From assembly GCA_964036045.1 (NCBI GenBank), contig OZ038379.1, positions 116,029,604 to 116,093,603 on the forward strand: DNA of 64,000 bases, in the 5' to 3' direction. Shown here in pieces: positions 1 through 64,000 of the stretch (positions are counted from its first letter, which is position 1; every line of letters starts with the position of its first letter). The DNA is from Eutreptiella sp. 'Long Island Sound 2002'. Its lineage: Eukaryota; Euglenozoa; Euglenophyceae; Eutreptiales; Eutreptiaceae. The notes beneath the pieces are model-generated. The model had not been told where the DNA came from. It searched no databases and saw nothing but the letters and a program-made list of their open reading frames with translations. A program made the position numbers and the translations under genes.

Positions 1-62
1 GCAGCCCTTCATGCTTTGATCCTGATTCTTCTCCACTTGCTTATCTCTGGCTTGGGCTTTCC
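1..62 (+). repeat. 3' end of the family 1 5' LTR (truncated by window edge)
   Basis: These 62 bases match 10459-10520 with about four mismatches and also 23792-23853. The match ends at the same point in all three copies, and here it is followed directly by a primer-binding-like site. This is what the U5 end of a 5' LTR looks like when its 3' LTR partner lies about 10.4 kb downstream. The rest of the LTR is outside the window, so its full length cannot be read. Confidence 0.8.
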
Positions 63-75
63 TGGTAGCAAGAGG
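63..75 (+). promoter_or_regulatory. Primer binding site of family 1 (initiator tRNA-Met type, one extra A)
   Basis: The sequence TGGTAGCAAGAGG follows the LTR end. It equals the TGGTAGCAGAGG found in Elements 2, 3 and 4, apart from one inserted A. TGGTAGCAGAGG is complementary to the 3' end CCUCUGCUACCA typical of initiator tRNA-Met in many eukaryotes, so minus-strand DNA synthesis would be primed by that tRNA. The inserted base may weaken priming. Confidence 0.75.
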
Positions 76-163
76 CAGACTGTCTCTGCGTACCGGCAGC
101 AACCCTGTGCCGTACATCCAGTGCGCTAAGATCAGTCATATATAAGCAGAAGGGCGAACGAAG

Positions 164-937
164 ATGGACACCAAGAAAGAGGACAGCGACGTGAGGACAG
201 CGCCTGAGGCACCAGCAATGCCAGCACCTGGTGAACCTGGACCTGGACCTAGCGCTCTACCTTCGGAGCCCTTACATGGGCCAGTGGACGTGGCAGAGGA
301 TTCGTTGGAAGGACTTCAGTCAGCCTTCCGGGCCCTCTCAGTCGAGGAGGTGGACACCCAACCTGTGAAGAGAAAGAGAGAGAGAGAGAAGGATGCTGGA
401 GACGAAGCAGAGGAAGGAGCAGACCAAGGGCACGACCCGACAAATGATCCTACCTTCGAAGGCGCACCAAGCGCTTCTGGCCTCCACGCATCACCCTCTC
501 CTATAACCACCACACTCCCAATTCCAGACCAAGCCACTGCAACATCTACACCCGTAACCAACCTGCCTATGGCTGAGGGCACAGGCTTTACTGGTATGCC
601 TACTTACCCTGCCCATGGTGTGAACCCACCTACCACTGCGTTTCCTGAGGCAACTACTGCCAGTGAGCCGGTGACCTCCAGTTCTGCGCCGCGATGGTAT
701 GCGGCTGACTATCACCATCCTCTACCCGCTACGGGAGCCTATGTGGATGTTCCCTGGTATGCAACCTTGAGTGGGTTGAGGATAGGACCTGAGGCTCTTG
801 GAGGAAGAAGTAGAGGATCGGGGAGATCCTCCAACAGGTCCTTGACGCGGTCGGAGATCAACGAGGTGCTCCGAGGAGCCACCTCTCAAATTGTGGGCGA
901 CCTCACTCAAGAGTTTCGAGATAAACTGGATCCCTGA
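164..937 (+). CDS. Family 1 gag, N-terminal part
   Basis: A 257-residue frame begins at the first ATG after the primer binding site, 89 bases downstream. It is rich in Pro, Ala, Glu and Thr with no hydrophobic core, and has a basic stretch of alternating Lys, Arg and Glu near residues 70-80. It looks like a disordered Gag leader rather than capsid. It stops at 937 but the +2 frame continues, with a further TGA at 1045-1047, into the capsid frame at 1051. A one-base shift near 930 plus a nonsense codon therefore probably split one gag gene. The domain is not recognised; assignment as Gag rests on position. Confidence 0.6.
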   Translation: MDTKKEDSDVRTAPEAPAMPAPGEPGPGPSALPSEPLHGPVDVAEDSLEGLQSAFRALSVEEVDTQPVKRKREREKDAGDEAEEGADQGHDPTNDPTFEGAPSASGLHASPSPITTTLPIPDQATATSTPVTNLPMAEGTGFTGMPTYPAHGVNPPTTAFPEATTASEPVTSSSAPRWYAADYHHPLPATGAYVDVPWYATLSGLRIGPEALGGRSRGSGRSSNRSLTRSEINEVLRGATSQIVGDLTQEFRDKLDP

Positions 938-1050
938 TGATACCGCCCCAAGCGTCACCTACCACTGTGGGAGTGTCACCCCATCGAGTACAGGCCAACC
1001 ACCTGGTTGCAGGGCTGACAAACACCCTGGGGAGCCTGAGGAGCTGACCG

Positions 1051-2658
1051 ATGCCGACCCCTGCAGTGATACCGAGAAGCCCTTTCGTACCGGGAACGGC
1101 CCAGCCACCCTACAGCCACGTGACGAATTCTACGAGAGCCGAGCTGGACCGGCTGGGGCTGACAGCCCTGAGGGCCATGGTTGACATGGAGCCCTATGGC
1201 TCTAGTGATCTAGGCGGAGACCCCTCCGATGATGAGCCGCCGTCGATGACTTCTGCTTCGCCCTCGGAGGACGACGACCCGGAGGACCCCGAGAACCCAA
1301 GTGGGAAGAAGAAGAAGAAGAAGAGGAAGACCCGAGGCCCTGAGGGACGCAGGTCTCAGGAGGCTAAGGCTATTGCCATCTCCAAGATCGTGGTGAACCT
1401 GCCTGAGTTCACAGGCAAGGACCTCAGCGAGTTCGCTCAGAATTTTGGCCGGTTTCTCCGATTGACCGGCCAAACCCACGCTAGTGGACGGGTCAAGTGT
1501 GATCTGGTCCTGCAGTACTGCAAGACCAAGTACCTGGAGAAGCAGGTCAGACAGATCGTGACTAATTCCGCCACCTTTGTTGATGTGTTGGTTGCCTTGG
1601 AGAGGCAGTACCCGACCTATGAAACTGACCTCTCCATCCGGGCCGAGATCCAGAACCTGGCCGTGCTGCCCAACAACCCCAGACCTGGCAGGGTCTCTGA
1701 GCTGTTGGCCGACCTGGATCACTGGGCTGGACGATTGACGCCTGGTTCCTACAGCAGCGACGACCTGCTTTTCTGGTTGGTGGCTAAGCTCCCTCGAGAG
1801 CTGTGGGACGAGTGCCGTTCAACGGCAGAGCGCAAGGCTAGATCCCTCCGCTACGAGGATCTATGTGTACTACTCCTGGAGCTGGCGCTGGAGACAGAAA
1901 GCGACCAGCACCTGAACATCTACCGTCCTGGAGGTGGAGGCTCTGGAAGTCATGGTAAAGGGTATGAAGGATCCAAACCTGAGCAGAGGACTACCCCCAA
2001 ACATGCCCACGCCCGTATCATGGAAAACGTCAAGGATTTCTTCTGGTGTGATGCCAGAGACGAGCAGGGCCACCTGCAGCACGCCCCTGACTGCGAGCAG
2101 CGAGACTGCTCCGTAGTCCAGGGGAAGCAGCAGGAGAAGAACACCGGCGCCAAGGCGAAGCTGCCGGATCACTACAGGTGTACAATCACCTGTGCCTTCT
2201 GTGGGAAGAGGAAGAACTACGGGGAAGAGTGCTACCACAAGCAGCGCCTGTCGGCGAAGCTGAAGGGTGAAGTTCCTGGCAAAGGCTCAGGCAAAGGTGG
2301 AGGCAAAGGCAAAGGCAACGACTCCGGCAAGGGCAAGTCGAAGAGACGTGGACAAGGGCAGGACAAGAGTCAGGGTGGATGAGGAGGAGGCGCTAACCGC
2401 CAGCCAGACAAGGACAACAAGAACACCGACAAGAACGGAGGTAACCCCAACCCTAATCCAGGGGGGAACTCCGAGCCCTCTGGAGGGCAGTCTGGTCCGA
2501 CCAAACGCTCACAAACGCAGGCCCAATAAGCACAAGGGGCCAAGCGGGAGCACGAAGGTGGTGATGACGGCAACGCTAAGAAGAGAAGCCGTTTCATGAA
2601 GATGCCCCGCAAGCTGCGGAACAAGGGGTTCGAGGTGACCTGTCCCGCGGAGTTCTGA
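1051..2658 (+). pseudogene. Family 1 gag: capsid and nucleocapsid (broken)
   Basis: The open part runs to 2382 (443 aa). The same frame stays coding-like through two nonsense codons (TGA 2380-2382, TAA 2527-2529) to a TGA at 2656-2658. A basic KKKKKK-type stretch near 1306-1335 precedes a helical capsid-like region (about 1390-1900) containing FLRLTGQT, which is shared with Element 3. The zinc knuckle at 2191-2232 is CX2CX4NX4C: the expected His is Asn (AAC, 2215-2217), whereas Element 3 keeps His. The C-terminus is a GKG-repeat RNA-binding tail. The product would form the virus-like particle and package RNA. The frame to 2658 aligns with the intact Element 3 gag end. Confidence 0.8.
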
Positions 2659-3852
2659 CGGGGACGCTCCGGTGGCACCCAAGACTTGGTGTTTTGGATA
2701 CGTATCCGACTAGGGAGATGTGAATACCTGGGAGTATTGGATACTGGCGCCACCATATCTATAATGGTTAAGAAGCCTTTACCTTGTGGGAGCCTGAAGA
2801 ATACCATGACTACCGCGGCTATACAAATGGGGGATGGACATGTGGTGCACAGCTGCGGGGACTGTGAAGTGGAGGTACCTATGGGCTCCCTGAGTATCGC
2901 CCATAGGTTCTATGTGATGGACACTGAGGCCTTCGACTTTGTATTGGGGACTGACTTCTTGTTGCAGCACTCCCAGATACAATCCCTGACGCTACAAGCG
3001 CCCTACCTCCTCTACGTGGACCACGGCAGTGGCAGAGAGTCTGTGCCACTGGAGCAGTCGAGACATACCTCGAGTTACCTGAGGCTATCGAAGGAGGAGC
3101 CTTCGAACATGATGGCGGCCTCCAAAACTGAGGACTATCAACTATTTGGGGGAAGTCCTAGACCAAGGTCGAAAAATTCCGGTTACCCTAGAGAAGACCT
3201 GAATATGGAGTTGTTCGCCAGCGACAAGCAGCATGTACTGAACCTTTACTGCAGCAAGGGGAAGAACTGCAGCTACAAATTTTACTGGCCCTCTTTCGGG
3301 ATGGCCTACGGGAACCCCAGGTTCAGTGAACTGGGGAAGGTCCTGACCAAGGTGGCTCTGGAACGTTCCCGTATGGTCCTGTGTTCGCCCGATTGGGGAG
3401 CCCATGGGGGCAACGAGTACTGGCAAAACCTCCTGGACAGGCTGATTATCAGCTGTGTTTGGTTACCTGATGAGGCCATCTACGTGCCTCTGGGGCGTAA
3501 GAGGCTTATTTGGAAACCTGGATGGGGGAGTATGCTCAGCGTAGTGGACGGAGGTCTTACCTCCATCTCCTGGGTGGATCTGGACCCGACTCTGGTCCAG
3601 GCTATACAACGAGAAAGCGATGGACTCGCCTTGGGTAACTTGAAGGAGCGACTACGACCCCAAGATGCTATTGAGACTATACCCGGAGGAGATGAGTACG
3701 TTGTAACTGAGACCAACGCCCCCAACTCTCCCTGCCATGTACCTGTTCCTGATGGAGTCTCTGAGTGTCGACTATCCGAGCTACCTAGCTCTATCCACTC
3801 AGATGACGAAACTGAGCACGACGCCTCCTTCGTGCAGACCTGTGTGGAGTAA
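2659..3852 (+). CDS. Family 1 protease plus methyltransferase-like domain
   Basis: The frame is the same as gag, directly after the gag TGA, so readthrough would fuse them. A retropepsin active site LDTGATIS lies at 2737-2760, and the later VLGTDFL matches the C-terminal protease motif. After a variable linker, a second module begins at ELFAS (about 3209). It has YGNPRFSEL (NPRF at 3313-3324) followed by a hydrophobic strand ending SPDW (about 3388). This resembles the (N/D)PP(F/Y) module known from DIRS-like retroelements, with Arg replacing the second Pro. The stop TAA (3850-3852) is probably nonsense, since the frame stays open to about 4003 before a shift into the RT frame. Confidence 0.75.
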   Translation, partial: RGRSGGTQDLVFWIRIRLGRCEYLGVLDTGATISIMVKKPLPCGSLKNTMTTAAIQMGDGHVVHSCGDCEVEVPMGSLSIAHRFYVMDTEAFDFVLGTDFLLQHSQIQSLTLQAPYLLYVDHGSGRESVPLEQSRHTSSYLRLSKEEPSNMMAASKTEDYQLFGGSPRPRSKNSGYPREDLNMELFASDKQHVLNLYCSKGKNCSYKFYWPSFGMAYGNPRFSELGKVLTKVALERSRMVLCSPDWGAHGGNEYWQNLLDRLIISCVWLPDEAIYVPLGRKRLIWKPGWGSMLSVVDGGLTSISWVDLDPTLVQAIQRESDGLALGNLKERLRPQDAIETIPGGDEYVVTETNAPNSPCHVPVPDGVSECRLSELPSSIHSDDETEHDASFVQTCVE

Positions 3853-3955
3853 GTGGAGAACGCCGAGACCGTCGCCCCACTGAAACCCCTACTCTCCATG
3901 AGGGTGGAAGACCCCGTGGACGAAGGGCTGGACCCTCAATCCAGGCTAAGGGAGT

Positions 3956-4699
3956 ATGTGGACTCCAAGTGGAAGTTGGTGGCCGAAAGAGCTATGCTAC
4001 GCTAAGCCTACCCGCAGCTCATGGCCACTGAAGCAAGGACGTATGGGAGATCTATCCCAATTGAAGGAGGACCTCGAACAGAAGATCACCACCTGGCAAG
4101 GGGAGGTAGATCTTAAGCTCATGAAGAGCGTGTGGGGCGCCCATGTGAGGACCCCAGAGGAGGACGACCTCTCGAAGGAATGTGTATGTGAACCCCCTCG
4201 AGCGTGCTTCTGTTGCCATCGTCCATCGGAGATGGTTGAACAAGACCTCCTATATGCCTACCAAGGGTTGAAGGACACTACCAAGGGCGAAGAGTCGGGG
4301 GAGGATCACCTCCCGACGTCTATTACTCAGGGGGCAAGCAACTTACACTCTGAAGTGGATATGGAGGACAAGATCAAGCTATTGGACCCGCGGGTGCAGA
4401 AGCTTACAAGGACCTATCTGGAGGTACCCCCTCCAGCTTCATGTGACAAGCTGGTACAGATGGACTTCAAGCTGAAACCCGAGTTCGTGGGTCACAAGAT
4501 CCGGAGGAGACCCTATCCAGCTCCTAAAGAGCAGGCCGACGAGATTGAGCGACAGATACAAGAATGTATCGACGCTGGCCTAGTCCTGGAGTACAAGGAC
4601 GGGGACTACCCCCAACACTGCAGCCCTTGTTTCCTGGTGGCTAAACCTGGGTCTACAGCCAAACGGCTGGTAGTGGACTACGGAGAGCTGAACAAGTAA
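3956..4699 (+). CDS. Family 1 Cys-rich linker and RT N-terminus
   Basis: This 247-residue frame starts with a Cys/His-rich segment (CVCE...CFCCH, about 4186-4220) also present in Element 3, which may bind zinc. It continues into RT fingers: MDFKLKPEF, then CFLVAKPGSTAKRLVVDY near the end. It terminates in TAA at 4697-4699 where Element 3 reads ATG, and the downstream RT is in the same frame. One nonsense mutation therefore separates the two halves of RT. The start used here is only the first ATG in the frame; in the polyprotein there would be no separate start. Confidence 0.8.
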   Translation: MWTPSGSWWPKELCYAKPTRSSWPLKQGRMGDLSQLKEDLEQKITTWQGEVDLKLMKSVWGAHVRTPEEDDLSKECVCEPPRACFCCHRPSEMVEQDLLYAYQGLKDTTKGEESGEDHLPTSITQGASNLHSEVDMEDKIKLLDPRVQKLTRTYLEVPPPASCDKLVQMDFKLKPEFVGHKIRRRPYPAPKEQADEIERQIQECIDAGLVLEYKDGDYPQHCSPCFLVAKPGSTAKRLVVDYGELNK

Positions 4700-4714
4700 A
4701 CGCTGAACCACTCA

Positions 4715-6454
4715 GTGTCCATTCTGAATATGGAGTCTACCCTTGAGAAGATAGCCTCCTGTCGCTACAAGACCAAGATGGACAAGAGGAGCGGTTTCTG
4801 GCAAGTGGACCTGACGCCCAACGCTCAGGAACTACTGGCCTTCATCACCCCTCAGGGGAGGGTGTTCAAGTGGAAGGTCATGCCATTTGGCGTGGCCAAC
4901 GCACCCGCTCTATTCCAAGAGCTGATGAACAAGATGTTGTCCATCCTACGAAGGAGACCTAAGGTACAGGAACTTATATCCCGTGGGGCGCAGATGGAAG
5001 CACACATCGACGATGTATGCCTCGGGACCAATACCCAGGAGGACCACCTAATCCTCTTGGGTGAGTTCTTTGCCGTCTGCCAGGAGAACCACACACGACT
5101 CAAGCTGGAGAAGTGTGAGTTCATGCAGGAGACCATGCAGTACCTGGGGTTTGACGTTGGCTATGGGTGGTGGACCCCAGCGGCCTCCAAGGCCAAGCCC
5201 CTGATGGATGCTAAGGTACGACACGAAGACCCCAAGAAAGGACTTCATGATGTACGCAGTTTCATTTGGGCGTGCAACTTCGATCGCCGCCATATCAAAA
5301 ACTTCACCTACACCAGGGCCATTCTGACAGACTTGATCAAGAAGAGTACTACTTGGCGCTGGGGCCCACCAGAGCAACAAGCGTTTGACGAGCTCAAAGA
5401 CAAGGTGGGCAACGCTAAGTGCTTGGGCGTGCCTAGGGCACAAGGGGAGATTTTCCTGGTGACTGACGCCAGCAATGTGGGCGGTGGTGGAACGTTGTTC
5501 CAATGGCAAGCACTAGAGAAGGAGGAGTTCGACTCGGCCATTTCCAAATGGGGAACGGAAGGTCTCAACCGAGATGGAACCCTCAAACACAGCTACCCTG
5601 ACGACAAGTGGGTCTTAGTACCTCTGGGCCACTGGAACTGGAAGTGGAACCAGGCCAGGGGGAACTACTCCACCTATGAGCAGGAACTACTCGCGGGTAT
5701 GCCGGTGCTATCCTCACAATCACGACTGTTGGGGAGTAACCCTGTGGTCTGGCTGTGCGACCAAGAGCCAGTCCGCACTTTCCAGAAGTGCCCCCCACCT
5801 GAGAAGGCCAAGCTACGGCGCTGGTGGACCTACCTCGGTCAACTACGGCTGACGGTACACCATATCCAGGGAGTGAAGAATGAGTGTGCAGACTACATCA
5901 GCCGCAACAACTTCGACGCCCTGATTGGTGCCCGGTCTGAAGCGCTCCCTAAGGAGGCATTCAGCGGCATGGACGTCCACTTGGACCTCAACATGACGAT
6001 GATACGCCCCCTGGATGGACTCCAACAATCAGAGTACCTGAAGGAGTTTGGGGATATCTACAAGCGCCTCGAGAAACGTCTTGAACCCCTCCTGGTCAAC
6101 CAAGATCAGTGGAAGAGGGACAAGAGCTACCTCTGGCACGAGGACCGCAATGTGGTGCCTAGTGACAGAGTCCCAGCGCTGCTGAACTGGACCCATGAGT
6201 CCAGCGGTCATGTGGGTGCTGACCGTAGCCTGAGGCTATTCAAGCAGTGGTTCCACACTACGTGGACTGATGACGAACTGCGGAAAACCCTCCAGCCTAT
6301 CATGGACAAGTGCCCGTGCAGGTCCTGCAAACCAGGGGATATCAGGGACAGAGGTCTCTACTCGCTACTATCCCTCACTGGGCTAACAGTGTTCTATACG
6401 TGGACAACACAGAGATGCCGAAGTTCGGGGGCTATGACTTCGCCCTCGTGGTAA
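4715..6454 (+). CDS. Family 1 RT palm, RNase H and integrase zinc-binding domain
   Basis: RT motifs include MDKRSGFWQVDL, the FGVANAPALFQ block, and the catalytic box HIDD (5003-5014), where most Ty3 elements have Y/F at the first position. RNase H follows with TDASNVGGGG (about 5461-5490), a YEQELLAG glutamate block and an Asp in WLCDQEP. An HHCC-type integrase N-terminal domain lies at about 6190-6330 (H-x-x-x-H ... C-x-C-x-x-C). The last ~30 residues are out of frame: a one-base shift near 6365 moves integrase into the frame starting at 6310. The protein would copy element RNA into DNA in the cytoplasmic particle. Confidence 0.88.
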   Translation: MSILNMESTLEKIASCRYKTKMDKRSGFWQVDLTPNAQELLAFITPQGRVFKWKVMPFGVANAPALFQELMNKMLSILRRRPKVQELISRGAQMEAHIDDVCLGTNTQEDHLILLGEFFAVCQENHTRLKLEKCEFMQETMQYLGFDVGYGWWTPAASKAKPLMDAKVRHEDPKKGLHDVRSFIWACNFDRRHIKNFTYTRAILTDLIKKSTTWRWGPPEQQAFDELKDKVGNAKCLGVPRAQGEIFLVTDASNVGGGGTLFQWQALEKEEFDSAISKWGTEGLNRDGTLKHSYPDDKWVLVPLGHWNWKWNQARGNYSTYEQELLAGMPVLSSQSRLLGSNPVVWLCDQEPVRTFQKCPPPEKAKLRRWWTYLGQLRLTVHHIQGVKNECADYISRNNFDALIGARSEALPKEAFSGMDVHLDLNMTMIRPLDGLQQSEYLKEFGDIYKRLEKRLEPLLVNQDQWKRDKSYLWHEDRNVVPSDRVPALLNWTHESSGHVGADRSLRLFKQWFHTTWTDDELRKTLQPIMDKCPCRSCKPGDIRDRGLYSLLSLTGLTVFYTWTTQRCRSSGAMTSPSW

Positions 6455-6840
6455 CCTGTGGGTTGACCAGGTTTACCAGGGTGTTCCCATGTACCAAGCA
6501 CATTACCGGGGAGGAGACTATCAAGATACCCCTGGAGGAGTGGTTTTGTGTCTATGGGGCGTCCAAGGAGATCAACTTCGATGAGGATGTACGAGTACGC
6601 TCAGATACCGGTTTGTACAAGAGGGTCCTGAGATCCCTCAATGTCCGGGTGTCTACGGGGATCCCCTACTCGCACACGAGCAACCCCCTATGTGAGCGAC
6701 AGATCCGTGTCCTCAAGGAGAATGTAAGGATATGGTGCAAAACTGAACGCACCAGATACTGGGTGAGACTACTCCCCGTCATATCCTTGATGATGAACTC
6801 CCAAGAGAGTTCAGCTACTGGCCCCATGAGCTATTCCTAG
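6310..6840 (+). CDS. Family 1 integrase catalytic core
   Basis: True homology starts at about 6370, after the frameshift. The core has VTCGLTRFTRVFP, then an Asp-bearing FDEDVR at the second catalytic position, then CERQIR carrying the glutamate. All three DDE positions therefore appear to be present, with the first Asp in LYVDN (Element 3 has YLDF there). Integrase inserts the cDNA into chromosomes. The frame ends at TAG 6838-6840, just before the C-terminal basic region continues in another frame at 6894. Confidence 0.8.
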   Translation: MPVQVLQTRGYQGQRSLLATIPHWANSVLYVDNTEMPKFGGYDFALVVTCGLTRFTRVFPCTKHITGEETIKIPLEEWFCVYGASKEINFDEDVRVRSDTGLYKRVLRSLNVRVSTGIPYSHTSNPLCERQIRVLKENVRIWCKTERTRYWVRLLPVISLMMNSQESSATGPMSYS

Positions 6841-6893
6841 GGCGCCCCGCATGGTTCCTACATGCCCCCTATCCAGAGGACACCCATTCTTCT

Positions 6894-7097
6894 GTGGGTG
6901 AATGGGTCCAAGAGCAACAAGCGAAGGTGGACAAGGCCAAGGCTATGCTCCAGAGACTGAGGGAGCGTCAGTGGAACAAGAAGAACAAGCATCGAGTACC
7001 GGCCACCTACCAAGAGGGGGACTGGGTGCTGGTGCACCACAGTCGACTACCCGCCTGGCCACGCTCCACCAGCGATGACCCATACTTCGGGCCGTAA
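6894..7097 (+). pseudogene. Family 1 integrase C-terminal segment (broken)
   Basis: This short frame is rich in Gln, Lys and Arg (coiled-coil-like) and leads into DWVLVHHSRLP, the small beta-barrel region that precedes the chromodomain in this clade. It ends at TAA 7095-7097 (GGGCCGTAAT). The second copy reads GGGCCGTGCAAG and stays open at that point, so the stop is a private mutation of this copy. Confidence 0.75.
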
Positions 7098-7109
7098 TAG
7101 ATTCTACCA

Positions 7110-7568
7110 GTGTATGGACACCGTATCACCGTGCGGTGTTCTCCCCATCTAGGGTGGACCCTGGTGTGCGCTGCTCAACACCTGAAGCGCTACTATGATC
7201 CTGAAGACCTCTGTGGGGAGAAGTGGGAGCTGAACGACGAGGAAATCGCCGCCCTAGACCAACAAGGGGCTGCCAGCCCTATGGAAGTTGAAGGGGAACT
7301 CCCCGACATGAACGCCGAGGAGATGGCTAAGGAGGGCTTCTACCTGGTGAAGTCTGTCCTACGCCACCGCTATCGCCAGGGTTGGCGCTTCCTCACCCTC
7401 TGGGAAGGGTTTGGAGTCGAAGAGGCCACCTGGGAGCCCTTCTCTGCGTTTGTTCTACCTGAGGGACGCCTAAACTCAGTTCTGGTTGACTACTTGTCCC
7501 AGAACAACCTTGTTGAGTTGCTGAAGCTCACTGAGACGCTTGCCTCCAAGACTAAAGCTAGGGACTGA
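7110..7568 (+). CDS. Family 1 chromodomain
   Basis: A chromodomain follows LPDMNAEEM: GFYLVKSVLRHR, then WRFLTLWEGFGVEEATWEPF, then an acidic/aliphatic helix ending near SQNNLVELLKL. The aromatic residues and the TWEP signature match the chromodomain of Ty3/gypsy chromoviruses, which directs integration towards particular chromatin. The intact equivalent is 20358-20900 in the second copy, where the preceding barrel is fused in frame. Confidence 0.88.
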   Translation: MYGHRITVRCSPHLGWTLVCAAQHLKRYYDPEDLCGEKWELNDEEIAALDQQGAASPMEVEGELPDMNAEEMAKEGFYLVKSVLRHRYRQGWRFLTLWEGFGVEEATWEPFSAFVLPEGRLNSVLVDYLSQNNLVELLKLTETLASKTKARD

Positions 7569-10458
7569 ACCTTACCCCTAAGTGTGCTACGTATGTCTGT
7601 ATGTGTCTCACTTCTCTCCCGGGTGGGGCTCCCGAATCAATGGGCTTCGCTGATGTCGGACCGAAGGTCCTAGTCAGTTACTGGTACCACTCCTATGGCG
7701 CCCAATTTCTGTGCTGGCGCCTATCCTTGGGGGAAGACGGCAGAAGCCCTAGCTACTAGAGGGGAGGGGTGGCCAAGTGTGCTAAGGGCATACAAAAGCC
7801 CATTTTTGCTAAAGGCCAAAAGCTAACACACTCCCCTGCCCACGAGGAAAAGCACGCGGGACAGGAGACACCACTACTCTACACACCGTACCTACAGTGG
7901 CACCGTCCTGGTGGGGAGCACTTCTGCAACTGGCTCATGCCCCCACTCAGGATTACCACTCCTACACTCACGCTCTACTGGGTGTTGTTGGAGATCAAGT
8001 CGTGAGTCCTAATGACCCTCCTGTGAAGAAGACAAGAGAACACAGCGCTGCTAAGCAACTGTGGCCTAACAGGGACGCCAGAACGCGTTTCCCTGCTACG
8101 GCTTGGAGGGGAGGGGTGCTCTTGTTGCGTGCACAGCGTGGATGTCGATGGAGTCGAACTGCCCTCGCCACTCCTGGCTGAGGTGCAGTCAATTGTTTGT
8201 GTGATCAGCGCCCTTGTTTAGCAGGGCAAGAAAGAAATGGGACGCTGCTGCACCAATCACCCTACCTGCCCACCTGTAAAGCAAAGGCCAATGAAGGGGT
8301 GTTTGCGGCTGAGGAACCAAGCCACACTCCAAGTATTATACGCTTCTCAGTTTGACCTATAATACACTGTCCTCAAACACGCCCTGTCAAGCAAGCAAGC
8401 GTTAAGAGACTCCTCAGGTTCTCTTAGAGAACGTACCAAGGAGCCCCAGGGTAACCTAAGCAAGGTTTACCGTGCGCATTTCGCGTGGCCTACCCTTTAA
8501 TGCATGTGTGAATGCACGAGCATGCACGAGTTGACGAGCTGTCTTTGGCAAACCTACAAATCTTACCCATAATCACGAACTCCACCAGAGGGTGGCCCCC
8601 CCTGGGCTTACCTACCTTACCTACCACTGGAGAGTGAAGCAAGGTGAGGAGAAAAACGAAGCGCAAGCGAAATCGTCGCTATGCATCGGTGTGTATGTTC
8701 TAATCAGTGCAACAAAAAGGGAGGTTGGTGCGGTAAGAGCAGTTGTCACAATTCGCCCGCATTGCACCGCAGGGCAGGACCGGTAGCCCCCCGTGACAAC
8801 CACTCCCTGGCCGAAGGCCATCTGTTTTTTCCCTGATCTCACCTCTAATCATCTGCAATCTTTCTAATCTAGCCTTCTATCGTTTGTTAGCGCTGCTACA
8901 AGACTCGTTCACGGGGACACCAGACGAGCAATGTGTATGCTGCATACGGGACGAGCACACCTGAGGTTTATACCTGATTCATTGAAGTCATATTCTTTTT
9001 TTTGGAATTCTTGGATTTTTGACTCTTTCTGTCAGTGTGGGTGGAATCTGTATGTTTATTTATTTATGTGTGTCTCGTCATTTTCCTGTCTACGTGAGAC
9101 ATACGTGTATAATCTCATTATTTCTGAATTTTCCGGCGCTTCACTAGGAGCCGCTCCTGTGCGCCGCTTTCTTCTGCGTAGGAATTTCGTGATTTAAAAA
9201 ATCCAGAGATGACTACAATTTTTATACAAATGTGCATCTGATGCACAATTGGATTCTGCTCAGGTGTGTTGTCTTAGAAAGGTTCTAGGCCGTCATTTGA
9301 CGGATTTAGGTGTTGTCGCTTCGCGCCTGCGCAAATTCGTCCATAATTCTCCCATCCCTGCCTCTGCAGATATCCTCGCGAAGGCGTCGCTGAGTAGGCC
9401 GCTTTCTGGGCCGGAAAGCAGCAGCCAGGAGACTGAGCAGAACCCAGGACCCCACCAAGGGGCAATTTAATTTCCTGACGACGCCCTTCGCCCTAAGATC
9501 AGGACAGCAGGTCGCCAGCAGGTTTTAACAACCGCAGTGGATGTCCATACAGAGTCCGGCGTCCGGTTAGTGTCGCGCTGCATCTTCGAGGGAGGGATGC
9601 ACATGCACATGGTTTTGGCATGCTCCCAAACTAACCCAACCAAGCCACAGGAACCCCAGCAGCGCAATGAGCGCTGACCTTTCTGTAGGAAATGTCAGGA
9701 ACACAGCAGCAAAAAGGCGCCAGCCATGGTGAGCGCCCATTTTTCTGTGTGAGGGAAGCTATAGGTATTTTAAAGTAGATGTGGAAACCAAGGAAAGGCC
9801 AAGAAAAAATCCCTTTTTCCTGAAAATGCGACAGTGGTGGCCACCACAGCACAGGGGGGGAGTAAGAGAAAGTGCTTTTCCAATGCTTTAGGGTATACGT
9901 TAGTTGTATTAGAGATGCTCCAAGCACACAGGCATTTCTATCTTAGTATTGGCCCAACCAAAAGTGGTGATAACACATTTTGACCTATGGAACCAAACAC
10001 TAAATCAGGATATGAAGTGGACCCTTTATCCCCTATCAATGTGAGGCTATTCATCTTTTCCTGAGTCGACTGAGAACTGACATATCCAGGGCAGAGCATA
10101 TGAATTTATCTATGTTTTCTCATGAATTCTTAGCTACCCTAGTGGTATGCACCCTAGGGGGCTGGGCATCCCTTTTTGAGAGGTCCTGGGTTCAATTCCC
10201 GGTCAGCCTAGCTAAGTAGGAAGATCCCATGTGACATGGCAGTGACCTCATCGCCACATGCCCTGCCACCTCAGCACATATGGGACCCAAAACAAAGAAT
10301 GCACGTCTCCTGAGATGGCACTCTGGAGATTGAGTGACCATGGCGCAGTTTTCCAACTCTGTTTCCAAAGCATGTCAGCTATCTTTGTGAATATGCGATC
10401 CGATGTGCCCTGAGTTGCAGTTTCTGTGAATATTCTAACATCTTTCACTGTTTACACT
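7569..10458 (+). other. Family 1 3' non-coding region and body of the 3' LTR
   Basis: There is no convincing gene in these 2.9 kb; the short frames are uninformative in both copies. The whole stretch recurs at 20901-23791 with a few per cent divergence. It contains a hairpin with 8-bp arms (8742-8749 GTTGTCAC and 8793-8800), which is conserved in the second copy, and a tRNA-like structure near the end. The 5' boundary of the 3' LTR lies somewhere here but cannot be placed, because the 5' LTR is cut by the window edge. Confidence 0.7.
10129..10216 (+). ncRNA. tRNA-like, pol III promoter-like structure within family 1 LTR
   Basis: Eight-base outer arms CTTAGCTA (10129-10136) and TAGCTAAG (10209-10216) are perfectly complementary. 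A CCCTA/TAGGG arm follows. The T-arm has loop TTCAATT and contains GGTTCAATTCC (10189-10199), an exact match to the pol III B-box GGTTCRANNCC. An A-box-like TAGTGGTATGC lies at 10140-10150. The fold suggests a tRNA-derived sequence or a tRNA relic. No convincing anticodon stem was found, so it is probably not a functional tRNA. Confidence 0.5.
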
Positions 10459-10520
10459 GCAGCCCTTCATGCGTTGATCCTGATTCTTTTCTACTTGCTT
10501 ATCTCTGGCTTGGGCTATCC
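10459..10520 (+). repeat. End of family 1 3' LTR
   Basis: This is a direct repeat of window positions 1-62, which mark the end of the 5' LTR. The similarity stops at TATCC, placing the element boundary at about 10520. It bounds a family 1 element of at least 10.5 kb. Confidence 0.8.
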
Positions 10521-11122
10521 TAGATTAGTTGTATTTCATCAAATGAAACATTTTCCTCATCAAAAACAAGCAGCAGGAAACCCTACACCAGCAGCAAGCA
10601 GCAGGAGAGGCACAACAAAAACACAGTGTTGAAATCACTCTAAAACCTTCTCTTGATGTGCTTGATGTGCTTGCTTAAAGCTTGTAGTAAAGAGTGAGCT
10701 CTTGCTTGTAAAATACAAGCTTGCTTGATCACTTGCTTGCAAATGCTGAGACACGGCCTAGCCAAATGCCCACTTGCAAACAGAAGCGCCACACACAGAA
10801 ATGATTGGTAAGACGGCCAGAGCGCCAAGACCTGTGTGGATGAAAAAACCACGGTTGTGGCTAGCGATGCTGGAACCCGCGGGCACGGCTCAGCCAAGGG
10901 CCGTGTCCTTGTCTGCGATTAAAGCTAGCATGTGTGTCACACGTGATGCACCACGTATAGGGCAAAGGAAGAGGTACGGATATAGGATGAGGGTGTGAGT
11001 AGACACACTCAAATAAACAAACCTCTTAACCATATAATAACAACCTGACCTCACTACTAACCCACCACCTAGGAGCCATACTACGCATATATATCATATA
11101 TACACATAGTACAGCGATGCAC
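10521..11122. repeat. Spacer between family 1 and family 2, duplicated
   Basis: These 602 bases recur at 23854-24455 beside the second family 1 end. No gene is evident. The sequence holds short CTTGCTTGC-type repeats (10660-10745), a GTGTGTCACACGTG stretch (about 10932) and an AT-rich ATATATCATATATAC tract (about 11090). It is best read as the original flank carried along by the segmental duplication. Confidence 0.7.
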
Positions 11123-13051
11123 GCTGACAATCACAAGACATACTTGTGCGCGCACATCCATTGGCAGGGCACGGAGGCACACACTCGCCCGGAGGGCATC
11201 ACAGGGTCTGGGTCTCGCGGTGGCGGCCTTGGAGCACATGGTGCCACACGCTTACACAAACAAAATCTCCCACAAACCAGTCACGTACATACAACAAACT
11301 GTAAACATACTCACAATAGAACAGGTGTATAGATATGCCACCTTGTTGCTTGGTGTTCGTGTGTGTCTTTGGGGGCGCGCGTATAGACACTTAGGTTAGC
11401 TTGAATGTTACCTTTGTCGGTGGGTGTGTAACCGGCGGGCAGTAAGGCAGGAGGTCACCTCCATGCGCCAACCTGTGGAGGTCGCCCATACTTTCCTGCT
11501 GGTATATCAGCCCACCAAGCTCCCCGGGGGCACGATGACACGCCCCGAAGGAGCCTTTACTCCCCCTACCCCCATACACCGTGTTTGACGGTGCATGTTT
11601 ACACCTCCGTGTGTAAACTTGCTACGGTGTACACGGTTACAAAACCCAAAGGTAGGTCAACCTAGGTCTTGCCTGATCGGGGGGCGGGTGATAACCCGCG
11701 TAATAGGCAACCATATACTCCTGTAGATAAAATAGGCGGATGCACACACACGCACGCCATCAGACGGACACGAGGCACACCCGGTTTTGGTGTGTCACGG
11801 AGAGGGAGGTCCGTGTGCGTTGTGGAAACCCAAGTCCATGCAAGGGCCTCTACAAAAACATGCCACGCCCATATCCCAACCCCTTTGGTTTGGGGTTCTG
11901 CATAGAGGACGCCTCGGGTGTTGTGGAAATCGAAGTCCACTCGTGGGGAACTCTAGAGAATATATTAAAAAAGATATTCTCTCATAAATATATGCATGTG
12001 CACACTCGTCCTTTTCTTCATGTTGTTTGTTGCCTTCTCCTTGCAGGCAGGAATATCCCCCGTGAAATTCACCAAAGACATGAAGAAAGCACCCAGACAG
12101 CATGCGGCCCCGTGCAATGGCATTGAAGGGTAACCGGTCCCCACCCGGGCACGCATAGCGACCGGGGATAAATACCCGGGCGGCGGAGATGGCCTAAATC
12201 CGCAACGCCATTGCCTTTGAAGACCCCACCCACTCACGGAGTGACGCGGCAAAGGCACCCATTGCAATTCATATTCTAATACCTGTACGTAGAGGACGAC
12301 CCCTCCCTCTAGGCTTAAGTCCTCGCCGTTTGTAGTGGCAATTCTGCACGCCAGGAAATTTTTTGCCATGTAATGTCAGCCACAGGAGTACTTCGTGGCT
12401 TGTATACTTTACCCTCGTGTGGACAAGGGCAAATCGGTGGAAAACCATCACGCCCACACACAAATAGGGAAAACGGGTGGTACCCGCCACCCAACAAAGT
12501 TTTCAAGCCTTCGCCATTTCGAGCAAATGTTTTAGCTCGTTTGCTTGGGTCACCGGTCAGGGACGGTCGTGGGGTCGTGGTTTTGGTACGGGGCGGCACT
12601 CCGAAACCTTGCAAGAACCACCATGCACACAACCCGGTAGAGTCTTCGGGAAGTGCTTGCCACGTTGTTAGCACCCTTGACGGGGGGCGTCATCGTGGGC
12701 AGGACTTTGTCCTGGGGCCGGTAGGAGTGCTCCAGTAAGACCCAAGGATAGGGGTTCGAATGGCATTAAGACCCCCGAAAGAACACGTCCCACTTCGACC
12801 CCAGGCTATACGCCACGCCACCCCACCCCAAGGACTCTCAAGCCTTTAGCGATGAAAATGGTAGTTCGTGGGGTAAACATGCGGTACCTACCGCCCTACC
12901 CCGGTGGGGACTTTTGTAACCGAGGGGCGCGCCATGCATGCATATTATCTTCACACTTCTTTACTGTCTCGCACCGCTTTTCGCTCTCTCCTACTTTCCC
13001 CAAACAATAATATATCCCCATATTGGTTAGGGTTTTCTTTTCGTGGCACGT
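11123..13051 (-). other. Family 2 copy A 3' non-coding region
   Basis: This lies downstream of the family 2 chromodomain on the minus strand and recurs in copies B and C. No convincing gene is seen; the best frames change between copies. It contains segment S (11203-11468), which is inverted and relocated in copy C, a hairpin GTTTACAC/GTGTAAAC at 11597-11618, and GGGATAAATACCC (about 12166), which could act as a TATA-like element in either direction. A 3' LTR is expected here, but no matching 5' partner was found. Confidence 0.6.
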
Positions 13052-13890
13052 TCATGAGAGCGGTCCACCAAGGTGGGCGAGGAGGTCAATGGTTTGGGTG
13101 AGATTCTGTCTCTGCAAGTAATCTCTCCAAAGCTTATTGTAGGATTGTAAGAAGGTTTCTGCGGGTTCCTCGGTATCCCAACCCTTGGTATAACCCTCCC
13201 GACGCACCTTGAAGAGAAGTCTCTTGCAGTGAGTACGGTGACCCAATATTTTCTTGACATTATAGGTGTCCTCCTCAAACTGGGCGGGCACTCTAGCAAC
13301 CCCCTCCGTGTAATTTAGAGGCACGAGGGAGCGAGGGGAGTTGACCGTCTTCATTAGACAATCAACGTGGACGTCAACTAACCTCCTTTGGTCCACTTGA
13401 AAAACATAGAGGTCGTGAGCCTTCTTGGCCACGACCTCATAGGGCCCATCCCAATAGGGGCAAGTCTTATCGCCAAGATTTTTGCGTTGGCGACGGACCC
13501 ACACGCGGTCCCCTTTTGAGAAATTGGGGGACATCCTCCTCCTCTTATTATACTTATGAGCAATTCTCTCTTGCACTTGAATCATAGCCCTACGTGCAAG
13601 AGCAATAAGCTCCTCACGCCGCTGGAAGTAGTGAGCGGCATCTTGAACATCCCCCTGAGGCTCAGCAAGAGGGGGGGGGCCTTAGTACGGTTGTGCTTAC
13701 AAAACACAATCTCGTTAGGCGTATAACCTGAAGGACCTGTAGTCTCATGCCACGCTCGTACAACGGCGGGCAAAACCTCCACCAAAAAAGTGCCCTTCCT
13801 CAAGGTAAGGGCTTTAGCAACGGCAGGCCTTAGCTGCTTGCCAGTATTTTCGGCTTTGCCATTACCTTGGTGCCTACCCGCGAGACACAT
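13052..13890 (-). pseudogene. Family 2 copy A integrase C-terminus and chromodomain (frameshifted)
   Basis: Two overlapping frames (13582-13890 and 13052-13585) correspond to the single 279-aa frame of copy B. The N-terminal part has GNGKAENTGK, which carries the catalytic glutamate of integrase. The middle is a basic barrel (GDRVWVRRQRKN). The end is a chromodomain with YNVKKILGHRTH and GWDTEEPAETF. The break is at a G9 run (13671-13679); copy B has G10 and is open. One base therefore decides whether the frame is intact. Confidence 0.8.
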
Positions 13891-13923
13891 AGTCCAGCGG
13901 GCACCATTCTTAGAACAAAGGGT

Positions 13924-14504
13924 TTAGAAATATTGGCTCACAAATTGTAGCCCGCGGTTGGAGCATATTTCACGAAGGGTTCCGAACCTGTAAACCCAGC
14001 GCTCCATTACCAAATTGGCCGCTCTTTTCCGCGTTAGCCCTTCATCCTTGTCTTCATGACGGGGTTTAGGATTCAGGATCGCGATGAGGTAGCCGGAAAG
14101 CCGGCAAACACATAGGAGCATTCGGTCATACACTTCTCCATCATGGGAGGTGGAAGGGTAGTGAAACACATCAAGCATTTGGAGTCCATGGGCTCCATAT
14201 GTATAGGCATAGGGGTCATGTACCATTGCTTGCGCTTGGTGTCATGCGTGTGAATGGCACATGAGGGACATGTTTGACATTGCAGTTCCACTGCTTTGTA
14301 CAACCCCTCACCTTTCACGCTATGGTGAATCTCTTTGAAGTGTCTTTCAACACTGGAGGTAGTTAGGTGAAATGCATCGTGGTACTCGGCCACCAAACAA
14401 TGCACTAGCGACGTGGGAACACACCACCGTCCATTACGGACAAGCTTGTTATACACCAACCTCACTGCATCTTGGAAGCTCCCATTCAAGGCGTCATGCC
14501 ACAT
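13924..14504 (-). pseudogene. Family 2 copy A integrase zinc-binding domain and core (frameshifted)
   Basis: The zinc-binding part (14073-14504) has a His-rich stretch and CQTCPS. The core continues in another frame (13924-14226) with MLLCVCRLSGYLIAI and CSNRGLQFVS. The second catalytic Asp of the DDE triad is Asn here (AAC, complement of 13957-13959), as it is in copies B and C, so the enzyme should be inactive. The core ends in TAA directly before the downstream segment. Confidence 0.8.
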
Positions 14505-14540
14505 TTCTTTGTAGCATTGATGATTTGGGTAGTGTTTAGC

Positions 14541-14768
14541 TCAATTTCTCTCAAAAACATTGGGAGCATCCTCCCCATGTATAGGAGTTGCTTTCTTGTG
14601 GGACTTCCAAGATTTTGTTATCTTGGCAATTCGCTCCAGTCTCCGAAGCTTTCTCCTTTGTTTCGTTCCCCCCCCAAACTGGAGCCGAAGCCAGAGATGT
14701 TGGATCACACGCGGGCGCCCCTTGAGGCCGGGGCGCCGCTTTAGACCTAGTAACAACGGGCGCCACAA
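14541..14768 (-). pseudogene. Family 2 copy A RNase H-integrase linker
   Basis: This is a short basic frame (MAPVVTRSKAAP..., then KKATPIHGED) between RNase H and integrase. The same segment exists in copies B and C, in frame with both neighbours but separated by TGA codons. No known domain is recognised. It is part of the decayed polyprotein rather than a gene of its own. Confidence 0.55.
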
Positions 14769-14820
14769 CCGCCCTAAATTCGAGGGGGCGGGGGAAGACG
14801 ATCCTCCTTCTCAGTCGCCA

Positions 14821-15772
14821 TCATGTCCCGGCCTCTTGGGTCGTCCCATGTATGGACACATCGCCCAATGCCGCGTTAGCAGGGTATGCCCAACGGGACA
14901 AGAAATCACCCATGGTGTTCACGGACCCCGGAATGTAAACCACATTGAGGTCGAGTTTAGAGAACAACTCAGACCAACGTGCTTGGCATGGGGAGGGACT
15001 CACCACGGTTTCGAGGTCCTCCGTATCCCAATATTCAAGGCTACGGTGGTCCGTACGGACCTCCACTCGCTTGTTCCCCACCCAACCATGCCATTTTAGA
15101 AGCGCCGCCAATATGGCGTAGCATTCTTTCTCTCGAGGGCTCCAATTCAATTGGCAGGATGACAACTTGCGGGAGAAAAAGGCAAGGAGGCGTGGAGCAC
15201 CATCGGGACCTTCCTGTTGTAGGGCCGCTGCCACTGCCCAATTACTGGCGTCCGGGCTGAGGACAAAGTCCTTATTCCAATCGGCTAGTTGGAGGGGAAC
15301 AAGATCCGTAAGAGCACGCCTGAGCTTCAAAAGGTCCTCCTCAGCCGAAGGATTCCATGTTAGGCCTATCTTGTTCCCATTCTTATGCTTGGGCCAATTC
15401 TTCAACATCTCAATCAGAGGAGTAGCTATGGAGGCGTAGTTTTGGGCATAGCCCGAATAATAGTTGGCGAGCTCCGAGAACCCCGGGAGCTCCCGAACAT
15501 TATCCGGCTTATCCCAACGCTCAACCACCAACATTTTCCCTGGCGCCGGCCGGTGTGTGCCATTTTCCAACACATGGCCACAAAACTCAACCGAACAAAC
15601 AAAGAAATCAATTTTGCTAACCGAAGCAACAAACTCCTCTTTTCGTAGCCTATCCAACACGGCACGTACGTCGCGGTCCTGGTTAGCCAATAGCTCCTCC
15701 TCCGTATCACCGGAGGAACAAATGATAATATCATCAATATATACGTCCGCACAATCCAAACCCCGCAAAATG
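14821..15772 (-). pseudogene. Family 2 copy A RT C-terminus and RNase H (truncated)
   Basis: The minus-strand frame starts artificially beyond the duplication junction; homology begins at 15772 with LDCADVYIDDIIICSSGDTEEE. YIDD is the catalytic RT box. RNase H shows SPDASNWAVAAA, KECYAILAAL and RTDHRSLEYW, supplying the acidic residues. The RT N-terminus, protease and Gag are missing because the copy was cut at the junction. It ends with RWAYPANAALGDVS, a block also seen in Element 4 and placing both in one clade. Confidence 0.85.
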
Positions 15773-15780
15773 GAACAAGA
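15773..15780. other. Tandem duplication junction A|B
   Basis: After family 2 sequence ends at AAAATG, eight bases (GAACAAGA) equal the start of the family 1 fragment at 20306. The sequence then restarts at ACGCTGACAATC, identical to 11123. This fits a duplication of the interval from 11123 to just past the older family 2/family 1 junction. Confidence 0.75.
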
Positions 15781-17584
15781 ACGCTGACAATCACAAGACA
15801 TACTTGTGCGCGCACATCCATTGGCAGGGCACGGAGGCACACACTCGCCCGGAGGGCATCACAGGGTCTGGGTCTCGCGGTGGCAGCCTTGGAGCACATG
15901 GTGCCACACGCTTACACAAACAAAATCTCCCACAAACCAGTCACGTACATACAACAAATGGTAAACATACTCACAATAGAACACGTGTATAGATATGCCA
16001 CCTTGTTGCTTGGTGTTCGTGTGTGTCTTTGGGGGCGCGCGTATAGACACTTAGGTTAGCTTGAATGTTACCTTTGTCGGTGGGTGTGTAACCGGCGGGC
16101 AGTAAGGCAGGAGGTCACCTCCGTGCGCCAACCTGTGGAGGTCGCCCAAACTTTCCTGCTGGTATATCAGCCCACCAAGCTCCCCGGGGGCACGATGACA
16201 CGCCCGGAAGGAGCCTTTACTCCCCCTACCCCCATACACCGTGTTTGACGGTGCATGGTTACACCTCCGTGTGTAAACTTGCTACGGTGTACACGGTTAC
16301 AAAACCCAAAGGTAGGTCAACTTAGGTCTTGCCTGATCGGGGGGCGGGTGATAACCCGCGTAATAGGCAACCATATACTCCCGTAGATAAAATAGGCGGA
16401 TGCACACACACGCACGCCATCAGACGGACACGAGGCACACCCGGTTTTGGTGTGTCACGGAGAGGGAGGTCCGTGTGTGTTGTGGAAACCCAAGTCCATG
16501 CAAGGGCCTCTACAAAAACATGCCACGCCCATATCCCAACCCCTTTGGTTCGGGGTTCTGGATAGAGGACCCCTCGGGTGTTGTGGAAATCCAAGTCCAC
16601 TAGTGGTAAACTCTAGAGAATATATCAAAAAAGATATTCTCTCATAAATATATGCATGTGCACACTCGTTTCTTTCTTCATGTTGTTTGTTGCCTTCTCC
16701 TTGCAGGCAGGAATATCCCCCGTGAAATTCACCAAAGACATGAAGAAAGCACCCAAACAGCATGCGGCCCCATGCAATGGCATTGAAGGGTAACCGGTCC
16801 CAACCTGGGCACGCATAGCGTAGAGGATGACCCCTCCCTCTAGGCTTAAGTCCTCGCCGTTTGTAGTGGCAATTCTGCACGCCAGGAAATTTTTTGCCAT
16901 GTAATGTCAGCCACAGGAGTACTTCGTGGCTTGTATACTTTACCCTCGTGTGGACAGGGGCAAATCGGTGGAAAACCATCACGCCCACACACAAATAGGG
17001 AAAACGGGTGGTAACCGCCACCCAAAAAAGTTTTCAAGCCTTCGCCATTTCGAGCAAATGTTTTAGCTCTTTTGCTTGGGTCACCGGTCAGGGACGGTCG
17101 TGGGGTCGTGGTTTTGGTACGGGGCAGCACTCCGAAACCTTGCAAGAACCACCATGCACACAACCCGGTAGAGTCTTCGGGAAGTGCTTGCCACGTTGTT
17201 AGCACCCTTGACGGGGGGCGTCATCGTGGGCAGGACTTTGTCCTGGGGCCGGTATAGGAGTGCTCCAGTAAGACCCAAGGATAGGGGTTTGAATGGCATT
17301 AAGACCCCCGAAAGAACACGTCCCACTTCCACCCCCGGCTATACGCCACGCCACCCCACCCCAAGGACTCTCAAGCCTTTAGCGATGAGAATGGTAGTTC
17401 GTGGGGTAAACATGCGGTACCCACCGCCCTACCCCGGTGGGGACTTTTGTAACCGAGGGGCGCGCCGTGCATGCATATTATCTTCACATTTCTTTACTGT
17501 CTCCCACCGCTTTTCGCTCTCTCCTCCTTTCCCCAAACAATAATATATCCCCATATTGGTTAGGGTTTTCTTTTCGTGGCACGC
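15781..17584 (-). other. Family 2 copy B 3' non-coding region
   Basis: It is nearly identical to 11123-13051, but lacks about 132 bases corresponding to roughly 12160-12291 of copy A; the flanks meet at GCATAGCG|TAGAGG. Segment S is in the same orientation as in copy A. No gene is seen. Confidence 0.65.
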
Positions 17585-18424
17585 TCATGAGAGCGGTCCA
17601 CCAAGGTGGGCGAGGAGGTCAATGGTTTGGGTGAGATTCTGTCTCTGCAAGTAATCTCTCCAAACCTTATTGTAGGACGGTAAGAAGGTTTCTGCGGGTT
17701 CCTCGGTATCCCAACCCTTGGTATAACCCTCCCGACGCACCTTGAAGAGAAGTCTCTTGCAGTGAGTACGGTGACCCAGTATTTTCTTGACATTATAGGT
17801 GTCCTCCTCAAACTGGGCGGGCACTCTAGCAACCCCTTCCGTGTTATTTAGAGGCACGAGGGAGCGAGGGGAGTTGACCGTCTTCATTAGACAATCAACG
17901 TGGACGTCAACTAACCTCCGTTGGTCCACTTGAATAACATAGAGGTCGTGAGCCTTCTTGGCCACGACCTCATAGGGCCCATCCCAATAGGGGCAAGTCT
18001 TATCGCCAAGATTTTTGCGTTGGCGACGGACCCACACGCGGTCCCCTTCTGAGAAATTGGGGGACATCCTCCTCCTCTTATTATACTTATGAGCAATTGT
18101 CTCTTGCACTTGAATCATAGCCCTACGTGCAAGAGCAATAAGCTCCTCACGCCGCTGGAAGTAGTGAGCGGCATCTTGAACATCCCCCTGAGGCTCAGCA
18201 AGAGGGGGGGGGGCCTTAGTACGGTTGTGCTTACAAAACACAATCTCGTTAGGCGTATAACCTGAAGGACCTGTAGTCTCATGCCACGCTCGTACAACGG
18301 CGGGCAAAACCTCCACCAAAATAGTGCCCTCCCTCAAGGTAAGGGCTTTAGCAACGGCAGGCCTTAGCTGCTTGCCAGTATTTTCGGCTTTGCCATTACC
18401 TTGGTGCCTACCCGCGAGACACAT
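17585..18424 (-). CDS. Family 2 copy B integrase C-terminus and chromodomain (intact frame)
   Basis: This 279-residue frame is uninterrupted. GNGKAENTGK near residue 10 carries the integrase glutamate. The segment HETTGPSGYTPNEIVF is the typical region after the core. A basic coil and GDRVWVRRQRKN barrel come next, then the chromodomain (YNVKKILGHRTH, LLFKVRREGY, GWDTEEPAETF) near residues 195-260. Upstream on the same strand is the core (18458-18760), separated by stop codons. The chromodomain would bind histone tails and steer integration. The G10 run at 18204-18213 keeps it in frame. Confidence 0.85.
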   Translation of the reverse strand: MCLAGRHQGNGKAENTGKQLRPAVAKALTLREGTILVEVLPAVVRAWHETTGPSGYTPNEIVFCKHNRTKAPPPLAEPQGDVQDAAHYFQRREELIALARRAMIQVQETIAHKYNKRRRMSPNFSEGDRVWVRRQRKNLGDKTCPYWDGPYEVVAKKAHDLYVIQVDQRRLVDVHVDCLMKTVNSPRSLVPLNNTEGVARVPAQFEEDTYNVKKILGHRTHCKRLLFKVRREGYTKGWDTEEPAETFLPSYNKVWRDYLQRQNLTQTIDLLAHLGGPLS

Positions 18425-18457
18425 AGTCCAGCGGGCACCAATCTTAGAACAAAGGGT

Positions 18458-19038
18458 TTAGAAATATTGGCTCACAAATTGTAGCCCGCGGTTGGAGCAT
18501 ATTTCACGAAGGGTTCCGAACCTGTCAACCCAGCGCTCCATTACCAAATTGGCCGCTCTTTTCCGCGTTAGCCCTTCATCCTTGTCTTCATGACGGGGTT
18601 TAGGATTCCCGATCGCGATGAGGTAGCCGGAAAGCCGGCAAACACATAGGAGCATTCGGTCATACACTTCTCCATCATGGGAGGTGTAAGGGTAGTGAAA
18701 CACATCAGGCATTTGGAGTCCATGGGCTCGATAGGTATAGGCATAGGGGTCATGTACCATTGCTTGCGCTTGGTGTCATGCGTGTGAATGGCAAATGAGG
18801 GACATGTTTGACATTGCAGTTCCACTGCTTTGTACAACCCCTCACCTTCCACGCTATGGTGAGTCTCTTTAAAGTGTCTTCCAACACTGGAGGTAGTTAG
18901 GTGAAATGCATCGTGGTACTCGGCCACCAAACAATGCACTAGCGACGTGGGAACACACCACCGTCCATTACGGACAAGCTTGTTATACACCAACCTCACT
19001 GCATCTTCGAAGCCCCCATTCAAGGCGTCATGCCACAT
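18458..19038 (-). pseudogene. Family 2 copy B integrase zinc-binding domain and core
   Basis: The zinc-binding part (18568-19038) and the core (18458-18760) are in different frames, as in copies A and C. The core has CSNRGLQFVS with AAC at the complement of 18491-18493 in place of the catalytic Asp. The shared frameshift and shared Asp-to-Asn change show they predate the duplications. Confidence 0.8.
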
Positions 19039-19074
19039 TTCTTTGTAGCATTGACAATTTGGGTAGTGTTTAGC

Positions 19075-19299
19075 TCAATTTCTCTCAAAAACATTGGGAG
19101 CATCCTCCCCATGTATGGGAGTTGCTTTCTTGTGGGACTTCCAAGATTTTGTTATCTTGGCAATTCGCTCCAGTCTCCGAAGCTTTCTCCTTTGTTTCGT
19201 TCCCCCCCCAACTGGAGCCGAAGCCAGAGGGGTTGGATCACACGCGGGCGCCCCTTGAGCCCGGGGCGCCGCTTTAGACCTAGTAACAACGGGCGCCAC
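19075..19299 (-). pseudogene. Family 2 copy B RNase H-integrase linker
   Basis: This is the counterpart of 14541-14768, with MAPVVTRSKAAP at its start and PIHGEDAP at its end. It is basic, without a recognised domain, and bounded by TGA codons in frame with RNase H and integrase. Confidence 0.55.
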
Positions 19300-19353
19300 A
19301 ACCGCCCTAAATTCGAGGGGGCGGGGGGAGACGATCCTCCTTCTCGGCCGCCA

Positions 19354-20305
19354 TCATGTCCCGGCCGCTTGGGTTGTCCCATGTATGGACACATCACCCA
19401 ATGCCGCGTTAGCAGGGTATGCCCAACGGGACAAGAAATCACCCATGGTGTTCACGGACCCCGGAATGTAAACCACATTGAGGTCGAGTTTAGAGAACAA
19501 CTCAGACCAACGTGCTTGGCGTGGGGAGGGACTCACCACGGTTTCGAGGTCCTCCGTATCCCAATTTTCAAGGCTACGGTGGTCCGTACGGACCTCCACT
19601 CGCTTGTTCCCCACCCAACCATGCCATTTTAGAAGCGCCGCCAATATGGCGTAGCATTCTTTCTCTCGAGGGCTCCAATTCCATTGGAAGCATGACAACT
19701 TGCGGGAGAAAAAGGCAAGGAGGCGTGGAGCACCATCGGGACCTTCCTGTTGTAGGGCCGCTGCCACTGCCCAATTACTGGCGTCCGGGCTGAGGACAAA
19801 GTCCTTATCCCAATCGGCTAGTTGGAGGGGAACAAGATCCATAATAGCACGCCTGAGCTTCAAAAGGTCCTCTTTAGCCGAAGGATTCCATGTTAGGCCT
19901 ATCTTGTTCCCATTCTCATGCTTAGGCCAATTCTTCAACATCTCAATCAGAGGAGTAGCTATGGAGGCGTAGTTTTGGACATAGCCCGAATAATAGTTGG
20001 CGGGCTCCGAGAACCCCGGGAGCTCCCGAACATTATCCGGCTTATCCCAACGCTCAACCACAAGCATTTTCCCTGGCGCCGGCCGGTGTGTGCCATTTTC
20101 CAACACATGGCCACAAAACTCAACCGAACAAACAAAGAAATCGATTTTGCTAACCGAAGCAACAAATGCCTCTTTTCGTAGCCTATCCAACACGGCACGT
20201 ACGTCGCGGTCCTGGTTAGCCAATAGCTCCTCCTCTGTATCACCGGAGGAACAAATGATAATATCATCCATATATACGTCCGCACAATCCAACCCCCGCA
20301 AAATG
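19354..20305 (-). pseudogene. Family 2 copy B RT C-terminus and RNase H (truncated)
   Basis: The catalytic box reads YMDD here (complement of 20273-20284) where copies A and C have YIDD. RNase H motifs SPDASNWAVAAA, KECYAILAAL and RTDHRSLENW are present. The frame is cut at 20305, where family 1 sequence begins, so no complete RT can be made. Confidence 0.85.
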
Positions 20306-20357
20306 GAACAAGAAGAACAAGCACCGAGTACCGGCTACCTACCAAGAGGGGGACTGG

Positions 20358-20900
20358 GTGCTGGTGCACCACAGTCGACTACCCGCCTGGCCACGCTCCA
20401 CCAGCGATGACCCATACTTCGGGCCGTGCAAGATTCTATCAGTGGATGCACACCGTATCACCGTGCGGTGTTCTCCCCGTCTAGGGGGGACCCTGGTGTG
20501 CGCTGCTCAACACCTGAAGCGCTACTATGATCCTGAAGACCTCTGTGGGGAGACTTGGGAGCTGAACGACGAGGAAATCGCCGCACTAGACCTACAAGGG
20601 GCTGCCAGCCCTATGGAAGTTGAAGGGGAACTCCCCGACATGAACGCCGATGACATGGCTAAGGAGGGCTTCTACCTGGTGAAGTCTGTCCTACGCCACC
20701 GCTATTGCCAGGGTTGGCGCTTCCTCACCCTCTGGGAAGGGTTTGGAGTCGAAGAGGCCACCTGGGAGCACTTCTCTGCGTTTGTTCTACCTGAGGGACA
20801 CCTGAACTCAGTTCTGGTTGACTACTTGTCCCAGAACAACCTTGGTGAGTTGCTGAGGCTCGCTGAGACGCTTGCCTCCAAGACTAAAGCTAGGGACTGA
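20358..20900 (+). CDS. Family 1 second copy: integrase barrel and chromodomain (intact)
   Basis: This single 180-aa frame covers VHHSRLPAWP, a beta-barrel segment (HRITVRCSPRLGG) and the chromodomain (GFYLVKSVLRHR, WRFLTLWEGFGVEEATWEHF). It begins at the duplication junction; upstream integrase is absent. The stop that interrupts copy 1 at 7095 is not present. TWEP of copy 1 is TWEH here. Confidence 0.82.
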   Translation: MLVHHSRLPAWPRSTSDDPYFGPCKILSVDAHRITVRCSPRLGGTLVCAAQHLKRYYDPEDLCGETWELNDEEIAALDLQGAASPMEVEGELPDMNADDMAKEGFYLVKSVLRHRYCQGWRFLTLWEGFGVEEATWEHFSAFVLPEGHLNSVLVDYLSQNNLGELLRLAETLASKTKARD

Positions 20901-23791
20901 ACCTTACCCCTAAGTGTGCTACGTATGTGTGTGTGTCTCACTTCTCTCCCGGGCGTGGCTCCCGAATCAACGGGCTTCGCTGATGTCGGACCGAAGGTCC
21001 TAGTCAGTTCCTGGTACCACTCCTATGGCACCCGGTTTCTGTGCTGGCGCCTATCCTTGGGCGAAGACGGCAAAAGCCCTACCTACTATAGGGGAGGGGT
21101 GGCCAAGTGTGCTAAGGGCATACAAAAGGCCCATTTTTGCTAAAGGCCAAAAGCTAACGCACTCCCCTGCCCACGAGGAAAAGCACGCGGGACAGGAGAC
21201 ACCACTACTCTACACACCCTACCTACAGTGGCACCGTCCTGGTGGGCGAGCAGGTCTGCAACTGGCTCAAGCCCCCACTCAGAATTACCACTCCTACACT
21301 CAGGCTCTACTAGGTGTTGTTGGAGATCAAGTCGTGAGTCCTAATGACCCTCCTGTGAAGAAGACAAGAGAACACAGCGCTGCTAAGCAACTGTGGCCTG
21401 ACAGGGACGCCACAACGCGTTTTCCTGCTAGGGCTTGGAGGGAAGGGGTGGTCTTGTTGCGTGCACAGCGTGGATGTCGATGGAGTCGAACTGCTCTCGC
21501 CACTCCTGGCTGAGGTTCAGTCAATTGTTTGTGTGATCAGCGCCGTTGTTTAGCAGGGCAAGAGAAAAATGGGACGCTGCTGCACCAATCACCCTACCTG
21601 CCCACCTGTAAAGCAAAGGCCAATGAAGGGGTGTTTGCGGCTGAGGAACCAAGCCACACTCCACGTATTATGCGCGTCTCCGTGTGACCTATAATACGCT
21701 GTCCTCAAACACGCCCTGTCAAGCAAGCAAGCGTTAAAACACTCCTCAGGTTCTCTTAAAGAACGTGGGGAGGAGCCCCAGGGTAACCTAAGCAAGGTTT
21801 ACCGTGCGCATTTCGCGTGGCCTACCCTTTAATGCGTGTGTGAATGCACGAGCATGCACGAGTTGACGAGCTGTCTTTGGCAAACCTACAAATCTTACCC
21901 ATAATCACGAACTCCACCAGGGGGTGGCCCCACCTGGGCTTACCTAGGTTACGTACCACTGGAGAGTGAAGCAAGGTGAGGAGAAAAACGAAGCGCAAGC
22001 GAAATCGTCGCTATGCATCGGTGTGTATGTTCTAATCAGTGCAACAAAAAGGGAGGTTGGTGTTGTAAGAGCAGTTGTCACAGTTGGCCCGCATTGCACT
22101 GCAGGGCAGGACCGGTAGCCCCCCGTGACAACCACTCCCTGGCAAAAGGCCATCTGGTGTTTCCCTGATCTCACCTCTAATCATCTGCAATCTTTCTAAT
22201 CTAGCCCTCTATCGTTTGTTAGCGCTGCTACAAGACTCGTTCACGGAGACACGAGACGAGCAATGTGTATGCTGCATACGAGACGAGCACACCTGAGGTT
22301 TATACCTGATTCATTGAAGTCATATTCTTTTTTTTGGAAATCTTGGATGTTTGACTCTTTCTGTCAGTGTTGGTGGAATCTGTATGTTTCTTTATTTATC
22401 TGTGTCTCGTCATTTTCCTGTCTACGTGAGACATACGTTTACAATCTCATTGTGTCTGAAATTTCCGGCGCTTCGCTAGGAGCCGCTCCTGTGCGCCGCT
22501 TTTTTCTGCGTAGGAATTTCTTGATTTAAAAATTCCAGAGATGACTACAATTTTTGTACAAATGTGCATCTGATGCACAATTGGATTCTGCTCAGGTGTG
22601 TTGTCTTAGAAAGGTTCTAGGCCGTCGTTTGACGGATTTAGGTGTTGTCGCTTCGCGCTTGCGCAAATTCGTCCATAATTCTCCCATTCGTGCCTCTGCA
22701 GATATCCCCGCGAAAGCGTCGCTGAGTAGGCCGCTTTCTGGGCCGAAAAGCAGCAGCCAGGAGACTGAGCAGAACCCAAGACCCCACCAAGGGGCAATTT
22801 AATTTCCTGACGACGCCCTTCGCCCTAAAATCAGGACAGCAGGTCGCCAGCAGGTTTTAACAACCGGAGTGGATGTCCATACAGAGTCTGGCGTCCGGTT
22901 AGTGTCGCGCTGCATCTTCGAGGGAGGGATGCACATGCAGATGGTTTTTGCATGCTCCCAACCTAACCCAACCAAGCCACGGGAACCCCTGCAGCGCCAT
23001 GAGCGCTGAGCTTTCTGTAGGAAATGTCAGGAACACAGCAGCAAAAAGGCGCCAGCAATGGTGAGCGCCCATTTTTCTGTGTGAGGGAAGCTATAGGTAT
23101 TTTACAGTAGATGTGGAAACCAAGGAAAGGCCAAGAAAAAATCCCTTTTTCCTGAAAATGCGACAGTGGTGGCCACCACAGCACAAGGGGGGAGTAAGAG
23201 AAAGTGCTTTTCCAATGCTTTAGGGTATACGTTAGTTGTATTAGAGATGCTCTAAGCACACAGGCATTTCTATCTTAGTATTGGCCCAACCAAAACTGGT
23301 GATAACACATTTTGACCTATGGAACCAAACACTAAATCAGGATATGGAGTGGACCCCTTAATCCCCTATGAATGTGAGGCTATTCATCTCTTCCTGAGTC
23401 GACTGAGAACTGACATATCCAGGGCAGAGCCTATGAATTTATCTATGTTTTCTCATGAATTCTTAGCTACCCTAGTGGTATGCACCCTAGGGGGCTGGGC
23501 ACCTCATTTTGAGAGGTCCTGGGTTCAATTCCCGGTCAGCCTAGATAAGTAGGAAGATCCCATGTGACGTGACAGTGACCTGATTGCCACATGCCCTGCC
23601 TCCTGAGCACATATGGGACCCAAAACAAAGAATGCACATCTCCTGAGATGGCACTATGGAGATTCAGTGACCATGGGGCAGTTTTCCAACTCTTTTTCCA
23701 AAACATTTCAGCTATCTTTGTGAATATGCAATCCGATGTGCCCTGAGTTGCAGTTTCTGTGAATATTCTAACATCTTTCACTGTTTACACT
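20901..23791 (+). other. Second family 1 3' non-coding region
   Basis: It is collinear with 7569-10458 at a few per cent divergence. No gene is seen. The GTTGTCAC/GTGACAAC hairpin and the tRNA-like structure are both retained. Confidence 0.65.
23462..23549 (+). ncRNA. tRNA-like structure, second copy
   Basis: This is the counterpart of 10129-10216. The B-box GGTTCAATTCC (23522-23532) is unchanged. The 3' outer arm reads TAGATAAG, so one pair of the eight is lost. Confidence 0.45.
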
Positions 23792-23853
23792 GCAGCCCTT
23801 CATGCGTTGATCCTGATTCTTTTCTACTTGCTTATCTCTGGCTTGGGCTATCC
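23792..23853 (+). repeat. End of second family 1 3' LTR
   Basis: This direct repeat matches positions 1-62 and 10459-10520 and is followed by the same spacer as the first copy. Confidence 0.78.
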
Positions 23854-24455
23854 TGGATTGGTTGTATTTCATCAAATAAAACATTTTCCTCATCAAAAAC
23901 AAGCAGCAGGAAACCCTACACCAGCAGCAAGCAGCAGGAGAGGCACAACAAAAACACAGTGTTGAAATCACCCTGAAACGTTCTCTTGATGTGCTGGATG
24001 TGCTTGCTTAAAGCTTGTAGTAAAGAGTGAGCTCTTGCTTGTAAAATGTAAGCTTGCTTGATCACTTGCTTGCAAATGCTGAGACACGGCCTAGCCAAAG
24101 GCCCACTTGCAAACAGAAGCGCCACACACAAAAATGATTGGTAAGACGGCCAGAGCGCCAAGGCCCGTGTGGATGGAAAAGCCACGGTTTTGGCTAGCGA
24201 TGCTGGAACCCTCGGGCACGGGCCAGCCAAGGGCCGTGTCCTTGTCTGCGATTAAAGCTAGCATGTGTGTCACACGTGATGCACCACGTATAGGGTAAAG
24301 GAGGAGGTACGGATATAGGATGAGGGTGTGGGTAGACACACTCAAATAGACAAACCTCTTAACCATATGATAAAAACCTGACCTCACTACTAACCCACCA
24401 CCTAGGAGCCATACTACGCATATATATCATATATACACATAGTAGAGCGATGCAC
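23854..24455. repeat. Duplicated spacer, second copy
   Basis: It matches 10521-11122 with scattered substitutions. No gene is seen. It leads without a break into family 2 copy C. Confidence 0.7.
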
Positions 24456-26366
24456 GCTGACAATCACAAGACATACTTGTGCGCGCACATCCATTTGCAG
24501 GGCCCGGAGGCAAACACTCGCCCAGAGGGCATCACCAACCTGTGGAGGTCGCCCATACTTTCCTGCTGGTATATCAGCCCACCCAGCTCCCCGGGGGCAT
24601 GATGACACGCCCGGAAGGAGCCTTTACTCCCCCTACCCCCATACACCGTGTTTGACAGTGCATGTTTACACCTCCGTGTGTAAACTTGCTACGGTGGACA
24701 CGGTTACAAAACCTGCACGGAGGTGACCCCCTGCCTTACTGCCCGCCACTTACACACCCACCGACAAAGGTAACATTCAAGCTAACCTAAGTGTCTATAC
24801 GCGCGCCCCCAAAGACACACACGAACACCAAGCAACAAGGTGGCATATCTATACACGTGTTCTATTGTGAGTATGTTTACCGTTTGTTGTATGTATGTGA
24901 CTGGTTTGTGGGGGAATGTGTTTGTGTAAGCGTGTGGCACCATGTGCTCCAAGGCTGTCACCGCGAGACACACACCCTGTGTCACACACAACCTAGGTCT
25001 TGCCTGATCGGGGGGCGGGTGATAACCCGCGTAATAGGCAACCATATACTCCTGTAGTGAAAATAGGCGGATGCACACACACGCACGCCATCAGACGGAC
25101 ACGAGGCACACCCGGTTTTGGTGTGTCACGGAGAGGGAGGTCCGTGTGTGTTGTGGAAACCCAAGTCCATGCAAGGGCCTCTACAAAAACATGCCACGCC
25201 CATGTCCCAACCTGTTTGGTTGGGGGTTCTGGATAGAGGACCCCTCGGGTGTTGTGGAAATCCAAGTCCACTCGTGGGGAACTGTAGAGAATATATAAAA
25301 AGAAATATTCTCTCATAAATATATGCATGTGCACACTCGTACTTTTCTTCATGTTGTTTGTTGCCTTTTCCTTGCAGGCAGGAATATCCCCCGTGAAATT
25401 CACCAAAGACATGAAGAAAGCACCCAGACAGCATGCGGCGCCATGCAATGGCATTGAAGGGTAACCGGTCCCAACCTGGGCACGCATAGCGACCGGGGAT
25501 AAATACCCAGGCGGCGGAGATGGCCTAAATCCGCAACGCCACTGCCTTTGAAGACCCCACCCACTCACGGAGTGACGGGGCGAAGGCACCCATTGCAATT
25601 CATATTCTAATACCTGTACGTAGAGGACGACCCCTCCCTCTAGGCTTAAGTCCTCGCCGTTTGTGGTGGCAATTTTGCACGCCACGAAATATTTTCCCAT
25701 GCAATGTCAGCCACAGGAGTACTTCGTACCTTGTATACTTTACCCTCGTGTGGACAAGGGCAAATCAGTGGAAGACCATCACGCCCACACACAAATGGGG
25801 AAAACGGGTTGTACCCACCAACCCAACGAAGTTTTCAAGCATTCGCCATTTCAAGCAAATGTTTTAGCTCGTTTGCTTGGGTCACCGGTCAGGGACGGTC
25901 GTGGGGTCGTGGTTTTGGTACGGGGCAGCACTCCGAAACCTTGCAAGAACCACCATGCACACAACCCGGTAGAGTCTTCGGGAAGTGCTTGCCACGTTGT
26001 TAGCACCCTTGACAGGGGGCTTTGTCCTGGGGCCGGTAGGAGTGCTCCAGTAAGACCCAAGGATAGGGGTTTGAATGGCATTAAGACCCCCGAAAGAACA
26101 CGTCCCACTTCCGCCCCAGGCTATACGCCACGCCACCCCACCCCAAGGACTCTCAAGCTCTTAGCGATGAGAATGGTAGTTCGTGGGGTAAACATGCGGT
26201 ACCCACCGCTCTCCTCAGGTGGGGACTTTTGTAACCGAGGGGCGGGCCGTGCATGCATATTATCTTCACATTTCTTTACTGTCCCCCACCGCTTTTCGCT
26301 CTCTTTTCCTTTCCCCAAACAATAATATATCCCCATATTGGTTAGGGTTCTTTTTTCGTGGCACGC
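24456..26366 (-). other. Family 2 copy C 3' non-coding region, rearranged
   Basis: It is collinear with copy A except that segment S (266 bp in A) is missing from its place after ...GGGCATCAC. It is found inverted about 180 bases further on (about 24714-24990), where it replaces roughly 12 bases. The 132-bp block deleted in copy B is present. No gene is seen. Confidence 0.65.
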
Positions 26367-27206
26367 TCATGAGAGCGGTCCACCAAGGTGGGCAAGGAGG
26401 TCAATGGTTTGGGTGAGATTCTGTCTCTGCAAGTAATCTCTCCAAACCTTATTGTAGGACGGTGAAAAGGTTTCAACGGGTTCCTCGGTATCCCAACCCT
26501 TGGTATAACCCTCCCGACGCACCTTGAAGAGAAGTCTCTTGCGGTGAGTACGGTGACCCAATATTTTCTTGACATTATAGGTGTCCTCCTCAAACTGGGA
26601 GGGCACTCTAGCAACCTCCTCCGTGTAATTTAGAGGCACGAGGGAGCGAGGGGAGTTGACTGTCTTCATTAGACAATCAACGTGGACGTCAACTAACCTC
26701 CGTTGGTCCACTTGAATAACATAGAGGTCGTGAGCCTTCTTGGCCACGACCTCATAGGGCCCATCCCAATAGGGGCAAGTCTTATCGCCAAGATTTTTGC
26801 GTTGGCGACAGACCCACACGCGGTCCCCTCTTGAGAAATTGGGGGACATCCTCCTCCTCTTATTATACTTATGAGCAATTGTCTCTTGCACTTGAATCAT
26901 AGCCCTACGTGCAAGAGCAATAAGCTCCTCACGCAGCTGGAAGTAGTGAGCGGCATCTTGAACATCCCCCTGAGGCTCAGCAAGAGGGGGGGTGGCCTTA
27001 GTACGGTTGTGCTTACCAAACACAATCTCGTTAGGCGTATAACCTGAAGCACCTGTAGTCTCATGCCACGCTCGTACAACGGCGGGCAAAACCTCCACCA
27101 GAATAGTGCCCTTCCTCAAGGTAAGGGCTTTAGCAACGGCAGGCCTTAGCTGCTTGCCAGTATTTTCGGCTTTGCCATTACCTTGGTGCCTACCCGCGAG
27201 ACACAT
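26367..27206 (-). CDS. Family 2 copy C integrase C-terminus and chromodomain
   Basis: This 279-residue frame is equivalent to 17585-18424. The integrase glutamate is in GNGKAENTGK. The former G10 run reads G7-T-G2 (26996-27005), which keeps the frame and changes one residue. The chromodomain has YNVKKILGHRTH and GWDTEEPVETF. Two stops (TAA, TGA) lie between this frame and the core upstream. Confidence 0.85.
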   Translation of the reverse strand: MCLAGRHQGNGKAENTGKQLRPAVAKALTLRKGTILVEVLPAVVRAWHETTGASGYTPNEIVFGKHNRTKATPPLAEPQGDVQDAAHYFQLREELIALARRAMIQVQETIAHKYNKRRRMSPNFSRGDRVWVCRQRKNLGDKTCPYWDGPYEVVAKKAHDLYVIQVDQRRLVDVHVDCLMKTVNSPRSLVPLNYTEEVARVPSQFEEDTYNVKKILGHRTHRKRLLFKVRREGYTKGWDTEEPVETFSPSYNKVWRDYLQRQNLTQTIDLLAHLGGPLS

Positions 27207-27239
27207 AGTCCAGCGGGCACCAATCTTAGATCAAAGGCT

Positions 27240-27820
27240 TTAGAAATATTGGCTCACAAATTGTAGCCCGCGGTTGGAGCATATTTCACGAGGGGGTCCG
27301 AACCTGTCAACCCAGCGCTCCATTAGCAAATTGGCCGCTCTTTTCCGCGTTAGCCCTTCATCCCTGTCTTCATGACGGAGTTTAGGATTCGGGATTGCGA
27401 TGAGGTAGCCGGAAAGCCGGCAAACACATAGGAGCATTTGGTCATAGACTTCCCCATCATGGCATGTGGAGTGGTAGTCAAACACATCAAGCATTTGGAG
27501 TCCATGGGCTCCATAGGTATAGGCATAGGGGTCATGTACCATTGCTTGCGCTTGGTGTCATGCGTGTGAATGGCACATGAGGGCCACGTTTGACATTGCA
27601 GTTCCACTGCTCTGTACAACCCCTCACCTTCCACGCCATGGTGAATCTCTTTAAAGTGTTTTTCAACACTGGAGGTAGTTAGGTGAAATGCATCGTGGTA
27701 CTCGGCCACCAAACGATGCACTAGCGACGTAGGAACACACCACCGTCCATTACGGACAAGCTTGTTATACACCAACCTCACTGCATCTTGGAAGCTCCCA
27801 TTCAAGGCGTCTTGCCACAT
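27240..27820 (-). pseudogene. Family 2 copy C integrase zinc-binding domain and core
   Basis: The HHCC-type part (27350-27820) and the core (27240-27542) are in different frames. MLLCVCRLSGYLIAI follows the first catalytic Asp (DVFDY). The second Asp is Asn in CSNRGLQFVS (complement of 27273-27275). With this change the integrase should not catalyse strand transfer, although the rest of the core is well preserved. Confidence 0.82.
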
Positions 27821-27856
27821 TTCTTTGTAGCATTGACAATTTGGGTAGTGTTTAGC

Positions 27857-28081
27857 TCAATTTATCTCAAAAACATTGGGAGAATCCTCCCCATGTATGG
27901 GAGTTGCTTTCTTGTGGGACTTCCAAGATTTTGTTATCTTGGCCATTCGCTCCGGTCTTCGAAGCTTTCTCCTTTGTTTCGTTCCCTCCCCAACTGGAGC
28001 CGAAGCCAGAGGGGTTGGATCACACGCGGGCGCCCCTTGAGCCTGGGGCGCCGCTTTAGACCTAGTAACAACGGGCGCCAC
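27857..28081 (-). pseudogene. Family 2 copy C RNase H-integrase linker
   Basis: This basic linker segment is in the same frame as RNase H upstream (TGA at 28136-28138) and integrase downstream (TGA at 27857-27859). The polyprotein was once continuous here. No domain is recognised. Confidence 0.55.
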
Positions 28082-28135
28082 AACCGCCCTAAATTCAAGG
28101 GGGCGCGGGGAGAAGTTCCTCGTTCTCGGCCGCCA

Positions 28136-29140
28136 TCATGTCCCGGCCGCTTGGGTCGTCCCATTTATGGACACATCGCCCAATGCCGCGTTAGCAGGGT
28201 ATGCCCAACAGGACAAGCAATCACCCATGGTGTTCACGGACCCCGGAATAGAAACCACATTGAGGTGGAGTTTAGAGAACAGCTCAGACCAACGTGCTTG
28301 GCGTGGGGAGTGACCCACCACGGTTTTGTGGTCCTCCGTTTCCCAAATTTCAAGGCTACAGTTGTCCGTACGGACCTCCACTCGCTTGTTCCCCACCCAA
28401 CCATGCCATTTTAGAAGCGCCGCCACTATGGCGTAGCATTCTTTCTCTCGAGGGCTCCAATTCAATTGGCAGCATGACAGCTTGCGGGAGGAAAAGGGAA
28501 GGAGGCGTGGAGCACCATGGGGACCTTCCTGTTGTACGGCCGCCGCCACTGCCCAATTACTGGCGTCCGGGCTGAGGACAAAGTCCTTATTCCCATCGGC
28601 TAGCTGGAGGGGAACAAGATCCGTAATAGCACGCCTGAGCTTCAAAAAGTCTTCCTTAGCCGAAGGATTCCATGTTAGGCCTATCTTGTTCCCATTCTTA
28701 TGCTTAGGCAAAAACTTCAACATCTCAATCAGAGGAGTAGCTATGGAGGCGTAGTTTTGGACATAGCCTGAATAATAGTTGGCGAGCTCCGATAACCCCG
28801 GGAGCTCCCGAACATTATCCGGCTTTTCCCAACGCTCAAGCACCAACATTTTCCCTGGCGTCGGCCAGCGTGTGCCATTTTCCAACACATGGCCACAAAA
28901 CTCAACCGAACAAACAAAAAAATCGATTTGGCTAACCGAAGCAACAAACTCCTCTTTTCGTAGCCTATCCAACACGGCACGTACCTCGCGGTCCTGGTTA
29001 GCCAATAGCTCTTCCTCCGTATCACCGGAGGAACAAATGATAATATCATCAATATATACGTCCGCACAATCCAAACCCTGCAAAATGTGGTCCATGGCCC
29101 GTTGAAAAATAGCGGGCCCATTCTTGATACCCATAGGCAT
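28136..29140 (-). CDS. Family 2 copy C RT palm and RNase H
   Basis: The 334-residue frame starts in the RT palm with MPMGIKNGPAIFQRAMD. It has YIDD (complement of 29045-29056) and the CSSGDTEEE that follows it. RNase H shows SPDASNWAVAAA, KECYAIVAAL and RTDNCSLEIW. A TAG at 29168-29170 separates it from the RT fingers in the same frame. This is the only copy that continues past the point where A and B are truncated. Confidence 0.87.
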   Translation of the reverse strand: MPMGIKNGPAIFQRAMDHILQGLDCADVYIDDIIICSSGDTEEELLANQDREVRAVLDRLRKEEFVASVSQIDFFVCSVEFCGHVLENGTRWPTPGKMLVLERWEKPDNVRELPGLSELANYYSGYVQNYASIATPLIEMLKFLPKHKNGNKIGLTWNPSAKEDFLKLRRAITDLVPLQLADGNKDFVLSPDASNWAVAAAVQQEGPHGAPRLLPFSSRKLSCCQLNWSPREKECYAIVAALLKWHGWVGNKRVEVRTDNCSLEIWETEDHKTVVGHSPRQARWSELFSKLHLNVVSIPGSVNTMGDCLSCWAYPANAALGDVSINGTTQAAGT

Positions 29141-29167
29141 AACACGCCATTGGTGTCTTTTACCCGC

Positions 29168-30169
29168 CTAATTCATGGCGGTCTTAGCCCGGGACTCAGG
29201 GTGATAGGGAATTTGATCAAACCCTTTACTCAAGTCCACAATAGTGAAAATCTTGTGTTTGGATTGATTTTCCAACATGTTTTCAATGAGGGGGAGGGGC
29301 TGTGCGTTGGGCAAGGTAGCCTCATTAAGTTGGCGATAGTCCACAACGAGGCGCCATTTTCCCTTCTCCTTCTTGGGCACAATGAAACCGTTGGACGCCC
29401 ACTCAGAAGCAGGGCGGGGCTCAATCCAGCAGAGAGCCAAAAGGTCTTCCACTATTTCTTGCTCCGCCGCGGCACGCTCCCCCACCAACCGTATAGGCTT
29501 CATGGACTTGGGTTTAGCGTTCGGGTATAGGTCAAGCTTAGCAACACGGACCTTAGTGTGTTCCTGGCCCGGACGGAGACGAACCTCCCCGCCAAAAACA
29601 TCCCGCTCATAGTCCGCGAGGATGCGTTTTCTCATGAGCTCCAGCTCCGGAGACACAATAGGTTCTTGGGTGGTGACAATGGCACCGACAGGAGTAGCCG
29701 CCAACAATCGCTTCGCGCCCTTAGTTTTCCGGTAGCGTTTAACGGTAGTGGCCCTCCCACCCAATAACTCTTTTTGAATTTTCGCAATGCGTGAACGCAC
29801 GCATTCTTGTGCTTCCAAATTTTTGGGGGTAGGGTCAAGAGTAACGGGAGCGAGGCGGTTTTTATGGGTCGCCTGATATATGAGGATGCGCACCAAAGCC
29901 AAATGGTTAGGCACCCCTTCATCCTCCGACTCCTTCTCCGAGGTCACGCCCGGCTCGTCATCAGTATTCGGGTTAGAGACGGCCGGCGCCAAAACGGAGG
30001 CCACATGACATTTAGTGGCCGCCAAATTTTCCTCCGCAATACCACCATCCTCATATAGTGCAACCGTGGACCAACCCCGTGGAGGGAGGGGTGTGAGGTG
30101 GTCATTTTGATAGAGACGGGCTTCAGTCTGCGGCCCAGGAAGGTGGACCCCTTGCAAAGTAATTTCCAT
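29168..30169 (-). CDS. Family 2 copy C RT N-terminus
   Basis: This 333-residue frame holds a variable linker, then LYPNAKPKSMKPIRL, then FIVPKKEKGKWRLVVDYRQLN and VDLSKGFDQIPYHPES, the standard Ty3 RT fingers and first palm Asp. It is in frame with 28136-29140 through one TAG. Upstream, in the same frame through a TGA at 30179-30181, is the methyltransferase-like domain. Confidence 0.87.
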   Translation of the reverse strand: MEITLQGVHLPGPQTEARLYQNDHLTPLPPRGWSTVALYEDGGIAEENLAATKCHVASVLAPAVSNPNTDDEPGVTSEKESEDEGVPNHLALVRILIYQATHKNRLAPVTLDPTPKNLEAQECVRSRIAKIQKELLGGRATTVKRYRKTKGAKRLLAATPVGAIVTTQEPIVSPELELMRKRILADYERDVFGGEVRLRPGQEHTKVRVAKLDLYPNAKPKSMKPIRLVGERAAAEQEIVEDLLALCWIEPRPASEWASNGFIVPKKEKGKWRLVVDYRQLNEATLPNAQPLPLIENMLENQSKHKIFTIVDLSKGFDQIPYHPESRAKTAMN

Positions 30170-30178
30170 CAGGGGTTT

Positions 30179-30649
30179 TCACCACTCCCTATGTGTCCAT
30201 CTCGGCCCTACGACGATAGCTCGTAGTTTTTCTTGCCGAATTTTTCGAACGCAATCGGAAAACCGATGATAGGGAGAACACATCCAATACAATTCAGAGG
30301 GGTCCCCGCGAGTGGAAAAGAAATCTTCAAGCGGCGAAACCCAGCGGGTAGCTTGGGCCATTCCCGGGACCCTATTGAAGGCATCCACGTCTGGATTTTT
30401 GCCGAATTGTTTTTTGACACGTGCGGCCCAATATGGTGTGGGGCCATAGTCAGACTGAGTCCACATGGATCCATCACGCCGTGACGGTAGAACATCACAG
30501 GCAAGGGTTTGGGGAGCAAATTCAACGAGCTCCAAAGCACAAGCCCGATCCTGTACGGGGGGCACGGAGGAAGCGGTCAAGGCATAGGACATGTGCTTTT
30601 CTGGCCTCAACACGGTCAGGCGATTCGCCACCAGGGGGCGTAACCACAT
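30179..30649 (-). pseudogene. Family 2 methyltransferase-like domain between protease and RT
   Basis: The recognisable part is about 100 residues: QFGKNPDVDAFNR, then LYWMCSPYHRFSDCVRKIRQEKLRAIVVGP and W-x-x-REW. The order (D-x-F/A start, aromatic-rich middle, xPPY-like CSPY, helix, hydrophobic strand ending in P and W) parallels ELFAS...NPRF...SPDW of family 1. It looks like a decayed (N/D)PPY module. Its job here is unknown; catalysis is doubtful because the NPP core is altered. Confidence 0.55.
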
Positions 30650-31260
30650 TTGCCGGGGCCGGGTGCATAGGAGTCACCGCCCCAATGATTGGAACGCTTA
30701 TGCCCCACACAGACTGACGTGACACCTTACCATGAATAGGTTTAACAAAAAATGGCTTGCCGGTTTGTGGAGCTTCACGGAAGTCCTCAATCAAAAAACG
30801 GGGATGCACATGATGATGAGAGTACAAACAATTGAGACGAGCAAAATGGCTCACACAATGTTTGTAACCCCATGGGTGCCCGAAAACCATATCCCAAGTT
30901 ACATTCGGGACGAGGTACAGAGACACGCCATAATGGGCAACACGAGGAAGTGAAACACTACCATCCACAACCCCCAGAAATCGAATTTTGACGTCTATTT
31001 GCTCGTCCCCCCCCCCCCGGCAAAGGCGTCTCATTATCGTCTTCGAATAGGCGCCTCCTTTCGGGGGATTCATATGTTTCGGAGATTTGGTCTCCAAAAA
31101 AATTGGGGTTGGCCAAAGCGACCGCTTGGCACCCAAAATCCACCAAAACACGGAGGGCCTTCAATTTTTCATTGGGCAAAACAACCTGAACTGAAAGTTC
31201 GGTTTGAATCTCACTAGTCAGTATATGACCCTTCATGACTCTCGATGGAACGAGAGCCAC
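30522..31260 (-). pseudogene. Family 2 protease region (frameshifted)
   Basis: The first frame (30958-31260) contains ALRVLVDFGCQAVALANP, aligned with the retropepsin D-T/S-G site. The active triplet here is DFG rather than DTG/DSG, so activity is doubtful. A C12 run (31007-31018) shifts the frame to 30522-31151, which has a protease-like VTWDMVFGHPW. A second shift near 30600 leads to the next domain. The frame overlaps the gag end and would need a +1 shift from it. Confidence 0.55.
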
Positions 31261-31274
31261 AGTAGTCTCACAGG

Positions 31275-31363
31275 GGTGCCTGAGGGTTTCTTCTTCCGAA
31301 GGGGGCGCCTCTGGGCACTCCTACCAACGTCCGCGCCCGTACAGCGCTCCTTTTCCTCCTTTA
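31275..31363 (-). pseudogene. C-terminal end of family 2 gag (left of the Element 3 insertion)
   Basis: Reading the minus strand across the removed Element 3 and one CTTTA copy, the gag frame of 56919-57491 continues in frame into basic residues (KRRKR) and ends at a TGA near 31272. This continuity shows that copy C and the gag at 57-61 kb were one element before Element 3 inserted. Confidence 0.75.
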
Positions 31364-31922
31364 AGTTAGATGGACCCACTGAGGCTGTTTCTTTCTGAGA
31401 ACATACCTATTTACATGAGCATTCAGTTATTAAGCTGAACTCTGGTAGTGAATTTCCTACTTTAAACCAGATCCAGATACAGATCCGAGAATGAACAGCA
31501 TGATGCTGCTAATCCAAGAGGGTCCTGCATGAACAGTGAAGATGAACAGTAAATCAGAGGAATGATTGAGGATGATGGTGACGGGCAGATTCTCAGAGGT
31601 CTAATTGTTCATAATCAGATCATGATGCAGAAATGACATGATGGGTCATGATGGGGCACATGAATGGCTCCATGATGGCCAGTCCTACTGAGTGGGCAGT
31701 GCAAGAGATAAAGGTCAGAACTGAACTTGGGTGATAGTAAAAGGCCCAGAAACCACAGAAACATATCTTTTTCATGTATTTTATGCTCGAAAGAGGTGTG
31801 CATATTTTTGGGTCTTTGTGTAGCCTTTTATGCCATGGACCTACAATCAGTGGTGGACTTTCATCAGCAAGTTTGATCCTGAATTTTTGCTTTGTGCTAG
31901 GGTGTAAGGCAGAAATCTTTCT
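31364..31922 (+). repeat. Element 3 5' LTR
   Basis: This is a 559-bp direct repeat of 56360-56918. It begins AGTTAGATGG and ends AATCTTTCT, so the termini are AG...CT instead of the usual TG...CA. The last T may be shared with the primer binding site. Confidence 0.9.
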
Positions 31923-31933
31923 GGTAGCAGAGG
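31922..31933 (+). promoter_or_regulatory. Element 3 primer binding site
   Basis: TGGTAGCAGAGG is directly at the LTR end. It is identical over 12 bases to the sites of Elements 2 and 4 and complementary to the initiator tRNA-Met 3' end. Confidence 0.9.
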
Positions 31934-32071
31934 CCGGAGTTGTGGCAACTCCAGGACCCTGCCTGGCGGATTTTTGAAAATCGAAAAATCTCAAATTTTC
32001 ATTATCTCAATCATCATCACATTTCATCAACCCCAGGCTAGCCCTCTGATTCTACAACCCAGCTGTCTGAC

Positions 32072-32855
32072 ATGGCCCCACCCAAAGGTTCAAAGGCAAA
32101 AAGGCGAGAAGATAAGACACTCAGAAGGGTACGTGTGCGTTCAGGGATAAGGTTAAAGGGGAGCGCCGAGCGAGAGAGAGTCAGGGCACTGAAGGCAAGG
32201 GATGCAAGGTTAAGAGAGTCAGAGAAGTCAACATTGAGAGAGTTAGAGAGTTCAACGTCGCACGGCGCTAACACTCTAACAGAAGCAAAGCCTGTACCAA
32301 CTCCCTCGCAATCTTCTGGGTGCGCGTACGAAGACACTCACCCGCATGGAGAGAGGGTAAGGCTCGCGCCCCAAGCAGGTCCTGCCCGCGAGACAAGGCC
32401 TGCACGCGAAACCAGGGTACCATTCGAGACTGATCCTGCGCGCGAAGCACGACCCATGCGTGAAGCGATGCAGGTGCCAGAGACTGGTTATGCGAACGAA
32501 GAGTAGACCACACGCACATGCGAGGCTGGTCCTTCGCGCGCAAGTGGACAAACACGTGAAGTTGATGCGGAGTTCGAATGGTTAGAAGATCTGGCAGAAC
32601 ACCTGAAAACAATGGGCAAAGACAAGGTGTTGAAGGACCTGTTGGCGCGTCATAACACCAACCACAGGGCCAATAGCGAAGCCACAGCCCACAGTAACCA
32701 GGCCTTTGGTGCATTTTGGAGCAGGGTGACACCCCCTGAGTTACTGTACATATGGCTGCTGTCCTTCGATGAACTTCGGCTCGCCATGAACGCTCACTTG
32801 CCCGTGGTTAGGCCGCTTTTGTGTTATGCTCGCCAGGGGGCAACCCCCATGCACC
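32072..32855 (+). pseudogene. Element 3 gag N-terminus
   Basis: The frame opens with MAPPKGSKAKRRED, a basic, disordered leader. It runs into degenerate repeats of the type PARETRP (about 32380-32560). A TAG at 32504-32506 interrupts it, but the same frame stays coding-like to an A9 run at 32856-32864, where it shifts to the next gag frame. No sequence similarity to the family 1 leader beyond composition is visible. Confidence 0.6.
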
Positions 32856-32864
32856 AAAAAAAAA

Positions 32865-33455
32865 GGACCTGGTGGCGCGCAACGACAAGAAGGAGAGCGA
32901 CGAGTTGCACGATCTACATGAGTACGAACTACCACCTCGCGCTACTGGGAAAGAGCACGACCTCTTACACAAGATGAAAACACTGACACTGCAACTGAAT
33001 CAGATGAAGGAAGGTAGCAAGTTGACAGACCTGGACACCACCATCACAGGGCTGTCGTACCTAGGTGACAAGTGCTCGCCCTTTGTTCGACGACAAACCT
33101 ATGACAAGTCGACGCCCTTGTTCAAGAAGTCAGTACCAATCAAGACACTACACGAAGCACACCTACATGGCCTTAGAATTCTTGCGTGCTCGGTGGTGCC
33201 AACGGAGCTCGAAACTGAAGACTCTGAAGAAGAAGCAGAGCGAAGGGGAGAAAGGCAGGGTGTCGCCACAGCGAAGATCGAAAGACCACTGCCTGTGTTC
33301 ACTGGAAGGAACATTGTCTTCTGGGCAAAGGACTTCGCGCGCTTTCTGAGACTCACAGGTCAAACCAAAGCGTCAGACATGATCAAAGCCGACCTCGTGG
33401 TGACTGGGTGCAAGAGAGACTGGTTGCGCAATCTCCTAGAAGACCTGTTGTCCGA
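32865..33455 (+). pseudogene. Element 3 gag, first part of capsid
   Basis: Lys/Glu-rich helices (HDLLHKMKTLTLQLNQMKEG) precede a capsid-like segment with FARFLRLTGQTKASDMIKAD, the counterpart of FLRLTGQT in family 1. The frame runs into an unrelated insertion at 33456. The capsid resumes at 35406 after a duplicated 18-bp target. Confidence 0.75.
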
Positions 33456-35405
33456 TTCCTTGGCGCGGGCTCGCGATTTATTCGCACTTGGCACAGGTGA
33501 TAAGACGCCAGTTGCTCACAATACTTTGCAATGGCAAGCAGAATTACCCAATCCTTTCAAAGTATGCAAAAAACGTGAGCTATCGGCCGCTTGACGCGGC
33601 GTATCTGTCTTTCTGCTGCAGCTGAGGATATAGCTGATTACCGGAAGCCAGCCAAACTATGTTACACAAACACCGCTTCAACTGGGTGTACTTCTGTTGA
33701 TTTTGAGAAAGATCAAGCGCCGACATGGAGATCAATCAAGATCCGCATTGCCTGCGTGCCAGCGCCGAAAGACTCAAAAAAAGCTTCCGCTCTCCGTTTT
33801 AATGTTTCCAGAAGCTTGTCTGTCTCAACAGCCGCTGGATTTGGATACAAGGAGTTCCCTGATAAGTTGACTCGCAATGCCTGCCCGCCAGCGCCGTGTG
33901 ACTCAAGATGAGCTTCCGTTCACCGTCTTTTCAATGTTCGAAGCCTGTTGCCTCAACTGCCGCCAAATTTTGATAAAAAAAGTTCCCTGGTAAACAAATG
34001 ACTCGCAAGGACTGCCCGCCAGCGCCCTGTGACTCAAGATGAGCTTCCGTTCACCGTCTTCCAATGTTCGAAGCCTGTCTGCCTCAACTGCCGCCGGATT
34101 TCGATAAAACAAGTTCCCTGATAAACAAATGAGCCAGATGGACTGCCCGCCAGCGCCGTTTGACTCAAGATGAGCTTCCGTTCATCGTCTTCTGATGTTG
34201 GAAGCCTGTCTGCCTCAACCGGCGCCGGATTACGATAGAGCAAGCTCCCTGACAAACAAATGACTCGCAGGGCCTGCATGCCAGCGCCGTGTGACTGAAT
34301 ATGAGCTTCCGTTCAACGCCTTTCCAATATTCAAAGCCTGTCTGCCACGACCGCCGCCGGTTAGTGACGAGACGAGCTGCGGCCAGTAGCAACAGCCTCT
34401 ACTAAAATGTAAACAACAACGCAGCCCGTTCCTATGCGTCGCTCTGTCCCAGGTCCTTATTGGTGATCAACAACTCCATCCGCCAGCGCCCAAGATGACA
34501 GCCACCAAGTTTGAAGGCGCTGCAGTACACCATTGCAGCCAGGCATGAACGTGGACTGCCTCCAAAGCCTACATCAACCATCCTTCCGAGCACTCCACTT
34601 ACGCTGCACCATGTCCAGTCCTTCTCTCTGGAGAACTGATGACCAAGCAACTCAAGAAGTGTTTAAACTACCGCCGACTGTCCACTGCATCTACTTCTGA
34701 TCTAAATCTGAATCTGAAATTTGACTTAACACAAGAGCCCTGCCCTTTGGCTGGCAGCCCTTTAAATACGTCCTGGAGCCCACAAGAATATTCAGGTTTG
34801 CCCTCTTTTTGATCGCTATGACACCATGAATACGTGTTCAGCCTCTATATAACTTATGACAACTCAGACACATGGGTTCCTCTCCTGACACGAAGTCAGG
34901 TCCCCTGACGCCACACCTTGCAGGTGTTTGTGAATAACAATGCATTCTAATTTTCCACTATCTTTTCGCTGCTGTGGAGTATGGCCGACCCAGGGGCAGG
35001 AAACCCGGCCAACCACAGGGGCAGTACACCCCACAGTAGGCCCAGAAACACAAAAGCAAACCACAAGTTTTCCACCGCCCCTCCAGCAGTTGACTGCACG
35101 GAAAAAAACATGAAAAAACACACAGAAAGAAAAACACAGCCTGCACTCCCCAGTGCACCTGCTTCTTTCTGTGCGAGCTGAACCCAGCCTTCTGCTTACA
35201 ACAAGCCTCAGTGCAACCAATTCATCACCAAAGCCTACCAATCAATCCACACCAAGAAACCATCAGAGCCATCTTTTTCCCGTTCCTAGGCGAACCGCCT
35301 CCGTGATATATTCTGTACTCCAAGTAGTGTATATATTCTCACGAGGTCCTCCTTTGGGGGACGTCAGCCCCAGAACAAGTTGATGCGGTTAAGGACATTC
35401 AAAAA
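33456..35405. mobile_element. 1.95-kb insertion in Element 3 gag with 18-bp target duplication
   Basis: The direct repeat AGAAGACCTGTTGTCCGA lies at 33438-33455 and 35406-35423, and the gag protein is collinear with family 1 only after removing the insert. The right end is an A-run (five As, plus the A of the target). A long target duplication and an A-tail are typical of target-primed retroposition, so a SINE/LINE-like or processed-RNA origin is inferred. No open frame of a known protein is found inside. It contains a 131-bp tandem repeat and CTATATAA near 34845. Confidence 0.7.
33745..34385. repeat. Minisatellite, 131-bp period, about five copies
   Basis: The landmark AGCTTCCG recurs at 33782, 33911, 34042, 34173 and 34304, spacing 129, 131, 131 and 131. 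Each unit also holds CCAGCGCC, GTGACTCAAGATGAGC and a CTCAACTGCCGCCGGAT-like block. The first and last units are more diverged than the middle ones. Confidence 0.9.
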
Positions 35406-36303
35406 AGAAGACCTGTTGTCCGAATCTAACACCTTCGTGGAATTTCATTCTGAGATTGAGGAGACCTTCCCTGTGTTTGAGACTGATATGCACATTCGCC
35501 AACAACTTTTAGATCTCTCCAAGTTCAAGGAGTTCCCCAAGCTGGAGGAGATCAATCAGATGGAGGCAAGAATCGGAAAGCTGGTTGCAAGGCTTACGTG
35601 TTGTTACTCTGAGTACGAGAATTTGATTCTGTTGCGCAGCAAGATCCCAACGAAGACATGGTCAGAGTGCAAAGACACGCCAGCGCGCAAGGCCCTTACC
35701 CAGAACTACTCCGATCTACTAAGACTGCCTAAAGCCCTGTCTAATGAGCGAGAGTCTGATCAAGCCGCCGACCGCCACGCGCACCTCAACTACGCGCAGT
35801 ACAACGCTGAGGCCGAACTGTTTACTGGCGAAGGCAAAGGAGAAGGCAAAGGCAGTGGCAAAGGAAAAGGAAAAGGTCGAGGACGAGGCGGCGGCAAAGG
35901 CAAAGGTAGAAGAGGCTGGCATTGGACGCAAGAACATCTCCCACCTGCTTTCAAGGTTACCATCTACTGCGAATACTGTGGAAAAAGGAACCACGCAGCG
36001 TCGAACTGTTGGAAGAAGCAAAAGGATGACAAGAAACAACAAGAAGACTGGAATGCACAACAGCAGGCACCACAGCAAGGTCAACCTGTTGACGGCAAGC
36101 CGGCCGCGCAGCCATTTCTGAAGCCTGCGCTGAAGCCTGCACCTTCACCGAAGCCAGCACCGAATCCCGCTCCTGTGGCAGCACCTGAAGAGGAAGGAAA
36201 CAACAAAAAGAGAAGGAAGCTGTTGTCCATGGAGAAGTACCTTCTCAAGCAATGCAAGAAGCACGGGATTCCACTCAAGACCCTTCAGGCCGCACAGAAG
36301 TAG
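35380..36303 (+). CDS. Element 3 gag: capsid C-terminus and nucleocapsid
   Basis: Gag sequence proper starts at 35406 (EDLLSESNTFVEF). Capsid C-terminal helices align with family 1 (PVFETDMHIRQQ with PTYETDLSIRAE). A GKG-repeat region (about 35830-35915) and a canonical CX2CX4HX4C knuckle (CEYCGKRNHAASNC) follow, then a Pro/Ala-rich tail and KKRRKLLSM. The TAG at 36301-36303 lies in frame with protease. The ATG at 35380 belongs to the insert and is not the natural start. Confidence 0.88.
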   Translation: MMRLRTFKKEDLLSESNTFVEFHSEIEETFPVFETDMHIRQQLLDLSKFKEFPKLEEINQMEARIGKLVARLTCCYSEYENLILLRSKIPTKTWSECKDTPARKALTQNYSDLLRLPKALSNERESDQAADRHAHLNYAQYNAEAELFTGEGKGEGKGSGKGKGKGRGRGGGKGKGRRGWHWTQEHLPPAFKVTIYCEYCGKRNHAASNCWKKQKDDKKQQEDWNAQQQAPQQGQPVDGKPAAQPFLKPALKPAPSPKPAPNPAPVAAPEEEGNNKKRRKLLSMEKYLLKQCKKHGIPLKTLQAAQK

Positions 36304-36729
36304 AGGGGTGGGCCCTCGGGAAAGAGGCTCTACGCGTGCCTGGTATCAATGGGGGAGCAAAAGTATCATGGGTTACTCGACACAGGCGCCAGTAACAGCT
36401 TAGTGGCGGAGAAATCGGTGGAGCAAGGCCAGACGCAAATGGGTAAAATTTTCGGAGTCAAGGTTGGCAACGGAGCTGTACAGCTGACAAATGGGGGGAC
36501 AGAAGGAGTTGTTCACGTTGGAGAAGAGGACATCCCCTTCTCGTTCGCCACCTTCGACACCAACGCGGTTGACGTGATCCTGGGAAACGACTTCTTTGAA
36601 GCCAACCCGCACATCAAGTACCTCTCCCTGCAAGCGCCCCACCATTTACTGGTTCAGAGACATGGGCAACTCGTGGAAGTCCCACTGAACGAGGACACCA
36701 CACCAAAACCCTCCGTGCAGGTCATCTAA
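36304..36729 (+). CDS. Element 3 protease
   Basis: The domain is in the gag frame, directly after TAG. The retropepsin site LLDTGASNSLV has DTG at 36379-36387, and VILGNDFFEANP forms the second half. Spacing from the gag stop to DTG is 26 codons, against 28 in family 1. It would cleave the Gag-Pol polyprotein. It ends at TAA 36727-36729, beyond which the same frame continues into the next domain, so that stop is probably a mutation. Confidence 0.85.
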   Translation, partial: RGGPSGKRLYACLVSMGEQKYHGLLDTGASNSLVAEKSVEQGQTQMGKIFGVKVGNGAVQLTNGGTEGVVHVGEEDIPFSFATFDTNAVDVILGNDFFEANPHIKYLSLQAPHHLLVQRHGQLVEVPLNEDTTPKPSVQVI

Positions 36730-37794
36730 GGTCTGTTGCTCAATTTAGGGGCAGACATGAAGCTGGAAGGTATGGTGGCCTTCCACGCGCAGCTCGTTCG
36801 TACTGAGAACTACAAGCTTTCGACGGAGATGAAGAGACAAGGGTTTGCGGACTTATCTTTGAAAGGAGATCCGACGGGTTCAGACTTCATTGAGCTATTC
36901 GCTTCGAAGCAGAACGCGGACTCACAATTCTACTACAACCACAAGGACAACTCCGCCTTTTGGTGCCATTGGGGGTGGCTACAAAGGTGGAAGCAGTTGT
37001 ACGCAAATCCAAGGTTCTCCGGACTCTTAAGAGTTCTGGTCAAGGTGGCGATCAACCGAGCGCGCTTAGTTTTAGTAGTACCAGAAGGGAAGAAATGGGA
37101 AAGTAAAGGAGCGAAGTGGAAAGAACTCCTCGAAAGACTGACTATCTCGAAAATCATCCTGCCCGATCTGCAGATGTACAGCCAAGATGGGAGCGAAGAA
37201 ATTTTACCGAAGCCTTCCTCGCGGACATGTATCTATCTACTGGACGGGGATACCCAACCCGTACCGATGGAAGAACTCGACCAGGAGGAGGTACAGTGGG
37301 TCACAAGGCAGAACCGGGGTCGGAGAAAAACAAAGATGCTCTCCAAATTCCGTGATCACCCTGAGGTCAAATGGGAGGAACGCGGACCTGTCGTCAACGC
37401 TCCAACGCTGGACGTGGAAACTGATAGCGAAGGAGAAGAGGAGACCTGTGCAGCAAGCACAGGCGACAACACCAGGAATCCGAGTGTGTCGACGATCCCG
37501 ATTCACAACTACGAAGGGTACGAATCAGTGAAATGGGACGATTTGGTGGAAGCGATACTACTCGGAACTGAACCTGACATACCTCCGCAACGAGGACAAC
37601 TCGATGACCAAGCCAAATGCTTACTCGCCTTTGCGTGCATGGTAGGCGACAAGACGACCCACTCCGAGAAGAAGGATCCTCAGTGGGCGAAGCCCAGCAA
37701 GGACACTTGGCCCATCGGGGAGCACGAGAAGGAGGATATCAAACAACTTCTCTTTCATCGCGTAGAACATCTACAAGAAAATCAGAAGAGATAG
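36730..37794 (+). CDS. Element 3 methyltransferase-like domain and acidic linker
   Basis: IELFASKQN (about 36892) opens the module. An aromatic stretch with FWCHWGW follows, then YANPRFSGLLRVLVK (NPRF at 37006-37017) and LVLVVPEG. The alignment with family 1 is clear over about 100 residues. NPRF replaces the expected NPPF, as in family 1, so it is a property of the clade rather than a copy-specific defect. An acidic, Ser/Thr-rich linker follows. The frame ends at TAG 37792-37794, again in frame with the next part. Confidence 0.7.
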   Translation, partial: GLLLNLGADMKLEGMVAFHAQLVRTENYKLSTEMKRQGFADLSLKGDPTGSDFIELFASKQNADSQFYYNHKDNSAFWCHWGWLQRWKQLYANPRFSGLLRVLVKVAINRARLVLVVPEGKKWESKGAKWKELLERLTISKIILPDLQMYSQDGSEEILPKPSSRTCIYLLDGDTQPVPMEELDQEEVQWVTRQNRGRRKTKMLSKFRDHPEVKWEERGPVVNAPTLDVETDSEGEEETCAASTGDNTRNPSVSTIPIHNYEGYESVKWDDLVEAILLGTEPDIPPQRGQLDDQAKCLLAFACMVGDKTTHSEKKDPQWAKPSKDTWPIGEHEKEDIKQLLFHRVEHLQENQKR

Positions 37795-37824
37795 CAACGG
37801 CGAGAAAAGCAACTGAAGCTTAAG

Positions 37825-38298
37825 ATGAAATGGGGTACAAGTGTCTATATCCCTGAAAATGACAACGATCCGTCAGCCTGCACCTGCGAGTATCAAGGAC
37901 CGTGGGAGATGTCCCACGTGTGTCACTGCCACCAAGCGAGTACTCTAACTCTGCGAGAAGTGCGTGAACTACTGCAGGAATACCGCGATCGGAGCGCGAA
38001 AGAACATACTCACTGCTGCGACGAGTGTCACGGAAGTCTCCACCTCTGTCAATCTCACCAAGTGGATGCTGACGAGATCAAAGAAGTACCTACACTCAAG
38101 CAGGAGTTTGGGCAAAGCAATCTGGCGGCTTCTGAGGATTTTAAGAAAAAGATCCAAGAAGACGATCCCCGAGTCGCTGAAGTCCTCGCAAGGTACGAAG
38201 AAGCCTTCGGACCTTTACCACCTCCCGGGTCAAGCAAGAAACTGGTCAGAATGGACTTAGAGTTGAAGCCCGAGTACCAAGGCCAGCGGATTACTTAG
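37825..38298 (+). CDS. Element 3 Cys/His-rich linker and start of RT
   Basis: The first third has CTCE, VCHCHQ, HTHCCDECHG and CQSH, a dense Cys/His pattern that could bind one or two zinc ions. Family 1 retains only CVCE...CFCCH. The end, LVRMDLELKPEYQGQR, is the RT N-terminal block. TAG (38296-38298) and TAA (38305-38307) interrupt the same frame before RT continues. Confidence 0.75.
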   Translation: MKWGTSVYIPENDNDPSACTCEYQGPWEMSHVCHCHQASTLTLREVRELLQEYRDRSAKEHTHCCDECHGSLHLCQSHQVDADEIKEVPTLKQEFGQSNLAASEDFKKKIQEDDPRVAEVLARYEEAFGPLPPPGSSKKLVRMDLELKPEYQGQRIT

Positions 38299-38307
38299 AG
38301 AGGTTAA

Positions 38308-39128
38308 CCCTGCTCTAAAGAGGACCAGGACGAGATCATGAGGCAAGTCTTAGAGCTGGTGGAAGCGAGGATGTGCGAAGCCTACAAGGACACGGAAATC
38401 CCTGAGCACTGCTTGCCGTGTTTCTTGGTGGCGAAACCTGGATCGACAGCGAAAAGGCTAGTCGTCGACTATCCAAAGCTGAACAAAATGATCAAACTGC
38501 ACGCCGGCAGTCTCCCTGTGATGGAAAACTCCATCGAAACTGCCGCGTCGTCCAAGATGGACAAAAGATCAGGGTTTTGGCAAGTCGATTTGACGGAGCG
38601 TGCCAAGGAGTTGATGGCGTTTTGGACACCCAACAGAAGGGTGTTCCGATGGCTGGTCATGCCCTTTGGTATCGCCAACGCCCCCGCGCTGTTCCAGGAG
38701 TTGGTGAACCACGTGCTCACCATCCTCAAGCAGTGACCCGCAGTCCAGGCGTTGCTCGAACGAGGAGCGGTTGCCGAAGCTCACATCGACAACGTGCTGC
38801 TAGGCACCAACTCCATCGAGGACCACCTGCTGTTGCTGTCGGAGTTTTTCGACGTGTGTGTGGAGCAGAATCTCTGTATCAAACTAGAGAAATGCGAATT
38901 CCTCAAAACTGAGCTGGATTACCTTGGATTCCGAGTGGGAGACGGTCACTGGGGACCGTGTGAGGACAACCTGAAACCACTGATGGATTTTACGATCGAT
39001 GGAGTCAAGCAGAAAGCCGAAAGGGTCAAGAAGATAAGGCAATTTATCGGAGGTTGCAACTTCTACAGGCGCCACGTGAGGAATTTCACTGAGTCCTCGG
39101 CTATACTGACCGACCTCATCAAGAACAA
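38308..39128 (+). pseudogene. Element 3 RT (interrupted by Element 4)
   Basis: RT fingers and palm are collinear with family 1: CFLVAKPGSTAKRLVVDYPKLN, MDKRSGFWQVDL, FGIANAPALFQE. A TGA at 38734-38736 replaces an Arg codon. The catalytic box is HIDN (38782-38793) where family 1 has HIDD, so the second catalytic Asp is lost. The thumb region ends at ILTDLIKNN, where Element 4 is inserted; the frame resumes unchanged at 52306. Confidence 0.88.
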
Positions 39129-41490
39129 TGAAGCCGGTTCGGACCCCCGTGGCCATCTTTGGGTCACTTGGGGTGTGTATCTATGTGCTGGCAAGCCGCC
39201 ATTGGCTGATATCATACTCTCCTGTCCACCTGAACTTACCCGATGTGATAGTGTGATAGGTTTGGCCATTCCGGCTACGAGCGGCCATATTCAGTACCGA
39301 GGCGCCGCCAGCGGAGATTTATATATCAGAATATCAGGAATCAACAGGGTTTTATTATCATAATGTTTCCGTAATTTTTCAGCCTTTCGTTCTGATGGTC
39401 AATGTATCGGCGACTGCCAGTTGGCTCGCGATTTTGCGTGAGCCGATTGGTTAACTGTTATTTCCAGATATTTTGGCGGAAACCCCGATGAAGGGTCAGA
39501 TTTCATCAGTAAAGGGTTCGTTGCTTCCGCAATTTTCTAAATATGCACTCGAAATTTTATTCAGAATTTTTCGCGATGTCGAAATCGGATTTTCGACTTC
39601 GACATCGCCGCACTTGATTTGGTCTTCTTCCAGTGGTCATACTCTTTTCCCTATGCCCGAATCAGGTTTCCCTTATACTTGCCACCCATTTGACTTGGAA
39701 ATACAAGGGAAACAAAAGCGAATCGTGGGACCACTTTGAAGGGCCATATCTACGCGCGAGTGTGATGAAAGAGAACAAAGAAGGTTGGGTTGCAAGCGCC
39801 TCAGTCTCAACTTAATTCAGGAAGCATCAAACGCCTTTGGTGTGTACACATGCTAGGTAGAGCAAGAGATAATGGTCAAGAGGGTATAAAGTGATATATA
39901 ACTCTTGGACTGTGCAACCGAACATTTTATTGCGACTTTCGAGTGTACCGCATGAGTGTTGGGGTTGCATAGCAACTTACCTTGGGTTCCTACGTATTTT
40001 TAACGTGAAGTTATGTCCATGGAGGGACATGGCATATCATGGTGGGAGGCACATTTTGAGGGTATGTGTTATATGCATGGTATATGTTTGATATGCTCAC
40101 GCCCATGTTATATATCTTCGTGTGGCCGAAGAGATGGGGAGTCATACGTGACAAGGGCCTTGCCCATGTCCCAATTGTGGAATTCAAAGCGCTAGACTAA
40201 GTCTACCGCATATGTATTGCTCATGGTATGTTTGGCAAGGAGATCCCTGAGTGCACTCCCATTTTCACGGGGCATGTAGATATGAGTGGCGAAGGTATCT
40301 CCATGCGCCTGATTGGGGATCCAAGTGGGGGAATTGTTCGCAAATGGTTCCAATCATTCGTGTATTGAACCATGAGCGGATATCATGGGTGAGCATAGAG
40401 ATATACTATCATGACAACTTTGTATTTGGTCATTTTTTCATGTTTTTGACCTCAATTTTTGCTCATTTTTGCGTTTTGTGTACTCACCTGGTCAGCTAAC
40501 AGCAAGAAGCCTATGGGGAGTCGAACATGGTATGTCGTTCATATGTTGGCAAATGCTTTGGAGTTGAACACCACCATATGCCGGATTGTGTACTCCATTT
40601 GGCTTGGCGCACGAAGGAACACAAGAATTGGTCTCAAGATCATGGGCTGACTTGGGCAGTGCGTGGCGCCCATATCCGAAGGGGTTTCGAGGGTAAAGTG
40701 GGGATGTACATGGGCATTGGCCTTTGGTCTCAATCCTCCATGAATGGTAGACTCTCATTCCATGCATGCTTTGAGCCTACGGATACGTGGTAACTTCAAT
40801 TTTGAGCATATATTTGATATATGGCCAATATGGTGTGAATTGGCAGTTTTTTGGCATGTTATGAGTTCAAACTCATGGGGCATATCTCCAAGCCCATTCA
40901 ACTCCAAGTCCAACCAAGGTTATGTCAGGGTAGGGCATGGTCCTGAGTGCCACCCTAGGCCATGACACGCCACCCCTCCCATTGGGCTACGATTTGGGGG
41001 CTTGGCAGTGAACACATTTTTGGGGTTTATGTAGTGACTTTTGATACATGGCATTTAACCATCTTATTGGACTGGGTTCAGGGCATCATGTTGGTGAGTC
41101 AAGGGAAGGTCTTGAGTCCAGGGAATGAGGGGTCTATGGCTGTGATTGTGTAAGTTTCCATCTTTCCCCAACTTTGCTTTTTTTGTGTTCATATGCCAAT
41201 TTCAGGGCTTTCTTCCTTGGTGCAATTCTTGTACATGCCCGCCACCGTGGGAAGACCGGTGTGCTGAACGGAAGCCCGCATCGTGGATTGGATTGTGAAT
41301 CGGGTTATTGCTGCATTTGTGGGATCTGATTGCTGTTCAGGGTTGAAGGAGGATTGTATTCTCGATTTTCTATATTTTTGGATTTTGGACCCGGGACTTT
41401 GAGAAATGCAAGCATTGATCAGGAGCAAAGCAGCAGGGATTACAGGCGGAAGGGGCACAGCGGGGGCCGGTCCTGGTAGGGACCTTCTCT
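39129..41490 (+). repeat. Element 4 5' LTR
   Basis: It runs from TGAAGCCGG to TTCTCT. A TATA-like TTTATATA lies at 39318-39325. A hairpin with 10-bp arms GCGATGTCGA (39573-39582) and TCGACATCGC (39599-39608) is conserved in the 3' LTR. No gene is evident in these 2.36 kb, except that the gag frame is already open in the last 85 bases (from ATG 41406). Confidence 0.93.
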
Positions 41491-41491
41491 A

Positions 41492-41503
41492 TGGTAGCAG
41501 AGG
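41492..41503 (+). promoter_or_regulatory. Element 4 primer binding site
   Basis: TGGTAGCAGAGG begins one base after the LTR, complementary to the initiator tRNA-Met 3' end. It is translated as part of the open gag frame (GSRG), as also happens in family 2. Confidence 0.92.
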
Positions 41504-41567
41504 CGTACCTGCTGCCCCTACCTACCGCCGACCCGGGGACTTGGGCCCTTATGAGCCCTGCCAAAGT

Positions 41568-44510
41568 ATGCCCCGGGTGCGTATTGTGGACTCGGTGGAG
41601 ACCACGCCGGGGAGTGAAGCCAGAGAACGACCGAGACGTTCAAGAGCATGGCGAACTCCGGAAGTTGAAGCCCGAAGAGAAGAACGACATTCGGGAAGAG
41701 GAGGACGTGACATGGAGGACCTGGTCTCCATGTGTGAGCGTCGCTGCCGAAAGGCATGCAACCTCCGTTCCGCCGCGGAGGACCCTGATGAGGCCTGCCA
41801 TTCCGGCAGCAATGGAGGACGGGCCCGGCGCTACCGGAAGCGCGGGTCACCCAAGTCCGCGGCAAGGGACGCCGCGGCTATGGACACGGACCCCAGCCCG
41901 GTCAGGCTGTGGGAATCCGAGGGGCACTCCGAGGGCTATCCGACAGTCTACGAGCCACCTTCCGAGTCGAAGATGTCCGCGCCGATCGCCAGGGCGCATA
42001 CGGCCCCTGAGCCCGCCCTGAAGCACGATGCCGAGGGCTTGGAGAGGCCAGCCAGGGCCCGGACGGCACCTGTGCCCCGGCACACGGGACCAGAGACGGA
42101 CGCCATAGGCGATACGCCTATGGGTGATGAGTCTGAGGTGCCGGGAACCGCGGGATGCGCTGAATCCGGCAGAAAGCACGCTGAGTGCCACTGCGAGCAC
42201 GTGTCCTTCCTCATGGGCAAGTACCCGAAGATGGGGATGGACGCCATCGTGCATCGCCTTGACCGCCTGGACAACGCCAAGGACGGTCTAGAGGAGGATG
42301 TCGCGGGGATCCTGGACGACCAGTCGGCCGCGGAGAAAGACATGGTGCAGCTGCGAGCGGAACGGGACCGGTACTGGGAGAATCTGGAGCTCGCCCTGGA
42401 GAAGCAGCAGCGAGTGGTGGACAGCCTCCTCCACGTGGTGGAGGACATGTTGGGACGCCTGAAAAGGCTAGAGGAGCTACAGCCCCTCGCCTCGGGTCCG
42501 GAGCTCCCGGCAAAGCCGGCCGCGGCAGAGCTGGTGGAGCAGGTTAAGACCTTCAGGAGCGCCATGGATAAACCCATGGGCGGTCCTGCAGAGGCCCCCT
42601 ACGCGCCTTCGCGTGTTGACCCGGGTGCGCTGCCGTTTGTTCCCAGGTTCAGCGAATCCACAATGCTCGGGGAACACACGGCACCGGCTGGGTCCATGCG
42701 GGAAGGGCACGTAACCACGGACCCGAGGAGCCTGACGGTACAGATGTCCCATGCCGCCCAGAATGTACCGATCACGACGAATATGGTAGTTTATGCGGAA
42801 GAGGAGATCCAGAGCCAGACCATACAGGGGCGAACCATGGGAAGCGCCGACGGACATGGTCGAGGTCATCCAAGCGGAAACCTGTGGGCGAAGGACCCCA
42901 ACACGGGGATATGGACGGCCGACGGAGCAAGTACTTCCCACATTCCAAACCCCATGGATTCAGGCCCAACTGGACCGCACTCCATGGAGGAAAGGGATGT
43001 ACGGGGAGTGTACTCACACCCCCCGGCCACAGGTGGTATCCGTCTCGGTGGAGTGGTGGCTGGGGACGTCGGAGATGCCATCAGGATTGACGACCTCAGG
43101 GGAATCAAAATCCCCTACTATGATGGCAACCCCTCCAACCTGGACGACTTCATCCTGGATTGGGAGGACTTCGCCGAGGAGGTCGTCGGCGAGATGCGGG
43201 GAGCGCCGCGGGACAAGTGGGTATGCCGGACATTCCCACACCGGCTGGCGCAGGACCTGAAGGAGGAGCTGCGGGATCAGATCCGGGAAGGATTGATCCG
43301 TACGGAGCAGGCCTGCCTCCAGTGGTTGGAGGATGAGGAGCGGGTGGACGCTCCGAATCAGAAGCTGGAGGACTTGTGGTCCATCCCGCTGCCGATGGAC
43401 CGCGGTGAGTTGCGGGTCCGGGAGTGGAACCGGTATCTGCGGAAGTACCGCAGATGCCTCAAGCTGGTGGAGGACTGGAACGAGGCCAGCGAGATCCGCC
43501 ACGTCCTGAAGGACGTCCTCCCCGGCAACTGGAAGAGACGAGTGGAGGACGAGGAGAAGAAGCGAGCAAAGAAGCGGGTGGCGGTGAGGATCATGGCGGC
43601 GGAGGATACCAATGCGGGTATCATGGAGTTCTTCAGGAGGAACCTGGGCGAACCCAACCGGATGTTGGGACTGAAGAACGCCGTGTACGTGGAGGTGTTC
43701 GGAGACTCCATGCGGCAAAGGTTGCTGCGCCTCAACAACGTGGAGTGGAGGCGCGGGGAGCCGCTGAGGATGCAAGTCATCTTCGCCCGCATGAGCCTTG
43801 ACGAGATCGTGAAGTACATCACGGTGGAGTTGAAGCTCAATGCGAAGAACGAGGCTCACGTGCAGGATCGACATGGTCATGGACAACGAGGCCACAGAGA
43901 AGACCGCCATCATCGGGAGATCCAGGAGGACACGGCCAACTCCGCGGAGGATGGTAGTGGAAGTGGCCAAGACCACTGGTCCCGGGAGGATCACGAGGAG
44001 GCCCATTTCTTCGCGTTTGTGGCGCACAACGTGAGGGACCATGGGCAGGATCGTTCCAGATGGAGCTGGGTGGGACCCAAGAAGGGCAAAGAGCCAAGGA
44101 GGATCGGGAACCCACCACTCTCGTTCCGAGAGTACAGGTCTCAGCACGACGGGTGCTGGGTCTGTTATGGCAAGGGAAACAACCATGCACACGACCACCG
44201 TCAGTGCAAGGTGTATGAGGCGGGCAAGAAGGCCTACTTCGCTGCCCACCCCGAGAAGAAGCCAAAGGAGCAGCGGATTTCCGATTGGAAGGCGAAGGGC
44301 GGAGACAGGGGAAAAGGCGAGGGCAAAGGCCAAGGAAAAGGCGGAGGAAGAAGCTATGGTGGTGGACCTGGCCAAGACCATCGAGTGAGGTCGATCGAGG
44401 AGGTTGCTGAGGACATGTTGAGGACGTTGGAGGAACTCAAAGCCCAGCAACGTGATGGACTAAGTCCTGGCGGATCGCAGCCGGAAGGGGCTGCGGGAAG
44501 CCAGGTCTAG
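41568..44510 (+). CDS. Element 4 gag
   Basis: The start is placed at the first ATG after the primer binding site (MPRVRIVDS). The frame is open further up to ATG 41406 inside the LTR. An Arg/Glu-rich disordered leader (to about 42190) precedes a long coiled coil (about 42230-42480). The capsid starts near 43106 (IKIPYYDGNPSNLDDF) and continues to about 43700. A Cys/His motif CWVCYGKG...HDHRQC (44154 onward) fits an expanded CX2CX8HX4C knuckle. A GKG-rich basic tail ends the protein. Protease follows in the -1 frame, with 55 bases of overlap (44456-44510). No canonical slippery heptamer was seen there. Confidence 0.88.
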   Translation: MPRVRIVDSVETTPGSEARERPRRSRAWRTPEVEARREERHSGRGGRDMEDLVSMCERRCRKACNLRSAAEDPDEACHSGSNGGRARRYRKRGSPKSAARDAAAMDTDPSPVRLWESEGHSEGYPTVYEPPSESKMSAPIARAHTAPEPALKHDAEGLERPARARTAPVPRHTGPETDAIGDTPMGDESEVPGTAGCAESGRKHAECHCEHVSFLMGKYPKMGMDAIVHRLDRLDNAKDGLEEDVAGILDDQSAAEKDMVQLRAERDRYWENLELALEKQQRVVDSLLHVVEDMLGRLKRLEELQPLASGPELPAKPAAAELVEQVKTFRSAMDKPMGGPAEAPYAPSRVDPGALPFVPRFSESTMLGEHTAPAGSMREGHVTTDPRSLTVQMSHAAQNVPITTNMVVYAEEEIQSQTIQGRTMGSADGHGRGHPSGNLWAKDPNTGIWTADGASTSHIPNPMDSGPTGPHSMEERDVRGVYSHPPATGGIRLGGVVAGDVGDAIRIDDLRGIKIPYYDGNPSNLDDFILDWEDFAEEVVGEMRGAPRDKWVCRTFPHRLAQDLKEELRDQIREGLIRTEQACLQWLEDEERVDAPNQKLEDLWSIPLPMDRGELRVREWNRYLRKYRRCLKLVEDWNEASEIRHVLKDVLPGNWKRRVEDEEKKRAKKRVAVRIMAAEDTNAGIMEFFRRNLGEPNRMLGLKNAVYVEVFGDSMRQRLLRLNNVEWRRGEPLRMQVIFARMSLDEIVKYITVELKLNAKNEAHVQDRHGHGQRGHREDRHHREIQEDTANSAEDGSGSGQDHWSREDHEEAHFFAFVAHNVRDHGQDRSRWSWVGPKKGKEPRRIGNPPLSFREYRSQHDGCWVCYGKGNNHAHDHRQCKVYEAGKKAYFAAHPEKKPKEQRISDWKAKGGDRGKGEGKGQGKGGGRSYGGGPGQDHRVRSIEEVAEDMLRTLEELKAQQRDGLSPGGSQPEGAAGSQV

Positions 44511-46450
44511 AGGAGCCCCCACGGGAGTGGGACCTCGGAGGTCTCTCCCCGAAAATCAGTGGAATCCCAGAGAAAGCGAAGGCACATCGGGTGCCGAAGA
44601 AGGCTCCAGAAGAGCCAAAACCACTGAGCTTCGCCACCCCCACCCCCTGGAGCGTCCTGCCAAGGGAAGTACATGTGGGTACGGGACATGGCAAGAAGGA
44701 AGGAGCGACCACGGAGAGCCCCGTGGACGGGCAGGACCAACCCAAGATCTACACCATCCGTGACCATACCCTTGAAGTCCTGATGCACCCAGACGTGCTA
44801 GAGTTGCATGCCGTGAGAGTCGTCCATACACCTCATGGCGACGAGCGGCAGTTGCACTTGAAAGTGCGAGTACGGTGCGGACGAGAGGAGACGGTGGTGG
44901 ATGTGTTAGTGGATACGGGTGCCCAAGTGAGCCTGGTCCGGAGAGGGTTGTTCAAGGAGGAACTCCTGCAGCCCAGCCGGAGACCGGTGCGCCTGAAGGT
45001 CGCCAACGGAGGTGGCACCCATGAGGCCACTATCAGTATGGAATTCTGGGAACATGAGCGCTTGAACCGCCCTGATCAGGCGAAGAGAAGCACTCTATCC
45101 GGGAAATTCTATGTGGCCGACATTACAGATTGGGATATGATCATGGGGTATGACTTCATGGTGACAAATGCCATTGGAACCCTTCCCCATCGTGCAACGC
45201 TGGTCCGGGAGGATGATGAATGCCTCACATGGCTGTCCACGGACTATGCATGCGGATCATCCCAATGGAATGCTGAGGAAGAGGATCGGATCGTCCAAGC
45301 GGTGCAAGCTGTGGGTGCCAAGTCCAGAGGAGACCGCGGACTTCAGCTCACGGAGTATGGAATCGCGCCGCAGGTGTATGCCAGGATGATCCAGACGCTG
45401 GGAGCCGAAGCGCCCGAGACGGACGTCTTCGCTTCCCGGGATGCCCCACTTTTGCGGAAGTGTAGGAGGCATTGGCATCGAGGAGACTCAGCCTGGCACA
45501 GGCATTCGGGTTTGAAGGAGTGGGGACCCATGTATTGGCATGGCTCCCTGGACAATACCAGACGTACGGTGGAGAAGATCATCGCGGATAGGGCGAAAGG
45601 GATCCTGGTCATAACCGGCATAGGATCCACCCCATGTCCGCTGGAGGGTCTCAAGTCGACGCTGGACTCCATCACCCTGAACGAGATGTTATTCGGGCCA
45701 GAGGAGGAGTTGTTCGTCGACGCCAAGGGTGTATCAATGCCCTCCCCGGGTCAAGCGTGGGGTACCAAGGCCTTCCTGGTGGATGGGGCGCAAGCCCAGC
45801 CCACGGGTGATGAAGCATTCATCCGTAGGGTGGAGGCGGTGCCCATGAAGGTCATGTTTGAGCCCAAGGAGGGGACGGATCAGCCTATTGATGGCATTGA
45901 CGTCCTGTCCCACGCCGAGATCGACGACGTCGTCAACTACATGCGGATGGGGATGCACGACCTTGTGGCAGCCAAGAGAAGGCGGGTCATGGTCACATCT
46001 CCGCATTGGTGGGATGACAAGATGTTGGTCACCGGCAAGTACGAGAAGGACGAGTTCGTGGCGAGGGTCATGGATCACATCGCGGACCAATACCATGGTC
46101 CGGTTGGGTCGGACCCACCAACATGGGATTTTCCAAGAATTGGTGCCGCTGGCGACAGTCACCAGCCCGAGGCCGCAAATTTTCGAAAAATATCGGTGGG
46201 AGTCGAGACCCACGACGATGAAGACGGCATATCGGACGAGGAGAAGTCGGACTCGGACCCAGAAGAGGCCTATACCGCAGTGCGGTCGGTAGTATCAATA
46301 CCGAAGCAAGCGGCTGAAGAGGCTCAGGAGAACCCGAAGGTCGCCGAGCTGAAGGAGAGACTGATCAATGCCTATCCGCGGCTATTCAGTGGCGTCGCCA
46401 ACAAGAACCCTCCAGATCGTGGGAGGTTGGTACAGCGAAGATCAAGCTGA
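44456..46450 (+). CDS. Element 4 protease and methyltransferase-like domain
   Basis: The frame opens at 44456, inside the end of gag, and could be entered by -1 frameshifting. Retropepsin has VLVDTGAQVSLV (DTG at 44912-44920), then MIMGYDFMVTNAIG. The later module starts at TDVFASRDAP (about 45420), continues with GPMYWHGSL, and has a hydrophobic strand KGILVITGIG. This is the same architecture as NPRF in family 1, but the NPP core is lost. It ends with GRLVQRRSS at TGA 46448-46450; RT continues in a frame shifted by one base near 46430. Confidence 0.8.
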   Translation, partial: WTKSWRIAAGRGCGKPGLEEPPREWDLGGLSPKISGIPEKAKAHRVPKKAPEEPKPLSFATPTPWSVLPREVHVGTGHGKKEGATTESPVDGQDQPKIYTIRDHTLEVLMHPDVLELHAVRVVHTPHGDERQLHLKVRVRCGREETVVDVLVDTGAQVSLVRRGLFKEELLQPSRRPVRLKVANGGGTHEATISMEFWEHERLNRPDQAKRSTLSGKFYVADITDWDMIMGYDFMVTNAIGTLPHRATLVREDDECLTWLSTDYACGSSQWNAEEEDRIVQAVQAVGAKSRGDRGLQLTEYGIAPQVYARMIQTLGAEAPETDVFASRDAPLLRKCRRHWHRGDSAWHRHSGLKEWGPMYWHGSLDNTRRTVEKIIADRAKGILVITGIGSTPCPLEGLKSTLDSITLNEMLFGPEEELFVDAKGVSMPSPGQAWGTKAFLVDGAQAQPTGDEAFIRRVEAVPMKVMFEPKEGTDQPIDGIDVLSHAEIDDVVNYMRMGMHDLVAAKRRRVMVTSPHWWDDKMLVTGKYEKDEFVARVMDHIADQYHGPVGSDPPTWDFPRIGAAGDSHQPEAANFRKISVGVETHDDEDGISDEEKSDSDPEEAYTAVRSVVSIPKQAAEEAQENPKVAELKERLINAYPRLFSGVANKNPPDRGRLVQRRSS

Positions 46451-46944
46451 AGCCAAACCCGAAGATCTATCGTCATCGGGAGTACCAACTTCAGGGCGAT
46501 CGGGCCGAGACCATGAAGAAGCTGTTGGCCGAGTTCATTGAGCGGGGATGGATCGAACCCTCCGACAGTGAGTGGGCCAGCCCAGCCTTCATCCTGCCCA
46601 AGAAGGAGAAGGGCGAGTGGAGGTTGGTGGTGGATTACAGGGGTTTGAACGAGCAAACCGAGCACGACTCGTACTCGCTTCCCCTGATCGACTCCATCCT
46701 CCAAAAGCAACAGAAAAAGCGGATCTTCACGGTGTTGGACCTGAAACACGGTTATCACCAGATGCCGCTACACCCGGACTCCAGGCCCTGCACAGCGATG
46801 TCAACGCCGTTGGGGCCCATGCAGTGGAAAGTGGTGCCCATGGGCGCCAAAAATGGCAACGCCGCTTTCCAGCGCATGATGGAGGTACTACTCGGTCCTG
46901 TCCGGGACTGTGCCGACCCCTTCGTGGATGACATCATCATCTGA
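46451..46944 (+). CDS. Element 4 RT fingers and palm
   Basis: After the shift, KIKLKPNPKIYRHREY leads into WIEPSDSEWASPAF, FILPKKEKGEWRLVVDYRGLN, VLDLKHGYHQMPLHPDS and VVPMGAKNGNAAFQRMM. The catalytic box is FVDD (46921-46932). The stop TGA (46942-46944) falls where family 2 has the Cys of IIICSSGD. The downstream frame is the same, so a Cys-to-stop mutation is the simplest view. Confidence 0.9.
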
Positions 46945-46959
46945 TCCGGCACGGAGAAC

Positions 46960-49482
46960 ATGACTGACGACGAGCTCATCGAAGCGCATGAGAAGGATCT
47001 GCGCCGAGTGCTCAGCGAGCTGGACAAGCACAACATGGTGTGCAAGCCCACCAAAGCCTCACTCTTCGTGAAGGAAGTGGAGTTCGCGGGTCCCGTGGTT
47101 GGTCACGGGCAACGCCGTCCCATGCCTGGGAAACTGGCGTCCCTGCACCACTGGGAGAAGCCCGAGACTATTAGCGAACTCCGATCCTTTATGGGGTTCT
47201 GCAATTACTATTCGGGCTATGTCCGGATGTATGCAGAACTGTCGGGGCCGCTGCACAGGATGTTGCAGGTGGGCAAGTTCGATGGCCGGAAGGGGAGCAA
47301 GAAGAAGCTTGCTTGGACCCCTGAGGCTGAGGATGCGTTCAACTGCCTGAAGGAGCGACTTCTGGGGCAGTTGGGGCTGTTCCTGGTGGACCCGGACAAG
47401 AGATTCGTGCTACGGACAGACGCCTCGGACTATGCCGTGGGGGCAGTCCTCGAGCAAGTCCGGGACGACGGGACTCATGTTCCCGTGGCTCTTTGGAGCA
47501 GGATCCTGGCCGAGGGCCAACGCCGAACATGGACCGCGAGGGAGAAGGAGACATACGCCATTGTATGTGCGCTCAGGAAGTGGTCTGGCCACATCGGACT
47601 GCAGCCGGTGGTGGTTTGCACGGACCACCAGTCCCTACGGAGCTGGCACAAGGAGCATGTCGACACCCCCTCAGGACCAGCGGCTAGGAGGGCCCGATGG
47701 CACGAGACATTCGCCAAGTTCGACCTCAGCGTCGTATACGTCCCGGGGAAGGACAACACTGTGGCAGATTGCCTCAGTCGATGGGCCTACCCCGCGGGCA
47801 CGGCTTGGATGGACATATCCAGCCATGAGGACGCCGAGGAGACCGAGGAAGCCAAGCGCATCATCCAGTTGGAGAAGGCCATGGAGCAAGAGGGGGTCAA
47901 GTGCTTCGTGGTGATGGCGAACCGTACGGACCTGGCCAAGTTCCGGGGTGCCCGCGTCCAAGCTATTCGAGAGGAAACCCTCGAGCAATGGATGGTGGCC
48001 CCTGTAGAGCTAGTCAGGTCGGTGCTCACAGAGGACTGGTCGGATGACTACGCGGCATCCGAGCACTGGAGCAAGTACTGGAATGCCGTGAGCGCCCCGT
48101 CGGACGACGAGTGGCCTGAGGGCTTGACCGAGGATGGGGACAAGTTGTTCCTCAAGGACGAGCTGCTGGTGCCCGAGAACCGAGTGGAGGAGCTCATTGA
48201 CCATTGGCACAACGCCCAGCTCATGCACCCTGGCCGAGACAAGATGCAGCAGGACCTGGAGTGGCGTTTCAAGTTCCCTCCGGGGTACTACGCCATCCTT
48301 GATAGGTACTGCAGCGACTGTGCCGTGTGTTGGGCCACGAAGAGCCCCAACCACTCCACAGCGGGCAACCCGGTGTATACGGCTATACCGGAGGCCCCTA
48401 TGCGGTCCGTGGCCATGGATGTATTCGCCATGCCTGAGGTCACCGTGGAAGGAGAGACCTACGACTGTGTCATCCTGGCGGTGGATAGGCACAGTGGGTA
48501 TATCGTGGCGGTCCCTGGCAAGAAGTCCAAGAAGAAGGACAAGAAAGACAAGCATGGAGTGGGGCTGCAAGCCAAAACCGTCGCTAATGCCATGATCAGG
48601 CATTGGCTGACGATTTTTGATGTCCCGGCTGTCATCTGCAGCGATCGGGGCAGTCAATTCGTGGGGACGTGGTTCAAGACGATGTGCAGGCACATGGGGA
48701 TTCGGCACGCCAAGACCGTGGCATACCACAGCCGGTCGAATGGCCGGGCTGAGGTGGCCGGGCGGCAGATGTTCGAGAAGTTCCGCCAGCTGCACATCGA
48801 TGAACCGGGCCGGAATTGGTACAATTCGCTGTGGAGGGTACTCCAAGCGTATCACGACCTTCCGGGGCCCACTGGACTGTCGCCCCATCGCATCCTGTTC
48901 CTACGGGATCGAGTGTCACGCACTCTCCCGTGGTTGAACCATGGCAAAGTGGCCCGAGATGCGAACGCCATGATGGCTGAGGCGGACAAGGTGTGCAAGG
49001 CACTTCAGGACGAGGATGACAAGAGGGCCAAGTACTTCAAGCAGGGAAAAGTCCAGAAGTATGCTCTCCAAGACACCGTGTGGGTGGAGCGGCACCACAA
49101 GGATGTCCTGTCCAGGCATCGGCAGGCATCTTGGTATGTGCCGGGGGTAATTGTGCGGAAGGTCGGGCAGGATGTGTATGCGGTTCGTGTGGGGGATAAC
49201 AAGATCCTGGACCACGACCATACCCAGCTTCGTCCCCGAGCACCAGACCCCAGCGGACGTCCCGTCACCTTCGAGTTCACGGCCGGCGATGTGGACTCGG
49301 ACGACGAGGGTGAGGACGACGACTTCACTGCCGAGAAGATCCTGGCGGACAAGCCGGACCCGGGGACGCCTGGGGGAAGCCTTATAAAGTCCGTTGGAAG
49401 GGATTCGCCGCATCCAGGGACTCGTGGGAGCCTCCGGGCATTTTTGTGCCGAGGTACACCACGGTCTGGATGGACTACCTGA
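46960..49482 (+). CDS. Element 4 RT thumb, RNase H, integrase
   Basis: The 840-residue frame holds RT connection (FMGFCNYYSGYVRMY) and RNase H (RTDASDYAVGAVLEQ, KETYAIVCAL, CTDHQSLRSW). The integrase HHCC domain has H-x-x-x-H then CSDCAVCWATK. The core has MDVFAMPEVT, ICSDRGSQFVGTWF and RSNGRAEVAGR, so D, D and E are all present. A barrel (DTVWVERHHKDV) follows. The last 35 residues are out of frame beyond a G5 run at 49372-49376. This is the best preserved pol in the window. Confidence 0.93.
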   Translation: MTDDELIEAHEKDLRRVLSELDKHNMVCKPTKASLFVKEVEFAGPVVGHGQRRPMPGKLASLHHWEKPETISELRSFMGFCNYYSGYVRMYAELSGPLHRMLQVGKFDGRKGSKKKLAWTPEAEDAFNCLKERLLGQLGLFLVDPDKRFVLRTDASDYAVGAVLEQVRDDGTHVPVALWSRILAEGQRRTWTAREKETYAIVCALRKWSGHIGLQPVVVCTDHQSLRSWHKEHVDTPSGPAARRARWHETFAKFDLSVVYVPGKDNTVADCLSRWAYPAGTAWMDISSHEDAEETEEAKRIIQLEKAMEQEGVKCFVVMANRTDLAKFRGARVQAIREETLEQWMVAPVELVRSVLTEDWSDDYAASEHWSKYWNAVSAPSDDEWPEGLTEDGDKLFLKDELLVPENRVEELIDHWHNAQLMHPGRDKMQQDLEWRFKFPPGYYAILDRYCSDCAVCWATKSPNHSTAGNPVYTAIPEAPMRSVAMDVFAMPEVTVEGETYDCVILAVDRHSGYIVAVPGKKSKKKDKKDKHGVGLQAKTVANAMIRHWLTIFDVPAVICSDRGSQFVGTWFKTMCRHMGIRHAKTVAYHSRSNGRAEVAGRQMFEKFRQLHIDEPGRNWYNSLWRVLQAYHDLPGPTGLSPHRILFLRDRVSRTLPWLNHGKVARDANAMMAEADKVCKALQDEDDKRAKYFKQGKVQKYALQDTVWVERHHKDVLSRHRQASWYVPGVIVRKVGQDVYAVRVGDNKILDHDHTQLRPRAPDPSGRPVTFEFTAGDVDSDDEGEDDDFTAEKILADKPDPGTPGGSLIKSVGRDSPHPGTRGSLRAFLCRGTPRSGWTT

Positions 49483-49550
49483 AGAAAAAGAATATTTCTT
49501 TGGATGTCAAGGACGTGTTGGTCCATTTGGTTGCTGCTGTAGCACCGTAA
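49377..49550 (+). CDS. Element 4 chromodomain, displaced by a frameshift
   Basis: In the frame one base off from integrase, 57 residues read KPYKVRWKGF, SRDSWEPPGIFVPRYTTVW, then a Lys-rich helix, ending at TAA 49548-49550. YKVRWKGF and DSWEP are the classic chromodomain signature, and the upstream half (TAEKILADK) is in the integrase frame. A single base indel at or near 49372-49376 therefore splits the chromodomain. The protein-level annotation of the integrase frame alone would miss it. Confidence 0.88.
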   Translation, partial: KPYKVRWKGFAASRDSWEPPGIFVPRYTTVWMDYLKKKNISLDVKDVLVHLVAAVAP

Positions 49551-49931
49551 TGGATCCCCCTTGGCATTTTTGTTTGTTTCTGTGCTCGGGAGACGGGTGA
49601 GGGCGTTCATCCGGGGATTTTTGGGCCTTGATTGGCCATCTACCCCCTTCACTCGATCTCCACATATATATTTCATTGTGGTATACTTATTTAGGTCGAC
49701 CGACGACGTTTCTCTATCCTTGATCCCCTTGGTCCATGTTGTAGATCAAGAGGAGACCGGATATGGCGTAGGGCGCTGGGTATCAGTGTCCTCACCCCTC
49801 CCTTGGGGCGTGGGGGACGCCTACGACGTGTGTGGGGCCTCCATGTGTCCCTGGGACATTGGGGGGGGGTTGGAGCCCATTGGGGTCCTCCTGTCTTCTC
49901 TTCAATGACTTCCGAGCGGTAACAATGCTCT
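49551..49931 (+). other. Element 4 3' untranslated region
   Basis: There are 381 bases between the chromodomain stop and the polypurine tract, with no gene. CATATATATTT (about 49664) may be an AT-rich signal. Confidence 0.6.
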
Positions 49932-49942
49932 GAGAAGGGGGG
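49932..49942 (+). promoter_or_regulatory. Element 4 polypurine tract
   Basis: GAGAAGGGGGG lies directly against the 3' LTR start at 49943. It is the expected primer for plus-strand DNA synthesis. Confidence 0.88.
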
Positions 49943-52305
49943 TGAAGCCGGTTCGGACCCCCGTGGCCATCTTTGGGTCACTTGGGGTGTGTATCTATGT
50001 GCCGGCAAGCCGCCATTGGCTGATATCATACTCTCCCGTCCACCTGAACTACCCTGATGTGATAGTGTGATAGGTTTGGCCATTCCGGCTACGAGCGGCC
50101 ATATTGAGTACCGAGGCGCCGCCAGCGGAGATTTATATATCAGAATATCAGGAATCAACAGAGTTTTATTATCATAATGTTTCTGTAATTTTTCAGCCTT
50201 TCGTTCTGATGGTCAATGTATCGGCGACTGCCAGTTGGCTCGCGATTTTGCGTTAACCGATTGGTTAACTGTTATTTCCAGATATTTTGGCGGAAACCCC
50301 GATGAAGGGTCAGATTTCATAAGTAAAGGGTTCGTTGCTTCCGCAATTTTCTAAATATGCACTCGAAATTTTATTCTGAATTTTTCGCGATGTCGAAATC
50401 GGATTTTCGACTTCGACATCGCCGCACTTGATTTCGTCTTCTTCCAGTGGTCATACTCTTTTCCCTATGCCCGAATCAGGTTTCCCTTATACTTGCCACC
50501 CATTTGACTTGGAGATATAAGGGGAACAAAAGCGAATCGTGGGACCACTTTGAAGGGCCATATCTACGCGCGAGTGTGATGAAAGAGAACAAAAAAGGTT
50601 GGGTTGCAAGCGCCTTAGTCTCTACTTAATTTAGGAAGCATCAAACGCCTTTGGTGTGTACACATGCTAGGTATAGCAAGGGATAGTGGGCAAGAGGCTA
50701 TAAAGTGATATAGAACTCTTGGACCGTGCAACCGAACATTTTATTGCGACTTTCGAGTGTACCGCATGAGTGTTGGGGTTGCATACCAACTTACCTTGGG
50801 TTCCTACGTATTTTTAACGTGAAGTTATGTCCATGGAGGGACATGGCATATCATGGTGGGAGCCACATTTTGAGGGTATGTGTTATATGCATGGTATATG
50901 TTTGATATGCTCACGCCCATGTTATATATCTTCATGTGGCCGAAGAGATGGGGAGCCATACGTGACAAGGGCCTTGCCCATGTCCCAATTGTGGAATTCA
51001 AAGCGCTAGACTAAGTCTACCGCAAATGTGTTGCTCATGGTATGTTTGGCAAGGAGATCCATGAGTGCACTCTCATTTTCATGGGGCATGTAGATATGAG
51101 TGGCGAAGGTATCTCCATGCGCCTGATTGGGGATCCAACTGGGGGAATTGTTCGCAAATGGTTCCAATCATTTGTGTATTGAACCATGAGCGGATATCAT
51201 GGGTGAGCATAGAGATATACTATCATGACAACTTTGTATTTGGTCATATTTTCATGTTTTTGACCTCAATTTTTGCTCATTTTTGCGTTTTGTGTACTCA
51301 CCTGGTCAGCTGACAGCAAAAAGCCTATGGGGAGTCGAACCATGGTATGTTGTTCATCTGTTGGCGTATGCTTTGGAGTTGAACACCACCATATGCCGGA
51401 TCGTGTACTCCATTTGGCTTGGCGCACGAAGGAATACAAGAATTGGTCTCAAGATCATGGGCTGACTTGGGCAGTGCGTGGCGCCCATATCCGAAGGGGT
51501 TTCGAGGGTAAAGTGGGGATGTACATGGGCATTGACCTTTGGTGTCTATCCTCCATGAATGGTGGACTTCCATTGCATGCATGCTTTGAGCCTTCGGATC
51601 AGTGGTAACTTCAATTTTGGGCATATATTTGATATATGGCCAATATGGTGTGAATTGGCAGTTTTTTGGCATGTTATGAGTTCAAACTCATGGGGCATAT
51701 CTCCAAGCCCATTCGACTCCAAGTCCAACCAAGGTTATGTCAGGGTAGGGCATGGTCCTGAGTGCCACCCTAGGCCATGACACGCCACCCCTCCCATTGG
51801 GCTACGATTTAGGGGCTTGGCAGTGAACACATTTTTGGGGTTTATGTAGTGACTTTTGATACATGGCATTTAACCATCTTATTGGACTGGGTTCAGGGCA
51901 TCATGTTGGTGAGTCAAGGGAAGGTCTTGAGTCCAGGGAATGAGGGGTCTATGGCTGTAATTGTGTAAGTTTCCATCTTTCCCCAACTGTGCTCTATTTG
52001 TGTTCATATGCCAATTTCAGGGCTTTCTTCTTTGGTGCAATTCTTGTACATGCCCGCCACCGTGGGAAGACCGGTGTGCTGAACAGAAGCCCGCATCGTG
52101 GATTGGATTGTGAATCGGGTTATTGCTGCATTTGTGAGATCTGATTGCTGTTCAGGGTTGAAGGAGGATTGTATTCTCGATTTTCTATATTTTTGGATTT
52201 TGGACCCGGGACTTTGAGAAATGCAAGCATTGATCAGGAGCACATCAGCAGGGATTACAGGCGGAAGGGGCACAGCGGGGGCCGGTCCTGGTAGGGACAT
52301 TCTTT
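49943..52305 (+). repeat. Element 4 3' LTR
   Basis: It is a 2,363-bp direct repeat of 39129-41490, ending TTCTTT before the AACAA target copy. The LTR hairpin (50387-50396/50413-50422) and TATA-like site (50132-50139) are conserved. Confidence 0.93.
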
Positions 52306-52800
52306 AACAACACCCCATGGAAATGGACAGACGAGGAGAAAAACAAGTTGGAGGGACTGAAGTCGAAAATCTGCAAAGCAATACCTCTGGGAGTGCCGCT
52401 ACCGAAAAGAGAGATAGTCTTCGTCTCGGACGGTTCGAACGTTGGCGGAGGCGGTACTCTCTTTCAATGGCAAGCGCTCCGTCCTGAACAGTGTCACGAA
52501 ATCGATGAAAGGCTCAGAACACAAGGAGTGAACCGAGACGGCAGTCTGAAGCATTCGTACAACGAAGACCAATGGCGACTTGTTCCACTCGGACATTGGA
52601 ATTGGAAGTGGAATGCAGCGCGCTCCAAGTACCACACGTACGAGCACGAACTGTTGGGAGGAGTACTGGTCCTCGCCAGTCAACAGAGGATCATTGGTAA
52701 CAACCCAGTCAGGATTCGGTCAAGTACTTTATGGACTCACCGCCTCCCGAACAACAGAGACTACGGCGATGGTGGGTGTTCCTATCTCAACTACGACTAG
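52306..52800 (+). pseudogene. Element 3 RNase H (right of Element 4)
   Basis: From the AACAA target copy the RT-RNase H frame resumes: TPWKWTDEEKNKLEGL, then VSDGSNVGGGGTLFQWQ and TYEHELLGG. At about 52712 a small deletion with frameshift removes the segment equivalent to WLCDQE in family 1, so the RNase H domain is broken. True homology ends there and continues in the frame of 52731. Confidence 0.85.
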
Positions 52801-53909
52801 CCGTTCACCACATCCAAGGACTCAAAAACGAACTAAGCGATTACCTGAGCCGCAACTCGTTCGACGAACACTTGCGCAAATCTTCCGAAGAAATGGCAAA
52901 GGCCGCGTTTGCCAAGATGGATGTGCAGCTCGACCTGTTCATGAAGACCACGCAATCGCAGAACAAGTGGGGAAAGGAGGAACTGTTGAAGGATTACGCT
53001 GCGATTATGAAACAACTGCAACCAGGGCAGGTCAAGCTGATCGCCGGCGGACAGTGGGCAATGACTAAAGACGCGCTGTACAAGGAAGATCGACTATGGT
53101 TACCTGAATCCCATGTCGAGGAAACACTTCGATGGAGCCACACGGTCAACGGTCATCCTGCAGTGCAGAGGTCCTTATGGTTTTTCGACCGCCACTTTCA
53201 CTGCAACAAGAATGAGTCAGAGAAGAAGAGACTTATGACCGAAGTGACGAAAGACTGCGGCTGCATCCTGGAGAAACGCATCAGTCAAGTTGATCGCGGA
53301 GAAATCGGAAACCTGCCCATACCTCATATGGTGAACTCTGTCGTGTACCTCGACTTCATGCACCTGCCCCACTATGCCGGGCACAACTTTGCGTTGATGG
53401 TCACGTGCGGGCTCCCCAGATTCGCGAGGGTCTTCCCTATGAACAAGCAGGCGGATTGTGAAACTGTGCTGAAGACTTTGTTTGAAGAATGGGTACAAGT
53501 CTATGGTTTACCGAAGGTCATCCACTCTGATCAGGACGTGCGCTTAACAGCAGCAGGCAACTGGTACAGGGGAGTACTGGAGACTCTTGGTTGCGGAATA
53601 CAATTCGGTATGCCCTATCTACGCACCAAGAACGCAGTCTGCGAGAGGCAAATCCGCTCGTTCAAAACAGTGATGCGGATCCCCATGGCGCAGGAGAAGG
53701 GGAGGAACTGGTTGAGAGTCCTACCGTACGCAACATACCTGATGAACAACCAGGTGTCCATGCGTACTGTTTTCTCACCGCACGAGCTCTTCTCTCGTTG
53801 TCCTGGTTTCCACATGGAGTTCCCGACGCCGCAGGACGCGAATCCTAAGGTGAAAGAGTGGATCGAGAAGCACGCGACTTTGGCAAGCAAGGCCAAAGAA
53901 CTGCTTTAG
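52731..53909 (+). CDS. Element 3 integrase
   Basis: The 392-residue frame begins inside the end of RNase H (PPPEQQRLRRWWVFL, VHHIQGLKNELSDYLSR). The integrase HHCC part has WSHTVNGHPA and CGC. The core has VVYLDFMHLP, VIHSDQDVRL and AVCERQIRS, so D, D and E are present. It ends at TAG 53907-53909, in frame with the C-terminal barrel and chromodomain. Confidence 0.88.
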   Translation: MDSPPPEQQRLRRWWVFLSQLRLAVHHIQGLKNELSDYLSRNSFDEHLRKSSEEMAKAAFAKMDVQLDLFMKTTQSQNKWGKEELLKDYAAIMKQLQPGQVKLIAGGQWAMTKDALYKEDRLWLPESHVEETLRWSHTVNGHPAVQRSLWFFDRHFHCNKNESEKKRLMTEVTKDCGCILEKRISQVDRGEIGNLPIPHMVNSVVYLDFMHLPHYAGHNFALMVTCGLPRFARVFPMNKQADCETVLKTLFEEWVQVYGLPKVIHSDQDVRLTAAGNWYRGVLETLGCGIQFGMPYLRTKNAVCERQIRSFKTVMRIPMAQEKGRNWLRVLPYATYLMNNQVSMRTVFSPHELFSRCPGFHMEFPTPQDANPKVKEWIEKHATLASKAKELL

Positions 53910-53978
53910 AGGACCAGAGAACGTGAGAACACACGCAGCAACCGTGGGCGCAAACCCGTCGAATACCGAATCGAAGAC

Positions 53979-54566
53979 ATGGTACTCGTGCACCACGGGA
54001 GGTTACCGCGCTGGAAAAAGAACGATCTAGACGTACCCTACCATGGTCCTTTTAGGGTCACGGATGTGGGTCCTAGTTCGATTAAAGTACGCGCAAGCCC
54101 GAGGTTTGGGGGAGAGATCGAAGACGGCTTCCCTTTCCTCAAGAGGTACACCGTGATGGACGAGTACGACCTGGATTTGGAGGGTTTCGACGACGAAGTG
54201 GCGGCTGAGGAGGATGAGCTCAACGACGATCAGGATGAGGACATGACGTTGGAGCTTCGCAGCGCGGAGGACTCTGAAGGAGAAGGACAGCTGCCGGATA
54301 TGGACACGAAGGAGATGAAGGCAAAGGGTTTTTACAAGGTGGAAGCTATTCTGCGTTCGAAGTACAGGCATGGCTGGAGATTCTTGGTCAAGTGGGAGGG
54401 TTACTCTATGGCAGAGGCAACGTGGGAACCCTACACGGCGTTTTTTTTGGACCAAAGAAATGTGAATTCGGTATTTCGGGATTACTGCCACGCCAACGGG
54501 TTACAGAGGGTGCTCAAACTAGCGGAGACCAAGAGTAAGAAGGAGCACGAAAAGCACAACTTGTAA
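53979..54566 (+). CDS. Element 3 integrase barrel and chromodomain
   Basis: MVLVHHGRLPRW opens the barrel (counterpart of WVLVHHSRLP in family 1). An acidic linker (DDEVAAEEDEL, DDQDEDM) follows. The chromodomain has GFYKVEAILRSKYRHGWRFL, VKWEGYSMAEATWEPY and a C-terminal helix. The stop is TAA 54564-54566. It is in the same frame as integrase, with only the TAG at 53907 between. Confidence 0.9.
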   Translation: MVLVHHGRLPRWKKNDLDVPYHGPFRVTDVGPSSIKVRASPRFGGEIEDGFPFLKRYTVMDEYDLDLEGFDDEVAAEEDELNDDQDEDMTLELRSAEDSEGEGQLPDMDTKEMKAKGFYKVEAILRSKYRHGWRFLVKWEGYSMAEATWEPYTAFFLDQRNVNSVFRDYCHANGLQRVLKLAETKSKKEHEKHNL

Positions 54567-56351
54567 GAACCTGAAGACTCTTCTCCCAAGTCAGCCGACT
54601 CCACGTCCACGTCCACGAGCACGTCCACGGACACCGTCTTGAAGCATTCCCCATCCGACTCCGACATCAACCCTGGGTCCACCGCTCCCGGCAGCCAACC
54701 AGGCTCACCCATCTGGGCGCTGTCCAGCTGAGCGTCTACCCAGTACAGCCGAAGCCCATCAGAGTTGGGCATGACTGCCCAACGGCCGACAGGCTCCAGC
54801 TGGCGCCCACGCCCAAAGAGGGCATGGATGGGCAGGTGGGAGCGGGGGAAGGAGATGCGGGTGTTGGTGAGGGGAGGAGGGATGCAGGGAGGCGGAGTGC
54901 CGGAGAAGGAGAGTGGACAGTTGTAGATTGACTCAAGAGTAGATGCAGGAGATGGAGGTGCGAGAGATGCACCGGAAGTAGAAGAAGAAGAAGAAGGAGG
55001 TGGCATCGGTGGCGGTGCCAGAGCCGCGGGGAGCGGCACGCCTGCCAACTGAAGCGGCGATGGTACTGCCGGGCCGGCCGGTGCTGGCAATGGCAGCATC
55101 ACGTGCAAGAAGGGCACAGGCTGCAACAAAGCCTGTACACTGGGGGCAACGGGTGCAGGGGGAAGTATGGGGTTAGCGTTTGGCTGGTTTGGGTAGGGGC
55201 TTGGGCTTGGGCTTGGGCTTGGGCTTGGGCTTGGGCACGCCCTTACCGGTCGACTTTCTACGGTCCATGACTTCCTTGTAAAATAAGCTGTAAAACCATA
55301 CAAGTCACGGCACTACTGTCAGCAGTAGGGTATCGTTTAAGGTGCCAGAACAGGAGTTTGCGTCGCTCTATTCCCCAGGGGGGGGGGGGGCGACTCCGCA
55401 ACCAACTGACGCGCACGAACTCAAGAACCCAAACCAACAGAAAGGCCAGAAGAAAGGGAGAGAGCAAGACAGAGAAGAGGGGAAGAGAAGAGTGTGAGAG
55501 ACCGGGGGGGAGGGGATATGACAAAAATTTTATGAAACCCACGCTGAAAACAGCGAACTCCGCGAGCGAGGTTCTGGGTGGCTAGGGTGCCAGGTCACTG
55601 TAACCAGGGGTAGACACCTACGCACCCAGGTACTAAGCGAACGGTGAACGCCAAGTGGGAATGGTGTACAGTGACATCCTTTACTCCTTGTGACATCTTT
55701 TTCACCTTGTGCGAATCAATCATTTCATTCCCTTCTCACCAATGAGCGAATCAGCACGCGCACGCTGGCCTCCCTGAGCAGTACAACGGCCATCCCGGCA
55801 GTGCGATGACTACACCCTGCCAAGTGGATCGAAGGACGCTCGCAGGATCACAGCGATTTTGTTAAACAAGCACGTAAACCACGCCGCGATCTGTGCGAGG
55901 CTAACGAAGGTCCACCTCAGCAACTTGCCCGTACCAGTACCTTTACTACGAGAGTGACGGAGAACGAGGGAGAGACGGATGAGTACCAAGTACCTCTACT
56001 ACAGCTACCTGCAGACTGAGTAAAAGAATATCAACCTGACTGCCTACAGCGACAAGGAAATTGGGATCAACGCGTGGAATTCAAGGTACGCGCTACGCAA
56101 AGCTGCTGAAGGACGTGTCAGACGCCTGCACGCCTACGCAACGAACAGATCATGGCAATGAAGGACGGCGCACGGAAGCAGCTTGACTGAGCACGACCCC
56201 AAACCACACGCGCAACTCACATGCGCTATTCCAGAGCACCTAAGGTCTGACCACAAGCAAGAAATGAGTGTAAGGATATTGCGCATGCATGTGGTGAGCC
56301 CATCTAAGGGTTATATTTTTTGCGACGCACGCAAACGACTTGCAGCGCTGC
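54567..56351 (-). other. Element 3 3' region with an antisense Pro-rich frame
   Basis: Between the chromodomain stop and the polypurine tract are 1.79 kb. On the minus strand a 273-residue frame (54482-55303) is rich in Pro, Ser and Ala, with an SPSPSPSP run and a more ordered segment near GLRLYWVDAQLD. It overlaps the end of the chromodomain frame. It could be a captured host fragment, an antisense accessory frame, or chance; no family is recognised. A hexamer repeat lies at 55198-55236, and the rest (55560-56350) shows nothing. Confidence 0.4.
55198..55236. repeat. Hexanucleotide microsatellite (TTGGGC)n
   Basis: There are six to seven tandem copies of GGGCTT, which encode the Ser-Pro run of the antisense frame. 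It may be a recent expansion. Confidence 0.9.
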
Positions 56352-56359
56352 AGGGGGGG
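56352..56359 (+). promoter_or_regulatory. Element 3 polypurine tract
   Basis: AGGGGGGG is directly before the 3' LTR start at 56360. It is the expected plus-strand primer. Confidence 0.85.
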
Positions 56360-56918
56360 AGTTAGATGAACCCACTGAGGCTGTTTCTTTTTGAGAACAT
56401 GCCTATTTACATGAGCAATCAGTTATTAAGCTGAACTCTGGTAGTGAATTTCCTACTTTAAACCAGATCCAGATCCAGATCCCAGAATGAACAGCATGAT
56501 GCTGCTAATCCAAGATTGTCCTGCATGAACAGTTAAGATGAACAGTAAATCAGAGGAATGATTGAAGATGATGGTGACAGGCAGATTCTCAGAGGTCTAG
56601 TTGTTCATAATCAGATCATGATGCAGAAATGACATGATGGGTCATGATGGGGCACATGAATGGCTCCATGATGGCCAGTCCTACTGAGTGGGCAGTTCAG
56701 GAGATAAAGGTCAGAACTGAACTTGGGTGATAGTAAAAGGCCCAGAAACCACAGAAACATATCTTTTTCATGTATTTTATGCTCTAAAGAGGTGTGCATA
56801 TTTTTGGGTCTTTGTGTAGCGTTCTATGCCATGGACCTAAAACCAGTGGTGGACTTTCATCAGCAAGTTTGATCCTGAATTTTTGCTTTGTGCTAGGGTG
56901 TAAGGCAGAAATCTTTCT
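56360..56918 (+). repeat. Element 3 3' LTR
   Basis: It is a 559-bp direct repeat of 31364-31922, followed by the target copy CTTTA (56919-56923), after which family 2 gag resumes. Confidence 0.92.
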
Positions 56919-57491
56919 CTTTATCGCCTTTGCTGCCGCCACCTTATAACCACCGCCACCCTTATCACCTTCGCCACCCTTATCGCCACCCTTACGCTTA
57001 GCACCCTTAGACTTACCTGCAACGCTCCAATGAGTGTCATTGCATGGAGAATTAGGCTTACACGTCCACAGGGTGCTATTGGTGGCACCCCAATCAATCC
57101 AAGACATGTCCATCTCCGTTTGTTTACGTGTTTTGCAATGTTTCGAACGAGGAACCCAGAACGTAGGTGGCAATTTAGGCCCAGGTTCGACGGTTTTCTT
57201 CTCCGGAGGTTTAGGGTGACCCACGGCGTTGACGGAGGTGTCAGCGGGTTCGGAGGTGTTAGGGTCTGCCGTAGCATCCGCATTAACCGCATTCACCACG
57301 GTTCTATTGTGAGAAGGGCAATGAGTGTACATCACCGTCGTCTTCTCTCCCTTATTGAGTAGTTCGAGAGCTTCCCTCTCCGATACGCTTTTATGGGCAA
57401 GGGCGTAGATTTCTGCAGGCTTCAAACGAGGCCTACGTTGCTCCACTTTCATAGTGTAGCCGCGTTCGTGAGGTGTGTTGTTGAGTTGCAA
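56919..57491 (-). pseudogene. Family 2 gag, C-terminal part (right of Element 3)
   Basis: The minus-strand frame has an aliphatic helix region, CPSHNRTVVN, then CKPNSPCNDTHW and a Gly/Lys-rich tail (GGDKGGEGDKGGGG) that would bind RNA. No standard CCHC knuckle is seen. The frame runs into the Element 3 LTR at 56918; its natural end is at 31272-31363. The start at 57491 is not natural: a C7 run at 57530-57536 shifts it from the frame upstream. Confidence 0.78.
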
Positions 57492-57526
57492 GATCCACTC
57501 CTGTAGAGACGGGTCTTTGCAATCAA

Positions 57527-58612
57527 CTACCCCCCCAGCCTAGAATGGGAATCAATCCCAGGAACCGTAGTGCAACGTTGAGCGCTATATTTCCTGCGTT
57601 CCTTTTCGAATTGGGCGCGACCCGGCGAACGGTCAAGGCCACTAAATTCCACCACATAGCTATCTGGGCTATTCTTGGCCTCTTGCTTGACGACGTCTTC
57701 CTTTATCCACGGGAGCTTGATTAGGAGCTGCTCCCGGATCACGTGGGGATGAGTCTCATTGCTCAAAGGCAACAAAGGTTGCCAACGAGCATAGAAATCT
57801 TCAAGGTCGATGAGGGTCACTTGCCCTTTAACCACCCTGGGGTCAGGGCTCGCCAACTTTTCATCGGGCCTTGAGGGGACATTCTCGTGGAAACGTTGTT
57901 CAAAAAAGTCCCACAACTCTTTGAGGGTGGGGGCCCTTCGTGCGTGGTGGGTGGCCTCGGCAACCCGTGCGTTGATGATCGCTTTTAGCCATCGGGGCAA
58001 GGTACTCAAAATATTTTTTGCCTCGTTGGCCTTTCGGTATATGGGATCTCACCCCCGCAACCATTGTTGAAGCTTCTCCACCCACTCGTCGTAGCTCTCT
58101 AGATGCCCATTGAATTGCGGTTTAGGCATGTCAATATCCTCTACCGCTTTGGTGTAACTATTTTGCACCAGGGGCATTTGGTATGGGTGGTAAGCGGGTG
58201 GAGCCATAGTTGAGGGAGCACCTCCACTTGCACTTGGTGCAACCTTCACCGGAGAGACTGTACACGTGTCCGTCGGATGAGAGGGCCTGTATGAAGGTTT
58301 CCCGGCAGAAGTGAAAACAATTTTGGTGAGGGGATTAATGTTCCCCAAAAAAGAGGTGTTCTCCTCCGCATTGGCCCACGGGGCCGTAGGCTCCGTGAGG
58401 TGTTCTTCGCCCTTAGGGGCCGCCCTCCACTCGGCGATAGCAGGTTCCTTCTGCTTTTCGGCGGTTCCCCTCCACGAAGTAGGTTCTTGGTGGTGGGGGT
58501 GTTCGTGGTGTTCCTCCCCCCCCTCGGCCACCCTGAATCCGGACAAGCTTTCGGATGGTAGATGCAATCCTGGGATGGCTGGACGGAGAAAGGAAGGACA
58601 CACCCACCACAA
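57527..58612 (-). pseudogene. Family 2 gag capsid
   Basis: Two frames in one register (58049-58612 and 57527-58009) are separated by a TGA at 58049-58051. The capsid shows MPKPQFNGHLESYDEWVEKLQQWL, then ILSTLPRWLKAIINARV and LKELWDFFEQRFH. This matches the Ty3-type capsid fold pattern and aligns with IPYYDGNPSNLDDF of Element 4. The preceding part is Pro/Ser-rich. Confidence 0.82.
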
Positions 58613-59031
58613 GATGGAACAGATGGCGCGCCCATGGGCGCCGTAGGCGCCGCCGGCTCGGGATCAGAAACGGGTGGCGGCGCCGATTGCTGGGGCAGGA
58701 CCACCGTAACAAGCTCTGTAGGCGTGGAGTACCAGTGGTCCCACGCATTGATGCTAGATGCAACGGCGGCGTAACGCTTAGGGAGCGACTCCACTGCGCT
58801 AAAGCACTTAGCCGTGTTGCTGTTGGACATTTTAAGATGATCCACCATGCTAGCCACCACCACCTTAGAATCCTGTTGGTAGCCCTGAACCGCCGCATCA
58901 AACTTAGCCAATGTAGACAGAATTTGCCAGCGGTAGAGGCTACTGCCTGAGAAAGTCCCTGATGGGATCGCTGCAACTCTAGATTCTGAGTTCGCAGGTC
59001 CATCACCTGTGCGGTCAGAGATTGGATGCAC
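58246..59031 (-). pseudogene. Family 2 gag coiled-coil region
   Basis: The frame contains LYRWQILSTLAKFDAAVQGYQQ, then VESLPKRYAAVASSINAWDHW, heptad-like helices upstream of capsid. An overlapping frame (58413-59048) begins with a shorter coil, MVHYETCIQSLTAQVMDLRTQNLELQ, so one more shift lies near 58930. It is comparable to the coiled coil ahead of capsid in Element 4. Confidence 0.6.
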
Positions 59032-59098
59032 GTTTCATAGTGCACCACACACCGGGGACAGCGACAGGTGTGCTGTAGTTCATCCTCCCCCCCCGTGT

Positions 59099-60375
59099 TT
59101 AAGCGGGGGCCCCAGGTTGTCGAAACGATGGACCCCCCACTCCGCGAGGAGGAGATGACCCATCACCGCCTATTCCAGCAGCCCCCCCTTGCCACAGAGG
59201 AACCAGAGGGCCCCCCCGCAGGGTTGGACGGGGGTGTGGGGCGCGCATCAACCGGTGCAGGCGCCGCCCCACTAGAGGAATGCCCCCCCCCCCCGAACCC
59301 CCACCACGTGATGGCCGAATCAGGTACGGAATGCAATACACATGCTCGACGTAAGCCGGCTGGCGGGGTGACGGCAGAGAGGGAACAGGACCAACAGTAT
59401 TAGGCTGCGGCGGTGGCGTTGGGGATTCGTCCACAATATTCTGTGGTGACTCATGAACCACAACAGGTGACTGGAATCTCAAATGGGAAACAAAAACAGG
59501 CTCCGAGCCCGCTGCAACCTCTGGATCCCCCCCCAATTGAACAGTAAACGCGGTTGGGGGTCCTCCGTAGGAGATGTAGTTGTGGGGGGGGAGACCAAGT
59601 TTATTGGGAGGGTTGCTGAACCTCCCTCCACCGGATTCCCTCCCTCCCAGCACAGATTGTTAACCTTCGGCATCGCTGGAGAATCATCCACTAGGGATGA
59701 ACAATGTTTCGTGCCACTCATAGGCACTGGAGATGTAGTACCGGCCCGGTCCTCCGTAGGCTCCAGATATTCCAAGCTCTGACACGGGCGGTCTTCGACG
59801 CTGCTCATAGGCACCAGGGATTCATCCACAACAATGCACTGAGGGGCCGGAGAGTCCTCCACCATGATGTAGTGGGGAGCCGGCGATTCCTCCACAAGCA
59901 TGCGGCGATCCCTTGTCCCTGACATAGGTTCAGGCAGTGCAGTCGATGAGGCAACAGAAATAGTGGAATGATGAAGGGGTCGATGTTCCAGCACTCCAAT
60001 CTCCTCCTCCTCATTGTTGTTCCCCTGTTCTAATGCCAGGGGGAACCACTGGTCACACTCATCCTCCTCGATTTGTGTGGGGGATTCCTCGATGATCGTA
60101 GGATTAAGCCTGGATCCGCTTGGAGGATTGAGATACGCTCCCAGGGCAGGAGATTCCTGCACCAAGTAGGGAAACCGCCGAGATCCACTCATTGGAGTGG
60201 GCAACGATTCCACCATAGTGGGGTTCTGCCTAGTCCCGGACAGGGCTTGCTGGATCAGGGCCACGGCCTCTCGAGCCGGACCCAGATGGCCATGGGGAAC
60301 AGGTGGAAGCGCGATGACTCGACGGTTTTCAGCGTCGAGTTGGTCAACAATAGGGCTGATGGGCCCTGCCGCAAA
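59099..60375 (-). pseudogene. Family 2 gag leader with SP-type repeats
   Basis: Two frames (59479-60264, open upstream to about 60375; and 59099-59653) carry at least ten degenerate repeats of [LIV]V[ED][ED]SPxP, often preceded by SGTR or SGSR. Examples are MLVEESPAP, IMVEDSPAP, CIVVDESLVP and NIVDESPTP. The region is acidic and probably unstructured. Position between the primer binding site and capsid makes it part of gag. Runs of C (for example at 59282) break the frame. Confidence 0.6.
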
Positions 60376-60905
60376 CAGATGTTTTCAGACCTGAGGCTCT
60401 GGCAACCCCCCTAGCAACAGAGGAGTGCCAGAGCCGACCACGATGGGGCCCATTGGCGAAGCCATCGTACCCCAGTGGGCAGTGCGTGAAGGTGCAGCGG
60501 TCGTACGCTTGATCACCCCAGTAGATGAGTCGATTATTTCCCATTTTTGGGCGCTAATAACGGTTATCGAGCCTCCGTGGTCCTCTCATCGCTCTCTGAG
60601 GGTGGTTGTCTATTTCCCCCCAAACCATCCCAGGTATACCAGCTGGATCTCGAGGATGGGGGGGCCCGATGGGAACATTCGGTGATTTCGGAAACTTAGG
60701 ATTTGTAGCCACTTGGAGCTTGGCCCGTTTTTGCAGCGACTTCCCGGCCGATGGGGTCAGGGCCGAGGAGGTCCTGAGGGTGGTGACCTGGACACCATCA
60801 GCTATCCCTCCCGGGGGGGAGATTTGAACTTGAATTTGGTCCACAATGTCTTGGACCGATCGCTTTCCGCGATGCCAAACGCCCAACAGCGACGAAAAAT
60901 TTTGG

Positions 60906-60917
60906 CCTCTGCTACCA
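60906..60917 (-). promoter_or_regulatory. Family 2 primer binding site
   Basis: The minus strand reads TGGTAGCAGAGG, identical to Elements 3 and 4. It is preceded by GGTTTCA, an LTR-like CA end. It places the 5' end of the minus-strand family 2 element just to the right. Confidence 0.85.
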
Positions 60918-61281
60918 TGAAACCAGATCGGGTCGCCAGGAGCAGAGGACGCAGTGGCATGGGCAGCAACATTGCTTGGCACAGCAGACATAACGATAGT
61001 GGTGACTGAATAGTATCCTGCAAACAGATATGGTACACATAGCCAATGAAATACCTGATATGCACATATGAGAAATCCACCCTATCATCCACTAATTGAT
61101 ATAACTACTAAACATCCAAGATTGCCTTATCTATCTCACATCCTATGTTCCCAACACAGAAATGGAATATAATATACCCTATCCCATATATATTGCATAT
61201 GTAGGGCCATATAATGTTCCCTTAGGGGTAATATGCCAGGGTAGGGTTGTGACCTGCTTCATGAACAGTCGGTTGGGAACA
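60918..61281 (-). repeat. Candidate family 2 5' LTR
   Basis: On the minus strand this begins TGTTCCCAACC (61281) and ends GGTTTCA (60918), giving 364 bp with TG...CA termini directly against the primer binding site. It is AT-rich in the middle. No second copy was found near the 3' end of copy C, so the assignment rests on position and termini only. The part 61146-61281 can also be read as a separate TA-flanked element (see findings). Confidence 0.45.
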
Positions 61282-61615
61282 TACTGTTGTCTCCCCAGAG
61301 AACGACGTGTATGGGGCCTGTTGGTGGTGCTGCTTCAAGTGACTCAATATGCTTTTGCAGTAACTTTGCATCTTTCCGTCTGATCTGTCCTTTCGTCTTC
61401 TTCTGGTCGATTCTCACCTTGCTCAGCTCAATCCCCACCTGCTTCCCATCTGACTGCAGGTGGCCCTCGATGTCTGTACTCATTGTCAGGCTAGGATCTG
61501 GTGTTTCCTTCTTCTTCCGCCCCTTCTTTGGTGTTCCAGCCTCCGATTCCGATTCCTCAGGGTCATAGCCGGTATCCACCAGTTCCTCACCGGTCTTTTT
61601 GGAGGGGCTCGCCAT
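61259..61615 (-). CDS. Host-type gene, basic 118-residue product (possibly first exon only)
   Basis: The start MASPSKKTGEEL is one base after a splice-acceptor-like CTTTCTTCTTATTGCAG. The protein is hydrophilic: an acidic stretch (PEESESEAGT), a Lys-rich nuclear-signal-like KKGRKKKE, then a Lys/Gln-rich helix. The last residues run into the candidate LTR/TIR at 61281, so the end is uncertain. A GTATGT donor-like site at about 61284 could end the exon just before. No family is recognised. It lies 234 bases downstream of the next gene's stop on the same strand. Confidence 0.5.
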   Translation of the reverse strand: MASPSKKTGEELVDTGYDPEESESEAGTPKKGRKKKETPDPSLTMSTDIEGHLQSDGKQVGIELSKVRIDQKKTKGQIRRKDAKLLQKHIESLEAAPPTGPIHVVLWGDNSMFPTDCS

Positions 61616-61616
61616 T

Positions 61617-61849
61617 CTGCAATAAGAAGAAAGTCTGTTTCGCAAGAAACGAAGTATTAAAAAGGGTTGAAATTGTCGAGAAGAATCGATGTGTGACGCA
61701 TTTTTAGCAAAAACGGGTAAGGTATTGCTCAGAATGCAAAGCTGAGAGGTACCGCAACTGTTTTTGCTAACAACCTTGCGCGAGGCCTCGCGCAAGAGAT
61801 GGGGTGTAATAACCTGTTGTCTCGGGCTGTTTGCGCGAGACCTCGCGCA
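61617..61849. promoter_or_regulatory. Intergenic region with three stacked inverted repeats
   Basis: It contains TTAGCAAAAAC (61704-61714) against GTTTTTGCTAA (61760-61770), a perfect 22-bp palindrome CTTGCGCGAGGCCTCGCGCAAG (61775-61796), and TGCGCGAGACCTCGCGCA (61832-61849), which repeats the same core with one changed base next to the upstream gene's stop. The role is unknown; a protein-binding site or RNA processing hairpins are possible. Confidence 0.75.
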
Positions 61850-63837
61850 TCACTGCATGGTCTCCAATCTTCTTCGAACGTTCCGGATCGTGTTACCTTC
61901 TCTCTGCTCCTCGAACACACTGCGTTGGGGAATCAGCTCCGAGGACTTTCTCTTAAATCCAGGCTTAAGCGGCTTCTGCTGAGTCAGCATTAGCAACACA
62001 GACACAAGGACTTGTTTGTAATGGTTAGATTCCTTTGCAAGTACAATAGACGGTGGGAAGCTGGGTAAACCCCTGCGCGGCCAATGTGCCTGGACTGCAC
62101 AAGTAGGCTCCGCGCACCACCTAACCCAAGGCACGTACACACGCTCTGCGTTCAAGTAAGCGGTTAACCACTGATGCACAGAATTGACAAAGGAATTGGG
62201 GATTTTGCAGACGTTAACCCTGTGACCTTCTTTGCGGATAGTGATTAGATGGCACAGATCGTCAACATCGTCAATGGTCACTGCACCTCTGTTTTGCCTC
62301 TTCTTTGTTACAAGGCTGGAGAGCAGACTTTCACAAAACTCCTCAGCAAAAGCCTGTGCAGGCATGGCTGAGTGCCATGCAGTGTGGCATAATAAGGCAG
62401 TTGCAACAGTGCGTTCGTACTTTAAAAGTGTGCCCCCCATGTTCAAACGGTCCAAAGGACACATGACGATTTGCAATCCCTCAGAAGCAAAAACACCCGA
62501 CATAGCGGTCTCACCGGCCTAATTGCACTGCCTTACGAGGTGTCCTAGGTATAGTAACATAGGACAGTATTGTGTTAACAGAACCTGCATGGCTTTAAAC
62601 ACAGCGTACCGAAGACGACTTTGCCAATTCGCTGGACGTGCCAACCCGAGGGAGTAACATTTACTGTTGAAGCGCTGTATGTGGGGGCCCATATCCAACA
62701 ACAGTGCACCAACGGTTATCTCCATTGTGATCAGCTTGGGAAAACAGGGGACAGTGTCACGGCTGCGCAACAAACCTTTACAGCAAAAAGTCACAATTGG
62801 CCAAAATGGGCCAAATGTTTGTGTAACGCAAAAATTGTACACGTGCCAGAAACCATATAATGTAGGGGTGACCGCAAAAATAAGCCGGACAATCCAGCCC
62901 GTGGTTTTTTGACCATACATCATCTTACAAATGCGGTAATGGATGTCCTTGTCTCATTAAACAGGCAGAACTGGTCTAGTGTGTTGCGCCAAGTCCCTAG
63001 TGAATTGCAGTAGGTTAAGAAGCGATACGTTGCTGCTTACCTTTTCTTTACTTAGACAGAGGGGCCGCCAATGCCGTCTTTTGGCAGGCACTGGGCGAAT
63101 GATGTGAAGCGATGCCCTGATGTTTCGCACGGCAGGTCGTGTGCTTGCAAATCTCAGATCACGCAGGATACTTGCCAACGTTCCCTCGGTGTTCCCGAGC
63201 ATGCGCGCAACAACAGGAACACGCCGTTCAAGCTCTTCCAGGCTACGATGACCATGCTAGTAGCGTGGTGCATCCCGTAGTAGCAAGACAGCCAACGCTA
63301 TTGCGTTAAGGCTCTTGTCGTTCTTGTCAGGGTTTGTGGTAAAATTGTTTGTTGTACCAGTTGTCCATCCACAACACAACCCACTGCTGGTGTCTTTTGC
63401 TCACCAGTAGTCTGTAACCTGACTGCAGCCCTTTCTTTCACTGAAGGTGCGCTATATTGCGCCAAACCGGACCTTGCTAAAATGCGCCGCTGTGCCCTAC
63501 TCCCCTCAATTGCAATAACAGATTTTGGTTTTCCCGGGTACCGAACTGCGCGGTGGCGCATCAGTAAAAAAAGGCGCCAGGCCTGTTCCATCAAAACAGA
63601 AACCCATCTCTTGCCCTCTGCCGCGATTGTCTTTTCAGCGCTGCAACGCGTCCGTTCATTTTTATGTAGACGGAGAAAAAACACAAGCAGCAATCGTGCC
63701 CCCTCGCCCCCTTGTTTCAGCCCTTCCCACAATTCTTCTGCCGTGTGTTACGGCGGTTCCTCTGAGCAGACATCGCGGAATACTCCAGATGCTGCGGCCA
63801 CTGTCTCTTCAAGGTCCGACACTTTTGGCAGGGGCAT
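61850..63837 (-). CDS. Host-type spliced gene, six exons, 495-residue product of unknown function
   Basis: Exons on the minus strand: 63837-63752, 63640-63358, 63256-63041, 62975-62929, 62762-62537 and 62479-61850. Introns are 111, 101, 65, 166 and 57 bp, all GT-AG with donors GTAACA, GTACAA, GTAAGC, GTAAGA and GTAAGG; the phases agree at every junction and total 496 codons with TGA. The ATG follows nine or more Ts and CACAG by five bases. Protein features: a basic middle (RPVPAKRRHWRP), a hydrophobic segment (VLLTQYCPMLLYLGHL), a Lys/Arg-rich C-terminus (RNVRRRLETMQ). No family is recognised. Exon borders are predicted by eye; introns 3 and 5 have alternative acceptors. Confidence 0.6.
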
Positions 63838-64000
63838 TGTTACTGTGAAAAAAAAATTGCGTAAATGTATCTTCCTAAGAATCGCTGTTCGAAGAACTTT
63901 CCCGCTTGAAACATCAACCTGTCAAAGAAATTTCACGCGACCAAATGTCCAATGATTCGCTGGTCGCATCTGTAACCAGACAAGCGCGCGCGTTCCCATC
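63838..64000. other. Upstream of the spliced gene
   Basis: Only 163 bases to the window edge. On the minus strand there is a T-run and CACAG (63843-63857) just before the start. No promoter can be assigned. Confidence 0.4.

Follow-up and report, generated by a model that had tools for sequence, protein, structure and literature searches.

The closest described counterparts of the domain considered here are found in the DIRS1-like retroelements and in phages. According to passages of two published accounts, the DIRS1-like elements have a methyltransferase (MT) domain situated after the RNase H, a tyrosine recombinase, and neither a protease nor a DDE integrase (PMC3783388; PMC3266345); their MT domain is detectable with the Pfam Dam model PF05869 (PMC3783388), and the reason for its presence is described as unknown (PMC3266345). 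Other algal retroelements, SymbioLINE-Dnmt, SymbioDIRS-Dnmt3 and KnitGypsy-Dnmt3, one of them a Gypsy element, have also captured a DNA methyltransferase, but theirs are cytosine-C5 enzymes that are structurally unrelated to Dam (PMC5890265). An orchid Ty3/Gypsy element likewise has an extra domain that acts on N6-methyladenine; in this case, however, it is an m6A RNA demethylase (2-ODD) encoded by an additional reading frame and recently acquired (PMC9289625). Among the titles, abstract beginnings and passages that we searched (most subscription papers and Repbase lay outside this scope), we found no published description of a Dam-type domain in Ty3/gypsy elements. Both the domain and the class of element that we present are known, but for their combination, and for the place of the domain, we could not find a description in that material.

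Here, we analyze a stretch of 64,000 nucleotides, hereafter called the window (C2:116029604-116093603 of a 2.28-Gb eukaryote assembly), from a euglenophyte alga. The Euglena spliced-leader pattern occurs 2990 times as an exact match in this assembly and its reversed control 0 times; for the dinoflagellate leader pattern there were 0 matches, and a dinoflagellate host was accordingly rejected. A sequence-only reading had proposed that three retroelement lineages of the window share a methyltransferase-like block; the shared block is confirmed below, but the window holds four lineages (F1, E3, E4 and F2) and not three. All four of the segments named in that reading are present on translation. 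They were sought with a profile of nine rows from sister lineages elsewhere in the genome (LA-LE, described below), the window rows being excluded; it was applied to every one of the 1001 window frames of at least 40 aa, with 20 shuffled sets as control. The profile matched the F1 module, with the motif NPRF, at 3196-3558 on the plus strand (E 3.3e-29); the E3 module, also NPRF, at 36883-37248 (plus) within the frame 36730-37794 (E 3.4e-28); the E4 module, which has YWHG in the catalytic place, at 45350-45790 (plus; E 2.1e-10); and the F2 module, whose window copy reads CSPY, at 30182-30466 on the minus strand (E 2.5e-10). The C-terminal part of the F2 module lies beyond an in-frame stop, in the next frame, at 30026-30172 (minus; whole-frame E 2.5e-5). 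Exactly these four frames and the F2 continuation were picked; the next real frame had E 0.26 and the best of the 20 shuffled sets E 0.15. This exact selection shows that the blocks are one homologous domain, situated at precisely the named places. By BLAST, the F1 and E3 modules have 35% identity along some 120 aa (E 3e-21), the likeness of E3 to E4 is weak (23%, E 2e-6), and F2 was not found (best E 0.34).

In E4, the 5' long terminal repeat (LTR; 39129-41488, plus) and 3' LTR (49943-52303) form a direct repeat of 97.0% identity, and a likely 5-bp target duplication, AACAA, is found at 39124-39128 and 52306-52310, the right-hand copy sitting two bases past the aligned LTR end. Between the LTRs, on the plus strand, are a protease in the module's own frame (44894-45019; PF13975 0.0014, below the cut-off), the module, the first part of the reverse transcriptase (RT; 46597-46941; RVT_1 3.6e-21), the RNase H, an H2C2 domain (25.8 bits against a cut-off of 25.5) and the integrase core (48394-48726; rve 1.8e-6, 28.6 bits against a cut-off of 32.6). 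The order is thus PR-module-RT-RH-H2C2-rve, with the protease and rve matches below their Pfam cut-offs, and E4 has the features by which a Ty3/gypsy element is recognized: protease, RT, RNase H and DDE integrase in this order, LTRs and a likely short target duplication. No chromodomain was seen in the E4 frame 46945-49479.

E4 (39129-52303) is nested within E3 (31364-56918): the E3 RT (38737-39128, plus; RVT_1 3.2e-7 in the frame 38737-39360) is interrupted at the E4 5' LTR, and E3 coding resumes beyond the E4 3' LTR. There, the frame region 52701-53906 (plus) had no Pfam match at 0.01; it corresponds to the end of the RNase H and the integrase (solved integrase 3dlr 8.5e-9; PFV integrase 2.3e-8; Ty3 Gag-Pol 1.9e-7). 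It is followed by a chromodomain at 54333-54434 (plus; PF00385 1.6e-8, 34.8 bits against a cut-off of 25.1; residues 142-175 of the frame 53910-54563), and E3 thus has the chromovirus feature at the integrase end. Directly upstream of the E3 module and in the same frame, a protease-like stretch (LLDTGASNSLV ... VILGNDF; 36304-36726, plus), bounded by in-frame stops, was recognized by eye on the translation. A direct repeat of 559 bp (31364-31922, plus), 96.6% identical to its partner at 56360-56918, is likely the E3 5' LTR. In F1, a protease in the module's frame (2695-2973, plus; PF09668 5.4e-4, 20.5 bits where the cut-off is 26) and the RT (4727-5155, plus; RVT_1 2.1e-27) flank the module; in F2, the first part of the RT is at 29174-29380 (minus; RVT_1 1.4e-11). 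By position, the module precedes the RT in all four lineages, and a protease lies upstream of it in F1 and E4 (sub-threshold Pfam matches) and in E3 (by eye).

The window also contains several repeats of other kinds. Three F2-type segments (11658-15772, 16318-20305 and 24989-29087) accompany a 4.2-kb segment that occurs twice, with about 95% identity (6972-11202 and 20304-24535), and a 267-bp piece is inverted between copies (11200-11466 versus 24981-24715); these F2-type and 4.2-kb repeats are a local duplication of older insertions. Upstream of the E3 gag are three 131-bp tandem units (33949-34341; 100/88/74%), possibly within the E3 leader. The linker that follows the E3 module (residues 184-216 of the frame 36730-37791) has a weak match to phrog_20798 (E 0.0021) that is probably due to chance. 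Finally, all eight long minus-strand frames at 56784-62518 were without a Pfam match at 0.01, and may either have arisen by chance on the strand facing an old element or belong to an unknown one.

The identity of the module emerges from its sister lineages. When the genome was searched with Pfam Dam (PF05869), 150 of 3813 candidates were scored and 149 of these matched, the best at E 8.2e-9; by a manual count of rows, some 105-110 of the 149 exceed the curated cut-off. Ten of the matched loci and 20 further regions fall into five lineages: LA (NAPF; each of the ten loci, and 8/20 regions), LB (NPPF; 2/20), LC (NPPF; 1/20), LD (NPPW; 4/20) and LE (NPPF; 5/20, one of which, L097, reads NPPY). 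As whole frames, three of the five exceed the Dam cut-off of 28.1 bits, namely LA (L040 42.1, L041 42.2, L048 41.5, L085 32.1), LB (L079 36.4) and LC (L083 29.4), and frames of LD and LE fall under it (L086 25.3, L088 24.8); the module alone scores 28.8 in LD, 27.8 in LE and 25.3 in E3b, a subfamily of E3. In all five lineages, the Pfam order places Dam before the RT. For example, a single frame of L040 has Dam at residues 495-564 (9.2e-11) and then RVT_1 at 755-937 (1.1e-25), an order repeated in L041, L079, L083 and L085. Among solved structures, the L040 RT is closest to 4ol8 (1.3e-29), which we take to be the Ty3 RT, and to 7q5b (1e-28), named Ty3 Gag-Pol. The NCBIfam model for phage N6A methyltransferases hits the Dam stretches as well (LB 3.2e-9, LA 3.1e-7, LC 5.5e-6, LE 0.0048), in every case below its equivalog cut-off. 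The best rve matches in the genome (3.6e-20) are on the short contigs C1004, C1334, C1460 and C2124 (28-47 kb), and may represent contaminating bacterial insertion sequences. The genome also encodes light-harvesting proteins as head-to-tail polyproteins in frames of up to 6122 aa (e.g., C23:19070551-19075362).

The phage N6A methyltransferases (PF05869, TIGR01712; e.g., the Dam of phage T1) resemble the modules in fold and in the order of their motifs, and three sister lineages surpass the family's Pfam cut-off. Nonetheless, phage Dam is a free-standing enzyme, whereas the window modules have altered catalytic motifs and, taken alone, stay under the family score. The E3 module reaches 13.9 bits with PF05869, and the F1, E4 and F2 modules had no match to it. 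The NCBIfam phage model did not match the window E3 and E4 frames, direct Pfam and PHROGs scans of the window frames revealed no methyltransferase, and profile A1 against the PDB sequences found none either (best E 0.29). Profile-to-profile comparison, recommended by the sequence-only reading, links the elements to N6-adenine methyltransferases: by hhalign, 16 element rows match nine phage Dams at 95.8% (E 7.2e-9). F1 and E3 together match LA/LB/LC at 96.9% but phage Dam directly at only 10%, so that the link of the window copies to Dam runs through the sister lineages. The module is a Dam-type (PF05869-like) domain, and most likely an adenine methyltransferase by origin.

A likeness to the DIRS methyltransferase had also been suspected, and a protein search with the LB module provides a concrete instance of it. 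Two proteins were found at E ≤ 1, a near copy (P0129) and one from another source (P0130, E 4.7e-5), in which RVT_1 (132-294) and Dam (535-632; 3.8e-8) are separated by an RNase-H-like stretch recognized by eye; P0130 is a single row that is DIRS-like by domain order alone. The two modules are 42% identical over 79 aa and share a Dam domain with D-x-FAS..N, NPPF and P-x-W. Unlike the DIRS elements, those described here have the module before the RT, a protease, a DDE integrase and LTRs and, in E3, a chromodomain; the DIRS1-like combination of a tyrosine recombinase, no DDE integrase and an MT after the RNase H is absent from E3 and E4, in which the module precedes the RT. The Pfam order in LA-LE, the rve of E4 and the integrase of E3 all confirm the earlier proposal that the module sits before the RT in integrase-bearing elements of the Ty3/gypsy type. 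No C5 cytosine methyltransferase family was among the Pfam matches of these elements at E ≤ 10.

Structure prediction bears on the same question. The AlphaFold2 models of the E3 module (pLDDT 84.0, pTM 0.81) and of the E4 module (pLDDT 71.9, pTM 0.73, built without phage rows) both adopt a predicted class-I, Rossmann-type methyltransferase fold, the fold that the sequence-only reading had anticipated. Their best viral matches in BFVD by Foldseek, a comparison with predicted models on both sides, are phage N6A methyltransferases (E3 4.8e-7, E4 9.8e-8; probability 1.00); PCIF1-type giant-virus proteins rank after the phage Dams. Against the PDB, the E3 model had no match at 0.001. The top solved neighbor of both models is a cap-specific adenosine methyltransferase, which we take to be PCIF1. 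With this enzyme (PCIF1/CAPAM, the mRNA-cap m6Am core) the likeness is structural only: its PDB rows are 9-18% identical in sequence, and because only one of 11 rows had a weak profile match (E 0.38), a family link by sequence was rejected. A common origin of the retroelement domain and PCIF1 would merit a dedicated phylogeny. Accessory dUTPases do occur in retroelements and most window copies alone are without a Pfam match; one might therefore imagine an unrelated fold (such as that of a tether, a dUTPase or an additional RNase H) whose motif likeness is fortuitous. However, the profiles and the models agree on a methyltransferase, and neither RNase H nor dUTPase was among the fold matches listed for the E3 and E4 models; as far as both approaches reach, this idea is refuted, and we consider it scarcely credible.

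The history of the domain can be followed by comparing its phylogeny with that of the RT. IQ-TREE trees of ten RT rows and of ten module rows both separate {F1, LE, E3, E3b, LD} from {LA, LB, LC, E4, F2}, with a support of 100/100 for the RT and 91/95 for the module, and both pair F1 with LE and LA with LB; the E3+E3b pair is absent from the RT tree and the remaining forks are weak. Since this main split is recovered by both phylogenies, the domain has probably descended together with its element. The alternative is that each lineage made a separate capture from phage, bacteria or giant viruses, with no common ancestor. The E4 and F2 modules are indeed highly divergent, and passages of a study of Euglena gracilis describe endogenous giant-virus pieces that encode methyltransferases (PMC12455990). 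Against separate capture, the place in Pol is identical across the lineages tested, the two trees agree on the main split and on two sister pairs, and a C-terminal block is common to all of the module rows; on a comparison in which one DIRS-like row was available and the trees consist of element rows, with no phage rows, we judge it very improbable. Descent of the domain with the element is the reading that we retain.

The catalytic motif itself has a more irregular history. Among the ten lineages and subfamilies seen, six keep NPPF (E3b, LB, LC and LE), NPPW (LD) or NAPF (LA), and the four of the window are altered (F1 and E3 NPRF, E4 YWHG, F2 CPPY); none of the window modules reads (N/D/S)PP(F/Y/W), their own versions being NPRF, NPRF, YWHG and CSPY. 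The altered motifs belong to large families, whose genome counts are lower bounds because 150 candidates were scored per query. All 150 scored of 17757 F1 candidates matched, which gives at least 150 copies, and NPRF is found in 30/30 of the F1 loci read, including the window copy, several of them in frames of about 1643 aa. For E3, 150 of 31676 candidates were scored, and the two copies read at other genome sites (frames of 1702 and 622 aa) have NPRF; two copies of E3b, at 52% identity to E3, have NPPF in frames of 1754 and 1674 aa. For F2, 150 of 6508 candidates were scored, many in 1658-aa frames, and both of the copies read (L099 and L100, 1658-aa frames) carry CPPY, so that CSPY, correctly read in the window, is a change in that single copy and not the motif of F2. 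Of the best 120 of 262 database proteins found with E4 at E ≤ 1 (in a database not restricted to one species), 78 fitted the motif pattern and 42 did not and were dropped from the count; MYWHGS was read in 65/78, variants of it in 13/78, and PP in none. The LC protein search returned only close LC copies, with NQPF in P0121 and NPPF in P0126 and P0127.

The sequence-only reading had treated NPRF as one substitution shared by F1 and E3. This view did not survive the phylogenetic test: a single clade of the NPRF elements (F1+E3) is rejected on both trees (p-AU 0.00012 for the RT, 0.000235 for the module), so that NPRF arose twice, or once with reversals. The Arg codon is AGG in both F1 and E3, and the Pro codon is CCT in LE and E3b; NPRF is thus not a single-base slip from its cousins' codon. 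The large families and the repeated Arg argue for a use of the module and not for mere decay. Such a use could be catalytic. The module might be an active methyltransferase in all lineages, those with NPRF included, in which Asn, the first Pro and Phe remain and Arg is tolerated or even useful; the constancy of NPRF in the F1 loci and in the two further E3 copies, of which one lies in a 1702-aa frame, and its recurrence with the same codon, not one step from CCT, are unlike plain decay. But the third motif position is Pro in the other codon-compared lineages, E4 excepted, the whole motif is lost in E4, and disruption of NPPF in PCIF1 reduced activity, according to passages of one study (PMC6318281); activity throughout is, in our judgment, decidedly unlikely. 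For NPRF itself, both loss and retention of catalysis are possible on the residues that remain, and we infer from the motif that these modules may have an altered or non-catalytic function. In E4, where the motif loop is gone, catalysis has very likely been lost.

The opposite extreme would be that, in the window lineages, the domain persists as a passive relic: a spacer that still folds but is being lost and has no selected role. The end branches of the module are long relative to those of the RT in E4 (2.03 vs 0.50), F2 (2.14 vs 0.45) and F1 (0.74 vs 0.16), and E4 is devoid of the catalytic motif. The relation between branch length and motif is not, however, a clean one: E3b (NPPF) also has a module branch that is long against the RT and that of E3 (NPRF) is short. 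The hypothesis that motif-loss lineages evolve faster was accordingly reduced to a tendency, in which E3 and E3b run opposite. A relic would also have to be reconciled with the high copy numbers and long open frames of F1, F2 and E3, with the fold that E4 retains in its predicted model, and with sequence conservation. Between F1 and LE, the module is 0.52 identical, its surroundings 0.25-0.47 and the RT 0.80; between E3 and E3b, the corresponding values are 0.51 for the module, 0.31-0.35 for the linkers and 0.70 for the RT. Module dN/dS is 0.27 and 0.26 for F1 against two LE rows, 0.25 for LA-LB and 0.30 for F1-E3, at a dS near 2, and is 0.22 (LD), 0.58 (LE), 0.36 (E3) and 0.38 (F1) in close pairs; 5/13 pairs are saturated (E3-E3b, two pairs; F1-E3b; LE-LD; and LE-E3b, with a dS of 26). 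We regard the passive relic as unlikely, although somewhat less so than activity in every lineage.

The reading that we prefer, with considerable confidence, is that a Dam-type N6-adenine methyltransferase domain has become an established component of Pol in the Ty3/gypsy-type LTR elements of this genome, where it would have lodged between protease and RT and been passed on with the element. Its basis is the homology to phage Dam and to the DIRS-ordered pol end, the predicted fold and the position, together with the high copy number, the main split common with the RT and a conservation above that of the flanking linkers. For the NPPF, NPPW and NAPF lineages, we suggest, at somewhat less than even confidence, that the domain, with S-adenosylmethionine bound, methylates adenine in nucleic acid (cDNA or RNA) of the element itself, in cis, most likely the new cDNA inside the particle, which would thereby be marked or protected before integration. 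Self-methylation of cDNA has been discussed for the C5 enzymes, with possible analogous functions for adenine enzymes, in passages of one report (PMC5890265), and an antiviral role in those of another (PMC6338049). In the window lineages, the catalytic loop would have been remodeled (NPRF twice, YWHG, CPPY) and the fold retained to bind nucleic acid or cofactor, or as a structural component of Pol; that catalysis was lost or changed there, most surely in E4, while the fold was kept is a proposition that we hold to be reasonably probable.

The presence in a euglenophyte alga of the same kind of domain as in DIRS elements, within another class of retroelement and at another place in Pol, has consequences of several sorts. 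For annotators, it puts a name to some of the many repeats that are left unclassified in such genomes; in an E. gracilis assembly, unclassified repeats are put at 32.7% of the genome in passages of its description (PMC11252322). The natural variants of the catalytic loop (E3 versus E3b, F1 versus LE) make the question of function testable by a comparison of natural copies. More speculatively, and with a likelihood well short of even, independent remodeling of the catalytic loop (two Pro-to-Arg changes that use an identical codon, and one complete loss) may repeatedly have turned a methyltransferase fixed in Pol into a non-methylating or differently acting but selected part of it, while its cousins keep the writer form. 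If this were true, a single genome would contain writer and pseudo-writer retrotransposons as naturally matched pairs.
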